From positions 1 to 64,000 of the forward strand of contig NZ_LNDC01000133.1 in assembly GCF_001870905.1 (NCBI RefSeq): a stretch of 64,000 nt of DNA. Direction: 5' to 3'. The position numbers and the translations under genes were made by a program. Positions 1 through 64,000 of the stretch are shown piece after piece (positions within the stretch are counted from its first letter, which is position 1; each line of letters opens with the position of its first letter). The notes beneath the pieces were generated by a model, which worked only from the letters and a program-made list of their open reading frames with translations, searched no databases and was not told the DNA's origin. The stretch is from Geitlerinema sp. PCC 9228 (GTDB lineage Bacteria; Cyanobacteriota; Cyanobacteriia; Cyanobacteriales; PCC-9228).

Positions 1-2
1 CA

Positions 3-65
3 ATCTTCAAGAAAGATGGCTACGACTATCAAGTCAACAAAAGTCAATTATTGTCCAGTAAATAA
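3..65 (+). CDS. Possible C-terminal end of a gene entering from the left edge
   Basis: Reading frame 3 is open from the window edge to a TAA at 63-65. It encodes a 20-residue, Lys- and Gln-rich hydrophilic tail ending in QLLSSK. It would overlap the last 18 bases of the convergent pseudouridine synthase gene. The peptide looks like an ordinary protein C-terminus, but too little is visible to name a family and chance cannot be excluded. Confidence 0.3.
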   Translation: MFKKDGYDYQVNKSQLLSSK

Positions 66-983
66 CCTATTAGGAGGTAGCAGTAGCTTGGTAAAAGATT
101 CCGGTGGTGGCGCGATCGCTTCGATAGGTTCGCTAGTTTCGGGATGTTGTAGTTTCAGAACCCAAGCATGTAACGCCTGACCGGTAAGGTTAACACCAAC
201 AGGTTTTCTGCGGCTGTATACCGGGTCGCCAACCAAAGGATGCCCCACGTGGGAACAATGAACGCGGATTTGGTGGGTACGTCCGGTTTTTAAGTGAAAT
301 CGCAGCAAGGTATAGTTCCCCAACCGTTCTAACACTTCCCATTCGGTAATGGCTTCCCGACCGCCACGTTCGTAGGGAACAACCGCCATTTTTTTGCGGT
401 GAACGGGATGGCGACCCACGGGAAACACAAAAGTACCTTGGTTTTGGCTAAAACTGCCATGGACGATGCCTAAATAGTCTCGCTGTGCGGTTTTGGCTTG
501 AATTTGTGCTTGCAAGTTTTGTAAAGCGCGATCGCTTTTGGCAACCACCAAAGCACCGCTGGTATCCTTATCCAAACGATGGACAATTCCCGGTCTTTGT
601 TCGCCGGCAATTCCTGCCAAAAAGTCACAATGCGCCAGCAACGCATTCACCAAGGTATCTTGTTCGTGACCGGGTGCGGGATGAACCACCAAACCGGCGG
701 GTTTGTTAATAATAATAATGGCATCATCTTCGTAGAGAATATCCAGAGGAATGTTAGCTGGTTGCAGTTCTACCGGTTGTGAGGGAGGAACGGTCACTTG
801 TATGCGATCGCCTGCTTGTAGGGTATTTTTTTTGCAGGTACAAACGCGACCGTTGACACTCACGTGAGATTGGGCAATTAGTTGCTGGAGGCGCGATCGC
901 GATAAATCGGGAATTTGCTTGGCCAACCAGCGGTCCAACCGCACGCCATTGGTATCAACTTTTAATTGAAAAGATTCTACCAA
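48..983 (-). CDS. RluA/RluD-family rRNA pseudouridine synthase
   Basis: Isomerises uridine to pseudouridine in structured RNA, most likely 23S rRNA by family resemblance. From the proposed start, an S4 RNA-binding domain spans roughly residues 10-70 (RLDRWLAKQIPDLSRSRLQ). The catalytic domain carries the signature HRLDKDTSG near residues 135-143, whose first Asp is the catalytic residue. The frame stays open to an ATG at 1082, but the extra 33 residues do not resemble the family. The TTG at 983 lies just behind a TAGGA, so I place the start there (311 aa). The start is uncertain; the family assignment is firm. Confidence 0.9.
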   Translation of the reverse strand: MVESFQLKVDTNGVRLDRWLAKQIPDLSRSRLQQLIAQSHVSVNGRVCTCKKNTLQAGDRIQVTVPPSQPVELQPANIPLDILYEDDAIIIINKPAGLVVHPAPGHEQDTLVNALLAHCDFLAGIAGEQRPGIVHRLDKDTSGALVVAKSDRALQNLQAQIQAKTAQRDYLGIVHGSFSQNQGTFVFPVGRHPVHRKKMAVVPYERGGREAITEWEVLERLGNYTLLRFHLKTGRTHQIRVHCSHVGHPLVGDPVYSRRKPVGVNLTGQALHAWVLKLQHPETSEPIEAIAPPPESFTKLLLPPNRLFTGQ

Positions 984-1103
984 GTTCCTACGCAAATAGA
1001 ATACCAGTTTGGGAGGGGAAGAGACCGACCAGACCGAACAGGGGGGAAGAAAGTATTTTCTAGAATTGTGCCATGCGCCCATGCTCCCACATTCGATATG
1101 CTT

Positions 1104-1913
1104 CTATGGTAACTTAAAAGTTCCCCGTACCGGGCGATGGTCGCTTTTTTGTTCGTCGTCGGGGCAGTAACTCGGTTGAGGATATAATATTTTAGCAGAT
1201 GGGGACCAGTTTTTCACTTCCTGGGAGATAAAGACAAAATCTAGAATACTCTGGAACTTTTGGCTGCATTGGGTGGGAAGCAATTTTTGAGGTTTCACCC
1301 AGGAAAAAACGCCGTTTTGGGTAAGATAGTCAAATCCCAAATCCCGACGCAAACCATCGCTGCGAATGTCCCAATCAAAGTTATAATCACCTACAGCGAC
1401 GATGGGTAAATCTTGCTTTTGCGCCCATTGATTGAGCATGCGCGCTTGTTGGTGGCGTCGTTGGCGATCGCTGCGAAATAGGTGATTGACCACAAATAAA
1501 AATTCTTCCCCTGTAGCCTGAAAGCGAAAATGTGCTACCAGAGGTGCCCGTACGTTGCCTCCTAGGTTCATATCTTGCAGTTCAAAATGGCGGAGTTCTC
1601 GGAAGCGATCGCGGTTGTATACAATTAACAACCGATAGTCGCCACCAGTTGTTCCCAAAATCCCGCCAAAATCAGCATTTTCTCCTTTTTCGGCAGCCTG
1701 TTCCAAAATTTGCGCCCACTGTCCATCTCGTACCTCGGAAAATCCCCAAATATCGATATTTTCTAAAGGAGCAACATATTCTTGGGCAATGGTTTGTGGA
1801 TCGGCATCCCTAGATTCTACATTAAAACCAACGGTTTGCCATTGCTGGTTGTTGCTACCGCAGCCGCCAATCCCCAAAGCCAGGCAGATGGTGAAAGCAA
1901 TTAAATATCTCAT
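1104..1913 (-). CDS. Endonuclease/exonuclease/phosphatase-family lipoprotein
   Basis: The N-terminus is a lipoprotein signal (hydrophobic stretch then LGIGGC, cleavage before the Cys), so the mature protein should be membrane-tethered outside the cytoplasm. The body matches the DNase I-like fold: a strand with VVNHLFRS, the metal/phosphate-binding GDYNFDWD, and the C-terminal SDHRPV that carries the catalytic Asp-His. Substrate is unknown; DNA, nucleotide or phosphodiester hydrolysis are all possible. The ATG at 1913 is preferred over an in-frame TTG six bases upstream (269 aa). It stands alone, with a divergent hypothetical gene upstream. Confidence 0.82.
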   Translation of the reverse strand: MRYLIAFTICLALGIGGCGSNNQQWQTVGFNVESRDADPQTIAQEYVAPLENIDIWGFSEVRDGQWAQILEQAAEKGENADFGGILGTTGGDYRLLIVYNRDRFRELRHFELQDMNLGGNVRAPLVAHFRFQATGEEFLFVVNHLFRSDRQRRHQQARMLNQWAQKQDLPIVAVGDYNFDWDIRSDGLRRDLGFDYLTQNGVFSWVKPQKLLPTQCSQKFQSILDFVFISQEVKNWSPSAKILYPQPSYCPDDEQKSDHRPVRGTFKLP

Positions 1914-1988
1914 AGCCAAATGGTACGATTGTGGTCATTTGAAATTTTTTAGATAATTTTTCTCGATCTACGATGATGGGAATTGCTT

Positions 1989-2429
1989 ATGTCAGAAGAT
2001 TCTCTTCCGCTTTATGAAAACAAGAAAGAGAAAATCAAAATAACCACCGAATGGCTGGAAATTCGCGATCGCAAATATCAGGTTCGCTATATCGAATTTT
2101 TAGAAAGAGACGACAAAGACCCGCCATTTTCCCTGGTGACTATTTTAATGTCCTTGATTCTCTGTCTTGTGTTCTGGTTCATCATACCAAATATTTTAAA
2201 TTTAAACGAAAACGAAGCTCGAATCTCTACCAGCATCGGAATTATTTTCGGTGGAATAGCAGCCTGGAAATTTTTCAATCCCGGTGAAGGGAATTATAAA
2301 CTTTCCATAAGGACCGTTGGTGGCAAAGAAATCGAACCAGAGTTAGACGACAAGCAGGAGATGGATAAGTTACAAGCGGCATTGGAGCAAGCGATCGCCC
2401 AAAAAAGGCGTGAGGATGATGGAGAATAG
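1989..2429 (+). CDS. Small membrane protein of unknown function
   Basis: 146 residues from the ATG at 1989, which has a GGGA about nine bases upstream; an in-frame TTG lies at 1983. The N-terminal half is a beta-like region (ITTEWLEIRDRKYQVRYIEF). Two hydrophobic segments follow (around FSLVTILMSLILCLVFWFII and TSIGIIFGGIAAWKFF), then a charged helical tail rich in Glu, Gln and Lys. The topology recalls DUF6232-like proteins, with a short PH-like domain and two membrane helices, but I cannot confirm that. It converges on cobW with 75 bases between the stops. Confidence 0.65.
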   Translation: MSEDSLPLYENKKEKIKITTEWLEIRDRKYQVRYIEFLERDDKDPPFSLVTILMSLILCLVFWFIIPNILNLNENEARISTSIGIIFGGIAAWKFFNPGEGNYKLSIRTVGGKEIEPELDDKQEMDKLQAALEQAIAQKRREDDGE

Positions 2430-2504
2430 AAGGAAACAGGGGAAATGGGGAAGAAAGACGTTCTTGAATTGCTTTTCCCACACTTCCAGAGTTATTTATA
2501 TCGT

Positions 2505-3569
2505 TTATTGGATCACAGCCGTACGAATTTGGTCCGCATCCAAGCTTTCGCCAATGAAAACCAATTGCGTTTGACGGGGTTCGTCGGGTTGCCAAGGACG
2601 GTCGTAGAAATGGGTAAATCGTTTGCCTACCCCTTGCATAACCAAGCGCATTTTCTTGTTGGGGACGGACACAAAGCCTTTCACGCGATAAATTTCCCAA
2701 TTTTGGACTAAATTTTGCAAGCGTTGGACCAAATCTTTGGGGTCGAAGGCGCGGTCGAATGTCAGGTGGACGGCGTTGATATCTTCGTCGTGTTCGTGTT
2801 CTTCTTCCGTATCGTGATGGCTGGGACGAGAATCTAAATGCTCTTCAACAGCGGCGTTAAAGCCTAGCAAAACGTCGGTTGCCACTTGTCCGCTTTCGCA
2901 AGGAACGATTTTGACGTGAGAGGGAAGTTGCTGCTGCAACCAATTTTCCACGCGGTTGCGGGTGGTTTTATCCACCAAATCCACTTTGGTCAGTAAGACC
3001 ATATCGGCGCAGTTTAGCTGGTCTTCAAACAGTTCTTCAATCGGCGTTTCGTGGTCCAAACTGTCATCTGCTTGACGTTGCGCCTCTAAGGCATCTAAAT
3101 CGCCTACCAGTTGGTCGTGCGCGATCGCTTGGCAATCGACCACAGTCACCACACCATCTACAGTAGCACCCGTACGAATTTCCGGCCAGCGAAAAGCTTG
3201 GACCAAAGGTTTGGGAAGCGCCAATCCCGAGGTTTCGATGACAATGGCATCGAGGCTATCCCGGCGTTTCAGCAATTCTTGCATGGTTGGCAAAAATTCT
3301 TCCTGAACCGTACAACACAGACAACCATTTGCCAATTCCAAAATGTTGCCATTGCCGTTGCCATTGCTGGTTTCTTTAGTTTCTTCTTCATCGCAAACTT
3401 GGCAGGAACGCAATACTTCGCCGTCGATGCCAACTTCGCCAAATTCATTGACCAAGACGGCGACGCGACGACCTTCGCTGTTTTGCAAGAGGTGGCGAAT
3501 GGTGGTGGTTTTGCCGGAACCGAGAAATCCGGTAATGACAGTAACTGGCAGTTTGTGCATTGTTTTCAT
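2505..3569 (-). CDS. cobW: CobW-family GTP-binding metallochaperone
   Basis: G3E-family P-loop GTPase, proposed to deliver metal (cobalt or zinc) to client enzymes. Visible motifs are Walker A GFLGSGKTT (residues 14-22), NEFGEVGID (41-49), an extra CQVC pair (56-59), the metal-binding GCLCC (82-86), and a guanine-specificity LTKVDL. A His/Glu/Asp-rich stretch (SRPSHHDTEEEHEHDED) links the GTPase and C-terminal CobW_C domains and could bind metal. Diverging by 75 bp from cbiA and next to cbiX, it is most likely the cobalamin-pathway CobW rather than a zinc-responsive paralogue. Confidence 0.93.
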   Translation of the reverse strand: MKTMHKLPVTVITGFLGSGKTTTIRHLLQNSEGRRVAVLVNEFGEVGIDGEVLRSCQVCDEEETKETSNGNGNGNILELANGCLCCTVQEEFLPTMQELLKRRDSLDAIVIETSGLALPKPLVQAFRWPEIRTGATVDGVVTVVDCQAIAHDQLVGDLDALEAQRQADDSLDHETPIEELFEDQLNCADMVLLTKVDLVDKTTRNRVENWLQQQLPSHVKIVPCESGQVATDVLLGFNAAVEEHLDSRPSHHDTEEEHEHDEDINAVHLTFDRAFDPKDLVQRLQNLVQNWEIYRVKGFVSVPNKKMRLVMQGVGKRFTHFYDRPWQPDEPRQTQLVFIGESLDADQIRTAVIQ

Positions 3570-3644
3570 AAAAAATCGATCGAAATGGGTACCTTTAGTT
3601 GGTAGACTTGATTATTTTAATACTGCTACCATATTTTCTCTTTT

Positions 3645-5030
3645 ATGACCCAAGCTATTGCAATTGCTGGAACCCACAGCGGTGTTGGCAAAACCTCTAT
3701 TTCTATCGGTTTGATGCGCGCTTTATCCCGACGGGGATTGACCGTACAATCATTTAAAGTTGGACCCGATTTTATCGACCCCAGCCACCACTGGCAAGCC
3801 ACTGGCAGAATGGGTCACAATCTCGACGGTTGGATGCTATCGGCGCAAACCAATCTTTCCCTGTTTCAAAAATATACCGCCAACAGCGATATTGCTGTGG
3901 TCGAAGGCGTAATGGGATTGTACGACGGTTTTGGACCCACCACCGAAGCTGGCAGTACCGCAGAAATGGCAAAATGGCTGGGAATTCCAGTGGTTTTGGT
4001 GGTGGATGCGCGTTCGATGGTTCGCAGTGCGGCAGCCATGGTACAAGGATACGCCAATTTCGATCCAGAAGTAAACCTGGTTGGGGTGATTTGCAATTGT
4101 GTGGGAAGTGTGGGTCACGGTTCGCTTTTGCGAGAAGCGTTGGAACGTCTTCCCCATGTGGCTTTTCTCGGCGCAATTCCCCGTAGCGATTCGGTGGCGA
4201 TTCCGGAACGCCATTTAGGTTTGTGGATGGCAACTGAAGACGATTTGGGAGATATGTATATTGATGCTTTGGCGGATTTGCTGGAGGAACATCTCGATCT
4301 AGACCAGCTTTTATCGCTTTCGGCAATGACTTCTATGCCACCGCCATCGCCAGACGATTGGATGTCTTCCAAGCTATCTCATTCGCAGGTACGCATTGGC
4401 GTTGCTAGGGATAATGCTTTTTGTTTTTACTATCAAGAAAATTTAGAATTGTTGGAAAATTATGGTGCCGAGTTAATAGAATTTTCGCCACTAACAGATC
4501 CTTTGCCAAAAAATCTTCAGGGATTGTATATTGGTGGCGGTTATCCAGAATTATATGCCGAACAATTAGCAGCCAATCGATCGCTCGTCAAAAGTGTCCG
4601 GGATTTTTGTTATGCTGGCTATCCTGTATATGGAGAATGTGGGGGGTTAATGTATCTTTCCCAAGGCATTGAATCCCTACAAGGCGATCGCTATTCTTTG
4701 GTGGGGATATTTCCATTTTGGACGCGCATGAGTCGCAAAGTTAAATTAGGATACGCACAGGTTCATACTGACAGTAACAATAGCCAATTTGGATTTCCCC
4801 TAGATAATTGTACGATTCGCGGCCATCGCTTTCACTATTCCGAAATTCTCGATGGTGGTGGGGAAGTTTCAACTTGCTATCAAGTTTCTGGACGCGGAAA
4901 ATCATCGGTACGTGAAGGATATAAAATGAAAAATACCTTGGCAAGCTACGTGCATTTACATTTTGCCAACAATCCCGAGTTTGCGCATTCTTTTGTGGAG
5001 AGTTGTCGCCAGGTTGCCAATCAACAATAA
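3645..5030 (+). CDS. cbiA: Cobyrinate a,c-diamide synthase (CbiA/CobB)
   Basis: Amidates the a and c carboxylates of the corrin ring using glutamine and ATP. The N-terminal dethiobiotin-synthetase-like ATPase domain has AGTHSGVGKTS (residues 8-18) and VEGVMGLYDG (86-95). The C-terminal class I-like amidotransferase domain has GGGYPELYAE (297-306) and the nucleophile Cys332 in YGECGGLMYLSQ. At 461 residues it is of normal length and complete. It is transcribed away from cobW and is separated from cbiX by the riboswitch leader, so it is probably a separate unit from the downstream run. Confidence 0.95.
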   Translation: MTQAIAIAGTHSGVGKTSISIGLMRALSRRGLTVQSFKVGPDFIDPSHHWQATGRMGHNLDGWMLSAQTNLSLFQKYTANSDIAVVEGVMGLYDGFGPTTEAGSTAEMAKWLGIPVVLVVDARSMVRSAAAMVQGYANFDPEVNLVGVICNCVGSVGHGSLLREALERLPHVAFLGAIPRSDSVAIPERHLGLWMATEDDLGDMYIDALADLLEEHLDLDQLLSLSAMTSMPPPSPDDWMSSKLSHSQVRIGVARDNAFCFYYQENLELLENYGAELIEFSPLTDPLPKNLQGLYIGGGYPELYAEQLAANRSLVKSVRDFCYAGYPVYGECGGLMYLSQGIESLQGDRYSLVGIFPFWTRMSRKVKLGYAQVHTDSNNSQFGFPLDNCTIRGHRFHYSEILDGGGEVSTCYQVSGRGKSSVREGYKMKNTLASYVHLHFANNPEFAHSFVESCRQVANQQ

Positions 5031-5144
5031 CGAACAAAAGAGAATAAGAGAATTTTTGGCGATCGCAATGCTTGAAAAATTTGGCAAAAAATGGTAACGG
5101 GCAAATTATTTTATAAAAAATTTCTTCGACCTCTGGCGGTACCT

Positions 5145-5320
5145 ATGCTACAGTAGGTAAATTGCGAACAATCAACGTAAAAAATTGGGAAAGTCCGGTG
5201 CGATTCCGGCGCTGTGCCGCAGCTGTAATGGGTCTTCCACAAGCGAACGTGGCAACAACCCAAGCCAGAATGCCAATTTTTTACAGTACATCGATGGTAA
5301 CTCCCTGCGTCGCACGGGGA
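5145..5320 (+). promoter_or_regulatory. Adenosylcobalamin riboswitch upstream of cbiX
   Basis: The core is closed by complementary 12-mers GTAAAAAATTGG (5177-5188) and CCAATTTTTTAC (5273-5284). Inside lie the conserved GTCCGGTGCGATTCCGGCGC and the GCCGCAGCTGTAA segment, then AGCCAGAATGCC, which corresponds to the B12 box. A following hairpin, CTCCCTGCG/CGCACGGGG (5301-5319), abuts the AAGGA ribosome-binding site of cbiX. That arrangement fits translational control by sequestration. Binding of adenosylcobalamin would be expected to repress cbiX and the genes cotranscribed with it. The 5' boundary is approximate. Confidence 0.88.
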
Positions 5321-5334
5321 AAGGATGTGGATAC

Positions 5335-6294
5335 ATGAGTCAAACAACACCTTTACTTCTTTTAGGACACGGAACCAGAGATAAAGACGGCAGACAGACA
5401 TTTCTCGACTTTGCCGAAGCATTTCAAGAGCGCGATCGCTCCCGACCAGTGATTCCTTGCTTTTTGGAACTGACAGAACCTTCAATCCAAGAAGGGGTCG
5501 ATCGCTGCATAGAGATGGGATACCAAGAAATTACCGCACTGCCAGTTTTGTTATTTGCGGCGCGCCATAATAAATTTGACGTGACCAACGAACTCGACAA
5601 AGCTAAATCCCGCCATCCGGGATTGACCTTCCACTACGGCAGGCATTTCGGAGTAAGTCCCAAATTATTAGACTTGTGGCGGCAGCGATTGGCACAAGTA
5701 GACGAAACTTCCCAAGTAGAGCGATCGGAAACTGTTATCTTATTTGTGGGACGTGGCGCTTCCGACCCCGATGCCAACGGTGATGTTTACAAGCTGGCAC
5801 GTTTGTTGTGGGAAGGCAGCGGTTACAAAGGTATCGAGGTTTGTTTCAGCGGCATTACCCATCCCCGCATCGACCAAGGTTTTGAACGCGCCTGGACTTG
5901 GAATCCCAAGCGCATCGTGGTGATTCCTCATTTTCTATTTACGGGAGTTTTGGTCAAACGCATTCAAGATGCCGCCAAAGCGCAACAAGAGCAAAATCCA
6001 GATGTTCAAATTCAGACCATTTCCGAAATTGGTTTGGACCCAATTTTATTCGACCTGATTCGCGAACGGGAACAAGAGGCGCGCGAGGGTCAAGTAGTGA
6101 TGAACTGCGAAATGTGCAAGTTCCGCCGCGCTGTTAGCGAACAGGTAGGCGCTATCGGTCACCACCACGACCACCACCACGACCACCACCACGACCACCA
6201 TCACGACCATCACCACGACCACCACCATCATGGCGCGGAAGACCCCTACGCGCATCCGCAGGATTATCACGAACGCGCCTGGCAGGTTCCCTAA
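5335..6294 (+). CDS. cbiX: Sirohydrochlorin cobaltochelatase CbiX, long form with His-rich tail
   Basis: Inserts Co2+ into sirohydrochlorin, the committing step to cobalamin in the early-cobalt pathway. The N-terminus has [14 protein letters not shown] with the active-site His, and a second related half holds [13 protein letters not shown]. The C-terminus has an MNCEMC motif, as in long CbiX proteins that bind an Fe-S cluster, then a tail of six HHHD-type repeats likely to store or buffer metal. The ATG at 5335 has AAGGA nine bases upstream. An upstream in-frame extension would run through the riboswitch and is rejected. 319 residues. Confidence 0.95.
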
Positions 6295-6314
6295 AAGTTA
6301 GCGTTGGCGTTCCC

Positions 6315-7610
6315 ATGGCAAAACCCCAAATTCATGTCATCGGTATGGGATTGGATGGCGTCGCTGGATTGTCAGCAACGGCGCGATCGCAGTTAGAAGC
6401 GGCTACTTGCATTGCTGGTAGCGATCGCTATTTGCAACTGTGTAGCGAACATATCGACCTCAGCCAGGTTCAAACCATCCCCATTGCCGGGGATATGGAA
6501 GCTTGGTTGCAGAAGGTAGAAGCCTGTAGTGGCGATTCGCGAATCGCCAGCGATTCGCGAATCGCCAGCAACTCCGAATCGCTGGTGATTCTTGCCAGTG
6601 GCGACCCGTTGTTTTTTGGCATCGGTCGTCTGTTGCAGGAACGTTTTGACCCCGAGACACTGGTATTCCATCCCCATGTTAGTTCGGTACAACTGGCATT
6701 TAGCCGCTTGCGCCTCCCCTGGCAATCCGCTACCGTCATCAGCGTTCATGGCAGGATGGCGGAGAATTTGGATAAACCGCTGCAACAGGGAAAATCGCCA
6801 ATTGCTATTTTAACCGATGGTACCTATACACCTAGCGCGATCGCCAAAACCATTTTAGATTTGCGTCCTCCCGTACAATATAAAATTTGGGTATGCAGCG
6901 AACTGGGGTCGCCGTCGGAACAGGTGGCGGGGATGTTTCCGGAAGCGGCAGTGGAAGCAACATTTCCCCAGCCGAATGTGGTGGTTTTGGAAGCCATTGC
7001 TACTCCCAACCAGCGTTGGGGAACCCCCCTTTTGGGAATTCCCGATGGCGACTTGCATACCTTTACCGATAGACCTAGTTTGATGACCAAACAGGAAGTT
7101 CGGGTTTTGTCGCTGGCGATGCTGCGTTTGCAACCGTCGCAAGTGGTGTGGGATATCGGTTCGGGTAGCGGTTCCATTGCGGTGGAAATTGCGCGTTTGC
7201 TGCCGGATGCGCGGGTTTATGCTATTGAAAAGACTACCGCTGGTGTGGATACCATCGCCAAAAATCGCGATCGCTTTCATATCACTAACTTAGAAATTGT
7301 ACGCGGTTGCGCGCCAGAAGTTCTTGCCAATTTGCCAGTTCCCCATCGGATTATGGTGGGTGGTGGCGGTCGTCAATTACCTGCTATTTTAGAAGCTGCT
7401 ACAAATGCGATCGCGCCAGGCGGGGTTTTGGTTGGTAACTTTGCCACCATCGAAGCCTACAGCAGCGCGCAAACCTACCTTACTGAGAAAAATTGGCAAG
7501 TACAATCCATTCAGGCGAATATTTCCCGTTCGGTGGCTTTAAAAGAATCGACGCGATTTGTTCCTTTAAATCCGGTGATGATTTTGCAGGGAATTTGTCC
7601 GGAATCATAA
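6315..7610 (+). CDS. cbiET: Precorrin-6Y C5,15-methyltransferase (decarboxylating), CbiE-CbiT fusion
   Basis: Methylates C5 and C15 of the corrin ring and removes the C12 acetate carboxylate. The N-terminal half is a CbiE tetrapyrrole methylase domain (IHVIGMGLDGVAGLS at the start, LASGDPLFFGIGR in the middle). The C-terminal half is a CbiT Rossmann methyltransferase with the SAM loop VWDIGSGSGSIAVE. The CbiE domain holds a small in-frame expansion (SRIASDSRIAS) encoded by two tandem copies of a palindromic repeat at 6531-6566, just before the LASGDP strand. It follows cbiX by 20 bases and is surely cotranscribed with it. Confidence 0.94.
   Translation: MAKPQIHVIGMGLDGVAGLSATARSQLEAATCIAGSDRYLQLCSEHIDLSQVQTIPIAGDMEAWLQKVEACSGDSRIASDSRIASNSESLVILASGDPLFFGIGRLLQERFDPETLVFHPHVSSVQLAFSRLRLPWQSATVISVHGRMAENLDKPLQQGKSPIAILTDGTYTPSAIAKTILDLRPPVQYKIWVCSELGSPSEQVAGMFPEAAVEATFPQPNVVVLEAIATPNQRWGTPLLGIPDGDLHTFTDRPSLMTKQEVRVLSLAMLRLQPSQVVWDIGSGSGSIAVEIARLLPDARVYAIEKTTAGVDTIAKNRDRFHITNLEIVRGCAPEVLANLPVPHRIMVGGGGRQLPAILEAATNAIAPGGVLVGNFATIEAYSSAQTYLTEKNWQVQSIQANISRSVALKESTRFVPLNPVMILQGICPES
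6531..6566. repeat. Two tandem copies of palindrome GGCGATTCGCGAATCGCC inside cbiET
   Basis: The 18-bp palindrome occupies 6531-6548, and a second copy lacking the first G occupies 6550-6566. The same core occurs in the cbiG-cobJ gene (9172-9189) and, slightly altered, inside an intergenic element near 59.75 kb. In cbiET it is translated in frame as part of a loop. Confidence 0.85.
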
Positions 7611-7736
7611 TATGAAATCCGACTATAGACTTAATTTGCTTCGACCGGTATAACCCCCTGTAGTCCCCCTTGCCAAGGGGGACGGCGACAGCCGGGGGTC
7701 TGAGAACAATCAACTTCTATTCAAGAGGATTTCATA
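7611..7736. mobile_element. MITE-like element with inverted terminal repeats
   Basis: TATGAAATCC at 7611-7620 is repeated in inverse orientation as GGATTTCATA at 7727-7736, and similarity between the ends continues inward (ATAGA, TT, ATT) for about 30 bases. TA dinucleotides flank both ends, as expected for IS630/mariner-type insertion. The centre is a GC-rich nested hairpin (7655-7697, CCCCCTTGCCAAGGGGG with outer CCCCC/GGGGG arms). There is no coding capacity. It lies just after the cbiET stop and could act as an attenuator for cobI and the genes beyond. Confidence 0.65.
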
Positions 7737-7746
7737 TAACTTTTTG

Positions 7747-7774
7747 CACCACAAAAACACAAAGAACACAAAGG
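7747..7774. repeat. ACACAAAGAACACAAAGG-type repeat
   Basis: A short A/C-rich run of CACAAAG-like units (ACCACAAAAACACAAAGAACACAAAGG) precedes cobI. A sister copy (ACCACAAAGACACAAAGGACACAAAG) ends the cbiD gene at 13087-13113. This looks like a dispersed low-complexity repeat rather than a regulatory site. Confidence 0.55.
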
Positions 7775-7796
7775 TTTTTGGGAAGGAGAATTCAAC

Positions 7797-8516
7797 TTGA
7801 ATTTGGGAACTTTATGGGGAATTGGCGTTGGTCCTGGGGATGGGGAATGGTTAACCTTAAAAGGATTGCGAATTATCCAGTCCGTGGATATAATTGCCGT
7901 TCCTCAAAACAATCAAGGTCAGCCAGGAATGGCTTATAAAATTGTGCGGGATTTTTTATCGGCAGAACAAACCATTTTGCCGCTATATTTGCCTTTCGTT
8001 CGAGATAAAGACCATTTGGAACAGGCTTGGCAAAAAGCTACCAGTCAATTGGTTCCCTATTTAAAAGCCGGTCGGGATGTGGCTTTTCTCTCGGAAGGGG
8101 ATATTAGTTTTTACAGTACCTTTACCTATATTTTCCAAACCCTGAAATCCCAATTGCCAGATGCCAAAATTGATTCGGTTCCCGGGATTTGTTCGCCGCT
8201 GGCAGCAGCATCGGTTTTGCAGGAACCGCTGGCGATTGGTAGCGAAAAAATTGCTATTCTGCCGGCGGTTTATAGTTTACAAGAACTGGAAAATGCCTTG
8301 CAATGGGCAGAAGTTGTGGTGCTGATGAAGGTGGGTTCTGTTTTTACCGATGTTTGGTATTTTTTGCAGGAAAAAGGTTTATTGGAACGCGCCCAACTGG
8401 TAGAATGGATAGGTTGGGATAAACAGAAAATTTATGCCACTTTAAAAGAAATCGAACCCACAGCCAAACCCCATTATTTTTCTATTTTAATTTTAAGAAA
8501 GCAGGATTCGGCATGA
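7797..8516 (+). CDS. cobI: Precorrin-2 C20-methyltransferase
   Basis: Transfers a methyl group from SAM to C20 of precorrin-2 or its cobalt form. It is a tetrapyrrole methylase with the N-terminal LWGIGVGPGDGEWLTLKG motif, VAFLSEGDISFYST in the middle and SVPGICSPLAAAS for the SAM/tetrapyrrole cleft. The start is TTG at 7797, supported by a strong AAGGAG eight bases upstream (7783-7788) and by alignment of the glycine-rich motif at the very N-terminus. The stop overlaps the cbiG-cobJ start by four bases (ATGA), so the two are translationally coupled. 239 residues. Confidence 0.94.
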   Translation: MNLGTLWGIGVGPGDGEWLTLKGLRIIQSVDIIAVPQNNQGQPGMAYKIVRDFLSAEQTILPLYLPFVRDKDHLEQAWQKATSQLVPYLKAGRDVAFLSEGDISFYSTFTYIFQTLKSQLPDAKIDSVPGICSPLAAASVLQEPLAIGSEKIAILPAVYSLQELENALQWAEVVVLMKVGSVFTDVWYFLQEKGLLERAQLVEWIGWDKQKIYATLKEIEPTAKPHYFSILILRKQDSA

Positions 8517-10384
8517 CCCTATCGATTGCTATTATTGCACCTACTCCCAATAGCGTTCGCCTGGCATCGCGGTTGCAGACGGTTTTGCCTGCAGCACAAA
8601 TTTGGACCAAAATTACCGATCGTAGTTACGAAGAATTCCCAGAAAATTTCTATACCTATCGCGGGTCGCTGTCTTCGCTGTTGCCGCAACTTTGGCAAAC
8701 ATGCGATCGCTTAATTTTTATTTTAGCGGTGGGTGCGGTGGTACGTGCGATCGCGCCTTTTCTAAACCATAAAGAAGAGGATCCAGGAGTCGTTGCTGTT
8801 GACGAAAGCGGTCAATTCGCAGTTAGCGTCAGCGGCGGTCATATCGGTGGCGCGGATGCTTTGGCGCGTCAGATTGCGGCGGCTTTGGAAGGAACGCCAG
8901 TCATTACGTCGGCTTCGGAAGGTTACCAACTTCCGGCGGTGGATTTGCTGGGAAATGCCTACGGCTGGCAACGGGGAAGTGGGGATTGGCTGGGGGTTTC
9001 TTCGGCAATTGCTAGGAGAAATCCGGTTCTGGTGGTTCAGCAGGCGGGTTGGGATTTTTGGCGGGGTTCTCTGCCACCCAACCATCCGTTTCAGTTTGCG
9101 ACGGAAATGGATAATATGGATGATGCGGAGGCGACGGCTGCCATTTGGATTGGCGATAGATTGCCGCCAGAGGCGATTCGCGAATCGCCTACGAACATGC
9201 CACTTGTTTGCTGGCATCCCCGAACTTTGTGGGTGGGGGTAGGTTGCGAACGGGGAACGGAAGTCGATTTGCTGGAAGCATCTTTGCGGCAGTTGCTGGC
9301 GGAGAATGGATTGGCGGTGGAGGCTGTTGCTGGTTTGGCTTCTATCGATATCAAAGCAGATGAACCTGGTTTGCTGGAACTTGCCAACCGTCTGAACGTT
9401 CCTTTGCAGTTTTATCCCAGGGAAACCTTGGCGAAGGTCGATGTTCCCCATCCGTCGGCGGCGGTGGAACAAGCGGTGGGTACTCCCTCTGTTTCGGAAG
9501 CGGCGGCTTTGATGGCTGCAGGTAGTTCGGAATTGGCGGAAATTGCTATTGGCAAACGAGTTTATCGCGATGCGAGGGGTGCTTGTACCCTCAGTATTGC
9601 TCGCAGTACGGTAGAATACAATCCGAATATAGGACAATTGTATTTGATTGGGTCGGGTCCGGGAAGTCTCGACCAAATTACGCCGGCTGCCAAAAGTGCG
9701 ATCGCGCAGGCTGATGTTGTTATCGGTTACAAGCTATATTTGGATTTAATCGAACCCCTGCTGCATCCGTTGCAATGTCGGGAAGATAGCCAAATCACCC
9801 AGGAGGTGGAACGCGCGGAACGTGCCATTTTTCTCGCCAAACGGGGATTGACTGTGGCGGTGATTTCTTCTGGCGATTGCGGGATTTACGGCATGGCGGG
9901 TTTGGTGATGGAAGCGTTGGCAAGCCAAGATTGGGATGGGGAAAATCCACAAGTGCAGGTGTTTCCCGGCATTACGGCGTTGCAGGGGGTGGCAGCCAAG
10001 GTTGGCGCGCCGTTGATGCACGATTTTTGCGCAATTTCCCTTTCTAATTTGCTAACGCCAACGGATGTTATCGAACGGCGGGTGGAAGCGGCGGCGATGG
10101 CTGATTTTGTGGTGGCTTTGTACAATCCTCGTTCTAAAAATCGTACTGAGGTGTTGACGAAGGCTTTGCAAATTTTCCGCCGCTATCGTTCGCCAAAAAC
10201 ACCGGTTGCGATCGCGCGTTCGATTTATCGCCAAGATGAATGTATCTATCTTACCACGCTGGATGATATCGAAGAAGGTCAGGTGGATATGCTAACGGTG
10301 ATTTTAATTGGCAATGAAAGTACGTTTCGTTATCGCGATCGCTTCATCACTCCCAGAGGCTATACCGGTAAATATGATTTCTAA
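8513..10384 (+). CDS. cobJ: Cobalt-precorrin-5A hydrolase / precorrin-3B C17-methyltransferase fusion (CbiG-CobJ)
   Basis: One 623-residue polypeptide carries two activities. The N-terminal CbiG part has VGAVVRAIAPFL, VSVSGGHIGGADALARQIA and the CbiG C-domain motif VGVGCERGTEVD; it opens the lactone ring and releases acetaldehyde. The C-terminal CobJ tetrapyrrole methylase starts near residue 375 (LYLIGSGPGSLDQITPAAK) and drives C17 methylation with ring contraction. In-frame palindrome 9172-9189 encodes AIRESP in the loop between the CbiG core and C-domain. Overlap with cobI indicates coupled translation. Confidence 0.94.
   Translation: MTLSIAIIAPTPNSVRLASRLQTVLPAAQIWTKITDRSYEEFPENFYTYRGSLSSLLPQLWQTCDRLIFILAVGAVVRAIAPFLNHKEEDPGVVAVDESGQFAVSVSGGHIGGADALARQIAAALEGTPVITSASEGYQLPAVDLLGNAYGWQRGSGDWLGVSSAIARRNPVLVVQQAGWDFWRGSLPPNHPFQFATEMDNMDDAEATAAIWIGDRLPPEAIRESPTNMPLVCWHPRTLWVGVGCERGTEVDLLEASLRQLLAENGLAVEAVAGLASIDIKADEPGLLELANRLNVPLQFYPRETLAKVDVPHPSAAVEQAVGTPSVSEAAALMAAGSSELAEIAIGKRVYRDARGACTLSIARSTVEYNPNIGQLYLIGSGPGSLDQITPAAKSAIAQADVVIGYKLYLDLIEPLLHPLQCREDSQITQEVERAERAIFLAKRGLTVAVISSGDCGIYGMAGLVMEALASQDWDGENPQVQVFPGITALQGVAAKVGAPLMHDFCAISLSNLLTPTDVIERRVEAAAMADFVVALYNPRSKNRTEVLTKALQIFRRYRSPKTPVAIARSIYRQDECIYLTTLDDIEEGQVDMLTVILIGNESTFRYRDRFITPRGYTGKYDF
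9172..9189. repeat. Palindrome GGCGATTCGCGAATCGCC inside cbiG-cobJ
   Basis: An exact 18-bp copy of the palindrome found twice in cbiET. Here it is translated as part of a non-conserved interdomain loop. Confidence 0.85.
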
Positions 10385-10401
10385 AATTTAGAGGACTGTC
10401 T

Positions 10402-11199
10402 ATGTTTGATGCTAACAATACATCTAATAATAACCATTCTAAAGGCAAAGTTGCGATCGTGGGGGCTGGTCCCGGCGCGCTGGATTTAATTACCGTTCGC
10501 GGTCAAAACTATTTAAAAACCGCCGATACCATTGTTTATACTGGGTCGCTGGTTCCCGAAAATATGCTATCGGTTGCCAAAGCCGATGCGGAAATTGTCG
10601 ATACGCGATCGCAAGTTTTGGAAGACTGGTTGCCTTTGGTAGCCGAACGCGCCAAAGCCGGCAAAACCGTGGTTCGCTTGCAAGACGGCGACCCGAGTTT
10701 GTACGGTGCTTTGCACGAACTAACTGTCTATTTGCTAGAACGAGACATTCCCTTTGAAGTGGTTCCTGGGGTCAGTGCCTTTCAAGGAGCAGCCGCGCGC
10801 TTGCAAGTAGAACTCACCGTTCCGGAACTGGTGCAAACCATTATCCTCACCCGCATGCAAGGGCAAACCAACGTTCCCACCGACGAAGATTTGTCCAGCC
10901 TCGCTTCCCACCGCGCCTCTCTCTGCCTGTATTTAAGCGCACACCACTGCAAACAGGCACAAGAAAAATTGCTAGAACACTATCCCCCGGATACGCCAAT
11001 GGCTCTTTTATATCGTGTCGGTTGGGATGATGAATATGTCAAATTGGCACGTTTGGATGAGATGGTATCGCTAACCCACGAACAAAAACTCAAACGTACG
11101 GTTCTTTACATCATCAGTCCTGCCCTAGCTGGCAGTCCGGAATCTCGTTCTCGTCTGTATCATGAAGAACACCAGCATATTTTTCGACCCAAGAAGTAG
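10402..11199 (+). CDS. cobM: Precorrin-4 C11-methyltransferase
   Basis: Methylates C11 of (cobalt-)precorrin-4. Tetrapyrrole methylase motifs are AIVGAGPGALDLITVRG near the N-terminus, YTGSLVPE, VVRLQDGDPSLYGALHE in the middle, EVVPGVSAFQGAAA and the CobM/CbiF-type LTRMQGQTNVP. The start ATG at 10402 has GAGGA about eight bases upstream. It follows cbiG-cobJ by 17 bases and precedes cobK by 37 bases that hold a GGGTGGGCAATGCCC intergenic repeat. 265 residues, complete. Confidence 0.95.
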   Translation: MFDANNTSNNNHSKGKVAIVGAGPGALDLITVRGQNYLKTADTIVYTGSLVPENMLSVAKADAEIVDTRSQVLEDWLPLVAERAKAGKTVVRLQDGDPSLYGALHELTVYLLERDIPFEVVPGVSAFQGAAARLQVELTVPELVQTIILTRMQGQTNVPTDEDLSSLASHRASLCLYLSAHHCKQAQEKLLEHYPPDTPMALLYRVGWDDEYVKLARLDEMVSLTHEQKLKRTVLYIISPALAGSPESRSRLYHEEHQHIFRPKK

Positions 11200-11223
11200 G
11201 GTGGGCAATGCCCAGCCTACCAT
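11197..11223. repeat. GTAGGGTGGGCAATGCCCAGCCTAC intergenic repeat
   Basis: A GC-rich imperfect inverted repeat occupies the short cobM-cobK spacer, overlapping the cobM stop codon. Its inner arms are TGGGCA/TGCCCA. It may form an RNA hairpin between the two coding regions. Confidence 0.5.
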
Positions 11224-11236
11224 TTAAACAAGAATT

Positions 11237-12001
11237 ATGGCACTATGGCTCATCGGTGGTACAAGTGAAAGTCGAGATGTGGCTGGCGTTTTGAGCGAAC
11301 TTGGTTGTCATTGGGTGGTGACGGTGACGACGCCAAGTGCTGCCAAATTGTATCAAAATCTGACTGGGGAGGTTCGCGTGGGCAAAATGACTCCTGAGAA
11401 AATTTCGCAATTAATCGCCGAATATCCCATTCAAGGGATTGTCGATGCTTCCCACCCCTTTGCCACGGAAATCTCCCAATCCGCCATCGCCACCCAACTG
11501 CCTTATTTACGCTTTGAACGACCGCAAATCCCCATGCGATCGCCACCAACCACAGTTTTTGCTAATGTGGAAGAAATCGTTCAATGGATGGACAAGCGAA
11601 ATTTTCAAAATCGGCGAATCTTGCTAACTTTGGGAGTAAAAGCTTTACCCTATTTTATCCCTTGGCAACCGTACTGTCAAATTTGGGCGCGAATTTTGCC
11701 CAGCGAATCTTCTCGCGAACAAGCGATCGCTGCTGGTTTCCACCCAGAAAAACTCATTCTCCAACGCACCCCAGCCGCCAAAGAACCGGAACGCCAACTT
11801 TGGCAAAAATTAAACATCGATACAGTTATTACCAAAGCCAGCGGTCAAGCGGGTGGTTTTGATGTCAAACAAGCCGTTGCCCTGGAAATGGGCATCGATT
11901 TATGGGCAATTCAAAGACCAAACATCAACTATCCCCAGCAAACATCTAATTTATCGCAACTGCGATCGTTTTGCCAGTCATTTTGTCGTTCAACGGAATA
12001 A
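11237..12001 (+). CDS. cobK: Precorrin-6A reductase (CobK/CbiJ)
   Basis: Reduces (cobalt-)precorrin-6A with NAD(P)H, saturating the macrocycle before CbiET acts. The N-terminal nucleotide-binding loop reads LWLIGGTSESRDVAG, followed by DASHPFATEISQSA, a family hallmark. The C-terminal part has ITKASGQAGGFDVKQAVALEMGI, which matches the family's last conserved block. 254 residues, complete. Start ATG at 11237 follows the intergenic hairpin repeat. It precedes cbiD by 12 bases. Confidence 0.93.
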   Translation: MALWLIGGTSESRDVAGVLSELGCHWVVTVTTPSAAKLYQNLTGEVRVGKMTPEKISQLIAEYPIQGIVDASHPFATEISQSAIATQLPYLRFERPQIPMRSPPTTVFANVEEIVQWMDKRNFQNRRILLTLGVKALPYFIPWQPYCQIWARILPSESSREQAIAAGFHPEKLILQRTPAAKEPERQLWQKLNIDTVITKASGQAGGFDVKQAVALEMGIDLWAIQRPNINYPQQTSNLSQLRSFCQSFCRSTE

Positions 12002-12013
12002 ATTCACATCCCT

Positions 12014-13132
12014 ATGGTTCAAACTGGCTACACCCTTCCCGTTTTTGCCGTTGCTGCCGCCAAAGCAGCCATTCTCTGCTGTCAAAATCCCGCTACGGCA
12101 GAACCTCCCGCATCTGTTTCTACCAACATCCTGCCAGATACCGCCGAAATTCCCATCGAACAGGTAGCCAAACTCGATGCCGACACCGCTTTAGCCATTA
12201 CCCGCAGCGACCCAGGAGATAATTTAGATTTAACGAGAAATACTCCCATTTGGGCTTGGGTACAATTGCAACCTAGAAGCAACAAACCTATGATTTTAGA
12301 AGGTGGGGAAGGGATTGGCAAAACCAGCACTGGCAAAGCCGCTATTTATCGCTACGCCAGGGATATCTTCGATGCCAATATTCTGCCTTTGATTCCCGAC
12401 GACAAAACCGCCGTTATACGAATTATTTTACCGGAAGGACGACAACTGGCAACGCGAACTTCCAACGAGGCGTTTGGTATTTTAGAAGGATTGTCGTTGT
12501 TGGGAACCAGTGGCATTTCCCAACCCCTTTCCGCAGAAGACCGTTTGCAAGATTTTCGCCAGCATTTGCAAGAAACGATTCAAAAGACTCGCCATTTGGC
12601 TTTTTGTATTGGTAGCAATGGTATGCAAGTGAGTGCTAATTTGGGGATTTCCCAGGCAGCGATGGTGCAAACTGGCAACTGGTTGGGTGCTTTGTTGGTG
12701 GAAGCGGGGTTGCGGCAGGCGGAATCTGTGCTGTTAATTGGCTATCACGGAAAGTTAGCCAAACTCGGCGGCGGTATTTTTAATACGTCTAGCCACGTGG
12801 CAGATGGGAAGTTGGAAGTTTTGGCGGCTACGGTGGTGGAAGTAGGTGGCGATTTGGATGCGGTGAAGGCGGTGTTGCAGTCGCAGACGGCAGCGGCAGC
12901 TTACAAGGAACTGGCAAAACGTCATGTAGCCGATGCTGTTATGGCACAGCTGGCGGCAAAAATTACTGCCAAGTCGCTGGCATACGTACAAAAATATGCC
13001 GATACTTCTGTTGAAGTTGGTACGATTTTGTTCGATCGCACGGGGAATATTTTAGCAAAAGATGACAATGCGGAGAAGATTTTACAAAACCACAAAGACA
13101 CAAAGGACACAAAGTCCAATGAGACTAATTAA
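12014..13132 (+). CDS. cbiD: Cobalt-precorrin-5B C1-methyltransferase
   Basis: Methylates C1 of the ring in the cobalt-early route. Diagnostic features are GYTLPVFAVAAAKAAILC at the N-terminus (CbiD usually reads GxTTGxxAAAAAKAA) and EGGEGIGKTSTGKAA in the first domain. Later motifs are a Gly-rich SNGMQVS and LIGYHGKLAKLGGGIFNTSSHVADG. The last dozen residues (NHKDTKDTKSNETN) come from an ACACAAAG-type repeat that has supplied a new C-terminus. The stop overlaps the convergent small membrane protein gene by eight bases. 372 residues. Confidence 0.93.
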   Translation: MVQTGYTLPVFAVAAAKAAILCCQNPATAEPPASVSTNILPDTAEIPIEQVAKLDADTALAITRSDPGDNLDLTRNTPIWAWVQLQPRSNKPMILEGGEGIGKTSTGKAAIYRYARDIFDANILPLIPDDKTAVIRIILPEGRQLATRTSNEAFGILEGLSLLGTSGISQPLSAEDRLQDFRQHLQETIQKTRHLAFCIGSNGMQVSANLGISQAAMVQTGNWLGALLVEAGLRQAESVLLIGYHGKLAKLGGGIFNTSSHVADGKLEVLAATVVEVGGDLDAVKAVLQSQTAAAAYKELAKRHVADAVMAQLAAKITAKSLAYVQKYADTSVEVGTILFDRTGNILAKDDNAEKILQNHKDTKDTKSNETN

Positions 13133-13346
13133 AATAGAGAAAAGATGCTCCTAATGAGTGGTTTTGGGAAAAGAGGAGCGAGGAAGTTTCCTGGCTGTTG
13201 GGATTGTTTTTTCCAGGAAATACATAATATGCAAGTGGCATGAGAAAGGCTAGTACGATGCCACCCAATACGAGAAATTCTACGACGCGCAAGGCAGGAT
13301 TGGGCTGCCATTTTTTGATTTTTTGTTTGAATTGATGGATGTTCAT
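13125..13346 (-). CDS. Small single-span membrane protein downstream of a b-type cytochrome
   Basis: 73 residues from the ATG at 13346. A basic N-terminus (NIHQFKQKIKKWQPNPALR) is followed by one strong hydrophobic segment (VVEFLVLGGIVLAFLMPLAYYV) and a polar tail. The frame is open further upstream, but that extension overlaps the cytochrome gene. It sits 16 bases behind the cytochrome b561-like gene and is probably a partner subunit or accessory. Family not recognised. Confidence 0.6.
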   Translation of the reverse strand: MNIHQFKQKIKKWQPNPALRVVEFLVLGGIVLAFLMPLAYYVFPGKNNPNSQETSSLLFSQNHSLGASFLYFN

Positions 13347-13362
13347 GGGCGATATAGGAATT

Positions 13363-13959
13363 TTATCGTCGCAATTGCGATCGCAACCAACGCAGCCACA
13401 ACGAAGGAGAATCGCTAGCACGATAGCGCCAGTTTAGCATAGAACGCAGTAGGGAAATGCCTCCTACCCGCAAACTCATGGAAATATGAGCTATTAGCGA
13501 AAACAAAAGAATGACCCATGCAATCAGATGAAGATTGTACCAAACATGATGCAGTTCCCCTGCCGGTAGCCAGGCTTCTTTCATCATTCTGCCAGAGATG
13601 ACAGACAAGGTAGCAGCTAGCAAGATTAAGGTATTGGTGATTCGCTGCCAGTTAACCCACCAGACTGGTTGACCGATATTTTGGGTGATTTTTTTCGCAA
13701 AGTCGGCAGATAGAAGTTTCTTGGACCCCCAATGAAAGCTATAAATAGCCAAAAAGGGAAAGACCAGTAGAAAAAATAATCCCAAGCTACCGTGGATTCC
13801 TTGGATATCGTCGATTTTCGGGAAAGGAATGCCACCAAATCGGCGATCGTAGGTATTGTACACCAAAAAACCGGTTAGCAAAGCCCCGATCGCCAGCAAG
13901 CCACTGGCATTATGGAGGATACGCAGCAGTAGGGGTTGGTATGGTGTGCGGAAAGACAT
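13363..13959 (-). CDS. Cytochrome b561/b6-like membrane protein
   Basis: 198 residues with about four membrane helices and His residues at helix positions suited to binding b-type haem: LRILHNASG in helix 1, IHGSLG in helix 2, and LHHVWYNLHLIAW plus LIAHISMS in helices 3 and 4. This resembles Ni,Fe-hydrogenase/cytochrome b561-type di-haem proteins that pass electrons across or along the membrane. I use the ATG at 13959; an in-frame TTG exists 27 bases upstream. It is cotranscribed with the small membrane protein. The electron donor and acceptor are unknown. Confidence 0.78.
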   Translation of the reverse strand: MSFRTPYQPLLLRILHNASGLLAIGALLTGFLVYNTYDRRFGGIPFPKIDDIQGIHGSLGLFFLLVFPFLAIYSFHWGSKKLLSADFAKKITQNIGQPVWWVNWQRITNTLILLAATLSVISGRMMKEAWLPAGELHHVWYNLHLIAWVILLFSLIAHISMSLRVGGISLLRSMLNWRYRASDSPSLWLRWLRSQLRR

Positions 13960-14354
13960 GGATATCTGTTTGTGTTTTTCTAGCAATTATAATAGCAAAC
14001 TTTTCGGTTATGCTAGTGAAAAAGTAAACTAAATTCGTTCGCTGTTCCTATACATGATGGCAGAAAACCTGGTTTTTCAAAAAATGAAAGCAATTTGAAT
14101 ACAGTATGAAATCAAAATGAAAATAAAGTGTTAATTGCGATCGCGAAAAATGAAATAAATTTCAAAATAATATGACACAAAAATGAATGAGAAAGTACGG
14201 GAAACGACTTGATTTTCCAGTTATAAAAATTGTAATATACGAACAATATATCGAGTATTTTTGGGCAGTGCTTCTATCTAGCGATTGCGTTGCCAAAAGT
14301 TTATGTTTCCGTTCGTGAATTTAATTTGGTTGATAAGTTTTTGTATTTATCGTT
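13960..14354. other. AT-rich intergenic region between the cytochrome and GDT1-type genes
   Basis: About 395 bases, strongly A+T-rich, with many irregular AAAATGAAAT-type stretches (14080-14200). It presumably carries the divergent promoters of both neighbours. I looked for a manganese (yybP-ykoY) riboswitch, which often precedes this transporter family elsewhere, and saw no convincing core. No small gene is evident. Confidence 0.5.
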
Positions 14355-14972
14355 ATGTTAAATGGCTTGACTGCTGGATTGCTGCTCATTGCACTATCGG
14401 AACTGGGAGATAAATCATTTTTTATTAGTATGATTTTGGCTACGCGACACCCACGCCGTTGGATTTTTATCGGCGTTACTGTAGCTTTGTCTTTGATGAC
14501 AGTTCTGTCGGTTCTGTTGGGTCAGGTGACAGTATTTTTCCCGCAACACTACGTTCGCTGGTTGGCGATCGCTTTATTTTTGGGGTTCGGTTTCAAAATG
14601 CTGTACGATGGGGTCAAGATGGCTCGTTCGGCAAGCTGGTTGGCAGAACAAAAGGAAGCTGCAGAAGCGGTTCAAAGCCACGAAAAAAAGGCAACTTCCT
14701 TTTCTACGATGTCTATTTTGCTAGAAGCCTTTTTGTTAACTTTCTTTGCAGAATGGGGCGATCGCACGCAAATTGCTACCATAACCCTAGCCGCTGCCAA
14801 GCATCCTTTGGGCGTTGCGTTAGGTGCTACTCTAGGACATGGTATGGCTACTGCCATTGCTGTTATTAGCGGCAACCTCATCAGCGGTCGTCTCTCGGAA
14901 CGCTGGTTAACTATAGCAGGTGGCTGTTTGTTTTTGGTTTTCGGTGCTTTGGTGGCTTGGGAAATGCGGTAA
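14355..14972 (+). CDS. GDT1/TMEM165 (UPF0016) family cation transporter
   Basis: 205 residues with six predicted membrane helices in two inverted halves. Each half has the family signature: ELGDKSFF near residue 15 and EWGDRTQIAT near residue 134. In cyanobacteria this family (Mnx in Synechocystis) exports Mn2+ from the cytoplasm to the thylakoid lumen or periplasm and prevents manganese toxicity. The acidic Glu/Asp residues of both motifs are present, so it should be active. A polar loop with a basic/acidic run (AEQKEAAEAVQSHEKK) separates the halves. Confidence 0.9.
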   Translation: MLNGLTAGLLLIALSELGDKSFFISMILATRHPRRWIFIGVTVALSLMTVLSVLLGQVTVFFPQHYVRWLAIALFLGFGFKMLYDGVKMARSASWLAEQKEAAEAVQSHEKKATSFSTMSILLEAFLLTFFAEWGDRTQIATITLAAAKHPLGVALGATLGHGMATAIAVISGNLISGRLSERWLTIAGGCLFLVFGALVAWEMR

Positions 14973-14982
14973 TCTCATCCAT

Positions 14983-15010
14983 AAAAAAACAACCCCTAAA
15001 ACTAGAGGTT
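14983..15010 (-). terminator. Rho-independent terminator of tRNA-Pro
   Basis: On the minus strand AACCTCT, a six-base loop and AGGGGTT form a seven-pair stem with one mismatch (14991-15010), followed by a run of seven T. It ends the tRNA transcript and faces the convergent transporter gene. Confidence 0.75.
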
Positions 15011-15035
15011 GCTATTGGGGATTTTGAGCAAAAAA

Positions 15036-15109
15036 TCGGAGCGGCGGGATTTGAACCCACGACCCCCACTACCCCAAAGTGGTGCGCTACCAAACTGCGC
15101 TACGCCCCG
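15036..15109 (-). tRNA. tRNA-Pro (anticodon GGG)
   Basis: 74 bases. The acceptor arms CGGGGCG and CGCTCCG pair with a single G-U. The anticodon stem CCACT/AGTGG encloses loop TTGGGGT, giving anticodon GGG. The T-arm contains GGTTCAAATCC. CCA is not encoded. It lies downstream of the DUF1818 gene on the same strand. Confidence 0.96.
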
Positions 15110-15203
15110 TTTTTTTTGTTTTTACTTCCTTGCGAAGCATTTACAATCGTAGCACACTCAATTTCTATGTCAACAGCTTGACAGATTTTTTGCGTGCATT
15201 TTC

Positions 15204-15578
15204 TTAAAATACAGAAAGCGATCGCGCTGCTGCCAGCAAATGGGCGATCGCTTCCGCTTCCCAATATCCCTCGCAACGCCTGCCTGTTGTCAAAATTACT
15301 TGCAAACTGTAAGCGTGGGGAAATCCTTCTACCTGCATCCACATACGATCGCTTTGGGCTTCGCAGGCAATTCTTTCCTCATCCATTAGTTCCTCAGCCA
15401 TCTGTTCCATGGTAGTTGCCAGCTTCTCCAACAACTGGCAAAAATCCTCTAACTCAGCGGCTGTCAGTTCCATAGCCCAGGTATCGTTGCCTAGCAAACC
15501 GGTAAATTCCCCGGCATCGGGATCCCATCCCAACCGCCACCCGTTGCCACTTTTGAGAATTTTACGATCGCCCATCAT
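15204..15578 (-). CDS. DUF1818 family protein
   Basis: 124 residues matching the cyanobacterial DUF1818 family end to end: GNGWRLGWDPDAGEFTGL near the N-terminus, WAMELTAAELEDFCQLL, MAEELMDEERIACEAQSD and VEGFPHAYSLQVI. Soluble, no signal peptide or membrane segment. Function is unknown. It lies in a probable operon with rpoZ and the frameshifted secreted-protein gene. Confidence 0.88.
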   Translation of the reverse strand: MMGDRKILKSGNGWRLGWDPDAGEFTGLLGNDTWAMELTAAELEDFCQLLEKLATTMEQMAEELMDEERIACEAQSDRMWMQVEGFPHAYSLQVILTTGRRCEGYWEAEAIAHLLAAARSLSVF

Positions 15579-15605
15579 CCCACGCAGACAATCTGAAATT
15601 AAAAG

Positions 15606-16278
15606 TTAAGGCTTCAACAAATCGGCATTTCCCCGTTGCGGTAGCGGTGAGGGGGAGTTGGTCGGTTCGGGGTCGCTGGCTTCGGAATTAGCAGCAGTCG
15701 CAGCTTCCCGTTCGGCTTGCTGGCGGACCAGCTCTTCGTATTGGGGATAAAATAACCTTACCAAGGTATTCACCAAGGCATGGCGCTGTTCGCGGGATAA
15801 ACTGGCAATCGCCTCGCGATCGCCTTCTAAGGGATTGGTCTCAAAAGTGAGTGCTGCTACCGGGATAGTTGGTGGCAAATATGGGTTCGTTGGCTTGCAG
15901 GTAATCGGCGATGGTCAGCTTCCAATCCAAGCGATAGCGCACTGGGCGCTGCTTGACATATCGATGGTAACGAATCAAACGCCCCACCAGCGTATTGTCG
16001 GTCAGCACCTCTCCCGTTTTGCGGCTAACGTAATCGTTTTCCCGAGGCAAATCGGGCAATTGCTCGTAGACTTTTTGCCAAACTTGATTGGTGCGATCGC
16101 GACTGCCGGTAGAACGAATTTGCTGGGCAACCATCTCCGACCCGGAAACATCCAGAGAACTTGCTGGCTGCGCCTTCGCGGCAGGTGCTATCTCCAACAG
16201 CCACCCCCCCACTAGCAAGCAACCAGCGCCAAATGCATACCATATTTTGGTTAATTTGTCAAGCCCCCGGTCTGCCAT
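15606..16278 (-). pseudogene. Secreted cyanobacterial protein gene split by a +1 frameshift
   Basis: The upstream part (16278 to 15841) starts MADRGLDKLTK, has a signal-like hydrophobic stretch (WYAFGAGCLLVGGWLLE) ending APAAKA, and stops after YPGSSTHF. The next frame continues directly as ETNPLEGDREAIASLSRE and runs to 15606. Removing one base of a TTTT run near 15841 joins the two into a single protein of about 222 residues, so I read them as one gene. It may be a real inactivation, a sequencing error or, less likely, programmed frameshifting. The downstream part has an in-frame TTG (15878) but no good reason to start alone. Function unknown; it follows rpoZ by 21 bases. Confidence 0.7.
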
Positions 16279-16299
16279 TTTCCGATCTCTGCTACTTCC

Positions 16300-16527
16300 T
16301 CAATCACCAATAATTTCTGGTTGGGTTAATTCATCAGACATTTCAATAATCGCTCGAATCACCGGTTTCATCATCGGGTCGTCCAAGCTGTCGATGTCTT
16401 CGCTGCGGCGACGTTTGGCGCGGGTGGCTACTTGAACGGTAATGCGATAGCGGTTGGATGCGGCTTCAATTAACTCCTCGCCCCGATGCATGAGGTGCGT
16501 CGGTTCGATGGAGGTTCGTTTGGGCAT
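16300..16527 (-). CDS. rpoZ: RNA polymerase omega subunit
   Basis: 75 residues from the ATG at 16527. The conserved omega block [20 protein letters not shown] is followed by AKRRR and the cyanobacterial ending [20 protein letters not shown]. Omega helps assemble beta-prime into the polymerase core. The frame is open to an ATG at 16566, but the extra residues ([13 protein letters not shown]) are not part of the family. First gene of an apparent operon with the frameshifted gene, DUF1818 and tRNA-Pro. Confidence 0.93.
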
Positions 16528-16757
16528 CCGTCTTCTTCTAGGGAGCATAAAGAATCTTCCTAACACGCACTGAAGTGGATCAAAAAGGGAGCAGCGAGAA
16601 AATTTTTGGTTACGCTTTCCTACTGATACTATATCGTGTATCTTTGTGGAGATAAATGAAGATTTACAAAATATTGCTAAAAATGCGAAAGCACCCCTAA
16701 GTCAATCGGTCCCAGCAGATACGCACGTAACGTTTGACCTGATTCTGGAAGTTCCTT

Positions 16758-17468
16758 ATGCAAACGCTTTCTGTCGATTCTAACAGAGACCGTCTTCCCC
16801 GTTCCCATCCCTTGCGCGTCGTGGCTTTGGGAGATAGTTTGATTTACGGCTTTGGCGATCCCGAAGGAGGCGGTTGGGTAGAAAGGCTGCGACGGCAGTG
16901 GATGCTCGATGGCAGTCCCGGTCATGTGGTGTACAATTTGGGCGTACGGGGCGATCGCGTGGAACAGGTAACCCAGCGTTTGGAAGATGAATTCCGCAAC
17001 CGCGGCGAACTGCGCAATCGCGTCCCCGATATCATTATTTTATCTGTCGGTGTCAACGACTCTGCCCGATTGCAATCCCCACAAGGGCGTAATTTTACCG
17101 AATTTTCCCAGTTTCAAAAGCAAATAAGCGAGCTGCTGGTACGCGCGCAAAAACTGTGCCCAGTTTTGTTTGTGGGGATGCCCCCCACCGACGAAACGAA
17201 AATGCCTTTTCTCAACTGTTTGTACTACAACCACCAAGACCAATACCGCTACAAAGAAGCAACGCGCCAAGCCTGTGCTGCCCACAACCTTCCCTACCTC
17301 GATTTGTACGACCTGTGGCAGCAACGGGGAACAGCTTGGTGGCGACCCCTCATCGGTCGAGATGGTTTACATCCCAATCCCCAGGGGTATCGAGCCATTT
17401 TAACCGATTTACGGCATTGGGAACCTTTCCAGCAGCTACAACATCGCGATCGCAGCAGAGAAGCATAG
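16758..17468 (+). CDS. SGNH/GDSL-family hydrolase
   Basis: 236 residues with the four SGNH blocks: VVALGDSLIYGFG (nucleophile Ser), VYNLGVRGDRVEQV (Gly), IILSVGVNDSARL (Asn) and GRDGLHPNPQGY (catalytic Asp-His). Such enzymes hydrolyse esters of lipids, sugars or peptidoglycan acyl groups; the substrate cannot be told from sequence. There is no signal peptide, so it is probably cytoplasmic. It diverges from rpoZ over 230 bases. Confidence 0.88.
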   Translation: MQTLSVDSNRDRLPRSHPLRVVALGDSLIYGFGDPEGGGWVERLRRQWMLDGSPGHVVYNLGVRGDRVEQVTQRLEDEFRNRGELRNRVPDIIILSVGVNDSARLQSPQGRNFTEFSQFQKQISELLVRAQKLCPVLFVGMPPTDETKMPFLNCLYYNHQDQYRYKEATRQACAAHNLPYLDLYDLWQQRGTAWWRPLIGRDGLHPNPQGYRAILTDLRHWEPFQQLQHRDRSREA

Positions 17469-17486
17469 GGCAGCATGAGTAGGATT

Positions 17487-17603
17487 TTAAGCGGCCGGGG
17501 TCGCCGCTAACAACACCCACAACCAAGCCAAAGAGACAATTAAAACCGCTTGTAATAGCCGCAGACAAAGATTTTTCCAAAAGGTTATTGTTTTTGGTGC
17601 CAT
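17487..17603 (-). CDS. Possible 38-residue single-span membrane peptide
   Basis: In the 215-base gap between the SGNH hydrolase and the MscS gene, the minus strand encodes a short peptide beginning MAPKTITFWKNLCL. It has one hydrophobic helix (LLQAVLIVSLAWLWVLLAA) and stops at TAA 17487-17489. A second in-frame ATG lies nine bases upstream. TATAAT overlaps the upstream ATG and could be a -10 box, but no clear Shine-Dalgarno is present. The size and topology are like small photosynthetic membrane subunits, yet it matches none that I recognise. Confidence 0.3.
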   Translation of the reverse strand: MAPKTITFWKNLCLRLLQAVLIVSLAWLWVLLAATPAA

Positions 17604-17683
17604 TGGTTTCATTATAGACAAAGGGGTAGGCTAGATTCTCCTGGCACAACCCAAAAATTTCATCTGCGCCTTTAGGTATCGCA

Positions 17684-19534
17684 ATGCAATCACGAGTTCA
17701 AGCGCTGTATCGCCTGGCAATTTGGGGCGTTCTCGGTATGGCGATCGCATTTTTGACTTCTACTTTACCAGTAGCGGCCAAAAATGCTTTTCCTACATTC
17801 AGCCAAATTCCACCCCTTGCTGGCTTGGAGGGGATCTCGCAAATCCTCTCCCCAGTAGAACAAGAAAAGCTCGATATCCGTGCAGTTTGGCTAGATGGAT
17901 ACAAGCTCTTTCACGTTGCTACCCCTGCCCCCAACTCCGACAGCGCCAAATCATCCCAATCAGTCTCCATATCTAGCCAAAGGCGCGTACGAGACATCCA
18001 ACGCCAACTGTACAGTATCGTGCGTAGCGATTTCGACCCCGAGACACTCCACGTTACCTACAAGTTCCTCAACGACCTGCCCGTCATCTACGCCCAATAT
18101 GGTGATAAGCTGCGGGAAATCGATATCATGACCGTTACCCACCTAGATGCCAAACTATCTAGGGGAGACATTACCACCAGAGCGACGGAATTAAGCAATA
18201 TTATCGAGAAAGCCCTGGTACGGGCGAAAGAGCAACGCCAGCCTGAATTTCTGGCTCGACAAAGTGCCCTAGCGTTGGGCATTATCGGCGGTACGCTATT
18301 TCTAAGTTGGGGGGTTGCCAAGTGGCAGCGCTCCCTGAAAAAACGCCGCCAGCGTACCATTGAAGCCATTGAAGCAGAAATGGAAGCAGAAGCCGCCGCC
18401 GCTGCGGAACAAGCCGAGACCGACCCCACACAATCTTTAGAAGGAGAAGCCGGGGATGCGGCTGTCTTTCCCACAACCAGTCTGGATTCGGTTCGGCAGC
18501 AACTGAGCCGCCAACAGTGGTTTACGTTTAACGAGATCCAACGCCGCTTGCTACAAATTGTGCAGTTGGTGCTCTGGGGTGCCAACGTCGCTACCATTTT
18601 AAGACTTTTTCCCTATACCCGTTGGTTGCAACCGCTACTGTTTGCCCTCCCTTTGCGCATTGCCATTGCGATCTTGGCCACTTATTTAATTATTCGGTTG
18701 CTGGAAGCGATTATCGATCGCTTGTTTTCGGCGTTGGAACCGCAGGAACTGGTTGACGAGCGCACTTCCCAACGCATTGCGTTACGTATCTCCACCTTTT
18801 CCCAGGTATTCAAAAGTGTTACGGCATTAATTGGTGTCGGCGTTGCGGTTTTGGTGACCCTCTCCATTATTGGCATCAATCTGACCCCGTTGCTGGCTGG
18901 GGCTGGTATTGCCGGTTTGGCTCTTTCTTTAGGAGCGCAAAATGCCATTAAAGATACGATTAACGGATTTTTTATTCTCCTGGAAGACCAATATGCTGTG
19001 GGCGATGTGGTGATTATCCAACAAATGTGCGGTTTTGTGGAGCGCATGAATTTGCGCATCACCCAGCTGCGAGGCATGGATGGCAGCGTGATTACCATCC
19101 CCAATGGCACGATTACCATGGTGGAAAATTTATCCAAAGAGTGGTCGCGGGTGGATTTGTCGGTGGAGGTGGATTTTTATACCAATGTCGATCGTGCTTT
19201 GGCGGTGGTCAACCAAGTTTGCGAGTATCTTTACTATGACCGCAAATGGCGACCTCTGATGTTGGAAGCTCCCCAGGTTTTAGGTGTTGACCAAATCTCC
19301 CACAGCGGCATGGTGATTCGTATTTGGATTAAAACCCAGCCCATGCAGCAGTGGAGCGTTGCCCGGGAACTGCGCCGCCGCCTGAAAAACCGTTTCGACC
19401 GCGAAGGGATTCACATTGGTATTCCCCAGCAAGCGCTTTGGTTTGAAAATGGATTGGACTTGACAAGAATCAAGCCAAATGGTAAAGGAAAAAGCGATCG
19501 CTTGACACCACCTAGTTCTTCGCCGCAGGAATAG
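17684..19534 (+). CDS. MscS-family mechanosensitive channel with N-terminal extension
   Basis: 616 residues. A signal-like N-terminus (WGVLGMAIAFLTSTLPVAAK) leads into an extracytoplasmic domain of about 170 residues. A membrane helix, a long charged cytosolic helix (KRRQRTIEAIEAEMEAEAAA) and further membrane helices follow. The pore-lining helix reads PLLAGAGIAGLALSLGAQN, and the MscS beta domain has DQYAVGDVVII and VITIPNGTI. It opens under membrane tension to release solutes. The Ala/Glu-rich insert and large N-domain make it longer than E. coli MscS. Transcribed alone. Confidence 0.92.
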   Translation: MQSRVQALYRLAIWGVLGMAIAFLTSTLPVAAKNAFPTFSQIPPLAGLEGISQILSPVEQEKLDIRAVWLDGYKLFHVATPAPNSDSAKSSQSVSISSQRRVRDIQRQLYSIVRSDFDPETLHVTYKFLNDLPVIYAQYGDKLREIDIMTVTHLDAKLSRGDITTRATELSNIIEKALVRAKEQRQPEFLARQSALALGIIGGTLFLSWGVAKWQRSLKKRRQRTIEAIEAEMEAEAAAAAEQAETDPTQSLEGEAGDAAVFPTTSLDSVRQQLSRQQWFTFNEIQRRLLQIVQLVLWGANVATILRLFPYTRWLQPLLFALPLRIAIAILATYLIIRLLEAIIDRLFSALEPQELVDERTSQRIALRISTFSQVFKSVTALIGVGVAVLVTLSIIGINLTPLLAGAGIAGLALSLGAQNAIKDTINGFFILLEDQYAVGDVVIIQQMCGFVERMNLRITQLRGMDGSVITIPNGTITMVENLSKEWSRVDLSVEVDFYTNVDRALAVVNQVCEYLYYDRKWRPLMLEAPQVLGVDQISHSGMVIRIWIKTQPMQQWSVARELRRRLKNRFDREGIHIGIPQQALWFENGLDLTRIKPNGKGKSDRLTPPSSSPQE

Positions 19535-19588
19535 TTGCTATCGAAGTAAAGGTGGAGAGTTTGGGAGTATAGAAGAAACAAAAACTGC

Positions 19589-20059
19589 TCAAGCCATGTT
19601 CCTGGGTGGCTGTTGCCCAAACGCATGCTTGAGCTGAACTTGAATTAAATTTTGAAAGTCTTCCTGACCCACTTCCACACCGGAGGATAAATTTCCTGGT
19701 GTTTCAAAAAAAATCAAACTGTCAATGGTTTTTAAAGCCAGCAATTGGAACAAAATATGGGTCACCGGCATAGAAATGGCTACTGCCTGGGAAGTGGGGG
19801 AGGTGGTGAGGTTTTGGGTAGCGTCTTTGACAGAGGGAAAGGCGTAAATCACCCGTTTTTGCTTTTCTGGTTGGGCGCGGTTGCTCAAGGTGTGGACCAC
19901 CCAGCGTTCGTCTAGATTTTGCAGGATATAGTAGTGTTGGTGCTGGAGTTTGCCCGCGAAATATTTTAAAGCTGGTGCGATCGCTTTAACGATCTGTGGT
20001 GTTTGCCCATCTGGCGGTGCTTCCGCCACCAATTGTTCGATTTGCTGGTCTAAACTCAT
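19589..20059 (-). CDS. Conserved cyanobacterial hypothetical protein upstream of hetZ
   Basis: 156 residues, soluble, no signal or membrane segment. The fold looks alpha/beta: an N-terminal helical region (VKAIAPALKYFAGKL), then HYYILQNLDERWVVHTLSNR and VIYAFPSVKDA, and a C-terminal helix ending EDFQNLIQVQLKHAF. I do not recognise a named domain. It diverges from hetZ with about 125 bases between starts, so the two may share regulatory DNA. It converges on the MscS gene. Confidence 0.7.
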   Translation of the reverse strand: MSLDQQIEQLVAEAPPDGQTPQIVKAIAPALKYFAGKLQHQHYYILQNLDERWVVHTLSNRAQPEKQKRVIYAFPSVKDATQNLTTSPTSQAVAISMPVTHILFQLLALKTIDSLIFFETPGNLSSGVEVGQEDFQNLIQVQLKHAFGQQPPRNMA

Positions 20060-20128
20060 GTCTGTGCGTACAAAATTCTATTGAAGATTATTTACCCCAA
20101 TCTTAATACTAGAGACGGTGCCTTAGCG

Positions 20129-20144
20129 AATATGCTAGGGTTTG
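20129..20144 (+). promoter_or_regulatory. 16-bp element upstream of hetZ, repeated upstream of patU
   Basis: AATATGCTAGGGTTTG is found here, 40 bases before the hetZ start, and again at 21308-21323 before patU. TATGCT within it could serve as a -10 hexamer. The identity suggests a shared promoter or operator; no experiment is implied. Confidence 0.5.
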
Positions 20145-20184
20145 GAAAGAAATCTAAAAAGTCGGGCTTGAGAAATATCCCAAA

Positions 20185-21309
20185 GTGGACGCGATCGCCG
20201 AAACCATCTTCCAACAACTGCAAACCCATACGCGGGCTACAAGCAAAAACTGCCGCCAAGTAGCCGGGCGTATTGCTGATGAAGCCAGTCGCATCTGTGC
20301 GGAAAGCCAACGGATTCAACAATCGGGTGACATCCAAGCTTGGGAACTCCATCTCGCCAAACACCGCCTGCAGCAGTGCCTGCGTTACTATCGGTTGGGG
20401 TCAGAACCGGGGCGTGCCGAATTGCACAGCACCCTCAGTGCCATTGTTTATCGCTACATTGCCCCTTCTCCCAGCTATGCCAGCTACCAAACGCGGTTGA
20501 TGTTAATTGAAGACTTTTTACAGGGATTTTATCTGGAATCTCTCAATGCCTTTCGTCGGGAAGCGCAACTGAGCGATCGCTATTCCCCCCGTTCCCTGCT
20601 AGAGTTGGCGGAATACATGGCCTTTACCGAACGCTACGCCAAACGCCGCATCCGTATTGCCCACAAGCGATCGCAGCAACTGATTGTTCTGCGCGCGCAA
20701 ACCTTTTCCCAACAACACCCGCCAGAAACCTCCGTTGACATCGACCGTGCCTGCGACGGCGTTTCCTCCGAAAATGGCGACGCCACCGCCGATGCCTCCC
20801 TGCAGCAGCTGCGCGACGCGCTCATGAACCAAGAGCCAGAACTCTCCGACGACAGCCTGCGTCAAAAAGTGATTGCCGAACTGCTGCAATACCTGGAAGA
20901 AAAACAACAACACAGTTGCGTCGATTATTTTTGTTTGCGATTGCAAGACCTATCCGCGGCGGAAATCGAAGCAATTCTGGGACTTACCCCACGCCAGCGG
21001 GATTACCTGCAGCAACGATTTAAATATCACTTAATTCGCTTTGCCCTCATGCACCGCTGGGAATTGGTACACCAGTGGCTCGGTGCTGATTTGGACCGCA
21101 ATTTGGGCTTAACCCCCTCCCAACAACAAGAATTCCACGCCCACTGCACCCCAGAAGAGGAAAAACTGTTGCAATTCAAAAAGCAAAACTACAACGACGC
21201 GGAAATCGCCAAAGAACTCGGTTGCACCACCAACCAACTGCAAAAAAAATGGTTTAAATTGTTAGAGCGAGCTTGGGATCTTCGCAATCATGAAGTCATA
21301 ACCAAATAA
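20185..21309 (+). CDS. hetZ: HetZ-family regulator
   Basis: 374 residues closely resembling HetZ, which in Anabaena is an early HetR-dependent regulator of heterocyst differentiation and binds DNA. Recognisable blocks are HRLQQCLRYYRLGS, ELHSTLSAIVYRYI, LLELAEYMAFTERYAKRRI, VDYFCLRLQDL, and the helix-turn-helix-like LTPRQRDYLQQRFKYHLIRFA. A second HTH-like segment, DAEIAKELGCTTNQLQKKWF, lies near the C-terminus. The start is GTG at 20185; an in-frame stop at 20155-20157 rules out a much longer N-terminus. HetZ also occurs in filamentous species without heterocysts, where its role is unclear. Confidence 0.9.
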   Translation: MDAIAETIFQQLQTHTRATSKNCRQVAGRIADEASRICAESQRIQQSGDIQAWELHLAKHRLQQCLRYYRLGSEPGRAELHSTLSAIVYRYIAPSPSYASYQTRLMLIEDFLQGFYLESLNAFRREAQLSDRYSPRSLLELAEYMAFTERYAKRRIRIAHKRSQQLIVLRAQTFSQQHPPETSVDIDRACDGVSSENGDATADASLQQLRDALMNQEPELSDDSLRQKVIAELLQYLEEKQQHSCVDYFCLRLQDLSAAEIEAILGLTPRQRDYLQQRFKYHLIRFALMHRWELVHQWLGADLDRNLGLTPSQQQEFHAHCTPEEEKLLQFKKQNYNDAEIAKELGCTTNQLQKKWFKLLERAWDLRNHEVITK

Positions 21310-21323
21310 TATGCTAGGGTTTG
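21308..21323 (+). promoter_or_regulatory. Second copy of the hetZ-upstream element, before patU
   Basis: Identical 16 bases (AATATGCTAGGGTTTG) beginning in the hetZ stop codon and lying 122 bases before the patU start. It suggests that patU has its own promoter of the same type as hetZ. Confidence 0.5.
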
Positions 21324-21445
21324 AGGAAAAATTGCTGCCCACTTCCCCAGGCAACTCAACAAAAATAAAAACAGCGCCATCAGCTTAACACCCTCAACTC
21401 CCCCATAGGTATGGAAACAAATTTCCGGAGCAGGGGCATCTCACC

Positions 21446-22597
21446 ATGAATAACCACATAGATCGCAATTCAAAAGAGGCTTTCCGGTATCAGTTATTAA
21501 CTTGGCTGTTTCCCAATATTTCCCCATCCGAACTAGACTCGGATGCCAGCAATTCGCCTGCGGCGAGCGCCGACCCCCCCTCTGAGGTCCATAGCGAACC
21601 GTCGGTCAATGCTTCTGCCCAAGTACCAACCGAGCCGCCGCACTTCGACATCAGCGATGATGCGGTGGATGTAGATGCGGAGCTGGATTTTACCGCAGCG
21701 ACACCTGCTTTGGATGGCAGGGAATTGGATATGGGGGATGAAGGGCAACCGGAAAGTTGCTCTCAAAATTTAGGAGAGGAACCCATGAAACTGGGCGATA
21801 TGAGCGCCGTGAAAAATCGATTTCACCAACTCTTAAAAAGCAAATTCAAAAACGAGCTGTCCGAAAACCTGCCCCTGTTTCCTTGGGAAACGCAGGTATT
21901 AGATTATCCAGACCAATTAGAAACCGAAACAGTTCCCAATTTTTGGGCCAATTTTCACTTTCCGGTTTTGCTACCGCAATCGGTGTTTGAGGAGTTGCGA
22001 CACCAGTGTACCGCTGCCATTCTTTCGGAATATCGGCGCGGTGCGAAGTTGGTGGCTACCCTAAAATCCCTATTCCCCGATTGTAGCGAAAGTTTAAACG
22101 ATCTGGTGGGGCGCTTGTTGGTGTTGGAGTCGGGATTGCGCGATGGAGAAGGCAGCGAAGCGATCGCGCCTCGGCAGCTTGCCCAACAGTTGGGGGTTGA
22201 GGGCATTGTCTACGAAGAAGCCACCCAATCCCAGCAAATTTTGCTTTCCCTGCTGGCAGCTAGAGAAATGGTAGATACGCTAATGGTGCGTTTGTCTACC
22301 CAACATACCCACCAACAGAGACACTGGCAAACCCCCGCCGGTTCCATTACCATTGATGTGACCTACCAAGCGCAAATTGGTGCTGTGCGCGTACAAGCTT
22401 ATCTCCCCAGTGGCGGTCGCTTGCAGCTACAAGGAGAAAGCGAACAAGTAGAAGCCAGCCGTTCCCATCCCGGAACCGTCAGCGGGGAACTCTTGGATTG
22501 TCAGCCCCACCAAATTTATTCGCTACAGGTACAATGGCCGGAGCAACAAGAAGCCAAAGAACAGCAACCTATCTTTGCAATTTTCATAAGCGATTAG
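21446..22597 (+). CDS. patU: PatU-family protein (single-gene form of patU5/patU3)
   Basis: 383 residues. The N-terminal quarter has a short conserved piece (EAFRYQLLTWLFP), then a Ser/Ala/Pro/Asp-rich disordered linker. The ordered part has MSAVKNRFHQLLKSKF, LPLFPWETQVLDYPD and a C-terminal beta domain (SITIDVTYQAQIGAVRVQAY). In Anabaena the gene is split into patU5 and patU3 beside hetZ and affects heterocyst pattern. Here it is one uninterrupted gene. It is followed after seven bases by the transglutaminase-fold gene, suggesting cotranscription. Confidence 0.85.
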   Translation: MNNHIDRNSKEAFRYQLLTWLFPNISPSELDSDASNSPAASADPPSEVHSEPSVNASAQVPTEPPHFDISDDAVDVDAELDFTAATPALDGRELDMGDEGQPESCSQNLGEEPMKLGDMSAVKNRFHQLLKSKFKNELSENLPLFPWETQVLDYPDQLETETVPNFWANFHFPVLLPQSVFEELRHQCTAAILSEYRRGAKLVATLKSLFPDCSESLNDLVGRLLVLESGLRDGEGSEAIAPRQLAQQLGVEGIVYEEATQSQQILLSLLAAREMVDTLMVRLSTQHTHQQRHWQTPAGSITIDVTYQAQIGAVRVQAYLPSGGRLQLQGESEQVEASRSHPGTVSGELLDCQPHQIYSLQVQWPEQQEAKEQQPIFAIFISD

Positions 22598-22604
22598 TTC
22601 TCAG

Positions 22605-24986
22605 ATGGTGGCACTGAAAACCTGGTGGGCGTCTTGGCAGCAACAGTGGCGACAGCGTGCGGCGATGGAAGTCGTAGAAGACTCGGTGGCATTGCGCGTT
22701 GCCGTACAAATGTTGGTGGTGGTGGGGATTGTAGCGACGGATGTGGCATCGCGACAGCAGGAATCCCTGCCTATGAGCGTTTGGGCGGTGCCTTTGAGTA
22801 TTGTAGGGGCATCGTGGAGTTGGCGTCAGCGCCACCAGCGTAATGTTGCCATTAAATTTTTACTAGCGATCGCCATGTTGGTGTGTTTGGGGGATTTTTT
22901 CCGCGACTTGCTGCGCAGTCTCAACGACACCCGCTTGGTGTTGGCAGAACTGTTGGTACAGTTGCAGGTTTTGCACAGTTTTGACCTGCCCCGCCGCCGG
23001 GATTTGGGATACTCTATTGTTATCGGTTTGATTCTCATTGCCGTAGGTGGGACCCTCAGCCAAACGTGGGTTTACGGCGTCTTTTTGCTTTTGTTTCTGG
23101 CGGTTGCCTTTCCCACCATGGTGCTCGACTACCGTTCCCGTCTGGGCATCTACCAGGCACCGTTCCGCCAATCCGCCCATTCCCCGCCGGCTGCACGACC
23201 ATCGTTAAAGATGCCGAGGGTTTGGTCGCCACGGCTGGCAGCTTTGCTGACCCCCAAACGCTTGTTCGTCATTTTCGGGGCAACAGTGGCTTTAGGATTG
23301 GCCATTTTTGCCGTCACGCCTCGGTTTCCCGGCTATCAATTCCAAACTTTACCAGTAAGCAATCCCATTGATATTCCCGCCAATTTTGATGCCAGCCGCA
23401 TTGTCAATCCCGCCTACGAAGACAATCGCCGACAGCAGGAAGAGGGAAACGCTGGTGGTAGTGGTCCTGGGGGATTCGGCAGGGGAACTTTATCCGAACC
23501 TGGGCAGGTGGATGAAGAGTTTTACTACGGGTTTAACGAACGCATCAACCAAAACCTGCGGGGGAATATGGAACCGAAAGTAGTGATGCGGGTGCGATCG
23601 CAGATGGAAGGATTTTGGCGGGTTTTGGGCTTCGACCGTTACACGGGGGCTGGTTGGGAAATTTCCCGCAACGAGCAGACCGTCAAACTCAACCGCTCCT
23701 CTTTTTCCTACAAGTTTGATATTCCCCAAATGGGATCGTCGGCAAGAACCAAAGAAATTATCCAGACTTATACGATTTTGGCGCGGTTGCCCAATTTGAT
23801 TCCGGCGATGGCACAGCCAGAATCGATTTATTTTCCTACTCGCAAGCTGAATGTAGGGCCGGAGGGAGGATTGCGAGCGCCGGTGAATTTGGTGGATGGC
23901 ATTACCTACAGTGTGGTGTCGGAGGTTTCCTACCGCGATCGCGAACGCCTGCAAAACGCTCCCACCACCTACAACGAAGAGATTCAAAAACACTACCTAC
24001 AAATTCCCGATGCTATTCGCGAACCGGTTGGCAAAAAAGCGGAAAGCCTGCTTAACCAAGCCAAAACACCCATTACCGCACCTTATGAAAAAGCTTTCTT
24101 TTTAGCGCAAGCTTTAAAACAAACCTACACGGTTAAAGAAGTTCCTTTCCTCGATCGAAACCAAGACCTGGTAGAAGCCTTTCTGTTTGATTGGGAAGGC
24201 GGTTACCCCGACCATTTTTCTACTACCCTCACGGTAATGTTGCGGTCTATCGGCATTCCAGCGCGTTTGGTGGTGGGCTTCGCTGCTGGAGAGTTCAACC
24301 CGTTCACCGGCATGTACGTGGTGCGCAATACCGATGCCTATGCGATGACAGAAGTGTATATTCCCCAATACGGCTGGTATAGCTTCGACCCCATTCCCGG
24401 TCACGAAACCATTCCCCCTTCTCTGGAAGATGAATACGCCTGGAGTACCCTACGGACGTTTTGGCAGTGGGTGGCGGGTTGGTTGCCAACGCCGGTTCGC
24501 TCGGCTTTGCAGGCGGTTTTGGTCGCGATCGCCCAAGGAATTGCTAGCAGCATCCGTTGGTTTATCAATTTGTTTTTCCAAGGCTGGCAGGGATGGTTCC
24601 AAGGGATTATCGTCGCGATCGCAGTAGCTTTTGTGGGTTGGTCGGGATGGCAAGGCTGGCGACAATGGCGCTATCGCCGGTGGTTGCGCCGACTGCCACC
24701 AACCGAACGTATCTACCGAGAAACCCTCGCCACCCTGAGCGCACAAGGCTATCCCCGCTATCCAGCCCAAACCCCCCTAGAGTACGCCCGCCAATATCGA
24801 ATGGGGGCAGCTACCCCAGCCGGCAGCATCGTGGAAGAAATTTCGCAAGCCTACGTCCGCTGGCGTTACGGCAACGAGGCGGTGGATGTTGCGTATCTCA
24901 ACCGCCGGTTGCAGCAACTCCAGAAAATGCTCGCCAGCCACAAGCCGTCTTGGTGGCGGTGGTTGGTACGCTGGTGGCGTTCTTAA
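22605..24986 (+). CDS. TgpA-like transglutaminase-fold membrane protein, catalytic residues lost
   Basis: 793 residues. An N-terminal block of about seven membrane helices is followed by a large extracytoplasmic region, a transglutaminase-like domain (about residues 500-610), a further membrane helix pair and a cytoplasmic DUF4129-like tail. In active relatives the catalytic Cys lies in a GYC-x-x-F motif and the His in HAW. Here the equivalent segments read GGYPDHFST (about 532-540) and DAYAMTEVY (about 577-585). Both the Cys and His are therefore missing, while GIPARLVVGF and the FDP Asp remain. It probably has a structural or binding role at the envelope. Confidence 0.88.
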   Translation: MVALKTWWASWQQQWRQRAAMEVVEDSVALRVAVQMLVVVGIVATDVASRQQESLPMSVWAVPLSIVGASWSWRQRHQRNVAIKFLLAIAMLVCLGDFFRDLLRSLNDTRLVLAELLVQLQVLHSFDLPRRRDLGYSIVIGLILIAVGGTLSQTWVYGVFLLLFLAVAFPTMVLDYRSRLGIYQAPFRQSAHSPPAARPSLKMPRVWSPRLAALLTPKRLFVIFGATVALGLAIFAVTPRFPGYQFQTLPVSNPIDIPANFDASRIVNPAYEDNRRQQEEGNAGGSGPGGFGRGTLSEPGQVDEEFYYGFNERINQNLRGNMEPKVVMRVRSQMEGFWRVLGFDRYTGAGWEISRNEQTVKLNRSSFSYKFDIPQMGSSARTKEIIQTYTILARLPNLIPAMAQPESIYFPTRKLNVGPEGGLRAPVNLVDGITYSVVSEVSYRDRERLQNAPTTYNEEIQKHYLQIPDAIREPVGKKAESLLNQAKTPITAPYEKAFFLAQALKQTYTVKEVPFLDRNQDLVEAFLFDWEGGYPDHFSTTLTVMLRSIGIPARLVVGFAAGEFNPFTGMYVVRNTDAYAMTEVYIPQYGWYSFDPIPGHETIPPSLEDEYAWSTLRTFWQWVAGWLPTPVRSALQAVLVAIAQGIASSIRWFINLFFQGWQGWFQGIIVAIAVAFVGWSGWQGWRQWRYRRWLRRLPPTERIYRETLATLSAQGYPRYPAQTPLEYARQYRMGAATPAGSIVEEISQAYVRWRYGNEAVDVAYLNRRLQQLQKMLASHKPSWWRWLVRWWRS

Positions 24987-24992
24987 AGGCGT

Positions 24993-25310
24993 TTAGAGAT
25001 GGGATTGCAGGCTGGAGATTAACTGGGGGGCTTGCATAGCTCCTTCAAATCGCTGTACGGGTTTCCCTTGCTTGAACAAAACCAAGGTGGGCAAAGCTTG
25101 AATTTGATATTGGGAAGCCAATTGTGGGTAGTTGTCGGTATTGATTTTGACCACTTTGAGTTTTCCTTGCATTTGTTGGTTTACTTGGTCCAAAACCGGT
25201 CCCATCATTTGACAGGGGCCGCACCAAGGGGCGTAAAAATCAACCAGAAGTGGCGTTTCAGAAGCTTTCAGCATTTCTTCAAAGCTGGCAAATTGTTTTT
25301 TGACGCTCAT
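24993..25310 (-). CDS. trxA: Thioredoxin
   Basis: 105 residues from the ATG at 25310. The active site WCGPC lies in VDFYAPWCGPCQMMGP, with the cis-Pro loop ALPTLVLF and a normal C-terminal helix. It reduces disulphides of cytosolic target proteins using ferredoxin- or NADPH-derived electrons. The frame is open to an upstream start at 25331, but MVCPGEF is not part of the family. It converges on the transglutaminase-fold gene with six bases between the stops. Confidence 0.95.
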   Translation of the reverse strand: MSVKKQFASFEEMLKASETPLLVDFYAPWCGPCQMMGPVLDQVNQQMQGKLKVVKINTDNYPQLASQYQIQALPTLVLFKQGKPVQRFEGAMQAPQLISSLQSHL

Positions 25311-25368
25311 AAACTCACCTGGACAGACCAACGCTCATTCTATTTTATCGATTTATTTTCCCGGGGGG

Positions 25369-26214
25369 CTAAAAAATGTTGCTGGCTGCTTCTGGAAAGG
25401 CTAATCCGTACAAACCCAGGCCGAGTACGATTAGCAAGACAATTCCCACCACGCCAGCGAGGGGTTGTTGGGCGATGCCAGTGACCCAGGAGGGAACTTT
25501 ACCGGTATACGCGATCGCTTCGCCACTTTGCAACGCAGCGAGACCCCAAACCCAACCGGCGTGCAATCCCCAAGCCAAGCCCAAACTACCACCATCAGCG
25601 AGTCTTGCCAGTACCAACACCATGCCCAACAGCCACAATCCCGGCAGCTGCGGTAAGACCTGGCGGCGTTCCCACACCCCGTGCAACAGGGCAAAAATGG
25701 CACTGGTCGCGATCGCGGCTCCCCAAAGTCCCCAATCTTGCCGCCACCAATTCAGTAAAATCCCCCGGAAAATCAATTCTTCCGTCGCAGCCACCCACAA
25801 AGCCAACCCACCGGCAGGCAGCCACACTTGGACTGGGGGAAACTGCACCCAACGAATCCATCCCCCCATCCACTGTATGCCAAAGGAAACCAACAGGCTT
25901 GCCAGCGCCACCACCACCCCCATCCCCAAAGAAACGAAAAGAGCAACATCCCCGCGAACGCCGTAGTCGGAAAAGGGATGTTGCTCGATGTGTATGGTTC
26001 CCCAAACGATCGGTACGGCCACCAGATACAAAGAGGCAAGTAAAGGAATTTTGCGATCTGGAGGGGGCGCAGCAAGAAACGGCCAGCCTATATACTTACT
26101 TACAGGCCAGGCCACGGGTAGCCAAAAGAGAATCCAGATACCGAAAAAGATGGCGGTTTTTACCACGGAGGGTACCGCCTCTAAAAATGTCAAGACCGGG
26201 AGAAAAACAAACAT
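25369..26214 (-). CDS. CPBP-family intramembrane metalloprotease (CAAX protease-like)
   Basis: 281 residues with about seven membrane helices. Motif 1 is EELIFRGILL (the EExxxR type, ATEELIFRG), and motif 2 is FALLHGVWE with its catalytic His; a C-terminal GLHAGWVWG supplies another. Bacterial members are linked to protein secretion, bacteriocin immunity or membrane proteolysis. No substrate is evident from the neighbours. It lies 38 bases upstream of the proposed thioredoxin end of the operon on the same strand, so cotranscription with trxA is plausible. Confidence 0.88.
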   Translation of the reverse strand: MFVFLPVLTFLEAVPSVVKTAIFFGIWILFWLPVAWPVSKYIGWPFLAAPPPDRKIPLLASLYLVAVPIVWGTIHIEQHPFSDYGVRGDVALFVSLGMGVVVALASLLVSFGIQWMGGWIRWVQFPPVQVWLPAGGLALWVAATEELIFRGILLNWWRQDWGLWGAAIATSAIFALLHGVWERRQVLPQLPGLWLLGMVLVLARLADGGSLGLAWGLHAGWVWGLAALQSGEAIAYTGKVPSWVTGIAQQPLAGVVGIVLLIVLGLGLYGLAFPEAASNIF

Positions 26215-26257
26215 GACCGCTAACCGGTAAGGGATCGTTTCCCGCTATCGGCAATGA

Positions 26258-26671
26258 CTATTCTTCTTCCCCCGCGGAACCATTTTGCTCGGCGTCTTTG
26301 GTATCTTCATCAATTTGAATCAAATGGATATGCTTGTAGCCAAGCTTAATGATAAATTCATCTCCTGGTTTTAAACCCATTTCCTCGGTGTAGGTAGAAC
26401 CAATGACAATTTGTCCGTTTCTATGGACGCTCACCCGATAGGTGGGTTCTCTGCCCCGACCATCTTTACTTTTTTCCGGACTTAAGGGAATACCGCGCGC
26501 TGCTAGAACGGCATCGTAAAACTCTGTTAGGTTGACCCGTATTTCACCATTTTTTGTAGGCGTATAGTATCCGCAGAGTTTGGCCGTTTCTCGTCGGGGC
26601 ATGGAGGAAAGTTCTTTTACTTTTTGAAGCAGTGCTTTTCCTGTAAGTTTTGTACTGGGAAGGTCGCTCAT
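26258..26671 (-). CDS. cyAbrB transcriptional regulator
   Basis: 137 residues from the ATG at 26671. It belongs to the cyanobacterial AbrB-like group whose DNA-binding AbrB domain lies at the C-terminus (YRVSVHRNGQIVIGSTYTEE, MGLKPGDEFIIKLGYKHIHL). The N-terminal helical part carries LTGKALLQKVKELS and RETAKLCGYYTP. Such proteins act globally on nitrogen, carbon and hydrogenase genes. The last dozen residues are very acidic. Two paralogues usually occur per genome; I do not decide which one this is. Confidence 0.92.
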   Translation of the reverse strand: MSDLPSTKLTGKALLQKVKELSSMPRRETAKLCGYYTPTKNGEIRVNLTEFYDAVLAARGIPLSPEKSKDGRGREPTYRVSVHRNGQIVIGSTYTEEMGLKPGDEFIIKLGYKHIHLIQIDEDTKDAEQNGSAGEEE

Positions 26672-27106
26672 CGCTAGCAAAATGTCCTTTCGGTATCTAC
26701 GCCAATCAAGATTTTTCGTGCCAAAATATTGGCTCTATTAAAAATATATCCTTAGATCGCTCCTTTGTAACCAAAAAATTTCCAAAATTTTATTATTGAT
26801 TTTTTTGGGTGCTTTTGCTTGGCAGTCCCCACCCGTGTCAAAAGCGGGAATACCTAGGGAAATCTTTGTATAGAAAAACGGGGCTGTCAAGGGGGAAAAG
26901 GGAAATCGACCTTTTCGGGAAGTGTCCAGATAAACTCTAAAAATTTTGGGCAATTGGCTATTAACTTGCTAGAGGGGGCAGAAGGGGAGCGATTTTCTCT
27001 GGTTGAACCGAACGCCTAATTAATGCCATCACAGCGGCAGATAGCATTGCCCGGGTCAATTTCCCAGGTGGAAATCGAGGGGGAGAAATCAGTTCAAATA
27101 ACAGAT
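26672..27106. other. Non-coding gap between lpxD and the cyAbrB gene
   Basis: About 435 bases. No convincing open frame is present; a 71-codon minus-strand frame has no family character. Several GC-rich imperfect repeats (GGGG/CCCC runs) occur at 26880-27100. The part next to the cyAbrB start is A+T-rich and likely holds its promoter. Confidence 0.5.
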
Positions 27107-28171
27107 TTATTCCTTTTTCGAGGATGATGGCGAGGAGACAATCGCCTCAAGCTGGCGTTTGATTTTTCGCAGGGTTTGATAAAGTTCTGGCAGGCGTTTG
27201 TAGATTGCAGAGGCTTTCAACCACAATTGGTTTTCAATGGCGGGATAGCCAGATACCACTTGATGGGGAGCAATATTTTGATGGATGCCGGTTTTGGCAG
27301 AAGCGATCGCGCCATCGCCAATTTTTACCCGATTGGCCACACCCACTTGACCGGCTAAAGTCACGTCATTTCCCACGGTCACGCCTCCTGCCAAGCCTAC
27401 TTGAGAAACCAAAATACAATTGGCACCTAACTGACAGCCGTGGCCAACTTGCACCAAGTTATCGATTTTTGTATTTTGACCAACGCGCGTTTCTCCAACT
27501 GCCGGCCTGTCTATTGTACTACCGGCACCCACTTCCACACCATCTTCCAAAACCACATATCCTGACTGTTCCATTTTCCACCACCCGGACTCCGTACGCA
27601 CGAAGCCAAATCCTTCCGAACCGATGACGCTGTTGCTATGAATGGTACAGTTGTTACCAATTTGGGTGCGTTCGTGAATGGTGCAATTGGCATGGAGGAT
27701 GGTACCGTCGCCAATGGTCACCCCAGGATAAATCACCACGTTGGGATAAACACACACATTATCCCCAATGAGGGTATCTTCCAAAATGACTGCATTGGCC
27801 CCCACATAAACTTGCTGCCCCAGTTGAGCTTGGGAGGAAATGGTGGCGGTGGCGTGAATGCCCAATTGTGGCTGGTAGGGCTGATAAAAAATCGCGATCG
27901 CCCGGGCAAACAGCAACCGCGGTTGTGAAGTCGCCACCCACGCCAATCCCCGTTGGGTCGCCCTTTGCTGCAGGACTTCGTTTTCCGGCAAAATGGCGGC
28001 ACTGGCAGTAGTTAGTTCCAAAAATTCGGCGAATGCCTCTCCTTCCACGTAACTCAGGGTTTGGGGTGGGGCACTGTCAATGGGGGCCACCCCTACAATC
28101 TCTGGATTGTCGGCGATATGGATCGGGCAGTTGCCATCGCTAATTTGCGCTACCAATTCTTGAAATTTCAT
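27107..28171 (-). CDS. lpxD: UDP-3-O-(3-hydroxyacyl)glucosamine N-acyltransferase
   Basis: Third step of lipid A synthesis, or of an LpxD-like outer-membrane lipid route in cyanobacteria. 354 residues: an N-terminal uridine-binding domain (MKFQELVAQISDGNC to ARAIAIFY), then a left-handed beta-helix of hexapeptide repeats (IGDNVCVYPNVVIYPGVTIG). HERTQIGNNC and NLVQVGHGCQLG provide the catalytic His region. A C-terminal helix follows (IYKRLPELYQTLRKIKRQLE). The ATG at 28171 overlaps the upstream gene's TGA by four bases (ATGA), which fixes the start and implies coupling. Confidence 0.94.
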   Translation of the reverse strand: MKFQELVAQISDGNCPIHIADNPEIVGVAPIDSAPPQTLSYVEGEAFAEFLELTTASAAILPENEVLQQRATQRGLAWVATSQPRLLFARAIAIFYQPYQPQLGIHATATISSQAQLGQQVYVGANAVILEDTLIGDNVCVYPNVVIYPGVTIGDGTILHANCTIHERTQIGNNCTIHSNSVIGSEGFGFVRTESGWWKMEQSGYVVLEDGVEVGAGSTIDRPAVGETRVGQNTKIDNLVQVGHGCQLGANCILVSQVGLAGGVTVGNDVTLAGQVGVANRVKIGDGAIASAKTGIHQNIAPHQVVSGYPAIENQLWLKASAIYKRLPELYQTLRKIKRQLEAIVSSPSSSKKE

Positions 28172-29925
28172 AAAGCTTCCTTGCTGGTTCCCTTGCTCGC
28201 CACATGCGGACAATGATACAACCTTACTCGATAACTGCTCAGTTCCGGCCAGCGTTGTTCGTCTTCCACGCAGCCCCGTTCTTCTAGCACCACCGGCGCG
28301 TGAAAGTCAATTGCCCAGACATCCAGAGGTGGGCTCAATTGGGCGACGGTTTCTTGCAGCACCACCGCCGGGTCGTTGCCTGCTTCTAGGGGTTGGGCTT
28401 TGTGGGCGAGGAGAAATTGCGGCGATCGCTGCTGGAAAATTGGAGAAGATGAAAACGGCTGCTGGCGAAACGTCCACGCCAGTCCCATCAGCCTGCCCGT
28501 CTGACCGTGGTGCTTGTGGGTACTGGCAATCAGGATAGGGGCTTGGGAATGCTGTTGGATGGCTTGTGCTAGTAATCGGGTGCGGTGGTGTTGCAGGTAG
28601 CCCCAATCGCCTACTGTGGTTGCACTGCCTAGGCATCCTGCGATTAAGAAAGCCAGAGCGATGCTATACTTTCCCTTGTGCCACCAAGCAGCTAAACTCA
28701 TGCCGATCGCAGCGATCGCAGCAGGGAAAAAGATAAAGGCAAACCGCGGTGCCAAGGTCACATCTTTTTGAAATCCATAGGTGAGGATAGCAAAGCAAAT
28801 CGCCGCCGCCAGCAGGTAAGCAAGCAACCAGCGCACTGGCTGCCATTGCTGGTTGGAGGCGTGTAACAGCAACCGAATGCCCCGATACAGCTGCCAAAGT
28901 GCCCACAAGAAAAAGACCAACAGAACAATTCCGGCAACGACCACCACAGGAATTGGGAGCGTGGCTGGGTCTACAGGCAAAAGGGCGAACATGGTTACCA
29001 GCCATAGCAACAACCGCAACACTGGTTCCAAACTTAAGGAATATCCGTGGGAAACCCAACCGGTGAGGCGGCTGCCAGCAAAGGATTGCCATAGGGGCAA
29101 CCAAGCCAAGGTGGTGGCAAGGCTACCGGCGGCGGCAGCATAGATGGGATACCAGACGCTTTGGGTGAGGGGAGGCAGTTCCGATGGGGAAGGGGAAGTT
29201 CGCTGCTGTTGCCAGCTACGAAGGCTGAGAAGACCCAAAGCGATCGCTTGCGCAGCCAAAACCAGGGTAAAGAAATAGTGAACGGCAACCCCAAGACCGT
29301 TGGTGGCGACCCATGCCAGTACGTAGAGCAGGGGTAGGCGTTGTCGTTGGTGGAGGTGGCGGAGGGCAACCAGAAAAATCCCCACCGAAGCGATCGCTAC
29401 GAGAATCGCCAACGTATAGTGACGGGCTTCTCTAGAAAGAAAAATCCCAAAAGGCGAAACCGCCATCACCGCCGCTGCCAAATGAGCCCCCACGGTGGAT
29501 CGAAACATCGAGCGTACCAAAAAAAAGATAGCCGCGATCGCGACCACCCCAAACCCAGCAGCCAGCGATCGAGCCGCCGTTACCGACACCAACTCCCCCT
29601 GGGAAGAAAACCAACCCAACCACCAGTGCGACAGCATAAAATACACCGGTGGATGGGTACTTTCTGCCAACAAATGGGCTACCACATCCCCAATTCCCGT
29701 TTTACTGGCAACCCGTACAGGCTGCAGCAGCATTTCCCCCGAAATCGCCCGATCCAGAGGTACCTCTAAAAAACTATTGCCCAGACTATAAACCAGCGTG
29801 GCAAACTCATCCGTCCATGGTGGTTCCATACCCAGGCGCAACCAGCGAAACCCACTTCCCAAAATCAACCACCCCAGCAACAACAAGGGATGAAACCAGC
29901 GAGAGCGACCGATCGATCCGTCCAT
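28168..29925 (-). CDS. GT39/ArnT-like polyprenyl-phosphate-sugar glycosyltransferase
   Basis: 585 residues, about eleven membrane helices. The first periplasmic loop contains PPWTDEFATLVY, with the acidic pair required in GT-C enzymes, and a second loop has STHPPVYFMLSHWWLG. A soluble domain of about 110 residues closes the protein. Enzymes of this type move a sugar from a polyprenyl carrier to protein or lipid acceptors on the outer face of the membrane. Its coupling to lpxD suggests modification of an outer-membrane glycolipid, which is inference. Confidence 0.82.
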   Translation of the reverse strand: MDGSIGRSRWFHPLLLLGWLILGSGFRWLRLGMEPPWTDEFATLVYSLGNSFLEVPLDRAISGEMLLQPVRVASKTGIGDVVAHLLAESTHPPVYFMLSHWWLGWFSSQGELVSVTAARSLAAGFGVVAIAAIFFLVRSMFRSTVGAHLAAAVMAVSPFGIFLSREARHYTLAILVAIASVGIFLVALRHLHQRQRLPLLYVLAWVATNGLGVAVHYFFTLVLAAQAIALGLLSLRSWQQQRTSPSPSELPPLTQSVWYPIYAAAAGSLATTLAWLPLWQSFAGSRLTGWVSHGYSLSLEPVLRLLLWLVTMFALLPVDPATLPIPVVVVAGIVLLVFFLWALWQLYRGIRLLLHASNQQWQPVRWLLAYLLAAAICFAILTYGFQKDVTLAPRFAFIFFPAAIAAIGMSLAAWWHKGKYSIALAFLIAGCLGSATTVGDWGYLQHHRTRLLAQAIQQHSQAPILIASTHKHHGQTGRLMGLAWTFRQQPFSSSPIFQQRSPQFLLAHKAQPLEAGNDPAVVLQETVAQLSPPLDVWAIDFHAPVVLEERGCVEDEQRWPELSSYRVRLYHCPHVASKGTSKEAL

Positions 29926-30622
29926 GCCTGCTTTCCTTTAAAGCGTCTTTAAAATTGTGCGGCTACCGTTCTTTGGTATGAAACCACAAAATCTACCCCG
30001 GAATCTACCAACCGATGAATTCGTCCTGAAAGCTTGCATGGCAAGCCATCCAGGCAAATACCAGCCCAGCTACCTACATTGGTACGGAGAAAATAACCGC
30101 TGGCAATGGGTACTTACGTCACGCCACGTAGGTATAAATCCATGCTCGTTTTTTTGTTCGTTTTATAAAGATTGTGCAAAGCCATTTTGTGAGCGTTTAC
30201 ACTCCCTGTAATGTCCCGTATAATTATGGTCAGATACAGCAAAAAAACGTACATAACTTCAGTAAATTCACTGAGCAACTGTATCCTATTTGGCAAACCA
30301 CCAACGACATAGGAAGACTTTTTTGTCTGTGTCAGAGGATTGGTAAAGCTGGGGGGAACCCCCCTGCAAAGATAAGGGGCATCTAAAATAAAGGCGTTCG
30401 TAGGGGAAACTGAAATATTTCTTTCTATTGTTGGTTTCCCTGAAAAAGAACACCATGGTTTATTTATCCGAACAAATAGAAAAACTAGGGGAAAACACGT
30501 ACCAACTGAAATAGAGTTGGCGAGCATGGATTTGCAGTAGGGGATCGAAGCAACAAACAAAGGGGTTTACCTATTTGAGATACACCGCACATCACACATC
30601 AACCTTTGAGGAGATCCAGACC
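29926..30622. other. Intergenic region holding the promoter and long leader of the first PEP-CTERM gene
   Basis: About 700 bases. The right 390 bases are the predicted leader of the PEP-CTERM gene. It contains a GGGGGGAACCCCCC hairpin (near 30352-30365) and short segments shared with the leader of the second paralogue: AGAAAAACTAG at 30478-30488 and AGTAGGGGATCGAAG at 30536-30550. No convincing gene is present; a 148-codon minus-strand frame across the leader has no family features. Confidence 0.6.
30164..30226 (+). promoter_or_regulatory. Promoter of the first PEP-CTERM gene, duplicated block
   Basis: TTTACA (30196-30201), 17 bases, then TATAAT (30219-30224) make a near-consensus sigma-70 promoter. 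An upstream TATAAAGATTGTGCAAAGC (30164-30182) is conserved with the second paralogue's promoter at exactly the same distance. Predicted transcription start is about 30231, giving a leader near 390 nt. Confidence 0.75.
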
Positions 30623-31369
30623 ATGAACGCAACCCGCAATTTCTTCAACCCCACGAACAACATGCTTGTAGCGACCGGTATCGCCACCGCTCTAGCTGGC
30701 GGTATGTTGGTTGGCGCACAACCTGCCTCTGCAGCCACAGTGACTTTCGGTGAATCCGCAGATAAGCCCAGCGATGAAAATTCCTTGCAACAACGTCTGG
30801 ACGATTTGACTGTATTCGGTGGTATCGATACCGACAACGATCAAACGGGCATTGAGAAATTCACTAATCCCGACATTGGTGACGACGATAGCGCCCTCCT
30901 CATGCTAGAAGTTGCTGGCTGGGCTGATGGCAATAAATTTGGGATTTACGACGCTAAAGACAAGAACAACCGGCAAGTCATTTTTGAAGGTAACGACCAG
31001 CCAAAAGCCATTGCCTCTGTTGATTACAGTAGTTTCAGCAAGTTCGGTTTCTTCCTTGAATCTAAGAAAGATGGCACCTTCTACACCCAATCCTCCCTCA
31101 ATCCTGATAAATCGCAACAAGCTGTTGTCTATGAAGGGGATGGCGAAACCAAGTTTCAAGATGAATTTGGCGGTATTTTTGAAGAAGATGAATTCATCAT
31201 CGCTTTTGAGGATGTTTTGCGCACAGGCGATCGCCCCTACAACGACAGCGACTTTAACGACATGGTGGTGAAAGTTGGTTCTGTAGCAGCAGTTCCCGAA
31301 CCCTCTGCCGTAGCAGGTTTGGGCGTCGTTGGTGGTCTGATGGCTTTTGCCCGTCGTCGCCGTCAGTAA
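30623..31369 (+). CDS. PEP-CTERM secreted protein, DUF4114-like
   Basis: 248 residues. The signal peptide ends QPASAA (about residue 37). The middle resembles DUF4114: FGFFLESKKDGTFYTQSS, then FIIAFEDVLR and a Ca-binding-like DSDFNDMVVKV. The C-terminus is a PEP-CTERM sorting signal (VPEPSAVAGLGVVGGLMAFA followed by RRRRQ), normally cut by an exosortase, so the product should reach the cell surface or extracellular matrix. GAGGAG nine bases before the ATG at 30623 sets the start. A diverged paralogue lies 1.2 kb downstream. No exosortase is in the window. Confidence 0.9.
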   Translation: MNATRNFFNPTNNMLVATGIATALAGGMLVGAQPASAATVTFGESADKPSDENSLQQRLDDLTVFGGIDTDNDQTGIEKFTNPDIGDDDSALLMLEVAGWADGNKFGIYDAKDKNNRQVIFEGNDQPKAIASVDYSSFSKFGFFLESKKDGTFYTQSSLNPDKSQQAVVYEGDGETKFQDEFGGIFEEDEFIIAFEDVLRTGDRPYNDSDFNDMVVKVGSVAAVPEPSAVAGLGVVGGLMAFARRRRQ

Positions 31370-31428
31370 ATTCACGGTTAGCCCAGCTACGCTACCAACA
31401 ACAGCGACAAAATTAGCATTAAAGAAAG

Positions 31429-31471
31429 CCAGGAGGCGGTTTTTGTTACCGTACTTCCTGGATTTTTTTTT
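31429..31471 (+). terminator. Terminator after the first PEP-CTERM gene
   Basis: CCAGGA pairs with TCCTGG and GGT with ACC around a T-rich loop, followed by nine T. The stem resembles the terminator after the second paralogue (33489-33531), so it may have been duplicated with the gene. Confidence 0.75.
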
Positions 31472-31485
31472 GGCGATGGACAAAA

Positions 31486-31850
31486 TTGACTACTCCCCGC
31501 ACTAAAGCAACGGGGATTCCCCGGAGGGATTTGGCGAACTGCCGCAAGACGGACTCTTAGGCGAAGTCAAAGACGCCTCTCTGGGTGGCCTGAAGGTTTC
31601 CCTTTACTTTTTGTCGCCGTTCGCAGCTTCCATCACCATGCCAGTTAGGTACGCTCATCACCCTCCCATTGCTGCAACTCGGCACCGCCATGCGATATCG
31701 CGCTTTCGGTTGCCGGGGTCTCTCCGTGCTAAGGCGAATCGTCACGTAGATGGATCGACTCTACTAAGTCACCTCAATTATATCACTGCGGCTAAAGCCG
31801 CCGAGTGGCTTTTGGACCCCATGCTAAAGCAGCGGGGCTACCAAGCTCCC
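31486..31850 (-). mobile_element. IS200/IS605-like remnant without tnpA or tnpB
   Basis: Read on the minus strand, the segment ends GGGGAATCCCCGTTGCTTTAG then TGCGGGGAGTAGTCAA, which is the stem-loop right end typical of IS200/IS605/TnpB elements. Before it lies a GC-rich structured stretch (GAGACCCCGGCAACCG, CTGCGAACGGCGACAAAA, GTCTTGCGGCAGTTCGCC) resembling the omega-RNA region that normally overlaps the tnpB 3' end. No TnpB or TnpA coding sequence remains. A second, related stem-loop lies at 31817-31837. Limits are approximate. Confidence 0.55.
31817..31837. repeat. Second copy of the IS605-like end hairpin
   Basis: CCCCATGCTAAAGCAGCGGGG matches the 21 bases at 31495-31515 (CCCCGCACTAAAGCAACGGGG) at 17 positions and keeps the CTAAAGCA loop. 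A further hairpin, GCGGCTAAAGCCGC, lies just to its left (31788-31801). It may mark the other end of the remnant or a second, older insertion. Confidence 0.55.
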
Positions 31851-32600
31851 GATCTTTTTACGTGTCGAGAAGATATAGCAGAAAACAGGCAAATCGATCG
31901 AACCAGGGTGGATCTGGAAAGGTTCTTTTTTAAAGCATCTTTAAATTTTACTAGCCGCACTTTATTAGATACGCAATCGAAACACCGATATAGGAGCAAA
32001 CCCCCCTGACAATTGGGCATTTCGGTCTTGAAAAAATTTATTTTTGTATAACAATATATCATTTTACCCTGGTAGCTTTTCAAACTTCAAATTTCCCAAC
32101 AGCTCTGTTTTTAATCATTTTCTATATTTATCTTCGCGAAAATCTTATGCAAGCCTATACAGATCCAGTCAAAGTAGATGCCAACCCATAGGATATAAAG
32201 ATCGTACAAAGCGACCCGCTACGTGTTTACACTCCCTCTAGGTCTCCGTACAATTAACGACTAGATGCACGGAAGAGGTGCATGCTTCCAGGAAAGTTAC
32301 TGAAACATAGATTGGTTGAACTTTCCACAAAGACAGCAACCTTTAAAAGTTTTTTCTGATTTTTGCCTGGCTCTTGCAGGTAAAGAACCGTCAAAGTATG
32401 GTCATATTTCATGAATCTTTTTCCCGCACACACGATCCAGGGCTTCTCTACTTTGTCCAGCCGTATAGGGAACTTAAAGAAGCATGAAACCACAGAAAAA
32501 CTAGCAATTTAAAGTATAAAGTAGGGGCTCAAGGATCGAAAATCAGGAGTTTGCCGGTTGCATGCAAACTTTGAACGAACTTTATTGATTGGTAAAAACT
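31851..32600. other. Non-coding region with the second PEP-CTERM leader
   Basis: About 750 bases without a credible gene. The left part is A+T-rich. The right 340 bases are the predicted leader of the second PEP-CTERM gene and include AGAAAAACTAG (32494-32504) and AGTAGGGG...GGATCGAA (32520-32540), both shared with the first paralogue's leader in the same order. Confidence 0.55.
32194..32256 (+). promoter_or_regulatory. Promoter of the second PEP-CTERM gene, duplicated block
   Basis: TTTACA (32226-32231), 17 bases, then TACAAT (32249-32254). The upstream TATAAAGATCGTACAAAGC and the spacer start CTCCCT match the first promoter, including all spacings. The predicted leader is about 340 nt. Confidence 0.75.
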
Positions 32601-33440
32601 ATGACTACAATGCGCAACTCTTTCAAAATCGCGAATAAAATGCTTCTAACCATGGGGGCTACCGTTATCGCTGGCGGTATGTTGGCTGGAACTCAGCCTG
32701 CTTCTGCAGCTACTATAAAACCTGGACCTCCTGTTTCTGGGAACGAGTCTTTGCAAGAAGAGCTTGACAATTTGGCCGGCGACGGTAACATTGATGCAGT
32801 GGACGACCAAACTGGATATGAGGTATTTACTACGACCTCCACAGGTGCCTCAGCAGTTCTAGCGTTTGAAAATTCGGCTTTGGCCAATGATGAAGAGTTT
32901 GGTATTTACAAACCGGGAAGTACTGACCCAGACGATCGGGTAACCTTGATAGATAACACTTTAGGTCCTACGAGTGATATTGTTCCCGGCGATGGCTTAC
33001 AGGGCTTTCACTTGGCACCTGATGGTAACGGGAATATTGATGTAGTTGATGATGATGGCAATCTGGTCAATGGCGATCCAGATGCTGAGAATTTCAACAG
33101 CACTGACTTTGGTTTCTTCCTTAATCAAACTGGTACTTACTTCGATAATACATTCTATTCAGAAGCTAGCCTCAATCCAGGTGGCAAGCAGCAGTCGCTA
33201 ATCTATCAAGGAAACGAACATGGTAACACCGAGCTCGATGTGCCTGGTTTACTAAACAATAGGACTTTTGAAGATACTGATATGATTGTTTCTTTTGAGG
33301 ATAGTGAATTTATTGACGACAATTTCAACGACATGGGAGTTGTGGTTAGCGACGTGGAACCAGTTCCCGAACCCTCTGCCATGGCAGCTTTAGGCTTAGT
33401 TGGTAGTGTCATAGCATTGGCTCGTCGCCGCCGTCAATAA
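32601..33440 (+). CDS. PEP-CTERM secreted protein, paralogue of the 30.6-kb gene
   Basis: 279 residues from the ATG at 32601 (TTG at 32589 and ATG at 32610 are alternatives). Signal peptide with AGTQPASAA, then a domain aligning with the first paralogue: SLQEELDNLAGDGNIDAVDD against SLQQRLDDLTVFGGIDTDND, and FNSTDFGFFLNQTGTY. It ends with FEDSEFIDDNFNDMGVVV and the PEP-CTERM tail VPEPSAMAALGLVGSVIALA plus RRRRQ. It is Asp/Asn-rich and acidic. It carries an extra segment of about 30 residues (GDGLQGFHLAPDGNGNIDVV) absent from the first copy. Confidence 0.88.
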   Translation: MTTMRNSFKIANKMLLTMGATVIAGGMLAGTQPASAATIKPGPPVSGNESLQEELDNLAGDGNIDAVDDQTGYEVFTTTSTGASAVLAFENSALANDEEFGIYKPGSTDPDDRVTLIDNTLGPTSDIVPGDGLQGFHLAPDGNGNIDVVDDDGNLVNGDPDAENFNSTDFGFFLNQTGTYFDNTFYSEASLNPGGKQQSLIYQGNEHGNTELDVPGLLNNRTFEDTDMIVSFEDSEFIDDNFNDMGVVVSDVEPVPEPSAMAALGLVGSVIALARRRRQ

Positions 33441-33488
33441 AGGCAAAACTGCCTGCTGAACTCATATATATGGCTATTTAAGTAAAGA

Positions 33489-33531
33489 AGCCAGGAAGGT
33501 ATAGAAAGAGTACCAATTCCTGGCTTTTTTT
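33489..33531 (+). terminator. Terminator after the second PEP-CTERM gene
   Basis: AGCCAGGAAGGTA and TACCAATTCCTGGCT form a long stem with a two-base bulge, followed by seven T. A strong intrinsic terminator. Confidence 0.85.
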
Positions 33532-33622
33532 AGGATTTTTGGGCTAGGATGGCGATCGCGATTCGCGCTATAATACGATCGCTGTTTGACCGCATCCCAT
33601 AGCGGCCACCAACCTGCAATCG

Positions 33623-35116
33623 ATGAGCAACGCACGACAAATTGCTTTCCTCGCTTTACGGGATACTTATAAAAAAAGCTTGTACGCCGACGTGGCTTTG
33701 CATCGATGGTTGGAAAAGCAAGGGCAAAATTTATCAACCGCCGATCGCCGTTTGGCTACAGAATTGGTATACGGATGCGTGCGATCGCAACGAACCCTTG
33801 ATGCCCTCATCGACGCTTTTGCCACCAAACCCGCCAGCCAACAACCCCTCAACCAACGCCTCATTTTGCACTTGGGATTGTACCAAATTCAATATCTTTC
33901 CCGCATTCCCCCCTCCGCTGCTGTTAATACCACTGTGGAACTAGCGAAAAAGAACGGTTTGGGCGGTTTAAAAGGATTTATCAATGGTTTGCTGCGGCAG
34001 TATCTCCGTCAAGCCGATACCGGTACGCTACCCGCTTTTTGCTATCTCCAAAAGGGCGAACTTGATACCGTTGCCTATCTCGGTACCGCCTATAGCTTCC
34101 CCGATTGGATCGTCAACAACTGGGTGGAACAACTGGGTGCAGCAGAAGCAGAAAAACTCTGTGCTTGGATGAACCAGTCTCCGAGCATAGATTTGCGCGT
34201 TAATCCTCAGAAAGCTACCCTCGAACAAGTACAGCAAGCCCTACAAACCAAAGAAATTCCCGCACAGCGCGTTACTATAGCTAGCGGCGATCGCCAATTT
34301 TTCCTCCCCCAAGCCTTGCGCTTGCAAGGAAGTATTGGAGCAATTCAAGCACTGCCGGGCTATTCAGAAGGTTGGTGGAGTGTACAAGACAGTAGCGCCC
34401 AGTTGGTAACGCATTTGCTAAACCCGCAACCTGGGGAAACTGTTGTGGATGCCTGTGCACCTCCTGGGGGCAAAACCGGTCATATTGCCGAGTTAATAGG
34501 CGATCGCGGTACGGTTTGGGCAATTGTAAAACCAGAAACCAAACACCGGCAACCGGGATACGGCAGCCAACGGAGCAAACGCTTGCAAGAGAACTTAGAA
34601 CGCTTACAAGTGCGATCGGTAAAAATTGAATTGGGGGATAGCCGCAACTTGCCTCAGTTCCAAAACCAAGCCCATCGGGTTTTGGTGGATGCGCCTTGTT
34701 CTGGATTGGGAACCTTACACCGACGCGTAGATGCCCGTTGGCGGCAGCAACCGGGAAATATTCCCGAACTCGCACAACTACAATCAGAAATTTTAACCCA
34801 TGCAGCTACTTGGGTGAAACCAGGGGGGGTTTTGGTGTACGCCACCTGTACGGTTCATCCCTTGGAAAATGAAAGTGTTCTCGAAACTTTTCTTGCCCAT
34901 CATCCCCAATGGGAAATTTTGCCGCCGGATGCCAGTTCGCCATTGTTTCCTTTGTTGGTTGATGGTAAATGGATGAAGGTATTTCCCCACCGCCATCACA
35001 TGGATGGATTTTTTATGGCGAGATTGCAAAAAAAAGCTTCCGGTTACAATAAATTTCGATCGGAAGCGATCGCTCATTTCGACTTTTTGGGGAATTCTAA
35101 CCGTAAGCCAAAATAG
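33623..35116 (+). CDS. rsmB: 16S rRNA m5C967 methyltransferase RsmB
   Basis: 497 residues. An N-terminal NusB-like RNA-binding domain (ARQIAFLALRDTYKKSLYAD, ATELVYGCVRSQRTLDALID) precedes the Rossmann methyltransferase. Motif I is DACAPPGGKTGHIAEL, motif IV has DAPCSGLGTLHRR with the Pro-Cys pair, and motif VI YATCTVHPLENE holds the second catalytic Cys. After motif I the usual AxDR-type segment is replaced by a longer stretch (WAIVKPETKHRQPGYGSQRS), so the SAM-ribose-binding acidic residue is displaced or missing. The start ATG at 33623 fits the family. Otherwise complete. Confidence 0.92.
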   Translation: MSNARQIAFLALRDTYKKSLYADVALHRWLEKQGQNLSTADRRLATELVYGCVRSQRTLDALIDAFATKPASQQPLNQRLILHLGLYQIQYLSRIPPSAAVNTTVELAKKNGLGGLKGFINGLLRQYLRQADTGTLPAFCYLQKGELDTVAYLGTAYSFPDWIVNNWVEQLGAAEAEKLCAWMNQSPSIDLRVNPQKATLEQVQQALQTKEIPAQRVTIASGDRQFFLPQALRLQGSIGAIQALPGYSEGWWSVQDSSAQLVTHLLNPQPGETVVDACAPPGGKTGHIAELIGDRGTVWAIVKPETKHRQPGYGSQRSKRLQENLERLQVRSVKIELGDSRNLPQFQNQAHRVLVDAPCSGLGTLHRRVDARWRQQPGNIPELAQLQSEILTHAATWVKPGGVLVYATCTVHPLENESVLETFLAHHPQWEILPPDASSPLFPLLVDGKWMKVFPHRHHMDGFFMARLQKKASGYNKFRSEAIAHFDFLGNSNRKPK

Positions 35117-35126
35117 GGGAATATTC

Positions 35127-35714
35127 ATGTTGTTTGCTAGAACGCTCGTGGCAGTTGGTTTGCTACTGAGTACCCATTCCCTTGCTGCCACAGCTATACC
35201 TACTCAACCTGCCGCTAGCGAAGCCACCTCTACCGTTATAGAAGGGATCTATTTGCCCAATAACGCTGCTATTCGGGAAAATGTCTGTCGCCACATTCCG
35301 GTGGGGTATGGCATTCCCGGCTTTCAACCTGGTACTCACAGAAAACTGGTACGGAAAATGTTTGGTGTCCCCGCGATTGTTGCCCCAGGATACTGGCAAA
35401 ATACAACAGCTTGGGTTTACCATCTAATGCCCGATCGTGTGAGCGTTGGATTTCTCTTCGACCGTCATTCTCACTTACTGCAGCAAACCGAAGCTTCTTT
35501 TACCACCGAACAAGTTGAGCCTCGCTTGGCTTTGGAAACCCTCAATAGCATGTTAGGTTGTCAGTTAAACGCAGAAATCACACAGGGCTTCTATCAAGTT
35601 TGGCAAGGGAAGCAACAACAGTATTCTTTTACATTAAATAGCTATCAAGGGATTATACAGTGGGAAAGTAGCGATCGCGTTTATATTGGTATTTGGCAGC
35701 AAGGATTGCATTAG
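35127..35714 (+). CDS. Secreted hypothetical protein
   Basis: 195 residues from the ATG at 35127, preceded by AGGGGA. The signal peptide LFARTLVAVGLLLSTHSLAA ends at an Ala-rich site. The mature part holds two Cys (VCRHIPVGYG and LGCQLN), which could form a disulphide, and a beta-rich C-terminus (YSFTLNSYQGIIQW, RVYIGIW). No known domain recognised. It begins ten bases after the rsmB stop and may be cotranscribed. Confidence 0.72.
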   Translation: MLFARTLVAVGLLLSTHSLAATAIPTQPAASEATSTVIEGIYLPNNAAIRENVCRHIPVGYGIPGFQPGTHRKLVRKMFGVPAIVAPGYWQNTTAWVYHLMPDRVSVGFLFDRHSHLLQQTEASFTTEQVEPRLALETLNSMLGCQLNAEITQGFYQVWQGKQQQYSFTLNSYQGIIQWESSDRVYIGIWQQGLH

Positions 35715-36431
35715 GGATGGGGAGCTGGCAAAATTGGCTGTCAAACGTAAAATCCAACTGAAAACCAACCACTGCGATCGCGGTTCCCTACCTGAGGATT
35801 CTATCTAATTAAAACAAAAATTTGGCAGACGAGATCTGCACGATTGCGAGCCAAAACTTAACTTGTAGAAACCCCCTCCGTAATTTCCCTTATTAAACAG
35901 GACAGTTCAAGTTTTATTGGTGGTTCATCTATTTGGGAGTTAGTCTAGCAGCCCTGTGCCATTTTTGAGAAAGATTTTCAATCGCAACCGGGATTCGGTC
36001 ATTTCGAGCCAGCTTGATAGATACCAGTTGGGGTTGGGAAATACAAAGTGAGGAGTTTGCGGCTGTTTGCTTGCCGTCGAAGGCTAGAGACAGACCAGCA
36101 GATTCTGCAAAAAGATTCCATCGAAGCGCCACCCAAGACCGCTATTGCCAAAGTAGGAATCAACTTTTCCTTTTCTTTTCTCGCTTTTCGAGGGATAGCC
36201 GTTTGGCAAAACCGACAAATCGGCTTCCTATTTCGATGGAAAATTCAATATCCTTTCATTGAAAAGGAAACAAACGTACGCATAAAAATCTTGTGAAGCG
36301 TCGCTATATTTTTATTAAAACATTACAAACTAACCTGTCTCCTTTGGAAAAGTCATATTATAATTTTATTCAAACTTTCATCGTGCCAATATACCGCTCA
36401 ATCCATCGAATTCAGGGATCCACATCTAGCC
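35715..36431. other. Long intergenic stretch without a recognised gene
   Basis: About 717 bases. Several overlapping short frames are present, but none has family features, a good ribosome-binding site or normal composition. The last 130 bases are A+T-rich and probably hold the promoter of the TPR gene. Confidence 0.5.
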
Positions 36432-38192
36432 ATGACACAATATCAAGCGCAATCTACCACTGCTTTGCCAGAAGCGATCGCGCGCTACACGCAAGCCCTA
36501 GAAGCTCTAGAAGCAGACACTTCCAAGCCATCGCCACCCACAGTTTTAGAAGTCTTGCTTGCCCGCGACGAAGTGAAAAATGCCTTAGAAGATACGGACA
36601 AAGCAGATCCTCAAGACGTAAATACCATTATTCAACTGGACCAACGCCTGCAAAAACAAGCCAAAGTCATTTCCCGTCGCGGCGACCTACCCAACTGGCG
36701 CAACTCCCTCAAACCCGACGAATCGTCCTGGTGGTGGTTTTTCCAAACAGTCAAAAAAGTCAACCAATGGGATCGGTTGGACTGGTTGTGGAACCTCCTA
36801 ACAGCGGGCAGTTTAGCCGTTACCGCCAGTTTATTCATTACCATTTTCCAAGCACTCTCCGTAGGAGGTGGGGTCACTTGGCAGCAATCCTTTGCCGGTA
36901 TCGCCCAAGGTACGGGATTGTTGGTGATCGCCCAAAGCAGTTTAACCTCGAAAGGACAAGAGCGCGTCAAAGCATTTTTGCGCAACACCGGCATTCCCGA
37001 CTATTTGTACAGCGAGGTATTGTTTGGTGCTTCGGCGTTGCTTTTGTTGGTTTCCTACGTAGTGTACGATCAACTGCCAGAGCGACTCCTCAAACAAGGT
37101 AAGGAATACCAGAATAACGGCAACCTCTCCCAAGCCGAAACGCGGTACTTGCAAGCTCTCAACTTAGACCCAGAAAACTCCGATATCAATTTATCTTTGG
37201 GAGAAGTATACGAATCGCTGGGTTCTTTAGATCAAGCATTAAGCCAATATCGAGTTGCCGCTTTAGAAGGCACGCCAAAAGCCCTCAACAATATGGGGCA
37301 CGTTTATCTGCATCGCTACAACCCCGTCAAACGTCGCAACACGCCTATTGTCGCCGAGACTTTCTTACGTTTGGGATTGCAACGGGCATCCCTGGAAGTA
37401 GAAAACCAAGAAGACAGTCAAAAGCAAGAAAACAAAGCAGAAAAATTGCAAACCAAATATCTACTCCAGCAAAACTTGGGTTGGTCGCTGTTGATGCAAA
37501 AAGAGTACGACGAAGCCGAAAAATACCTGGAAGCGTCTAGGGATACCTACGACGAAATCTTGGATAGCGAACCAAATAGCCCAGGCAAAGAAGTTAAAGA
37601 AGAAGAAAAAATTGCCATGGCTTCCGAGTGCTTGCTAACGCAGGTCTATCAGATTCAACAACGTTCTACTGACGAAATTAACAGCATGTATCAAGCTTGC
37701 CTCGATCGCAGTTTGCCCCAATCTGTAGACCAGTATAAATGGTTGATGAGCGTGGGCGAGCGCCGTCTGGCCGATTGCATCAACACGAGCAAAGTAGTGA
37801 AGTTTCCAGGTTTGGATGAGTCCGAGCAAGGTGCTGGTGGGTTCAAGCCAGCAGAAAGCTGTAGCAGCGAATTTATTACCACACCGCCAAAAATCACCAA
37901 TACAGAAGATGTGGAGAAATTACGGGTGCAGCTGTACGACAAGATCCACCGAGAGTGGACCGAACGACCCAATTTCACGCAACAACTTGACTATCAAGTA
38001 ACCGTAAACTCCGACGGAACGCTGGTTGGCTACAAACCCCTGGGTGCGCTGGAACGGAAATTTTTGCTGCAAACGCCGTTGCCGAAAATAGCCAAACTAG
38101 GCAGTAACGATCGAGCCGTCACCCAATTTCAAGTGTCTTTTAAACCCAACTGGACCCACAACGTGTCTGCCATAGCAACATCAGCCCAATAA
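36432..38192 (+). CDS. Membrane-anchored TPR protein
   Basis: 586 residues. The N-terminal 115 residues are helical and cytosolic. Two to three hydrophobic segments follow (LLTAGSLAVTASLFITIFQA, IAQGTGLLVIAQ, VLFGASALLLLVSYVVYD). Next come tetratricopeptide repeats (QNNGNLSQAETRYLQALNLD, LGEVYESLGSLDQALSQYRV, then YLLQQNLGWSLLMQKEYDEA). The C-terminal domain of about 180 residues has four or more Cys and is unlike known families. TPRs suggest a scaffold for protein contacts; partner and role are unknown. Confidence 0.78.
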   Translation: MTQYQAQSTTALPEAIARYTQALEALEADTSKPSPPTVLEVLLARDEVKNALEDTDKADPQDVNTIIQLDQRLQKQAKVISRRGDLPNWRNSLKPDESSWWWFFQTVKKVNQWDRLDWLWNLLTAGSLAVTASLFITIFQALSVGGGVTWQQSFAGIAQGTGLLVIAQSSLTSKGQERVKAFLRNTGIPDYLYSEVLFGASALLLLVSYVVYDQLPERLLKQGKEYQNNGNLSQAETRYLQALNLDPENSDINLSLGEVYESLGSLDQALSQYRVAALEGTPKALNNMGHVYLHRYNPVKRRNTPIVAETFLRLGLQRASLEVENQEDSQKQENKAEKLQTKYLLQQNLGWSLLMQKEYDEAEKYLEASRDTYDEILDSEPNSPGKEVKEEEKIAMASECLLTQVYQIQQRSTDEINSMYQACLDRSLPQSVDQYKWLMSVGERRLADCINTSKVVKFPGLDESEQGAGGFKPAESCSSEFITTPPKITNTEDVEKLRVQLYDKIHREWTERPNFTQQLDYQVTVNSDGTLVGYKPLGALERKFLLQTPLPKIAKLGSNDRAVTQFQVSFKPNWTHNVSAIATSAQ

Positions 38193-38282
38193 TCGGGAAT
38201 CGCTGCTGGACATAGATACAATGAGAAAGGATTGGTACTTTTTGGTATCGGTCCTAACTGTTCGCGATCGCTAAAATTTTGC

Positions 38283-39569
38283 ATGAGTGTAACGCTGCAT
38301 ACTTCCAAAACCGCACCACAGCTGAACTTTCCCACAGTTCGCCGGCTAGACAATGGCTTGACGGTAGTTGCCGAACAGCTGCCGGTAGAAGCGGTCAACC
38401 TTAGCCTGTGGCTGCAGGTGGGATCGGCGGTAGAACCCGACTCGATCAATGGTATGGCCCATTTTCTCGAACACATGATTTTCAAGGGAACGCCGCGCCT
38501 TGCTGGGGGTGAATTCGAGCGTTTGGTGGAAGAGCGCGGTGCCATCACCAACGCCGCCACCAGCCAAGACTACACCCACTATTACATTACAACTGCCCCC
38601 GCCGACTTTCGCGATTTGGGGCCGTTGCAAACTGAAGTCATCTTAAATGCCAGCATTCCCGATGCGGCTTTTGAACCGGAACGCAATGTAGTTCTCGAAG
38701 AAATTCGCCGCTCTCAAGATAACCCGCAACGGCGTCTCTACCAGCAAATGGCACAAATGGCGTTTCCCAGCCTCCCCTACCGACGTCCTATCCTCGGACC
38801 TGCGGAAGTGGTCGCCAATTTGACCCCCCAGCAAATGCGCGATTTCCACCGACAGTGGTACCATCCCCAAGCGATAACTGCAGTGGCGGTGGGCAATTTA
38901 CCAGTGGAAAAACTCATTGATACCGTTCTTGCAGGATTTTCCCAGGTGGAACCACCGACAACCGCTCCGCCAAATAATCCCGATTGCCCCTCAGAAGCAC
39001 CATTTACGCAAATCGAGCGTCAAGAACTTACTGACAGCAGCTTGCAGCAGGCGCGTATGGTGATGCTTTGGCGAGTTCCAGGATTAAATCGGATTTCCCA
39101 AACCTATGCTTTGGACGTGCTGGCGTCGATTTTAGGGCAAGGAAGGACTTCCAGGCTGGTGCAAAGTTTGCGCGAACAACAAGGGTTGGTTTCGCGGGTG
39201 GTGGCAGGCAATCTCAGCCATCGCCATCAGGGGATGTTTTATATTTCTGCCCAGTTGCCTCCGGAAAACTTGGCGGCGGCGGAAGCGGAAATCGACCGGC
39301 ATTTGCGGCAGTTGCAGCAAGAGTTGGTTTCCCCCTCAGAAATGGCGCGGGTGCGTACCCAGGTGGCTAACCGCTATATTTTTGGGAACGAAACGCCCAG
39401 CGATCGCGCTAATATGTACGGGTACTATCAGTCGCAGTTAGAGGATTTGTCTCTGGCTTTTGACTATCCCAGCTGCATTCAGTCTTTACAAGCGGAAGAT
39501 TTGCAAAAGGCTGCCCAACAGTATCTTTCCCCGCAAGCTTATGGTATGGTAATTTTGCGTCCAGCTTAA
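38283..39569 (+). CDS. M16-family zinc peptidase
   Basis: 428 residues from the ATG at 38283; the upstream in-frame GTG at 38232 adds residues foreign to the family. The inverted zinc motif is H60-F-L-E63-H64 in GMAHFLEHMIFKGT, and the third ligand is one of the paired Glu near residues 139-140 (NVVLEEIRRSQDNP), at the usual spacing. The C-terminal M16_C domain has ARMVMLWRVPG and the substrate-binding Arg/Tyr stretch. All catalytic residues are present, so it should degrade or process peptides. No signal peptide is seen. Confidence 0.92.
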   Translation: MSVTLHTSKTAPQLNFPTVRRLDNGLTVVAEQLPVEAVNLSLWLQVGSAVEPDSINGMAHFLEHMIFKGTPRLAGGEFERLVEERGAITNAATSQDYTHYYITTAPADFRDLGPLQTEVILNASIPDAAFEPERNVVLEEIRRSQDNPQRRLYQQMAQMAFPSLPYRRPILGPAEVVANLTPQQMRDFHRQWYHPQAITAVAVGNLPVEKLIDTVLAGFSQVEPPTTAPPNNPDCPSEAPFTQIERQELTDSSLQQARMVMLWRVPGLNRISQTYALDVLASILGQGRTSRLVQSLREQQGLVSRVVAGNLSHRHQGMFYISAQLPPENLAAAEAEIDRHLRQLQQELVSPSEMARVRTQVANRYIFGNETPSDRANMYGYYQSQLEDLSLAFDYPSCIQSLQAEDLQKAAQQYLSPQAYGMVILRPA

Positions 39570-39701
39570 AACGGCGGCAATGGGCGATCGCGATGGTGGC
39601 TACAACTGCAACTGGTTATGGCTGTGCGATCGTCCGTTGTTGTTATTTTTTTTGCTTTGTTGGTTGTTTTGTTTGATTGTTAGCGATTGAGCGTGCGGTA
39701 C

Positions 39702-40046
39702 ATGGTATTAGCTGAGTCCATCAAGCCGTTAAATATTTTGGTGGTTTCTGTGGCGGTTTTGTTTCTCGTTTGGATGGGAATCGATTTGATTTATTGGTTT
39801 TACCGCCGCTGGCGACGCCCCAATTCTGCCAAGCCAACCCCAGACTTGTCCCAACCACTGATTCGCGAGTCCGCACAACTTTGCGAACGATTGGCGAATT
39901 TAGACCAACAAATGTTTCAAGAATCTTTACATGTTAAAGACCCCAAATCTTGGGAACAATTTAACGCACAAAGGAGCCGCATTCGCGAAGTTTACCGCAA
40001 AGCCTACCAGCGTTTTCAACGCCGTTGCCGTCAAAGTAGCCGTTAA
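39702..40046 (+). CDS. Small single-span membrane protein
   Basis: 114 residues from the ATG at 39702 (a TTG lies 15 bases upstream). One N-terminal membrane helix (LNILVVSVAVLFLVWMGIDL) is followed by a basic stretch (YRRWRRPNSAK) and a helical cytosolic region rich in Arg and Gln. The positive-inside rule puts the C-terminal part in the cytoplasm. Not recognised; 133 bases behind the peptidase gene. Confidence 0.6.
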   Translation: MVLAESIKPLNILVVSVAVLFLVWMGIDLIYWFYRRWRRPNSAKPTPDLSQPLIRESAQLCERLANLDQQMFQESLHVKDPKSWEQFNAQRSRIREVYRKAYQRFQRRCRQSSR

Positions 40047-40387
40047 TTTCTGTGGAGAAAAAAAGTTTTTAATGGCACCTACCTGGCAAGATCGAAAAAT
40101 ATGGTGGCTCGCGCGTATAAAAAATACAAAACCTTCAATATGTAGCAGATTTTCAAAAGCGATCGCTTCTGCCAGGCATTCAACCACCAAAGGCCCTGCC
40201 AGCCAGGAAACCAACGAAACCGCTGCTGTTTTCGGTGTGGCTAACCCACCCAAAATGCCCAGATATATACAGGGCATAGACGTTAAAATTGATGACTGGC
40301 TGTGATTTCCATCAAAGCAACGCTAAAGATCCTTTGGTACACTGAGGGGTGTTCCCCAACAAAGGATAAAAAGCAATCGTTAACGTT
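40047..40387. other. Intergenic region before the DUF1830 gene
   Basis: About 340 bases. A minus-strand frame (39927-40277) has a hydrophobic N-terminus, but its 3' half is antisense to the upstream gene and it has no clear Shine-Dalgarno. I see no supported feature. Confidence 0.4.
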
Positions 40388-40678
40388 ATGACTCAAATTT
40401 TAGACTCTCTTTCCGTTGCACCGGAACGAAAAATCCTTTGCGGTTATAAAAACCAAACCAATAGCGTTCAAATTGTTCGGATTGCCAACGTTCCGGAATG
40501 GTATTTTGAGCGAGTTGTGTTTCCGGGAGAATTTCTCATGTTTCATGCCCTACCGGAAGCTAGTTTAGAAGTTCACAGCAATTCTACCGCTAGTGCTGTT
40601 CTCAGCGATCGCATTCCTTGCGAAAAACTAGAAATTGCTGAGGAAGATAGCCAACAGCAGGCTTCGAACTTCAACTAA
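40388..40678 (+). CDS. DUF1830 family protein
   Basis: 96 residues. The DUF1830 core is visible as ILCGYKNQTNSVQIVRIANV, then WYFERVVFPGEFLMFHALPEA and LEVHSNSTASAVLSDRIPC. A small beta-rich cytosolic protein known only from cyanobacteria, with no assigned function. The acidic and Gln-rich tail is outside the domain. ATG at 40388; no adjacent cotranscribed gene. Confidence 0.85.
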   Translation: MTQILDSLSVAPERKILCGYKNQTNSVQIVRIANVPEWYFERVVFPGEFLMFHALPEASLEVHSNSTASAVLSDRIPCEKLEIAEEDSQQQASNFN

Positions 40679-40866
40679 ACCATTGGTAACCAGAAAACAA
40701 AACAGTTTTTCTTAGTAGGCTTGATGGAGCGACCAAGATTGTCGGTAGTATAGTAGCAGGGATTGAGTTATGTATGTCCCCGGTAAACCAAACGTAAAGT
40801 CCTAACCAGACAATTTTTACGACTTGATGGGCATACATAATTCAGCTACCGCGATCGCATTTTTCC

Positions 40867-41328
40867 ATGAAGCCTACTTTACCTAAAAATTGCTATCTAC
40901 GTCGGGCCCATGCTGGCGATCTGGCCAGCATTTTCAAATTGGTATTGTTTGCCAAACTAGACCCAACGCAAATTCGCTGGCAGCAATTTTGGGTCATCGA
41001 ACATCAAAACACCGTTATCGCCTGCGGCCAGCTGCGAAACTTTACCAACGCACAGGAATTGGGAAGTGTGGTTGTGGACCCCCAATGGCGCCATTGCGGT
41101 TTGGGAACCTATCTTTGCCGGCATTTAATCCAACAAGCCACCCAACCTCTCTATTTAGAATGTTTGGGCAAACAGCTAGCTACATTTTATAAAAATTTAG
41201 GATTTCTCCCGGTTACCTGGTGGGAGTTGCCGCCATCTTTGAAACCCAAATTTGGTTTGTCCGTTTTGGGACGACAACTGCTAGGCATTCCGGTAGAAAT
41301 TATGAAATATTCCCCGCCTCGTTCCTAA
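40867..41328 (+). CDS. GNAT-family N-acetyltransferase
   Basis: 153 residues with the GNAT fold: YLRRAHAGDLASI at the start, ELGSVVVDPQWRHCGLGTYL (the acetyl-CoA pyrophosphate loop, variant HCGLG), and PLYLECLGKQLATFYKNLGF with the helix 4 Tyr region. It should transfer an acetyl group from acetyl-CoA to an amine. Substrate unknown; ArgA-like short GNATs look similar. Confidence 0.82.
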   Translation: MKPTLPKNCYLRRAHAGDLASIFKLVLFAKLDPTQIRWQQFWVIEHQNTVIACGQLRNFTNAQELGSVVVDPQWRHCGLGTYLCRHLIQQATQPLYLECLGKQLATFYKNLGFLPVTWWELPPSLKPKFGLSVLGRQLLGIPVEIMKYSPPRS

Positions 41329-41439
41329 TCGAGAAACCACGCCAACCGTTCGAGCGTCTCCTACAATAGAACTTCGAGCAAGATGGGCTTGGATATCGAT
41401 AGCAGCCGATTATAGATGGTTATTGAGGGAAAATCAACT

Positions 41440-42378
41440 ATGTGGGGTAGGTGGGTTTTAGGAATTGGTAGCATCACCGCTATTTCGGTGGTTCCTGCTT
41501 TGGTGGAACCGCCAATCGCGATCGCCGAACGTCAAACCGATTATACACCAGGAGAATTTCGGTCAGCTTTGTACGGCTTGGGATACAATATCCCGCAAGT
41601 GGGGGGAACCTTAAGCGACCCCATGACCGAACAGGCCATTCGCAGTTTTCAACGCCAGCAACAACTTCCCGTTGACGGTAAAGCCAATCCACGAACCCAA
41701 AATGCTTTAGCCGAAATTATTATCAACCTGCAAAAAGATTTAAACGCCGTTTTGCAACCAGAACAGCGGTTGCCGGAAAATCAATTTTACGGACCTTTGA
41801 CCGAAGAATTGGTACGAGAATTTCAACGGCGGTACAATCTACCCGTTACGGGAATGGCCACGCCAGAAGTGCGTATTTTGTTAGAAGGGAAAGCCACCCC
41901 CAGCGGCAATCGCGATCGCGTACGTTCGATTGGGGCCAGTATTCCCGGCGACAGACAAGCCATTGCATCCCGGGGAGTTTTGTATGCCAACGTAGAGCAA
42001 TTTCGCCAGGTTTTGATTGGTTTGGGATACGACATTCCCGAACGCGGATCCTTGAATGACGACGCCACCCAAATAGCGATTCGCAACTTGCAGCGAGAAT
42101 ACGAACTTAACGTTACCGGAACCCCCAACGCAGCTACCCAACGCAAAGCAGCAGAAGTCATCAAAAACCTGCAAAACAATTTAAACCTGGTGGTAGCACC
42201 GCAGCCGTCTTTACCCCTGAATCAATTTTATACCGATCGAGTCGCCGCGGCAGTCCGACAATTTCAGCGACAAAACAACCTGCCAACAACAGGCATTGCC
42301 ACCCTGCAAGTACGCCGGCGGTTGGATCGGGTAGCTAGGAATTGTTCGCGAAATCAAACCTGTCCGGGGGGGAGATGA
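41440..42378 (+). CDS. Secreted peptidoglycan-binding-domain protein
   Basis: 312 residues from the ATG at 41440, which has GAGGGA nine bases upstream; an in-frame ATG at 41416 is less likely. A signal-like hydrophobic N-terminus (WVLGIGSITAISVVPALV) precedes four PG_binding_1 type repeats arranged as two pairs: LSDPMTEQAIRSFQRQQQLP, FYGPLTEELVREFQRRYNLP, LNDDATQIAIRNLQREYELN and YTDRVAAAVRQFQRQNNLP. No catalytic domain is present, so it probably only binds the wall. It may have arisen by duplication of a two-repeat unit. Confidence 0.88.
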   Translation: MWGRWVLGIGSITAISVVPALVEPPIAIAERQTDYTPGEFRSALYGLGYNIPQVGGTLSDPMTEQAIRSFQRQQQLPVDGKANPRTQNALAEIIINLQKDLNAVLQPEQRLPENQFYGPLTEELVREFQRRYNLPVTGMATPEVRILLEGKATPSGNRDRVRSIGASIPGDRQAIASRGVLYANVEQFRQVLIGLGYDIPERGSLNDDATQIAIRNLQREYELNVTGTPNAATQRKAAEVIKNLQNNLNLVVAPQPSLPLNQFYTDRVAAAVRQFQRQNNLPTTGIATLQVRRRLDRVARNCSRNQTCPGGR

Positions 42379-42537
42379 TGGTATCCTGGGGAGGCAGGGT
42401 TGCTATCTCGCTTGTGCAAAGCATAGGCAGAAAATTTTTGCTTTAAGTATTTTTACTCTTTTTGGTAGCAAATCTCAAAAAATCGGAAAAATCAACTTAA
42501 AATCGAGGGAAGATCGTCCATCGGTGAGCAAAGAACT

Positions 42538-43266
42538 ATGCAACAACTTCTCCATCCCTTAGTTAATAGTTATAAATACTTATGGAACTTACGGCGCATG
42601 CTACTGGCGGTGGTAACTGGTCTGGCAGCCATGCAGTTGGTGATATTTCCAGCCGCGGCTACGGGAACTTACGATTTTCCCGCACTTAGCAATGTGGCAA
42701 AAAATACTTGGATATTTGATAAAGCAGATGTTCTCAGCCGTTTAAACCAACAAAAACTGCAAAAACAGCTTTCCGAAGTGGCCGAGACCACAGGAACCGA
42801 AGTACGGTTGGTGACGTTGCGGGGATTGGATTACGACGAAACGGCAACCAGTTTTACCCAAAATCTGTTTGAGAAATGGTTTCCCAATCCCGAAGATGGA
42901 CAAAATCAAGTGTTGCTGGTGTTGGATACCCTCACCAACAATACCGCCATTGAGACTGGCGAACAGGTGGAATCCGTCCTCTCTGACGAAATTGCCGAAA
43001 GCATAGCTTCCGAGACCATGATGGTGCCGATTCGCGATGGCAACAAGTACAATCAGGCGTTTTTGGATGCCACCTCGCGCTTGGCCGCGGTTTTATCGGG
43101 AGAACCCGATCCGGGAGCACCGCAGTTAGAAGAAGATATACAAGTGGCGGGAACCTTTACCTCGGCGGAAGAAACCGATATACAGGGGTCCACGTGGCTG
43201 GTAATTGGGTTGCTAATCGCGGCGACCATTATCCCCATGGCTACGTACTATCTCTACATTCGCTAG
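42538..43266 (+). CDS. psb32: Photosystem II repair protein Psb32
   Basis: 242 residues. A signal or N-terminal membrane segment (MLLAVVTGLAAMQLVIFPAA) leads to a TPM domain (WIFDKADVLSRLNQQKLQKQ, TGTEVRLVTLRGLDYDE, VLLVLDTLTNNTAIETG). A C-terminal membrane helix (WLVIGLLIAATIIPMATYYL) completes it. The layout matches Psb32, a thylakoid protein that protects PSII from photodamage and speeds its repair. Assignment rests on architecture and the N- and C-terminal membrane helices. It stands alone with a hairpin after it. Confidence 0.82.
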   Translation: MQQLLHPLVNSYKYLWNLRRMLLAVVTGLAAMQLVIFPAAATGTYDFPALSNVAKNTWIFDKADVLSRLNQQKLQKQLSEVAETTGTEVRLVTLRGLDYDETATSFTQNLFEKWFPNPEDGQNQVLLVLDTLTNNTAIETGEQVESVLSDEIAESIASETMMVPIRDGNKYNQAFLDATSRLAAVLSGEPDPGAPQLEEDIQVAGTFTSAEETDIQGSTWLVIGLLIAATIIPMATYYLYIR

Positions 43267-43322
43267 ATCAAAAAACTTGCAACAAAACGCAACAAACATG
43301 GGAAGATTTTCTAATCTAGGGA

Positions 43323-43348
43323 GATGGGGATGTTGGCTGGTCCCCATC
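43323..43348. terminator. Hairpin between convergent psb32 and methyltransferase genes
   Basis: GATGGGGA and TCCCCATC pair around a ten-base loop. No T-run follows, so termination may be weak; it could serve both strands. Confidence 0.5.
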
Positions 43349-43371
43349 CCGGATGGTTTCTCGAGCGGGGG

Positions 43372-44004
43372 TTAGGCAAGTTTTTGGGCTTGGATCGTCT
43401 GCAAGCTACCAAAAGCGTGGAAACGGCGATCGCGCAGGTGAAATCCTATATTGGCCAGAACTTCTGGTATATTCTCCTGTAGCATTTGCCAAGCCGTTTC
43501 CGTTTCAAACAACCACATAAACAGTGCCAATCCCGGCCACAAAACCGGCGTTGCTGGAGAATGAAAATCCAGCATGGTAAAGATGCCGCCTGGTGCCAAC
43601 ACCCGATAAACCTCTTGGAAAATTTGGCGTCGTTGTTTGGGGGTCATTTCATGCATGGCGACGCAGGTGTGAACCACATCGAAGCGATCGCTTGTAAAGG
43701 GCAATTCTTCGGCAAACCCTTCCACATATGTAGCTTCTGGTACTTGTTTTTGGGCGCGTTGGATAGATAATGGCGAAGCATCCAACCCCACCACATCCTG
43801 GGATTTGCGCACTAGCCATCGCGTTGACTGACCGGCACCGCAGCACAGATCCAAAACCCGGGTTTGCGGAGAAATCTCCACCCCCTGCAGCGGTAAACGC
43901 CGAAAACGGCCTTCGCCGCCAACACTTACAGCAGCGAGGCGGGAGATGGTATCGTAGAGCCATTGGTGTTGGTAACTCCAATCCCTTAAAATAGTTGCCA
44001 CCAC
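43372..44004 (-). CDS. Class I SAM-dependent methyltransferase (MenG/UbiE-like)
   Basis: 210 residues. Motif I is VLDLCCGAGQSTRWLV, followed by VVGLDASPLSIQRAQ, FDVVHTCVAMHEM and the post-motif GGIFTMLDFHSP. N-terminal YQHQWLYDTISRLA recalls quinone methyltransferases. In cyanobacteria similar proteins methylate quinones or tocopherol precursors, but the substrate is not determined here. No signal peptide. It diverges from hemH by 110 bases. Confidence 0.83.
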   Translation of the reverse strand: MVATILRDWSYQHQWLYDTISRLAAVSVGGEGRFRRLPLQGVEISPQTRVLDLCCGAGQSTRWLVRKSQDVVGLDASPLSIQRAQKQVPEATYVEGFAEELPFTSDRFDVVHTCVAMHEMTPKQRRQIFQEVYRVLAPGGIFTMLDFHSPATPVLWPGLALFMWLFETETAWQMLQENIPEVLANIGFHLRDRRFHAFGSLQTIQAQKLA

Positions 44005-44114
44005 TTCCTCCCAATTTACTTGGTTTCAATTCTCCATCCTACCGATAGGTGGTTAACCCATCTTATTGTTAAAATCAGTAAAGAAAATGAAAATTTAACA
44101 AAATTGGAATTGCT

Positions 44115-45278
44115 ATGAGCCGCGTTGGAGTTTTACTACTAAATCTAGGCGGGCCAGAACGGCTTGAGGACGTTCGCCCTTTTCTATTTAACTTGTTTTC
44201 CGACCCGGAAATCATCCGCTTGCCTTTTCGCTGGATGCAAACCCCGCTGGCGGCTATGATTTCCACCATGAGGGCTAGCAAATCCCAAAACAACTACCGC
44301 GAAATTGGCGGTGGTTCTCCCTTGCGTCGCATTACCGAAGAACAGGCGATCGCTTTAGAAAAACAGTTACAAAAACAAGGATACGACGCGCGGGTGTACA
44401 TTGGCATGCGCTATTGGAATCCTTATACCGAAGAAGCGATCGCCCAAATCAAACGCGATGGCATCGAACAGCTGGCTGTGTTGCCCTTGTACCCGCAATT
44501 TTCTATCAGTACCAGCGGTTCTAGCTTTCGCCTTTTAGAAAAATTGTGGCACGAAGACGCAACCCTTGACAAAATTGACTATACCCTCATTCCCTCCTGG
44601 TACCATCGGGATGGCTACTTGCAAGCCATGGCCCAATTAATCGGCCAAGAACTGGATAAATTCCCCAATCCCGACAACGTTCACGTCTTCTTTAGCGCCC
44701 ACGGCGTTCCCGTCAGCTACGTAGAAGAAGCCGGCGACCCCTACCAAAAGGAAATTGAGGATTGCGCCGCGCGGATTATGCAAACCCTCAACCGTCCCAA
44801 CGACTATACCCTAGCGTACCAAAGCCGGGTAGGTCCGGTGGATTGGCTGCAACCCTACACCGAAGATGCTTTGGTAGACTTGGCGAAAAAAGGCGTTCGG
44901 GATATGGTAGTGGTTCCCATTAGTTTTGTCTCCGAACACATCGAAACCCTCCAGGAAATCGATATTGAGTATCGGGAAGTAGCCGAATCCGCCGGCATTG
45001 AAAACTTCCATCGGGTACCGGCTTTGAATACCCATCCCACCTTCATTCAAGACTTGGCGGACTTGACCGTGGAATCCCTCAACTCGCCCCGGATTCACTT
45101 TGAACAAGTACGCCAGCCCCAGAAGAAGGTTAAAATGTACCCACAAGAACGCTGGGAATGGGGACTAACGCCCACGGCGGAAGTATGGAACGGACGCTTA
45201 GCCATGCTGGGTATCTTAATGTTAACCATTGAATTGCTAAGCGGCAACGGACCGCTGCATTTTGTGGGCTTACTCTGA
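44115..45278 (+). CDS. hemH: Ferrochelatase with C-terminal chlorophyll-binding-type segment
   Basis: Inserts Fe2+ into protoporphyrin IX. 387 residues: [18 protein letters not shown] at the N-terminus, [13 protein letters not shown] in the middle, [18 protein letters not shown] with the catalytic His, and [15 protein letters not shown] with the catalytic Glu. A proline-containing linker ([16 protein letters not shown]) leads to a membrane helix with the CAB motif [12 protein letters not shown], as in cyanobacterial and plant type II ferrochelatases. That helix anchors the enzyme and helps dimerise it and balance haem against chlorophyll. Confidence 0.96.
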
Positions 45279-45311
45279 CTTCTTTATGATGGGATTTGAA
45301 GGTTTGGTTTG

Positions 45312-45340
45312 ACGGGGAAGACAAAAGCTGTTTTCCCCGC
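45312..45340. terminator. Hairpin between convergent hemH and phzF-like genes
   Basis: CGGGGAAGAC pairs with GTTTTCCCCG in a stem of about nine pairs with an AAAAGCT loop. No clear T-run on either side; a bidirectional stop is possible. Confidence 0.45.
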
Positions 45341-45373
45341 AAACAGCCCACTTGACCCTGTGGTGGAGGAGTC

Positions 45374-46201
45374 CTATCCCATCAAAACCCCTTGCAACAC
45401 CGTTACCGCTTGACCGCTGATATACGTTCTTTCTCCCTGCCAGCGCAATTTCACCACGCCTCCCCTGGCAGAAGCTTGATAGGCAACGAACTCCGATTTT
45501 TGCAAGCGATCGCCCCAAAAAGGTGCTAGGGTACAAAAAGCCGATCCTGTCACCGGGTCTTCGTCAATGCCCACCGCCGGCGCAAAAAAGCGACAAAGAA
45601 AATCATATTCTTGCGAACTGGCCGCACTCGTCACAATCAACCCCCGCATGGGCAACTGCCGCAACAAAGCCATTCTGGGCTTCAACTGGCGCAAAATCGC
45701 TTCCGAGTCCACCTCTACCAAATAATCCGAACGATTTTTCCAAACCGACTGCGGCACCGTTCCCAACGCATCGGAAAGACCCGAGGGGGCAGGCACCGCA
45801 TCGGCATAGGTCGTGGGAAAATTTAGCTCGATCCACCCTTCTTTGCGAACAGCAGTTAGAGAACCGCTGCGGGTTTGAAACCGGGCTACTTCTTCCGGAT
45901 GTAAATAATTAAAACTCCAAAGAACGTGGGCGCTGGCTAGCGTGGCGTGACCGCACAAGTCTACTTCCGAAGTCGGCGTAAACCAACGCAAGCGATATTC
46001 ATTCCCATCCGTCTCCGGATACAAAAAAGCCGTTTCCGAGAGATTCATTTCCCGGGCAACCTGCTGCATCCAGTCTTCCCTAGCGCTAGATGACAATACA
46101 CAGACGGCGGCTGGATTTCCCGAAAACGGCTGCTTGGTAAATGCATCCACTTGAAAAATAGGAAATTGGGCAAATTCGCTGCCTTCATTTTGGGCGAACA
46201 T
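45374..46201 (-). CDS. PhzF-family isomerase-like protein
   Basis: 275 residues in two similar halves. Visible blocks are FQVDAFTKQPFSGNPAAVCVL, MNLSETAFLYP with the catalytic Glu, TPTSEVDLCGHATLASAHVL, and in the second half FAPAVGIDEDPVTGSAFC. PhzF itself isomerises a phenazine precursor; most bacterial homologues have unknown substrates. The Glu and the GH/GS residues are kept, so it is likely active. It starts six bases after the GGCT-like gene and is cotranscribed with it. Confidence 0.9.
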   Translation of the reverse strand: MFAQNEGSEFAQFPIFQVDAFTKQPFSGNPAAVCVLSSSAREDWMQQVAREMNLSETAFLYPETDGNEYRLRWFTPTSEVDLCGHATLASAHVLWSFNYLHPEEVARFQTRSGSLTAVRKEGWIELNFPTTYADAVPAPSGLSDALGTVPQSVWKNRSDYLVEVDSEAILRQLKPRMALLRQLPMRGLIVTSAASSQEYDFLCRFFAPAVGIDEDPVTGSAFCTLAPFWGDRLQKSEFVAYQASARGGVVKLRWQGERTYISGQAVTVLQGVLMG

Positions 46202-46207
46202 GGCTTT

Positions 46208-46600
46208 TTACTCCCAGCGGCCACTCGCTAACAGTTTACCACCCAGGGCATGGACTTTTTTCGGATCCATATAATACGCCCAAACTTTGCCCAAAGAGGT
46301 TTTATCGAGCTGAAAAACTTCAATTTCCTGACGATTGTAGGCATTTTTCGCCGGATCGCGATTGGGGTCGTAATCTTCCAACTCATCGATTTTCGGCAAA
46401 ATACTGTCGTCAGGGAACGCTAAAATCACCCCACGGACCCAACCCGCCTCTGGAGTCATCGCCGGATAGCCGAGACTGGGCAAATGGTACAATTTTCCCC
46501 GAGCGATCGCGGTCGTGGTAGATTGGACGCGCCCACGACACAAACGATGGTAGTTATGCTTGCCCGGCTTAAGCGTACCGTAAACAAAAACTCTCAGCAT
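46208..46600 (-). CDS. Gamma-glutamylcyclotransferase-like (AIG2/GGCT) protein
   Basis: 130 residues with the family start VFVYGTLKPGKHNYHRL, where YGTL forms the substrate loop, and a hydrophobic LGYPAMTPEAGWVRGVILAF. ILPKIDELEDYDP holds the catalytic Glu. Likely acts on gamma-glutamyl compounds, although many relatives are uncharacterised. It diverges from leuS by about 110 bases and is the first gene of a two-gene unit with the PhzF-like protein. Confidence 0.86.
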   Translation of the reverse strand: MLRVFVYGTLKPGKHNYHRLCRGRVQSTTTAIARGKLYHLPSLGYPAMTPEAGWVRGVILAFPDDSILPKIDELEDYDPNRDPAKNAYNRQEIEVFQLDKTSLGKVWAYYMDPKKVHALGGKLLASGRWE

Positions 46601-46709
46601 TGATTTCTAATTGATAGATGCTATTATTTCCATCCTATCTATCCTACTGAAGCGGCGCATATATGCCAAAATATTTTTGAGGTGAATAGGAGCAACAGGA
46701 GCGACTTCC

Positions 46710-49277
46710 GTGGAATCGAGATACAATCCCACATCCATCGAGCAAAAATGGCAGAAAACCTGGGACGAACAGGACGCCCATCGAACCCCTGACGACCCCA
46801 GCAAGCCGAAATTCTACGCCCTCTCCATGTTTCCCTATCCCTCTGGAAACCTGCACATGGGGCACGTACGCAACTATACCATCACCGACGTAATTGCTCG
46901 TTTTCGGCGGATGCAGGGATATCGCGTCCTCCATCCCATGGGGTGGGATGCGTTTGGATTGCCAGCGGAAAACGCCGCCATCGACCGTGGCATCCATCCC
47001 GCCCAGTGGACCTATCAAAATATCGCCCAGATGAAAGAACAACTCAAAGGTCTGGGCATCTCCATCGATTGGAACCGGGAAGTAGCTACCTGTTCTCCCG
47101 ACTACTACCGCTGGACCCAATGGATTTTCCTACAATTTTTCCAAGCTGGTTTAGCCTATCAAAAAGAAGCTGCGGTTAACTGGGATCCCGTTGACCAAAC
47201 CGTTTTAGCCAACGAACAAGTAGACAGCGAAGGACGTTCTTGGCGTTCCGGGGCCCTGGTAGAAAGAAAGCTATTGCGCCAGTGGTTTCTCAAAATTACC
47301 GAATACGCCGACCAGTTGCTAGAAGACCTGCAAAAACTCGACGGCTGGCCGGAACGGGTACGCTTGATGCAGGAAAATTGGATCGGCCAGTCTGTAGGTG
47401 CGTATTTAGAATTTCCGGTAGCGGGCATATCGGAGAAAATTGGCGTTTTCACCACCCGACCGGATACCGTGTATGGGGTGACCTATTTGGTTTTGGCACC
47501 GGAACATCCCCTAACACCAAAAGTTACCACAAGCGATCGCCGGGAAGCTGTAGAGAAATTCATCCAAGAAGTATCCTCAGAAAGCGAAATCGAACGAACC
47601 GCCGAAGACAAACCCAAACGCGGGGTTCTTACTGGCGGCAAAGCCATCCATCCGTTTACCGAAACCGAAATTCCCATTTTAATCGCCGATTACGTCTTGT
47701 ACGAATACGGAACCGGCGCTGTGATGGGGGTTCCCGCCCACGACGAACGGGATTTCCAGTTTGCCCAACAAAATCAGTTGCCCATCCAAATGGTCATCGC
47801 GCCAGAATCGCAACCGGAGACGCAAGAGTTGCAACAGGCTTACACCGAACCGGGCATTATGGTCAACTCCGGTTCCTTTAGCGGCATGGCTTCGGAAGAG
47901 GGCAAACAGGCGATTGTAGACTACGCCGAAAAACACGGTATTGGCAGCGCCCGCATTCAGTATCGCTTGCGAGATTGGTTGATTTCCCGGCAGCGGTATT
48001 GGGGGGTTCCCATTCCCACGATTCACTGCCCCGAATGCGGTACGGTTCCGGTTCCTGAAGACCAGCTACCGGTGGAACTGCCGGAAGATGTGGAATTTAG
48101 CGGTCGCGGACCGTCGCCGTTAGCTAGGCTATCTTCTTGGATCAATGTATCTTGCCCCCAATGCGGCGCTGATGCCCAACGGGAAACCGATACCATGGAT
48201 ACGTTTATTGATTCTTCCTGGTATTTCTTGCGCTATGCCGACCCGCAAAACGAGAACAAACCGTTTGACCCGGCAGCAGCCAACGATTGGATGCCGGTAG
48301 ACCAGTACGTGGGTGGTATCGAACACGCGATTTTGCACTTGCTGTATTCGCGGTTTTTTACCAAGGTATTGCGCGATCGCGGTTTGGTCAATTGCGACGA
48401 ACCGTTCCAACGCTTGCTGACTCAGGGTATGGTGCAAGCGATCGCTTATAAAAATCCTACCACCGGCAAATACATTCCCCCCAGCGAAGTGGATACGGAA
48501 AATCCCCAAGACCCGCAAACCGGCGAACAATTGCAGGTCTTGTATGAAAAAATGTCCAAATCCAAATACAACGGCGTAGACCCGCTGGAGGTATTGGAAA
48601 CCTACGGTGCCGATACTGCCCGCATGTTTATTCTATTTAAAGCGCCGCCAGCCAAGGATTTGGAATGGGATGATGCGGATGTGGAAGGACAGTTCCGCTT
48701 TTTGAACCGGGTCTGGCGTTTGGTATCGGAGTTTGCCCATTCCGGTTACGATACTACAGCGAAAGTCGATCCGGCTGCTTTGGAAAAACCAGAAAAAGAC
48801 CTGCGGCGGGCGGTTCACAATGCCATCAAAGCCATTACCGAAGATATTGAGGCAGATTACCAGTTTAATACGGCGATTTCCGAGTTGATGAAGCTCAACA
48901 ATGCCCTCGCCGATGCCCAATGCCAGGATTCCCCAGCCTATGCAGAAGGAATTCGGACGTTGGTGTTGTTGCTAGCGCCGTTTGCCCCGCATATTAGCGA
49001 GGAACTCTGGCATCAGCTAGGGTATACTGGGTCGGTTCACCACCAAGAATGGCCGCAATACGACCCGGATGCGTTGGTGGCGGAAGAAATCACGTTGGTG
49101 ATTCAAATTATGGGCAAAACCCGGGGCAAAATTCAGGTACCGGCGGATGCGGACCGCGATGCGTTGGAACGCTATGCTAGGAAATCGGATATTGCGCAAA
49201 AATATATAGGCGATCGCGAAATTAAAAAGGTGATTGTCGTACCTGGTAAATTGGTGAATTTCGTGGTTCCCAAATAG
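46710..49277 (+). CDS. leuS: Leucyl-tRNA synthetase
   Basis: Charges tRNA-Leu. 855 residues, the normal bacterial length. The HIGH-class motif is HMGH (49-52) in [20 protein letters not shown] lies near residue 614. The CP1 editing domain is present ([33 protein letters not shown]). A zinc-binding pair, CPECG and CPQCG, is visible around residues 437-480. The start is GTG at 46710, with AGGAG about nine bases upstream and the family's [13 protein letters not shown] immediately after. Confidence 0.97.
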
Positions 49278-49281
49278 AAGC

Positions 49282-49304
49282 AGGGTGGGGATCCTTCCCA
49301 CCCT
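49282..49304 (+). terminator. Hairpin after leuS
   Basis: AGGGTGGG pairs with CCCACCCT around a seven-base loop, six bases after the leuS stop. The motif resembles a common intergenic repeat and lacks a long T-run. A second hairpin, CTCATGAAT/ATTCGTGAG, lies at 49321-49341 before the convergent gene's stop. Confidence 0.55.
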
Positions 49305-49370
49305 ACCACGTATTGACACTCTCATGAATAGAATTCGTGAGATTCTCGCTTCGTTGGGTAAACAGGAAAC

Positions 49371-52300
49371 TTAACCATCCATACCCAGCAATTTACGCTT
49401 GGCTGCCTGGAATTCTTCTTCGCTAAGCAACCCCTCCTTCTTCATTTCTGCTAGTTTTTGTAATTCTTCCATATTGCCCTTGCTACTCCCTTGGGCATTG
49501 CTATCGGCTGGTGGGGGCGCTGGGGTGGCTGACCCGTTGCTGGTGGAAACCATTTCTAAATCGGGTTCCGGCACTGGCGTGGCTGCAGTTGGGCTTGGCT
49601 GACTGGAAGCTGGTTCTGCTGCTGGCGTAGATGCTTCGGGAGATTGGGTAGGTAACTTCCAATCTTGGATGGTTGTACGGATAATATCGCGTTCGCGTTT
49701 GTATTCTTTGCTGTCTTCCCCTCCCTGTTTGTCTAGTTCGCCAGCAAGTTGTTTTAAGTAGTCCATAAACTGTTGGTACAAAGCATGTTTCTGGGCTGGC
49801 GTTTCGGCTGCCTCCCGTTTTGCTTGGACTTGACTGTCAATTTCCTCGCGGTCGGGACGGCAAGCTGGTACCTCCAAAACTTGAATCGCTTCTTCCCAAC
49901 TGGAAGCCAGGTCAACATTTTCCGTTCCCACTTCTGTTTGGCGCGTATAGCGAATATTGCGCTCTTGAGTGGCACGATTTTCTTCTTCTCGCAAGACACC
50001 AAGCGCCCGGGCAAGGACAATCAGTTTAAAGATATTGGGGTCTTCGGGGAAAATATCCCAAAAGGGTGCCTCTTTTTGCATGTGAACGGGAATGGGCAAA
50101 TCTTTGCTTTCTCCCCGCAACTGGGCGCGTTTGGCGATGATGGTTTCCCCTTTCCAGTCTTGATAGGAACGGCGCAGTTCTTTCATGCCGTCGATACAAC
50201 GTAGGGAAAACCCCCCCATTTCTTGGACAAAAACCAGGCGGTGGCGTTCGTTGTCTCCCAAGGGTTTGATGTCGTCTTCTTTGATGCCTTCCAGTTCTCC
50301 CAGCAGGGGCAGTACTTTTTGGGCGGCAGGATCGCCGGTATTGCGACCTCCCCGCAGGGCAACGTTGGTGTTGTAAGATGGGTTGAAGTTGGCGTCTTTT
50401 CCTTTGAGGACGGATTCGGAAAGGACAATCAGGGGTTTGGATTTGTTGTAAGCCACCCGCAGTTGGTTCACAACTTCTTCTTCGTCGTTGTAAGCTTTGA
50501 ACAAGCGATCGCAAGCGGCTAGTTCGGTTTTCAGCTTGCTGCTTTCGGGACTGTTTTGAATCACTTTATAGGTTCGTTCGGAAACAATTTCCCGCCAGTC
50601 GCTTTCTTTGACCTCGGGAATGGAAATAATATCGAACAGGCGCATGACTTCGTCGGCGGCGCGGTTGTCTTTCCACAGGGGACTGGCTTGTTGGAGAATT
50701 TCTTCGGACATGGTGGTACAAATTTTGTCCATGCCGATTTCAAAGGTGGTTTTGCTGCCTTGGGTTTCCCCGGCTAGCTGTTCGATGACATTTTGGTACA
50801 GATCGTTGAGTTCTTGGCGATCGTACAGTTTTAAACCGTTAATGAGCAAGGCATCGGCGCTTTCGGCTTCTTTCCTAGATTGGTCGTTAAAATGGTCCCT
50901 TGCCTGAATCAGCCTTTGCTGGTATTGATTGAGTTGGCGTTCCAAGACTGTCAAGTGTTCCTGCAGGCGGTCGATAACTTCTACGCCTAATGCCCTGGCT
51001 TTGCGCTGTATAATGGCAATTAAGGTTCCTTCTAAATTTCCTAAAGCTGACTCGCAATATTCTTCCATTTTGGCTTGTTTGGAAATGCCAAATTTATCCC
51101 GAAACTCAACAATATCTTGGATACTTTGTTCGTATTGCTTTTGACAGGCTGATTCGTTGGGTTCCCAAATTTTTTCCTGTTCGCGGCGGAATTTTTCGCT
51201 GGTATCGTCAAAGATTTGCCGGGCGGTGGTAATAAATTCGGCAGCAAATTTTGGTCCTCGCTGGCGGTCTTCGATGATGCTGTATAGTTCTTCTTCTAGG
51301 GCTTGGCGACCGCGTTGGATAATTTCGTTGCGGTTGCTGTACATGCGCTTGAGGTAATCCCCATGCTGCCGTTCGTCGGTACTCAGTTCGCGAAAGTGTT
51401 CCCGGCGATATTCTTCCACTTTGGGGTTGAGATATTCATCTAGAAACCGCATGATGTTGCCGGTTTCCGACCCCATGACTTTGACGCCTTGTTGCTTGCA
51501 CTCCAGCCAATTGTCGTTGGCGATTTCGTTGCGCAAGCTGTTCACCCATTCGGAAATGATGGCAATATAAGAGCGATCGCCGCCAGCGGATAAATCAGCT
51601 AGCAGTTCTGCCTGGGTGAGGCGTTTGGGTTTGAGAATGTCCCCGCGAACGACTTCTAGCATTTGCGGCGGTAAAATGGCGGATTCGTTCAGCCACCAAG
51701 CTGCTAGGTCTTTGGCTAAACGATTTGAGAGGGAAGCCCGAATTTGCGCCACGGGAATTTCAATGGTAGACAGCCCAAAACTCATAAAGTTTTTGGGATA
51801 TCCCCTACCACCGGGGTCGGCTTGCGCAAAGGCCCCTTTAATGTTATCGCGAATGGAGCGTTTGTGAGGGGCAAATTCAGAAGTCAGGTCGAGAAAGATG
51901 TTTTGAGCCATCATTTCTCGGATTTGTTCCAAACTAAAATCGCTTTCCCCGTTTTTGGTTCCTACCAAATAGGTAAAGTCGAAGGGTGGTTTTTGACTGC
52001 GTACTTCGTTGCTTTGACCTTCGCTAAATTGAAATGCATATTCGGTACGATGGTCGCAAAAGTAACTTAATTCCATTAAAGCAGCGTAACCGTTGGCCAA
52101 AACGCGATCGCCAGCACTAATTCCCGAAAAAGCCGTTGGCATGGGCATAATTCCCGTCACCAGAGGCGATCCTTCTCCTTGTATCCAATGGCGGATACAG
52201 TAAGCCATATCGATTAACATGCCGCTGCCAGTACCGCCAGAAAGGGAACCCGTCACAAAAATATTAATTTGATTGGTTTTTACCTTGACGCCGTACCGAT

Positions 52301-52760
52301 CCAGCATGGAGTTTTCTTTCCCTTTCACTCGCTTGACGGCATCCAGAAATTTTTTCCGAATGGCATCGTAGTTACAGAAAAAAGCAAACCGCCCGCAAGC
52401 GCGAATTTGACCGGCACCAGCTTCCAAACCGCCGATATTGCGTTCTAGTTCTTTGGGAAACCAGCTTTCAATCCATGGATAGTTTCCCATATTGCACACC
52501 ATATCCTCGACTTGGCGGCCGCTGACTGTGGCAAAATGTTTCTCCGTATCTTTAAAAGGACTGCCACCGGCTTCGGGATTGCTAATTTTATAATCTTTAT
52601 CTGTATCTACGACCAAAAAGCTTAAAACGGGGAAATTTCTCAAACTGCCGTAACTTTCTTCGGCGAGACGACGCACCCGCGAGAGGACTTCCGCACCGGT
52701 TCCGCCAATACCTACTAATATGGTAGGAACCATTGTTTTTGCTTCTACTTCCGCAGCCAT
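49371..52760 (-). CDS. Large tubulin/FtsZ-like GTPase with C-terminal SHOCT domain
   Basis: 1129 residues. The tubulin-like N-terminal domain has a phosphate loop GIGGTGAEVLSR (17-28), GAGQIRACGRFA (115-126) and the tubulin signature GSLSGGTGSG (171-180). A long helical, coiled-coil-prone middle spans about 430-650, and a further mixed region runs to about 1020. A Pro/Ala/Ser-rich linker and a SHOCT-like helix pair follow (LAEMKKEGLLSEEEFQAAKR). The ATG at 52760 follows AAGGAG. It is 60 bases behind the VWA gene. Relatives with VWA partners are proposed to remodel membranes; polymerisation is expected but unproven. Confidence 0.85.
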   Translation of the reverse strand: MAAEVEAKTMVPTILVGIGGTGAEVLSRVRRLAEESYGSLRNFPVLSFLVVDTDKDYKISNPEAGGSPFKDTEKHFATVSGRQVEDMVCNMGNYPWIESWFPKELERNIGGLEAGAGQIRACGRFAFFCNYDAIRKKFLDAVKRVKGKENSMLDRYGVKVKTNQINIFVTGSLSGGTGSGMLIDMAYCIRHWIQGEGSPLVTGIMPMPTAFSGISAGDRVLANGYAALMELSYFCDHRTEYAFQFSEGQSNEVRSQKPPFDFTYLVGTKNGESDFSLEQIREMMAQNIFLDLTSEFAPHKRSIRDNIKGAFAQADPGGRGYPKNFMSFGLSTIEIPVAQIRASLSNRLAKDLAAWWLNESAILPPQMLEVVRGDILKPKRLTQAELLADLSAGGDRSYIAIISEWVNSLRNEIANDNWLECKQQGVKVMGSETGNIMRFLDEYLNPKVEEYRREHFRELSTDERQHGDYLKRMYSNRNEIIQRGRQALEEELYSIIEDRQRGPKFAAEFITTARQIFDDTSEKFRREQEKIWEPNESACQKQYEQSIQDIVEFRDKFGISKQAKMEEYCESALGNLEGTLIAIIQRKARALGVEVIDRLQEHLTVLERQLNQYQQRLIQARDHFNDQSRKEAESADALLINGLKLYDRQELNDLYQNVIEQLAGETQGSKTTFEIGMDKICTTMSEEILQQASPLWKDNRAADEVMRLFDIISIPEVKESDWREIVSERTYKVIQNSPESSKLKTELAACDRLFKAYNDEEEVVNQLRVAYNKSKPLIVLSESVLKGKDANFNPSYNTNVALRGGRNTGDPAAQKVLPLLGELEGIKEDDIKPLGDNERHRLVFVQEMGGFSLRCIDGMKELRRSYQDWKGETIIAKRAQLRGESKDLPIPVHMQKEAPFWDIFPEDPNIFKLIVLARALGVLREEENRATQERNIRYTRQTEVGTENVDLASSWEEAIQVLEVPACRPDREEIDSQVQAKREAAETPAQKHALYQQFMDYLKQLAGELDKQGGEDSKEYKRERDIIRTTIQDWKLPTQSPEASTPAAEPASSQPSPTAATPVPEPDLEMVSTSNGSATPAPPPADSNAQGSSKGNMEELQKLAEMKKEGLLSEEEFQAAKRKLLGMDG

Positions 52761-52820
52761 GGCAAATCTCCTTTTGTTTTTTGTAACGACATGCTCAATC
52801 CCTAAAAGAGGACGTACAAT

Positions 52821-53726
52821 CTAACATCGCGAAAGCCAAGGAATTCCTCCAGCCAAACGCCAAACAATACCCGGTGTGGCGGCACTCCAGAAAAAAGCAT
52901 TTCCCAAAGCAATTTTTCCAGCTACTGGCATAGGTAGCTTCATCATCCCTTGTAAAACCCAGCGGTCTAAGGGCAAAACCAACAGCCACATCAAGGCAAT
53001 CCAGATCGATCCTATCCAAAAAATAATCCAAGGTAAGTTACTGTTGAACTGACTGAATAAGTCTTCGGCGAAGAGAACATCTAAATTGTTAATTTGCCCT
53101 GATAAATAAATTCCCTGGGTGGCTAAGGCAGCTTTTCGCAATTCGGGGGCTTGCTGGCCGATAATAATGGAATGAAGCCTCACTTTTTTTAGGGCGGCTT
53201 GGGTAATGGTGGCTGGCGCTACTTCAGCTTTCCCATCGGTGACCAGCAGTAATTCCCGACAGGTGTTTTCCAAGCTTTCCAAAGAAGAAATGCCTTTTTG
53301 GATAACTTGGTCGATATCGGTTTGGTCGGGTTCGACTTTTTCGGGAAGCTGCGGGTCTTGCAGGACTTGCGTTAACTGCCGCTTTACTTTCTGACTGTTA
53401 TCGCTAAAGCTTTTCGTCAAAGGAACCACTTCCCCACCAAACCCCAGAATTTGTACTTGGTTGGGTTGGCGTAGATTCTGGGGGGAATTTTCGTCGAGAT
53501 AAGCCCGTACGGCATCAATTTCTTGGGACATGGTGGAACCAGGGGCGTTAAAGTCCCCGGATTCGTATGTGCTATTGCTCAAATCCAGGGCAATAGCCAC
53601 GCCGACGGCTGGTCTTCCCAGTCCTAGGAAAGCAAACAGTAGCAAACCCAGACAGGCAAGTCCCAAAAAAATCAGGGGAATCTGAAATAATGGGTAACGC
53701 CAAAGGGCACGACGGGAGGATCTCAC
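52821..53726 (-). CDS. Membrane-anchored VWA-domain protein, partner of the tubulin-like GTPase
   Basis: 301 residues. One N-terminal membrane helix (PLFQIPLIFLGLACLGLLLF), then an extracytoplasmic or cytoplasmic von Willebrand A domain. Its MIDAS motif is DLSNST (about residue 48), the MIDAS Thr lies in the middle region, and the Asp is in LLLVTDGKAE. A second hydrophobic span (WIIFWIGSIWIALMWLLVLP) lies near residue 240. The start is GTG at 53726 with AAGGAAG upstream. VWA proteins bind metal-dependently to partner proteins; operon context points to the tubulin-like GTPase. Confidence 0.82.
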   Translation of the reverse strand: MRSSRRALWRYPLFQIPLIFLGLACLGLLLFAFLGLGRPAVGVAIALDLSNSTYESGDFNAPGSTMSQEIDAVRAYLDENSPQNLRQPNQVQILGFGGEVVPLTKSFSDNSQKVKRQLTQVLQDPQLPEKVEPDQTDIDQVIQKGISSLESLENTCRELLLVTDGKAEVAPATITQAALKKVRLHSIIIGQQAPELRKAALATQGIYLSGQINNLDVLFAEDLFSQFNSNLPWIIFWIGSIWIALMWLLVLPLDRWVLQGMMKLPMPVAGKIALGNAFFWSAATPGIVWRLAGGIPWLSRC

Positions 53727-54397
53727 GGTTTTTTTCTTCCTTGTTGTTTTTCTACCTGAGAGACACTGCGATCGCTAGGTCTGACTAAGTCCATATGAAA
53801 AATGATTTAGGGACAGCGATCGCGACAGCCACGCTTGAAATTGACAAGATAGCGCTGGCTGCGTGAGATGGAACGGGTCGCTCCCAAAGAGCTTTCCATC
53901 CATTTGATTTGGTTTTCCCATCCCTAGCCAAGATATAACAGAGAAGGTTTCCTTAGCATTGTGCCCCAAACATAGAACCCTATCTATCCTTCCTATGCTT
54001 TGGTGTGCCAATTTCATTAACAAAGTGTATAGCAACCTTGCCAATCATTTTATGTCATTATGTTAAGTCGGCAATGGGAGACCGATTGGTGGTTCTTCCC
54101 GAAAACGCTATAACAACCAGGACATCTGAATTAGCCGATTTTCCGTTTTGGGAGCATTTGATGGCGGAATGGCCATAAAGAAACCTGAGATTGTACTGTG
54201 GGACTCATTGGATTTCATAGAAATAAATATATCTTATGGTTTTATTTTTTGCCACTGGTGGGCATACTGCTTTTAAAGAATAAGCTATTTAGTAGAAATT
54301 TGACAATGTTTAGGATTTTTAAAAGAAAAACTCTAAGTTTGCAATTACAATATTAGGAAATCCAGCCCGATTTGTCGTATGTTTTAGGAAGCAGCTA
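53727..54397. other. Divergent intergenic region between the VWA/tubulin operon and the protease operon
   Basis: About 670 bases, A+T-rich toward the right. TTGACA at 54300-54305 is the best -35 candidate for the rightward genes; I see no equally good -10 at 17 bases. A 90-codon minus-strand frame has no family character. Shared regulation of the two divergent operons is possible. Confidence 0.45.
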
Positions 54398-55393
54398 ATG
54401 AGTCCTTGGACTTGTACGGGACCGCCAGGTGAAGAGCACGAACCGGTCAATAATTCGACCCCGGTGTGTACGGTGTGCGGTCGTCCTCGCGAGGAAAGTG
54501 AAAAAAACCCACCGCCTAATGGAACGTCTAAAGGTCCGAAACCACCGAAATCTACTTTGATTGCCGCCTCCACAGCTGCTTTGGTTGTTGTTGGTGGCGT
54601 ATTTATTTGGCAGTTGCCCAACATCCCAGTTCTCTGCGATACCGTAGGCAACTGCGCTGTAGATAAAGAAAATCAAAAACTGTACGAAACCGCCGTTTCC
54701 GAAGCAGACAGTGCCGTCAACGCTGCCAACCAAGCCACACAAGTATCTGAGTTACAACAAGCCCGCGATCGCTTGCAAGGCGCGATCGAGCAATTGCGAT
54801 CGGTATCTCCCGAATCCAAACAAGTGTATCTGCAAGCCCAAGACGCCCTTACTGACTACGAAGGGCAGCTAACGAGTATGGACGAACGGCTGCAAAAAGA
54901 GCAAGTTGCCCAGCAAAAGCTCAACCAAGCCACCAACCAAGCCAACTCTGCCCAACAGCAGAGCAGCCAAGCTAGTACGCTAGAAGAATTTGAAGCAGCT
55001 CAAGCCAAGTGGCAAGAAGCAACAAAAGCTTTAAAGGAGATTCCGGACAATACATTTGTCACGGCACAAAAAGAGCAAAAATTACCCCAATACCAGAAAA
55101 AAGTAACAGAACTTGAAGACAAAATCGAACAAAAGGTTGCTGCCCAACGCCAACGTAGAAATTCCTCTCAAAACTACCACAGAGGCGATATCGAACAAAA
55201 GGTTGATAATGCCCAACGCCAACGTAGAAATTCCTCTCGCCACTACCACAGAGGCGATCGCACGGGATCTAGAGGCACTCCACCACCACCAGATCCCAAA
55301 TCGCCTGCCGATCCTTGCAATCCGGTTTGGGGAGACCCTGCGCCTGGATGTTCTAGTTCTCAGTCAGGTTCTTCCTCAGAACCAGTTTGGTAA
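54398..55393 (+). CDS. Cys-cluster / TM / coiled-coil protein with repeat tail
   Basis: 331 residues. The N-terminus carries W4-x-C6, H14 and C24-x-x-C27, which could form a zinc ribbon. A membrane helix follows (STLIAASTAALVVVGGVFIW, about 51-70), then two nearby Cys (LCDTVGNC). A long Gln/Ala-rich coiled-coil runs to about residue 240, then two tandem 22-23-residue repeats. The tail is Pro/Ser-rich and ends SSSEPVW. Likely an envelope scaffold with a cytosolic metal-binding head. Two short Cys-containing segments near the C-terminus could form a disulphide. No known family; it starts an apparent operon with two proteases. Confidence 0.72.
   Translation: MSPWTCTGPPGEEHEPVNNSTPVCTVCGRPREESEKNPPPNGTSKGPKPPKSTLIAASTAALVVVGGVFIWQLPNIPVLCDTVGNCAVDKENQKLYETAVSEADSAVNAANQATQVSELQQARDRLQGAIEQLRSVSPESKQVYLQAQDALTDYEGQLTSMDERLQKEQVAQQKLNQATNQANSAQQQSSQASTLEEFEAAQAKWQEATKALKEIPDNTFVTAQKEQKLPQYQKKVTELEDKIEQKVAAQRQRRNSSQNYHRGDIEQKVDNAQRQRRNSSRHYHRGDRTGSRGTPPPPDPKSPADPCNPVWGDPAPGCSSSQSGSSSEPVW
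55124..55258. repeat. Tandem repeat encoding IEQKV...RRNSS...YHRGD units
   Basis: Unit 1 (55124-55189, 66 bases) and unit 2 (55190-55258, 69 bases) are nearly identical. They encode IEQKVAAQRQRRNSSQNY then HRGD, and IEQKVDNAQRQRRNSSRHY then HRGD. The high identity suggests a recent in-frame duplication. Confidence 0.85.
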
Positions 55394-55437
55394 GGAATTG
55401 TTGGGCAGTTATAAGATTTCCCATGGAGGCTATACTC

Positions 55438-57756
55438 ATGCGAAGATTCAAACTCATTGCAGCTTTTTTGATGGGGTTGGCTTTGGTTTTAGCTACCAAT
55501 CTCCCCGTTGCTAGTATTTCCAGTTCTTCTGTTGTTCGCGAATCCCCGCCCGATTCCGCGCAAGTTCCTCAAAGCGATCGCAGCTATCCCGTCGCCTTAA
55601 ATATAGGGAAACTCTTTACCTTTTATCAAGGATTGCAAGAGTCGGACTCGCTGATTCAACAGGGGAATATCCAACAGGCAGCGCGGATTCAAAAACAACT
55701 CAAAGAGGATTTTCCGCGACCGGATGCGGTTCTCGCTCCTATTACCGATGTAGAAAACCTTTCTAATGAGGGCAAAAAATATTACGAGTTAGCCGAAGCT
55801 GGAATTGACAGCGGATTAAAGGATAAAGCTTTGCAACCTTTGAAATTGCTCACCAGCAATTATCCAGACTTCCTTCCCGGTCACCTCATGCTCGCTAAAA
55901 CCTATGAAAAATACGAACAACCAGACAAAGCCTTAGAAACATTAGAGAGAGCTACAGATTTTTATCCCCAAAGCACAGAAATTCTGGATGCCAAAATCAA
56001 ACTCCTCAAAGAAGATCATAAATACTTACAAGCATCCATTGCCGCCCGCAAATTGACAATTACCTTTCCCAACCATCCCCAAGTTGATAAATATAAAAAA
56101 GTAGCCAAGGACAACTTTTTGGCTTGGAAACAGGATATAGAAGGTTTTGTCACAGGGGCTCGTCTCGTTTCTGCCATGACAGGGGATCTTTCTTCTGCCA
56201 GAGAGCTAGCTGCGATTATTGCGCTGGGAGAAGTGAAGTATGGAGAATATCTAGCCGAACAATACAAACAAGAACTGCCTTTGGTGGAAGACGAAGAGGT
56301 AGTGAATTATGTTGATTCGATAGGTCAAAAAGTAGCCAAAAAGCTAGGTCGCCAACAAGACAGCGTTGGCAATCCGATTAAATATGAATTTTATGTCATT
56401 GATGCTCCCAATACCAATGCTTTTGCTTTGGCAGGTGGGAAAATTTTTCTCTATTCGGGATTGCTAGAAATTCTGAATTCAGAAGCAGAGCTGGCAGGGA
56501 TTTTAGCCCACGAAGCTGCTCATGCTGCTTTATCTCATAGTATTGAGGAAAAAATTGAGTTTACTACAGCACAAAATATTTCTAAGCTAATTCCTTTTGG
56601 GTCATTTCTGACTGACTTACAACAAGCAAAATATAACCGTCACCAGGAACGAGATGCGGATATTTTGGGTACGCGAGCTTTAACGGAAGCCGGTTATGCA
56701 GCTGATGGTTTGCACCGGGTAATGAAAACTTTTAATAAATTGGGATCGTCAGGTCCTACTTGGTCGGCCAGTCATCCGCCTACCGACAAACGAATTAAAT
56801 ACTTGCAAGATTTGATTCAGCGTCGCAATTACAATCGTTACCAGTATGAAGGTGTCCAACCTTACTGGCAAGAGAAAAATATCCTGCGGGAAAATCTCAG
56901 GTTTTCTTTAGCTAGTCTCGATCCGGAAGATGTGGAAGAAGATTCCGGTGGCGGTGGACTTTTGGGTAAAATTGGCGATGCTATCAGCGATGCCGTTTCC
57001 TTTGGCGGTGACGATGACCTAGAAATTCCGACTCCTTCGGATGGTCTCATCCAGCTAGCCAACTTACAGCAAGCTGCCACCTTAACCCAACAAGAAGCGG
57101 ATGCCAGCGAAGAAAGCGAAGCGCAAGCCGACAGTCAAACGGAGGATACCGAATCCCAGCAGGCTACTGCGGATAGTAGCAATACCAGTTCCGAGTCGGA
57201 AACTGCCGATGCTACAGCAGGAACAAATTCTACTGTAGAAGGCGATGCATTGGTTTCCGAGTCGCAAGAAGGCAATGCCACAAACGAAAGCAGCGATGGT
57301 GCAGAAGAAGCGCCAACACCACAAGAAAACACCGCCGACAATGACCAGCAAACTGCCCAAGGAACTTCCCAAGGAACCCAAAAAATTCCTTTTGAGAATT
57401 TTTGGCAGGAAAAACAGGGTGTGGTTTTGCAACTGTTGCATGCCAATGTAAAGCCCTGGGGTCGCTATACCTTAGATATTAAGGTGGAAAATCATAGCGA
57501 AGAAAAATTTGGCATTGGTCCTTTTGCAGTTGATATTTTGACCTACGAACGGGAAGAAATTCCTTCTGATTTTAAAGTGAAAGAAGGAAATGCTATCGTC
57601 GAACCAGGGGATACTCTAATTGCAACGGTGAAAGTAATTGGCCAGAAATGGCAAACCAATGAAGGAAAACAAGAAGAAACTGAGAACCAGCAAGGATTGG
57701 TACTAAGCATTCGGGAGTCCACGCCAGCTGGTCGTGTTTTCCGTATAGGTTTCTAA
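55438..57756 (+). CDS. Secreted M48 metalloprotease with TPR region
   Basis: 772 residues from the ATG at 55438, with GGAGG eight bases upstream. A signal peptide (FKLIAAFLMGLALVLATNLP) precedes an N-terminal TPR region (YYELAEAGIDSGLKDKALQP, LAKTYEKYEQPDKALETLER). The M48 domain has the zinc motif H358-E-A-A-H362 and the third ligand in ERDADILGTRAL. A Glu/Ser/Thr-rich linker of about 120 residues and a beta-rich, Ig-like C-terminal domain follow. The arrangement recalls BepA-type envelope quality-control proteases, with TPRs here in front. It is 44 bases behind the coiled-coil gene. Confidence 0.88.
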   Translation: MRRFKLIAAFLMGLALVLATNLPVASISSSSVVRESPPDSAQVPQSDRSYPVALNIGKLFTFYQGLQESDSLIQQGNIQQAARIQKQLKEDFPRPDAVLAPITDVENLSNEGKKYYELAEAGIDSGLKDKALQPLKLLTSNYPDFLPGHLMLAKTYEKYEQPDKALETLERATDFYPQSTEILDAKIKLLKEDHKYLQASIAARKLTITFPNHPQVDKYKKVAKDNFLAWKQDIEGFVTGARLVSAMTGDLSSARELAAIIALGEVKYGEYLAEQYKQELPLVEDEEVVNYVDSIGQKVAKKLGRQQDSVGNPIKYEFYVIDAPNTNAFALAGGKIFLYSGLLEILNSEAELAGILAHEAAHAALSHSIEEKIEFTTAQNISKLIPFGSFLTDLQQAKYNRHQERDADILGTRALTEAGYAADGLHRVMKTFNKLGSSGPTWSASHPPTDKRIKYLQDLIQRRNYNRYQYEGVQPYWQEKNILRENLRFSLASLDPEDVEEDSGGGGLLGKIGDAISDAVSFGGDDDLEIPTPSDGLIQLANLQQAATLTQQEADASEESEAQADSQTEDTESQQATADSSNTSSESETADATAGTNSTVEGDALVSESQEGNATNESSDGAEEAPTPQENTADNDQQTAQGTSQGTQKIPFENFWQEKQGVVLQLLHANVKPWGRYTLDIKVENHSEEKFGIGPFAVDILTYEREEIPSDFKVKEGNAIVEPGDTLIATVKVIGQKWQTNEGKQEETENQQGLVLSIRESTPAGRVFRIGF

Positions 57757-57852
57757 CTGTATGTAGTGAAAAGTTGGCTTGGGGGAAATCAAAATTTTTC
57801 TGCTCTTTCCCCCTAAACATTTTTGATTTCGAGGAAAGAGTTCTAGGTACCG

Positions 57853-59664
57853 ATGATGTGGCGTCGATTTTTTTACCGATTGGGAACCACCGCGATCGCT
57901 ACCATCGCGATCGCTGGTTCTGTGTTACCAGCATCTGCCAAACCTTGGCAGGAAATTCAGGAAATGGCACGAAAATTTACCGTGCAAATTCGCCCGTCGG
58001 GCGATTATGGTTCTGGTGTTCTTATTGGGCGCGAAGGAAATACTTACTACGCCCTTACTGCCTGGCACGTGGTCAGTTCTATTAACCCCGATGAAAGCGG
58101 TAGAATTGTTCCTTACGACCAAATCACCCAAACAGGCATTCAATTTCACTGCCGGGATATCGTGGTCAAACCCGTGGCAGAATGTGGTTCCAATGAAGAA
58201 GCTGCCATCGACTTGGCTGTGGTTAAATTTACCAGCGACAAAGATTATCCCGTAGCCACCCTTTCCCAATACCAATACAACATGTATCGAAATGTTACCT
58301 ATTCAGAAAACGGTTCCATGCAAACAGACCGCAGCAATGGGGAACTGCCTTCTGTTTACATTGGTGGTTATCCGCTAGAAGGCGGGATGCCAGAATTTCG
58401 GTTCAATCCCGGGCGATTGTTTGACAATACAGGAACGGCGCTTTCCCATCCCCGGGTAGGAATCCAAGGATATCGACTGGTTTATACCAACTTATCCCAT
58501 AGGGGAATTAGTGGCGGTCCAGTTTTGGATGCAGAAGGTCGCTTAATCGGAATTCACGGTAGGGGAGACGGGAAAGAAATTCGCAGAGAAACCGATGACG
58601 AAGGCAATATAGTTCATAAAACTGTAGAAGACTTCATTGAAGAAGTTAGCAATAAATTTCCGGTCAAATTAGGTCTGAGCGCTGGCATTCCTATGCCTAC
58701 TGTTCTCCAGTGGATACAACAGCATTCGTCGGACCAATCCCTTCTTTCTCTGCTTGACATTGAAAATTCTGCCCCCTCCGAGGCCACGTCAAATGCTTCT
58801 TTAAGAAATAGTTGGCAGCCGCCACAAATTACTCAGAATCCAGGAAATCCTTTTCGATTTATTGCTTTAGGTAATAACAAGTGGCGGTTAAATAATATCG
58901 AAGAAGCATTATCTGATTTTGAAAAAGCGATCGCTCTACAACCAGAATATTTCTTGGGATATTTGGCAAAAGGAATTGCTCTCAGTTACGCCCAACGCCA
59001 CGAAGAATCTTTGCAAGCTTGTGCCACAGCCAGACGGAAAATTGAGGCTACTTTAGGCGAACGACGAGAAAACAGCCGATATCGCTACGATCCTTTACGA
59101 TGCGAGGCGGAAGCCTATGCCAAATTAGGAAAAACAGCAACAGCCTTGGAAAGGTTAAATGAAGCCATCAATTTGGATTTTGAAGAGGGGAGAAACCCTT
59201 CAGATTTGGCTTTAAAAGCTGAGTGGCTATACGCCCAGCAACAATATCGCGGTTCCGAACAAGCATTTACAGAAGCTATTGAATTGCGCGAGGAAAGTGA
59301 ATTGCCGCGATCGCCTTTGCTGTTCAACAATCGAGCCACGGTCAGGATGCAACTATCCAAAAAACAAGCAGCGTTCCAAGATATTGAAACGGCTTTGGAT
59401 ATCAATCCCAATTTTGCACCAGCTTGGAGCAATAAAGGATGGTGGCTGCGCTTGCAAGGTCAATTAGCAAAATCTTTAGAAGCTTACAATCGTGCGGTCA
59501 AACTTGCCCCCAACGATGCCAATGCCTGGAACAATCGCGGTATGACTCTCTATCAGATGGGGCGAGAAAGCGAGGCTTTAGAATCTTTTGAAGAAGCCTT
59601 AGAAATCGACCCCAATTATACCCCAGCTCAGGAAAATCGCGATGCGCTGGTATCGCAACAGTGA
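57853..59664 (+). CDS. Secreted trypsin-like serine protease with C-terminal TPRs
   Basis: 603 residues. A signal peptide ends SVLPASA (about residue 29). The S1-type protease domain has H72 (TAWHVV), D120 (AAIDLAVVKF) and S220 (HRGISGGPVL), a complete triad. After a Ser/Pro-rich linker come at least five TPR units from about residue 340 (NIEEALSDFEKAIALQPEYF, NPNFAPAWSNKGWWLRLQGQ, DANAWNNRGMTLYQMGRESE). TPRs probably select or hold substrates. The gene lies 96 bases behind the M48 gene on the same strand. Confidence 0.9.
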   Translation: MMWRRFFYRLGTTAIATIAIAGSVLPASAKPWQEIQEMARKFTVQIRPSGDYGSGVLIGREGNTYYALTAWHVVSSINPDESGRIVPYDQITQTGIQFHCRDIVVKPVAECGSNEEAAIDLAVVKFTSDKDYPVATLSQYQYNMYRNVTYSENGSMQTDRSNGELPSVYIGGYPLEGGMPEFRFNPGRLFDNTGTALSHPRVGIQGYRLVYTNLSHRGISGGPVLDAEGRLIGIHGRGDGKEIRRETDDEGNIVHKTVEDFIEEVSNKFPVKLGLSAGIPMPTVLQWIQQHSSDQSLLSLLDIENSAPSEATSNASLRNSWQPPQITQNPGNPFRFIALGNNKWRLNNIEEALSDFEKAIALQPEYFLGYLAKGIALSYAQRHEESLQACATARRKIEATLGERRENSRYRYDPLRCEAEAYAKLGKTATALERLNEAINLDFEEGRNPSDLALKAEWLYAQQQYRGSEQAFTEAIELREESELPRSPLLFNNRATVRMQLSKKQAAFQDIETALDINPNFAPAWSNKGWWLRLQGQLAKSLEAYNRAVKLAPNDANAWNNRGMTLYQMGRESEALESFEEALEIDPNYTPAQENRDALVSQQ

Positions 59665-59700
59665 TGCATTCCCGCTATCTTTTAGGGAGAATCGCAAATC

Positions 59701-59819
59701 ATACCAAATCCGATATACATAAACCCACAAAAATTTTGTAGGGCCGATTCGCGAATCGACCCTACACCAGGAAATTTCCATGGATAAAATAGCGAGTCTG
59801 TTTGAGGTGGATTTGGTAT
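59701..59819. mobile_element. MITE-like element with 11-bp perfect terminal inverted repeats
   Basis: ATACCAAATCC (59701-59711) is mirrored by GGATTTGGTAT (59809-59819). The centre contains GTAGGGCCGATTCGCGAATC then GACCCTAC (59739-59766), a 28-base near-perfect palindrome whose core is the same as the repeats in cbiET and cbiG-cobJ. No coding capacity; it lies between the protease gene and the COP23 gene, which converge. Confidence 0.6.
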
Positions 59820-59946
59820 CAAACCTACAGGGAATTTCAATTTTTACGTTTCGTTTGAAATTGCTATATTAGGAAAAGCTTCCCTCCCGAAAAATGGAGA
59901 GAAGCCTGGTGAATTGCTCTGACTCATGGCAGAAATCTTGGTTTCT

Positions 59947-60549
59947 TTACCAAACTGAGCCACTGCTACTGTTGTTGCTGGTTTCTTCGGTGTTTTCCGC
60001 TTCCGGTTCGCTGGTAGGGGTGGGTTCCGTTCCAGCTTCCACAGGGGCATTTTGCAAATAGTCTTCCATATCGAGGTAAATGCGATCGCCGGTTTCGTTA
60101 AGCGTTCCTGCTTGACCGCTACGGAAAGCCAACAAAGCTTGCAACCTGGAACTTGGACTTTGCCAAGGTTTGAGCGTGTACAAGACATACTCGGAAGTAC
60201 AACTAGCGCCCTCACTGGGAACAGCACAGATGACCGGCAAACCGTTGACACGCCCGGTGGTCAAGTACTTCAAGTTGCCGTTGTTGTAAAATTTGTCAAA
60301 ACGTGCAGACACTTGTTGGCAGCGTTCCTGGGGAGTATAGCCAGAGGAATCAAAATGGTCGGAAACCCAGCGAATGACTGGCAAATCCCCCCTAGAGGTT
60401 TCCGCCATGGTCGCTGGGGCACCTTTGCTCTCGCCACAGAAGAAAGAGCTAGCCATGCCCGCACGTACGTTGCTTTGATTGCTAACCACACCAGCAGCTA
60501 CAGCCAAGGCTGAGGCTACTAGGGCGGATGTGATGTATTTTCCTCGCAT
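59947..60549 (-). CDS. COP23-domain secreted protein
   Basis: 200 residues from the ATG at 60549, which has AGGAG seven bases upstream. A signal peptide (LVASALAVAAGVV) is followed by a COP23 domain: FFCGESKGAPATMAETSRGD, PVIRWVSDHFDSSGYTPQER, and LKYLTTGRVNGLPVICAV with paired Cys. The domain is named for a circadian-oscillating membrane protein of cyanobacteria; its function is unknown. The tail is Glu/Thr/Ser-rich and ends SSSGSVW, echoing the end of the 54.4-kb coiled-coil protein. Confidence 0.88.
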   Translation of the reverse strand: MRGKYITSALVASALAVAAGVVSNQSNVRAGMASSFFCGESKGAPATMAETSRGDLPVIRWVSDHFDSSGYTPQERCQQVSARFDKFYNNGNLKYLTTGRVNGLPVICAVPSEGASCTSEYVLYTLKPWQSPSSRLQALLAFRSGQAGTLNETGDRIYLDMEDYLQNAPVEAGTEPTPTSEPEAENTEETSNNSSSGSVW

Positions 60550-60812
60550 AAGCAACTCCTATGAGCGAGTCGTCGCTTTTGATTTCGAGTTGTTCGTTTC
60601 CTATTGTAGCTCGTAATTAGAAAATGACGACCGAGAGATTGCGGAGATGATATCTTTCTTGACAATTTTCCAAACGTTTTTGCCTATAAGGGGCTTATAA
60701 TGCTTACATGTCGGGGAAAGATGTTCGTTTAACTTCCTGTAAAGAAGGAAAAGGGGTTGGCATTTTTTGACACGGAAAGACCCGTACCTAACAACCGAGT
60801 ATTTTCTGGTAG

Positions 60813-61757
60813 CTATTCAGGAAAAAAGTGAGGAAAACGCGCCGTTACTTGCTTTTGGGAAGTCTGAGAGGTAAATTGAGGAGCTCGCTGGCGAAAGGTT
60901 TGTACGGGAATTCCCCAATTAGAACGGACCATTATTTCTTTTAGTTTGGGTCTGGGACGAGTGCCGTCTTGGTATACATAAGGATCGCCCCATACGGGAT
61001 GAGCGCCTTTGCCGTGAATGGCAACCACTTCACCGGCTAAGTTCAGCACTGGACCCCCACTCATTCCTTTGGCTAGGGAATTGGTATACCCAATTTTATA
61101 TCCTTGTTGCAAAACTTTTTCTAAAATTCCTGAAACTTGACCAATTGTAAAAAGAAAACCGTTGGCGGTGGGGGGTGGTTCGTGGAAAGGAAAACCAGCA
61201 ACGGCAACTAAATCTCCTTTGTTCAAGGAATGGGAATTTCCCAATTTAGCAACTTGATAGGAAGCGTTGGGGCTGCGAAACTGGACTAAGGCGAGGTCTT
61301 GGTTGGGAAATAAGGTTTTGCCTACCTGGGAGGCTTGATACGTTTGACCGTCTGGGGTTTGTACGTGATAGATATCGCCGAATGAAAGCACATGATGGTT
61401 GGTGACCACCGTATAAGTATCTTGGGAACGATGGACCATAATGCCCGAACCCCAATTTTGGCTATCTGGCAACCGACTTTCGGTGACCAATAATTTAACT
61501 GTAATTGCACGAGCGCGATCGCGCAATTTTGCTTCCCTTTTAGGGGGAAGAACAGCTACAATAGGTTCCTGCAAGGAGATATTGGGTTTCAGGTGTTCGG
61601 AACTGGGAAAATAAGGTTGGGGCGATGGTAATGGAGGAATAGATGGAGACTGGGAACTTCCGGAGAATACCGAGTTTTGGTTAAAAGTCAGAGGCACCGC
61701 AAAACCAAAACCGATGCCTGCTACAATTGTGAGAAATGCTAGCGATCGCCCCTTCAT
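60813..61757 (-). CDS. Secreted trypsin-like serine protease
   Basis: 314 residues. An N-terminal signal or anchor (LAFLTIVAGIGFGFAVPL) and a Pro/Ser-rich stretch precede the S1-type domain with H122 (VVTNHHVL), D154 (NQDLALVQF) and S233 (KGMSGGPVL). After the Ser the sequence runs VVAIHGKGAHPVWGDPYVY, containing PVWGDP, also present in the tail of the 54.4-kb protein. No TPR or PDZ domain. It is oriented with the COP23 gene (263 bases apart) and opposed to the other protease operon. Confidence 0.88.
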   Translation of the reverse strand: MKGRSLAFLTIVAGIGFGFAVPLTFNQNSVFSGSSQSPSIPPLPSPQPYFPSSEHLKPNISLQEPIVAVLPPKREAKLRDRARAITVKLLVTESRLPDSQNWGSGIMVHRSQDTYTVVTNHHVLSFGDIYHVQTPDGQTYQASQVGKTLFPNQDLALVQFRSPNASYQVAKLGNSHSLNKGDLVAVAGFPFHEPPPTANGFLFTIGQVSGILEKVLQQGYKIGYTNSLAKGMSGGPVLNLAGEVVAIHGKGAHPVWGDPYVYQDGTRPRPKLKEIMVRSNWGIPVQTFRQRAPQFTSQTSQKQVTARFPHFFPE

Positions 61758-61923
61758 CGTTAATTCCTAAACCTACTACCAACAAATCCCTTTGCGAGTT
61801 GGTGTTACAAAAAACTTTAGCAAAACAATAACAAGAGCGAACGTGGATTCGCTCCTGTTACCCACAAAGTGCCTGCCTACAATAGGGTAGCACCGATACA
61901 AGTCACGATGGAGAAACCGCCAT

Positions 61924-62307
61924 TTAATCCTGAACGTATTCCGTTCCTGTTTTCAAAGCCTGTTCGGCGCGCATAAACTCCCGACCCAAATAGGCAGCGT
62001 GGTCGAACATGGTCACCGGGCAAGATTCTTTATCTTCCTCAAACAGTTTCACGCAAAGTTCTTTCGCGGTTCTGCCAGTATAAATTTTGGTTTCGGTACG
62101 TTCGACCTTGCCCTTGGCGGGAATGGGTTTGCCTGTTTCTGGGTCGGCTGCCAAACCCCGTTCGTCAATGACGTTGGTAAAATGTTTGGCACAAATTAAA
62201 TCGGCTTCTCGGTCTAAGTAAATAAGAAAATAGCCGCCCGGATCCAAGTCGATGTGACGCTTGGATAGTTCTTCGTCAACGGCAGTCATGGTTTCTAAGT
62301 TGGCCAT
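61924..62307 (-). CDS. DUF4346 family protein
   Basis: 127 residues. DUF4346 blocks are LSKRHIDLDPGGYFLIYLD, LICAKHFTNVIDERGLAADP and TGRTAKELCVKLFEE, then DHAAYLGREFMRAEQAL. The same domain ends some tetrahydromethanopterin methyltransferase-like or thymidylate-synthase-like proteins; alone it has no assigned role. Cytosolic. It stands alone, upstream of the second protease's divergent neighbour region. Confidence 0.87.
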   Translation of the reverse strand: MANLETMTAVDEELSKRHIDLDPGGYFLIYLDREADLICAKHFTNVIDERGLAADPETGKPIPAKGKVERTETKIYTGRTAKELCVKLFEEDKESCPVTMFDHAAYLGREFMRAEQALKTGTEYVQD

Positions 62308-62415
62308 AAGCGATCGCGAATCTTAAAATCTCAAATTTTTTCTGTATTCTCCTTTCTACGATCCCATGCTTGTGGCTTCTTGGCAAGGTTAGGTCCCCCT
62401 AGGCTGTCAAATTGG

Positions 62416-62814
62416 CTACGAATTGACGGTTTGCAGCAACGCTTCCACCCGTTGGCGGATTTCATCGCGTACTTGACGAAAGGTTTCAATAGGCTGCCCA
62501 TCTGGATCCTCTAGCTGCCAGTCTTGGAAAATCTCCCGTACCACCCATTCCTGGGGCAAATTCACACCGCAACCGCACAGAGACACCACCGCATCGTAGT
62601 TTTGCGGCTGAAAATTCTCCAGCGAATCGGAAGTTTGCTGGCTGATGTCGATGCCAACTTCTTGCATTACTCGAACGGCGGTGGGATGCACTTGACTGGC
62701 TGCCAATCCGGCACTGGTTACGCCAACGTTACCATTTCCCAAGTGGCGGGCAAATCCTTCTGCCATTTGCGAACGGCAGGAATTTTTTTTGCAAACAAAC
62801 ATAATCTGTTTCAT
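62416..62814 (-). CDS. arsC: Arsenate reductase, cyanobacterial ArsC type
   Basis: Reduces arsenate to arsenite. 132 residues from the ATG at 62814. The fold is low-molecular-weight tyrosine phosphatase: the loop CKKNSCRS (Cys8 to Arg14) and the distal redox pair in SLCGCGVNLPQEW. That layout matches the Synechocystis enzyme, which couples to glutathione and glutaredoxin. Frame extension upstream to 62892 would overlap acr3 and is rejected. It lies 11 bases behind acr3 and is cotranscribed with it. Confidence 0.93.
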   Translation of the reverse strand: MKQIMFVCKKNSCRSQMAEGFARHLGNGNVGVTSAGLAASQVHPTAVRVMQEVGIDISQQTSDSLENFQPQNYDAVVSLCGCGVNLPQEWVVREIFQDWQLEDPDGQPIETFRQVRDEIRQRVEALLQTVNS

Positions 62815-62825
62815 GAAACTTTCTC

Positions 62826-63983
62826 CTAGCGTAGGGAAGAAATGCAACGGGGGTCCAGTAGCGTTGCTTTTTCTGGGTCGCGGGGAAACCAAGCTGCCGT
62901 TCGCTTGCAGACTTCCACCAGCATCAGCATCAACGGAACTTCAATGAGAACGCCAACAACTGTGGCTAAAGCTGCCCCCGAGTTGAGACCAAATAGCATC
63001 ACGGCAGTTGCGATCGCAACTTCAAAATGATTGCTTGCCCCAATCAACGCTGCTGGTGCCGCATCTTCGTAGGTCAAATTGAGTTTCAAACTAGCTACGT
63101 AAGCAATCAGAAAGATAAAATTGGTTTGCAAAAATAGGGGAACGGCAATTAGCAGAATGTGCAAGGGATTGTTGACAATCAAATCTCCCTTAAAAGCAAA
63201 CAGCAACACCAGCGTTGCCAGCAAAGCTACCGTGGCAACCGGCGATAAATAGCTTAAAAACTTACGTTCGAACCACTCTCGCCCTTTGTATTTAAAAATC
63301 CAATGTCGCGTATAAGCACCCGCTGCCAAGGGCAATCCCACATAAATCAGCACCGATAGCAAAATGGTTTCCCATGGAACGAAGACGTTGTTGGCTTCTA
63401 GCAACAACCTGCCCAACGGGGCGTATACTAACAGCATCACCAGGGAATTCATCGCTACCATCACCAACGTATGCCCTTGGTTGCTGTAGGAAAGATATCC
63501 CCACATCAACACCATCGCCGTACAGGGGGCAATTCCCAATAAAATCGCACCGGCAATGTACGAATCTGCTAGGGCAATTTCGGTTCCGCCTTTGAGAATT
63601 TCAGTGCCTTCTATCAGCGGTCGAAACAGCCACCCCAGGAAAAATTGGGCAAAAACCACCATGGTAAACGGTTTCACCAGCCAGTTGACAATCAAAGTCA
63701 ACAAAACCGGTTTGGGGGCGCGCATTGCCCGGGATGCCTGGGAAAAATCAATTTTGACCATGATGGGATACATCATGAAAAACAGACAGACGGCGATGGG
63801 GATGGATACCTGATAGACACTCATGGCATCCAGGGTATCGGCAATGTTGGGAAAGGTTCTGCCCAAGGCAATACCGGCAAGAATGCACAGAACTACCCAG
63901 ACGGTGAGGTATTTTTCAAAGAAACTGAGGGTTCCCCCGGCTTGAACGGCTTTGGGGTTGTTTCTGGCGCGATCGCTACTCAT
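62826..63983 (-). CDS. acr3: ACR3-family arsenite efflux permease
   Basis: 385 residues with ten membrane helices. Conserved ACR3 features are [34 protein letters not shown] with the essential Cys, and [17 protein letters not shown] in helix 9. It exports As(III), and possibly Sb(III), driven by the proton motive force. The ATG at 63983 follows GGAAG; an in-frame TTG lies just before it. With arsC it forms a resistance operon; an ArsR-type regulator may lie beyond the right edge. Confidence 0.94.
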
Positions 63984-64000
63984 CAATCTTCCTTTGATTA

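Follow-up and report, generated by a model that had tools for sequence, protein, structure and literature searches.

A tubulin-like GTPase cassette adjoining a COP23-protease module in Geitlerinema sp. PCC 9228 suggests an unrecognised envelope signalling system

In the 64,000-nucleotide stretch of contig NZ_LNDC01000133.1 analysed here (the window), a giant tubulin-like GTPase and its membrane partners lie beside a cluster of exported proteases and COP23, and unrelated exported proteins share a C-terminal tail, suggesting an envelope signalling system that has not been recognised before. We interpret the neighbourhood as two joined cyanobacterial modules, in which a state of the envelope would be sensed by the exported module and passed via the membrane proteins ZnCC and VWA to the GTPase (TUB), a reading whose chances we judge to be about even. 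Seven adjacent genes with these domains had been proposed in the initial annotation, and all seven ORFs were recovered at their positions with matching Pfam domains where Pfam had any, with no other clear gene in between:

49371..52760, minus strand: TUB, giant tubulin/FtsZ-like GTPase of the Tubulin_2/FtsZl1 family, 1129 aa, no transmembrane segment (TM) (Tubulin_2, E 1.6e-107)
51705-52721, minus strand: GTPase domain of TUB, T4 loop SGGTGSG intact
49386..49469, minus strand: SHOCT tail of TUB, residues 1098-1125 (Pfam E 1.3e-6)
52821..53726, minus strand: VWA protein, with N-terminal TM, VWA domain with MIDAS, second TM and C-terminal Cys (VWA_3, E 1.6e-6), 60 bp upstream of TUB
54398..55393, plus strand: ZnCC, with zinc finger, TM, coiled-coil ectodomain, Pro/Ser-rich linker and tail SEPVW
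54407..54481, plus strand: CHCC zinc finger of ZnCC (W-x-C...H...N...C-x2-C-G), the same as in the ZnR-TM-PBP receptors of TUB cassettes
54608..55132, plus strand: coiled-coil ectodomain of ZnCC, homologous to the ectodomains of TM Ser/Thr kinases at loci L120-L127
55379..55390, plus strand: C-terminal tail EPVW of ZnCC, predicted extracytoplasmic
55438..57756, plus strand: exported TPR-M48 metalloprotease, HEAAH motif, Peptidase_M48 (E 2e-27) after the TPR
57853..59664, plus strand: exported S1-TPR protease, Trypsin_2 (E 2.9e-14) plus TPR array, His/Asp/Ser motifs present
59947..60555, minus strand: COP23, exported (N-terminal hydrophobic segment), ending SGSVW, one of three COP23 loci in the genome (PF14218, E 7.5e-40, 136 bits against a gathering score of 27)
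59950..59961, minus strand: C-terminal tail GSVW of COP23
60813..61757, minus strand: S1b, exported HtrA/Deg-like serine protease domain without PDZ, the second Trypsin_2 (E 4.4e-23)

The orientations define three transcription units, namely VWA-TUB (minus), ZnCC-M48-S1-TPR (plus) and S1b-COP23 (minus), on which ground a single operon of seven genes was rejected. Adjacency alone therefore shows little, and what was found is a neighbourhood rather than an operon; the separate units also count against coupling of the two modules. In the predicted topology TUB is without a TM, the VWA domain and the ZnCC ectodomain are outside, and the proteases and COP23 have signal-like N-termini. ZnCC had zero Pfam matches and has one TM, at 52-70, behind the conserved N-terminal zinc finger. 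The AlphaFold model of the TUB region beyond the GTPase domain was mostly helical at very low confidence (pLDDT 38), and like the COP23 prediction (pLDDT 54) it was built from two or three input sequences and was too poor for a fold search. Sequence searches for relatives of solved structure returned none for either protein, nor were viral relatives of COP23 found. Elsewhere in the window, an apparent cobalamin-biosynthesis gene cluster was noted from the ORFs at 3645-13132.

For comparison, about 90 loci carrying a tubulin homologue were assembled, along with about 30 independent COP23 loci. TUB homologues at an E value of 1e-100 or less were present in 83 of the 391 genomes of the order, and the surrounding sequence, up to 20 kb per locus, was taken; further sets comprised the COP23 loci and TUB loci from outside the order. 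ORFs were called mechanically, with approximate gene starts, and their proteins were clustered. A scan of genome contigs gave two loci only.

Module 1 is a receptor/switch cassette composed of a zinc-finger membrane receptor, VWA and the Tubulin_2 GTPase, and is partly known as the FtsZl1-VWA pair reported in 2010. The order receptor, VWA, TUB was co-oriented in most loci; among 86 loci the VWA cluster occurred in 56 and the receptor cluster in 48. Receptors consist of a strongly conserved W-x-C...H...N...C-x2-C-G finger, a TM and a variable ectodomain of Peripla_BP_6, PBP_like_2, Phosphonate-bd or PsbP_2 type, while the VWA proteins conserve the DxSxS MIDAS (D48, S50, S52, T104 and D164). The C-terminal Cys of VWA (window 52821-52826), predicted to be on the cytosolic side, was kept in at least 95% of 51 homologues.

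The cassette is variable. TUB stands alone in two clades; the orphan-TUB genomes G112 and G078 carry a receptor-VWA pair elsewhere, and in G094 and G263 a receptor was present and the genome search found no VWA match. TUB homologues outside the order are without the cassette. Two of these (L221 and L222, another order, 2.5-Mb genomes) have a TUB 61% identical, with no VWA or receptor alongside, that adjoins a pilin-like gene and genes resembling chemotaxis/response-regulator genes. In one clade (L086, L089, L091, L093, L105 and L115) the SHOCT end of TUB is swapped for a short domain that looks GYF-like, with a WCAGMEGW-type motif and the ending LF. At six protease-free loci (L038, L083, L097, L116, L203 and L204) the region upstream of the receptor-VWA cassette repeatedly carries a Ser/Thr kinase and an FHA-ABC transporter, accompanied in some by a small conserved protein, c20; this set possibly represents alternative partners of the cassette.

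The window shares the Tubulin_2/FtsZl1 GTPase and its VWA partner with the FtsZl1-vWA systems of Makarova and Koonin (2010; PMC2875224), of which cyanobacterial members were known. A reviewer of that paper pointed out that in Arthrospira FtsZl1 is adjoined by a periplasmic binding protein of branched-chain type, which is probably the receptor of module 1. The words protease, peptidase and zinc are absent from the main text of PMC2875224, which also contains no description of the zinc-finger receptor family, COP23 or the C-terminal tail. Makarova and Koonin proposed a membrane-remodelling machine; applied to the window, TUB polymers would shape the membrane while the proteases clear or process envelope proteins. 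The FtsZl1-VWA operons and the published proposal speak for this, as do the nearest models of M48 (BepA) and S1b (DegP), both below cut-offs. However, solute-binding and other exchangeable receptor ectodomains fit sensing better, and the same reviewer argued for transport or signalling; we regard remodelling as very improbable.

Module 2 is made up of exported COP23, the PDZ-less HtrA-like S1b, S1-TPR, M48-TPR and a coiled-coil membrane sensor, and occurs with or without the tubulin. Each of the 52 TUB genomes tested carried COP23, at 1-15 copies per genome and 304 in total, and an S1-type motif lay within 5 kb of COP23 in 34 of 48 COP23 loci. Away from TUB, we observed COP23, S1b, M48 and S1a in that order (L183), M48, S1a and COP23 together (L182), and COP23, S1b and S1a in order (L184 and L187). 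Since the protease/COP23 set recurs away from TUB, the proteases of the window belong to a separate module. S1b matches HtrA/Deg over the protease domain only. The set shares exported M48 plus TPR and HtrA-like proteases with BepA/DegP periplasmic quality control; unlike there, the TPR precedes M48 in the window protein, and the scores fall far short of the BepA and DegP cut-offs (nearest named models BepA and LoiP for M48-TPR).

COP23 and S1 are missing from the surroundings of most TUB loci, and the majority of COP23/S1 sets are away from TUB. The linkage of the two modules is thus facultative, and a reading of the seven genes as a single obligate system is not supported: most TUB-VWA loci lack the proteases, and the COP23-protease module is usually without TUB. 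The initial annotation had also reasoned that accidental adjacency would leave GTPase and VWA together but never with proteases or COP23; instead, the protease/COP23 side was found to adjoin TUB-VWA in several lineages. COP23 was near TUB in at least 6 of 34 genera (g1, g2, g9, g55, g75 and g91) against 1.02 expected (P = 4.4e-4), and in at least 5 of 15 families (P = 1.5e-3), under a null of uniform placement of COP23 copies that genome islands or hotspots would weaken. Nostoc (L052) provided an additional case. On a FastTree phylogeny of TUB this state was scattered, with at least eight changes, and was common on the clade's deep branches; because of long branches it is unsure where the window sequence belongs. 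The whole window set was found again in G116 (L131/L190), a genome of another family with TUB about 54% identical, as VWA followed by two tandem TUB genes and then S1b, S1a, M48, two ZnCC and COP23.

These patterns bear on the possibility that the modules are independent and are neighbours because they are mobile or abundant, with no functional link. The 1-15 copies of COP23 per genome, the mostly separate occurrence of COP23/S1 sets and TUB cassettes, and the separate transcription units in the window are all in keeping with it. The excess of COP23 near TUB after correction by genus and family argues against it, together with the full gene set in G116, the chimeric ZnCC and the proximity of its ectodomain type to COP23 (below), and we consider independence rather unlikely.

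The initial annotation had described ZnCC as a Cys-cluster/TM/coiled-coil protein. The TM and coiled coil stood, and the Cys cluster proved to be a zinc finger of receptor origin, which had been missed. The ectodomain matched those of the TM kinases in L120-L127, which sit between TUB and COP23/S1, at 31-35% identity (E 3e-28 to 6e-22), a homology in coiled coil, where chance similarity comes easier. With a profile of the ectodomain, 17 of 22 strong matches were within 6 kb of COP23, including in genomes with TUB elsewhere; matches below about 90 bits are coiled-coil noise and were ignored. When the window genome and G116 were searched with the finger, only ZnCC-type fingers and no ZnR-PBP receptor were found. 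Judged by these homologies, ZnCC is a chimera that carries the zinc finger of a module 1 receptor on the ectodomain of a protease-module kinase. Since that ectodomain is the coiled coil of module 2, ZnCC joins parts of both modules, and this union within a single protein is the strongest individual argument that the two are functionally linked.

A second feature, not noticed in the initial annotation, is a C-terminal tail common to exported, mutually unrelated proteins of module 2 and consisting of a linker and [LVIA][W/F]-COOH, as in the SEPVW of ZnCC and the SGSVW of COP23 in the window. The complete ORFs of 100 aa or more in TUB loci numbered 970; 31 of them had the ending [LV][WF], and 24 of these 31 were COP23, kinase/ZnCC or a small exported module protein, c56. 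The tail, after a Pro/Ser/Gly/Asn-rich linker, also occurs on S1b, S1-TPR, CAP and DUF4344 proteins of COP23 loci, and is missing from 32 of 57 COP23 proteins. With COP23 left out, the strict tail was present in 22/256 ORFs within 5 kb of COP23 versus 13/1333 farther off, and after clustering in 8/165 versus 4/742 (odds ratio 9.4, P = 2.6e-4), the background being the distant ORFs of the loci taken; five control endings showed no significant enrichment near COP23. Tailed COP23 proteins went with tailed neighbours (11/20 versus 4/28, P = 0.004), in counts that ignore relatedness. Several of the COP23 loci behind these tail comparisons were chosen after tails had been noticed in COP23.

Judging from signal peptides and TMs, the module proteins are predicted to have their tails on the outer side. 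A role as an outer-membrane beta-barrel signal is unlikely, given the position behind a Pro/Ser/Gly-rich linker. Two related PEP-CTERM proteins in the window (30575-31369 and 32589-33440, ending VPEPSAVAGLGVVGGLMAFARRRRQ and similar) carry the known exosortase sorting signal, which is unrelated to the module 2 tail. The tail resembles the C-terminal signals by which HtrA proteases are switched on: aromatic C-termini of exported proteins (OMP YxF, MucE WVF) activate DegS and AlgW (PMC8545111), and both situations combine an HtrA-type protease with exported proteins that have an aromatic C-terminal tail. Unlike in DegS/AlgW, S1b is without a PDZ, no RseA/MucA-type anti-sigma was identified, and tails also occur on sensors and on the proteases themselves. 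Since S1b lacks a PDZ, the tail would have to be read by a different HtrA or at a non-PDZ site; this lack and the many COP23 proteins with no tail speak against the coupled reading.

A further alternative is a role in conflict or defence, as in the GTPase-centric systems with tubulin and vWA described by Kaur et al. (2020; PMC7159879). Those GAP1-N2 systems pair tubulin domains having a coiled-coil/helical part with membrane proteins, place vWA outside, and employ zinc ribbons and in some cases trypsin; tubulin, vWA, membrane association and zinc ribbons are shared with the window. They require GAP1 and a P-loop GTPase, however, neither of which was detected by Pfam in any of the seven window proteins, and according to that paper their tubulin theme is found only in firmicutes and actinobacteria. 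PADLOC matches were weak (20-53 bits) and confined to protease-domain or coiled-coil stretches, and no named effector domain was found, which makes a defence role improbable.

Returning to the two modules and their proposed coupling, we infer a role for the exported module in sensing or carrying out proteolysis in the envelope, with ZnCC and VWA as its putative link to the GTPase. The module 1 receptor would be a single-pass protein with a cytosolic CHCC zinc finger, a TM and an exchangeable ectodomain; the VWA partner would have two TMs with its VWA domain outside, and TUB would be the giant cytosolic GTPase. Module 2 would sense an envelope change, and a common partner, in the simplest case an HtrA-type protease, would read the [LVIA][W/F]-COOH tail on its unrelated proteins. 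This state would then be relayed by ZnCC and VWA to TUB, whose assembly or nucleotide cycle may set the response. The suggestion of the initial annotation that VWA and coiled-coil membrane proteins may couple a cytosolic switch to proteolysis outside the cytoplasm agrees with the predicted topology, the recurrence and the ZnCC chimera. A broader possibility, which we put forward tentatively, is that [LVIA][W/F]-COOH with its disordered linker could be an undescribed recognition tag on unrelated exported proteins (COP23, HtrA-like and TPR proteases, CAP, the DUF4344 metallopeptidase, and kinase and zinc-finger-receptor ectodomains). The tag would mark out a network of envelope proteolysis from which, in some lineages, a zinc-finger/VWA membrane complex would carry signals to a tubulin-like GTPase.

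The FtsZl1-VWA pair was known; for the COP23-protease module, the zinc-finger receptor family and the shared tail, no description was found in the open-access literature searched. To our knowledge, no function has been established for COP23, by name a clock-controlled cyanobacterial protein, or for the FtsZl1 tubulins since their description in 2010. COP23 is now placed in a protease module with a testable tail motif, and the tubulin-VWA pair gains sensory receptors whose ectodomains can be recognised. Coupling of the modules, if real, would give a member of the tubulin family a part in transmembrane signalling tied to extracellular proteolysis.
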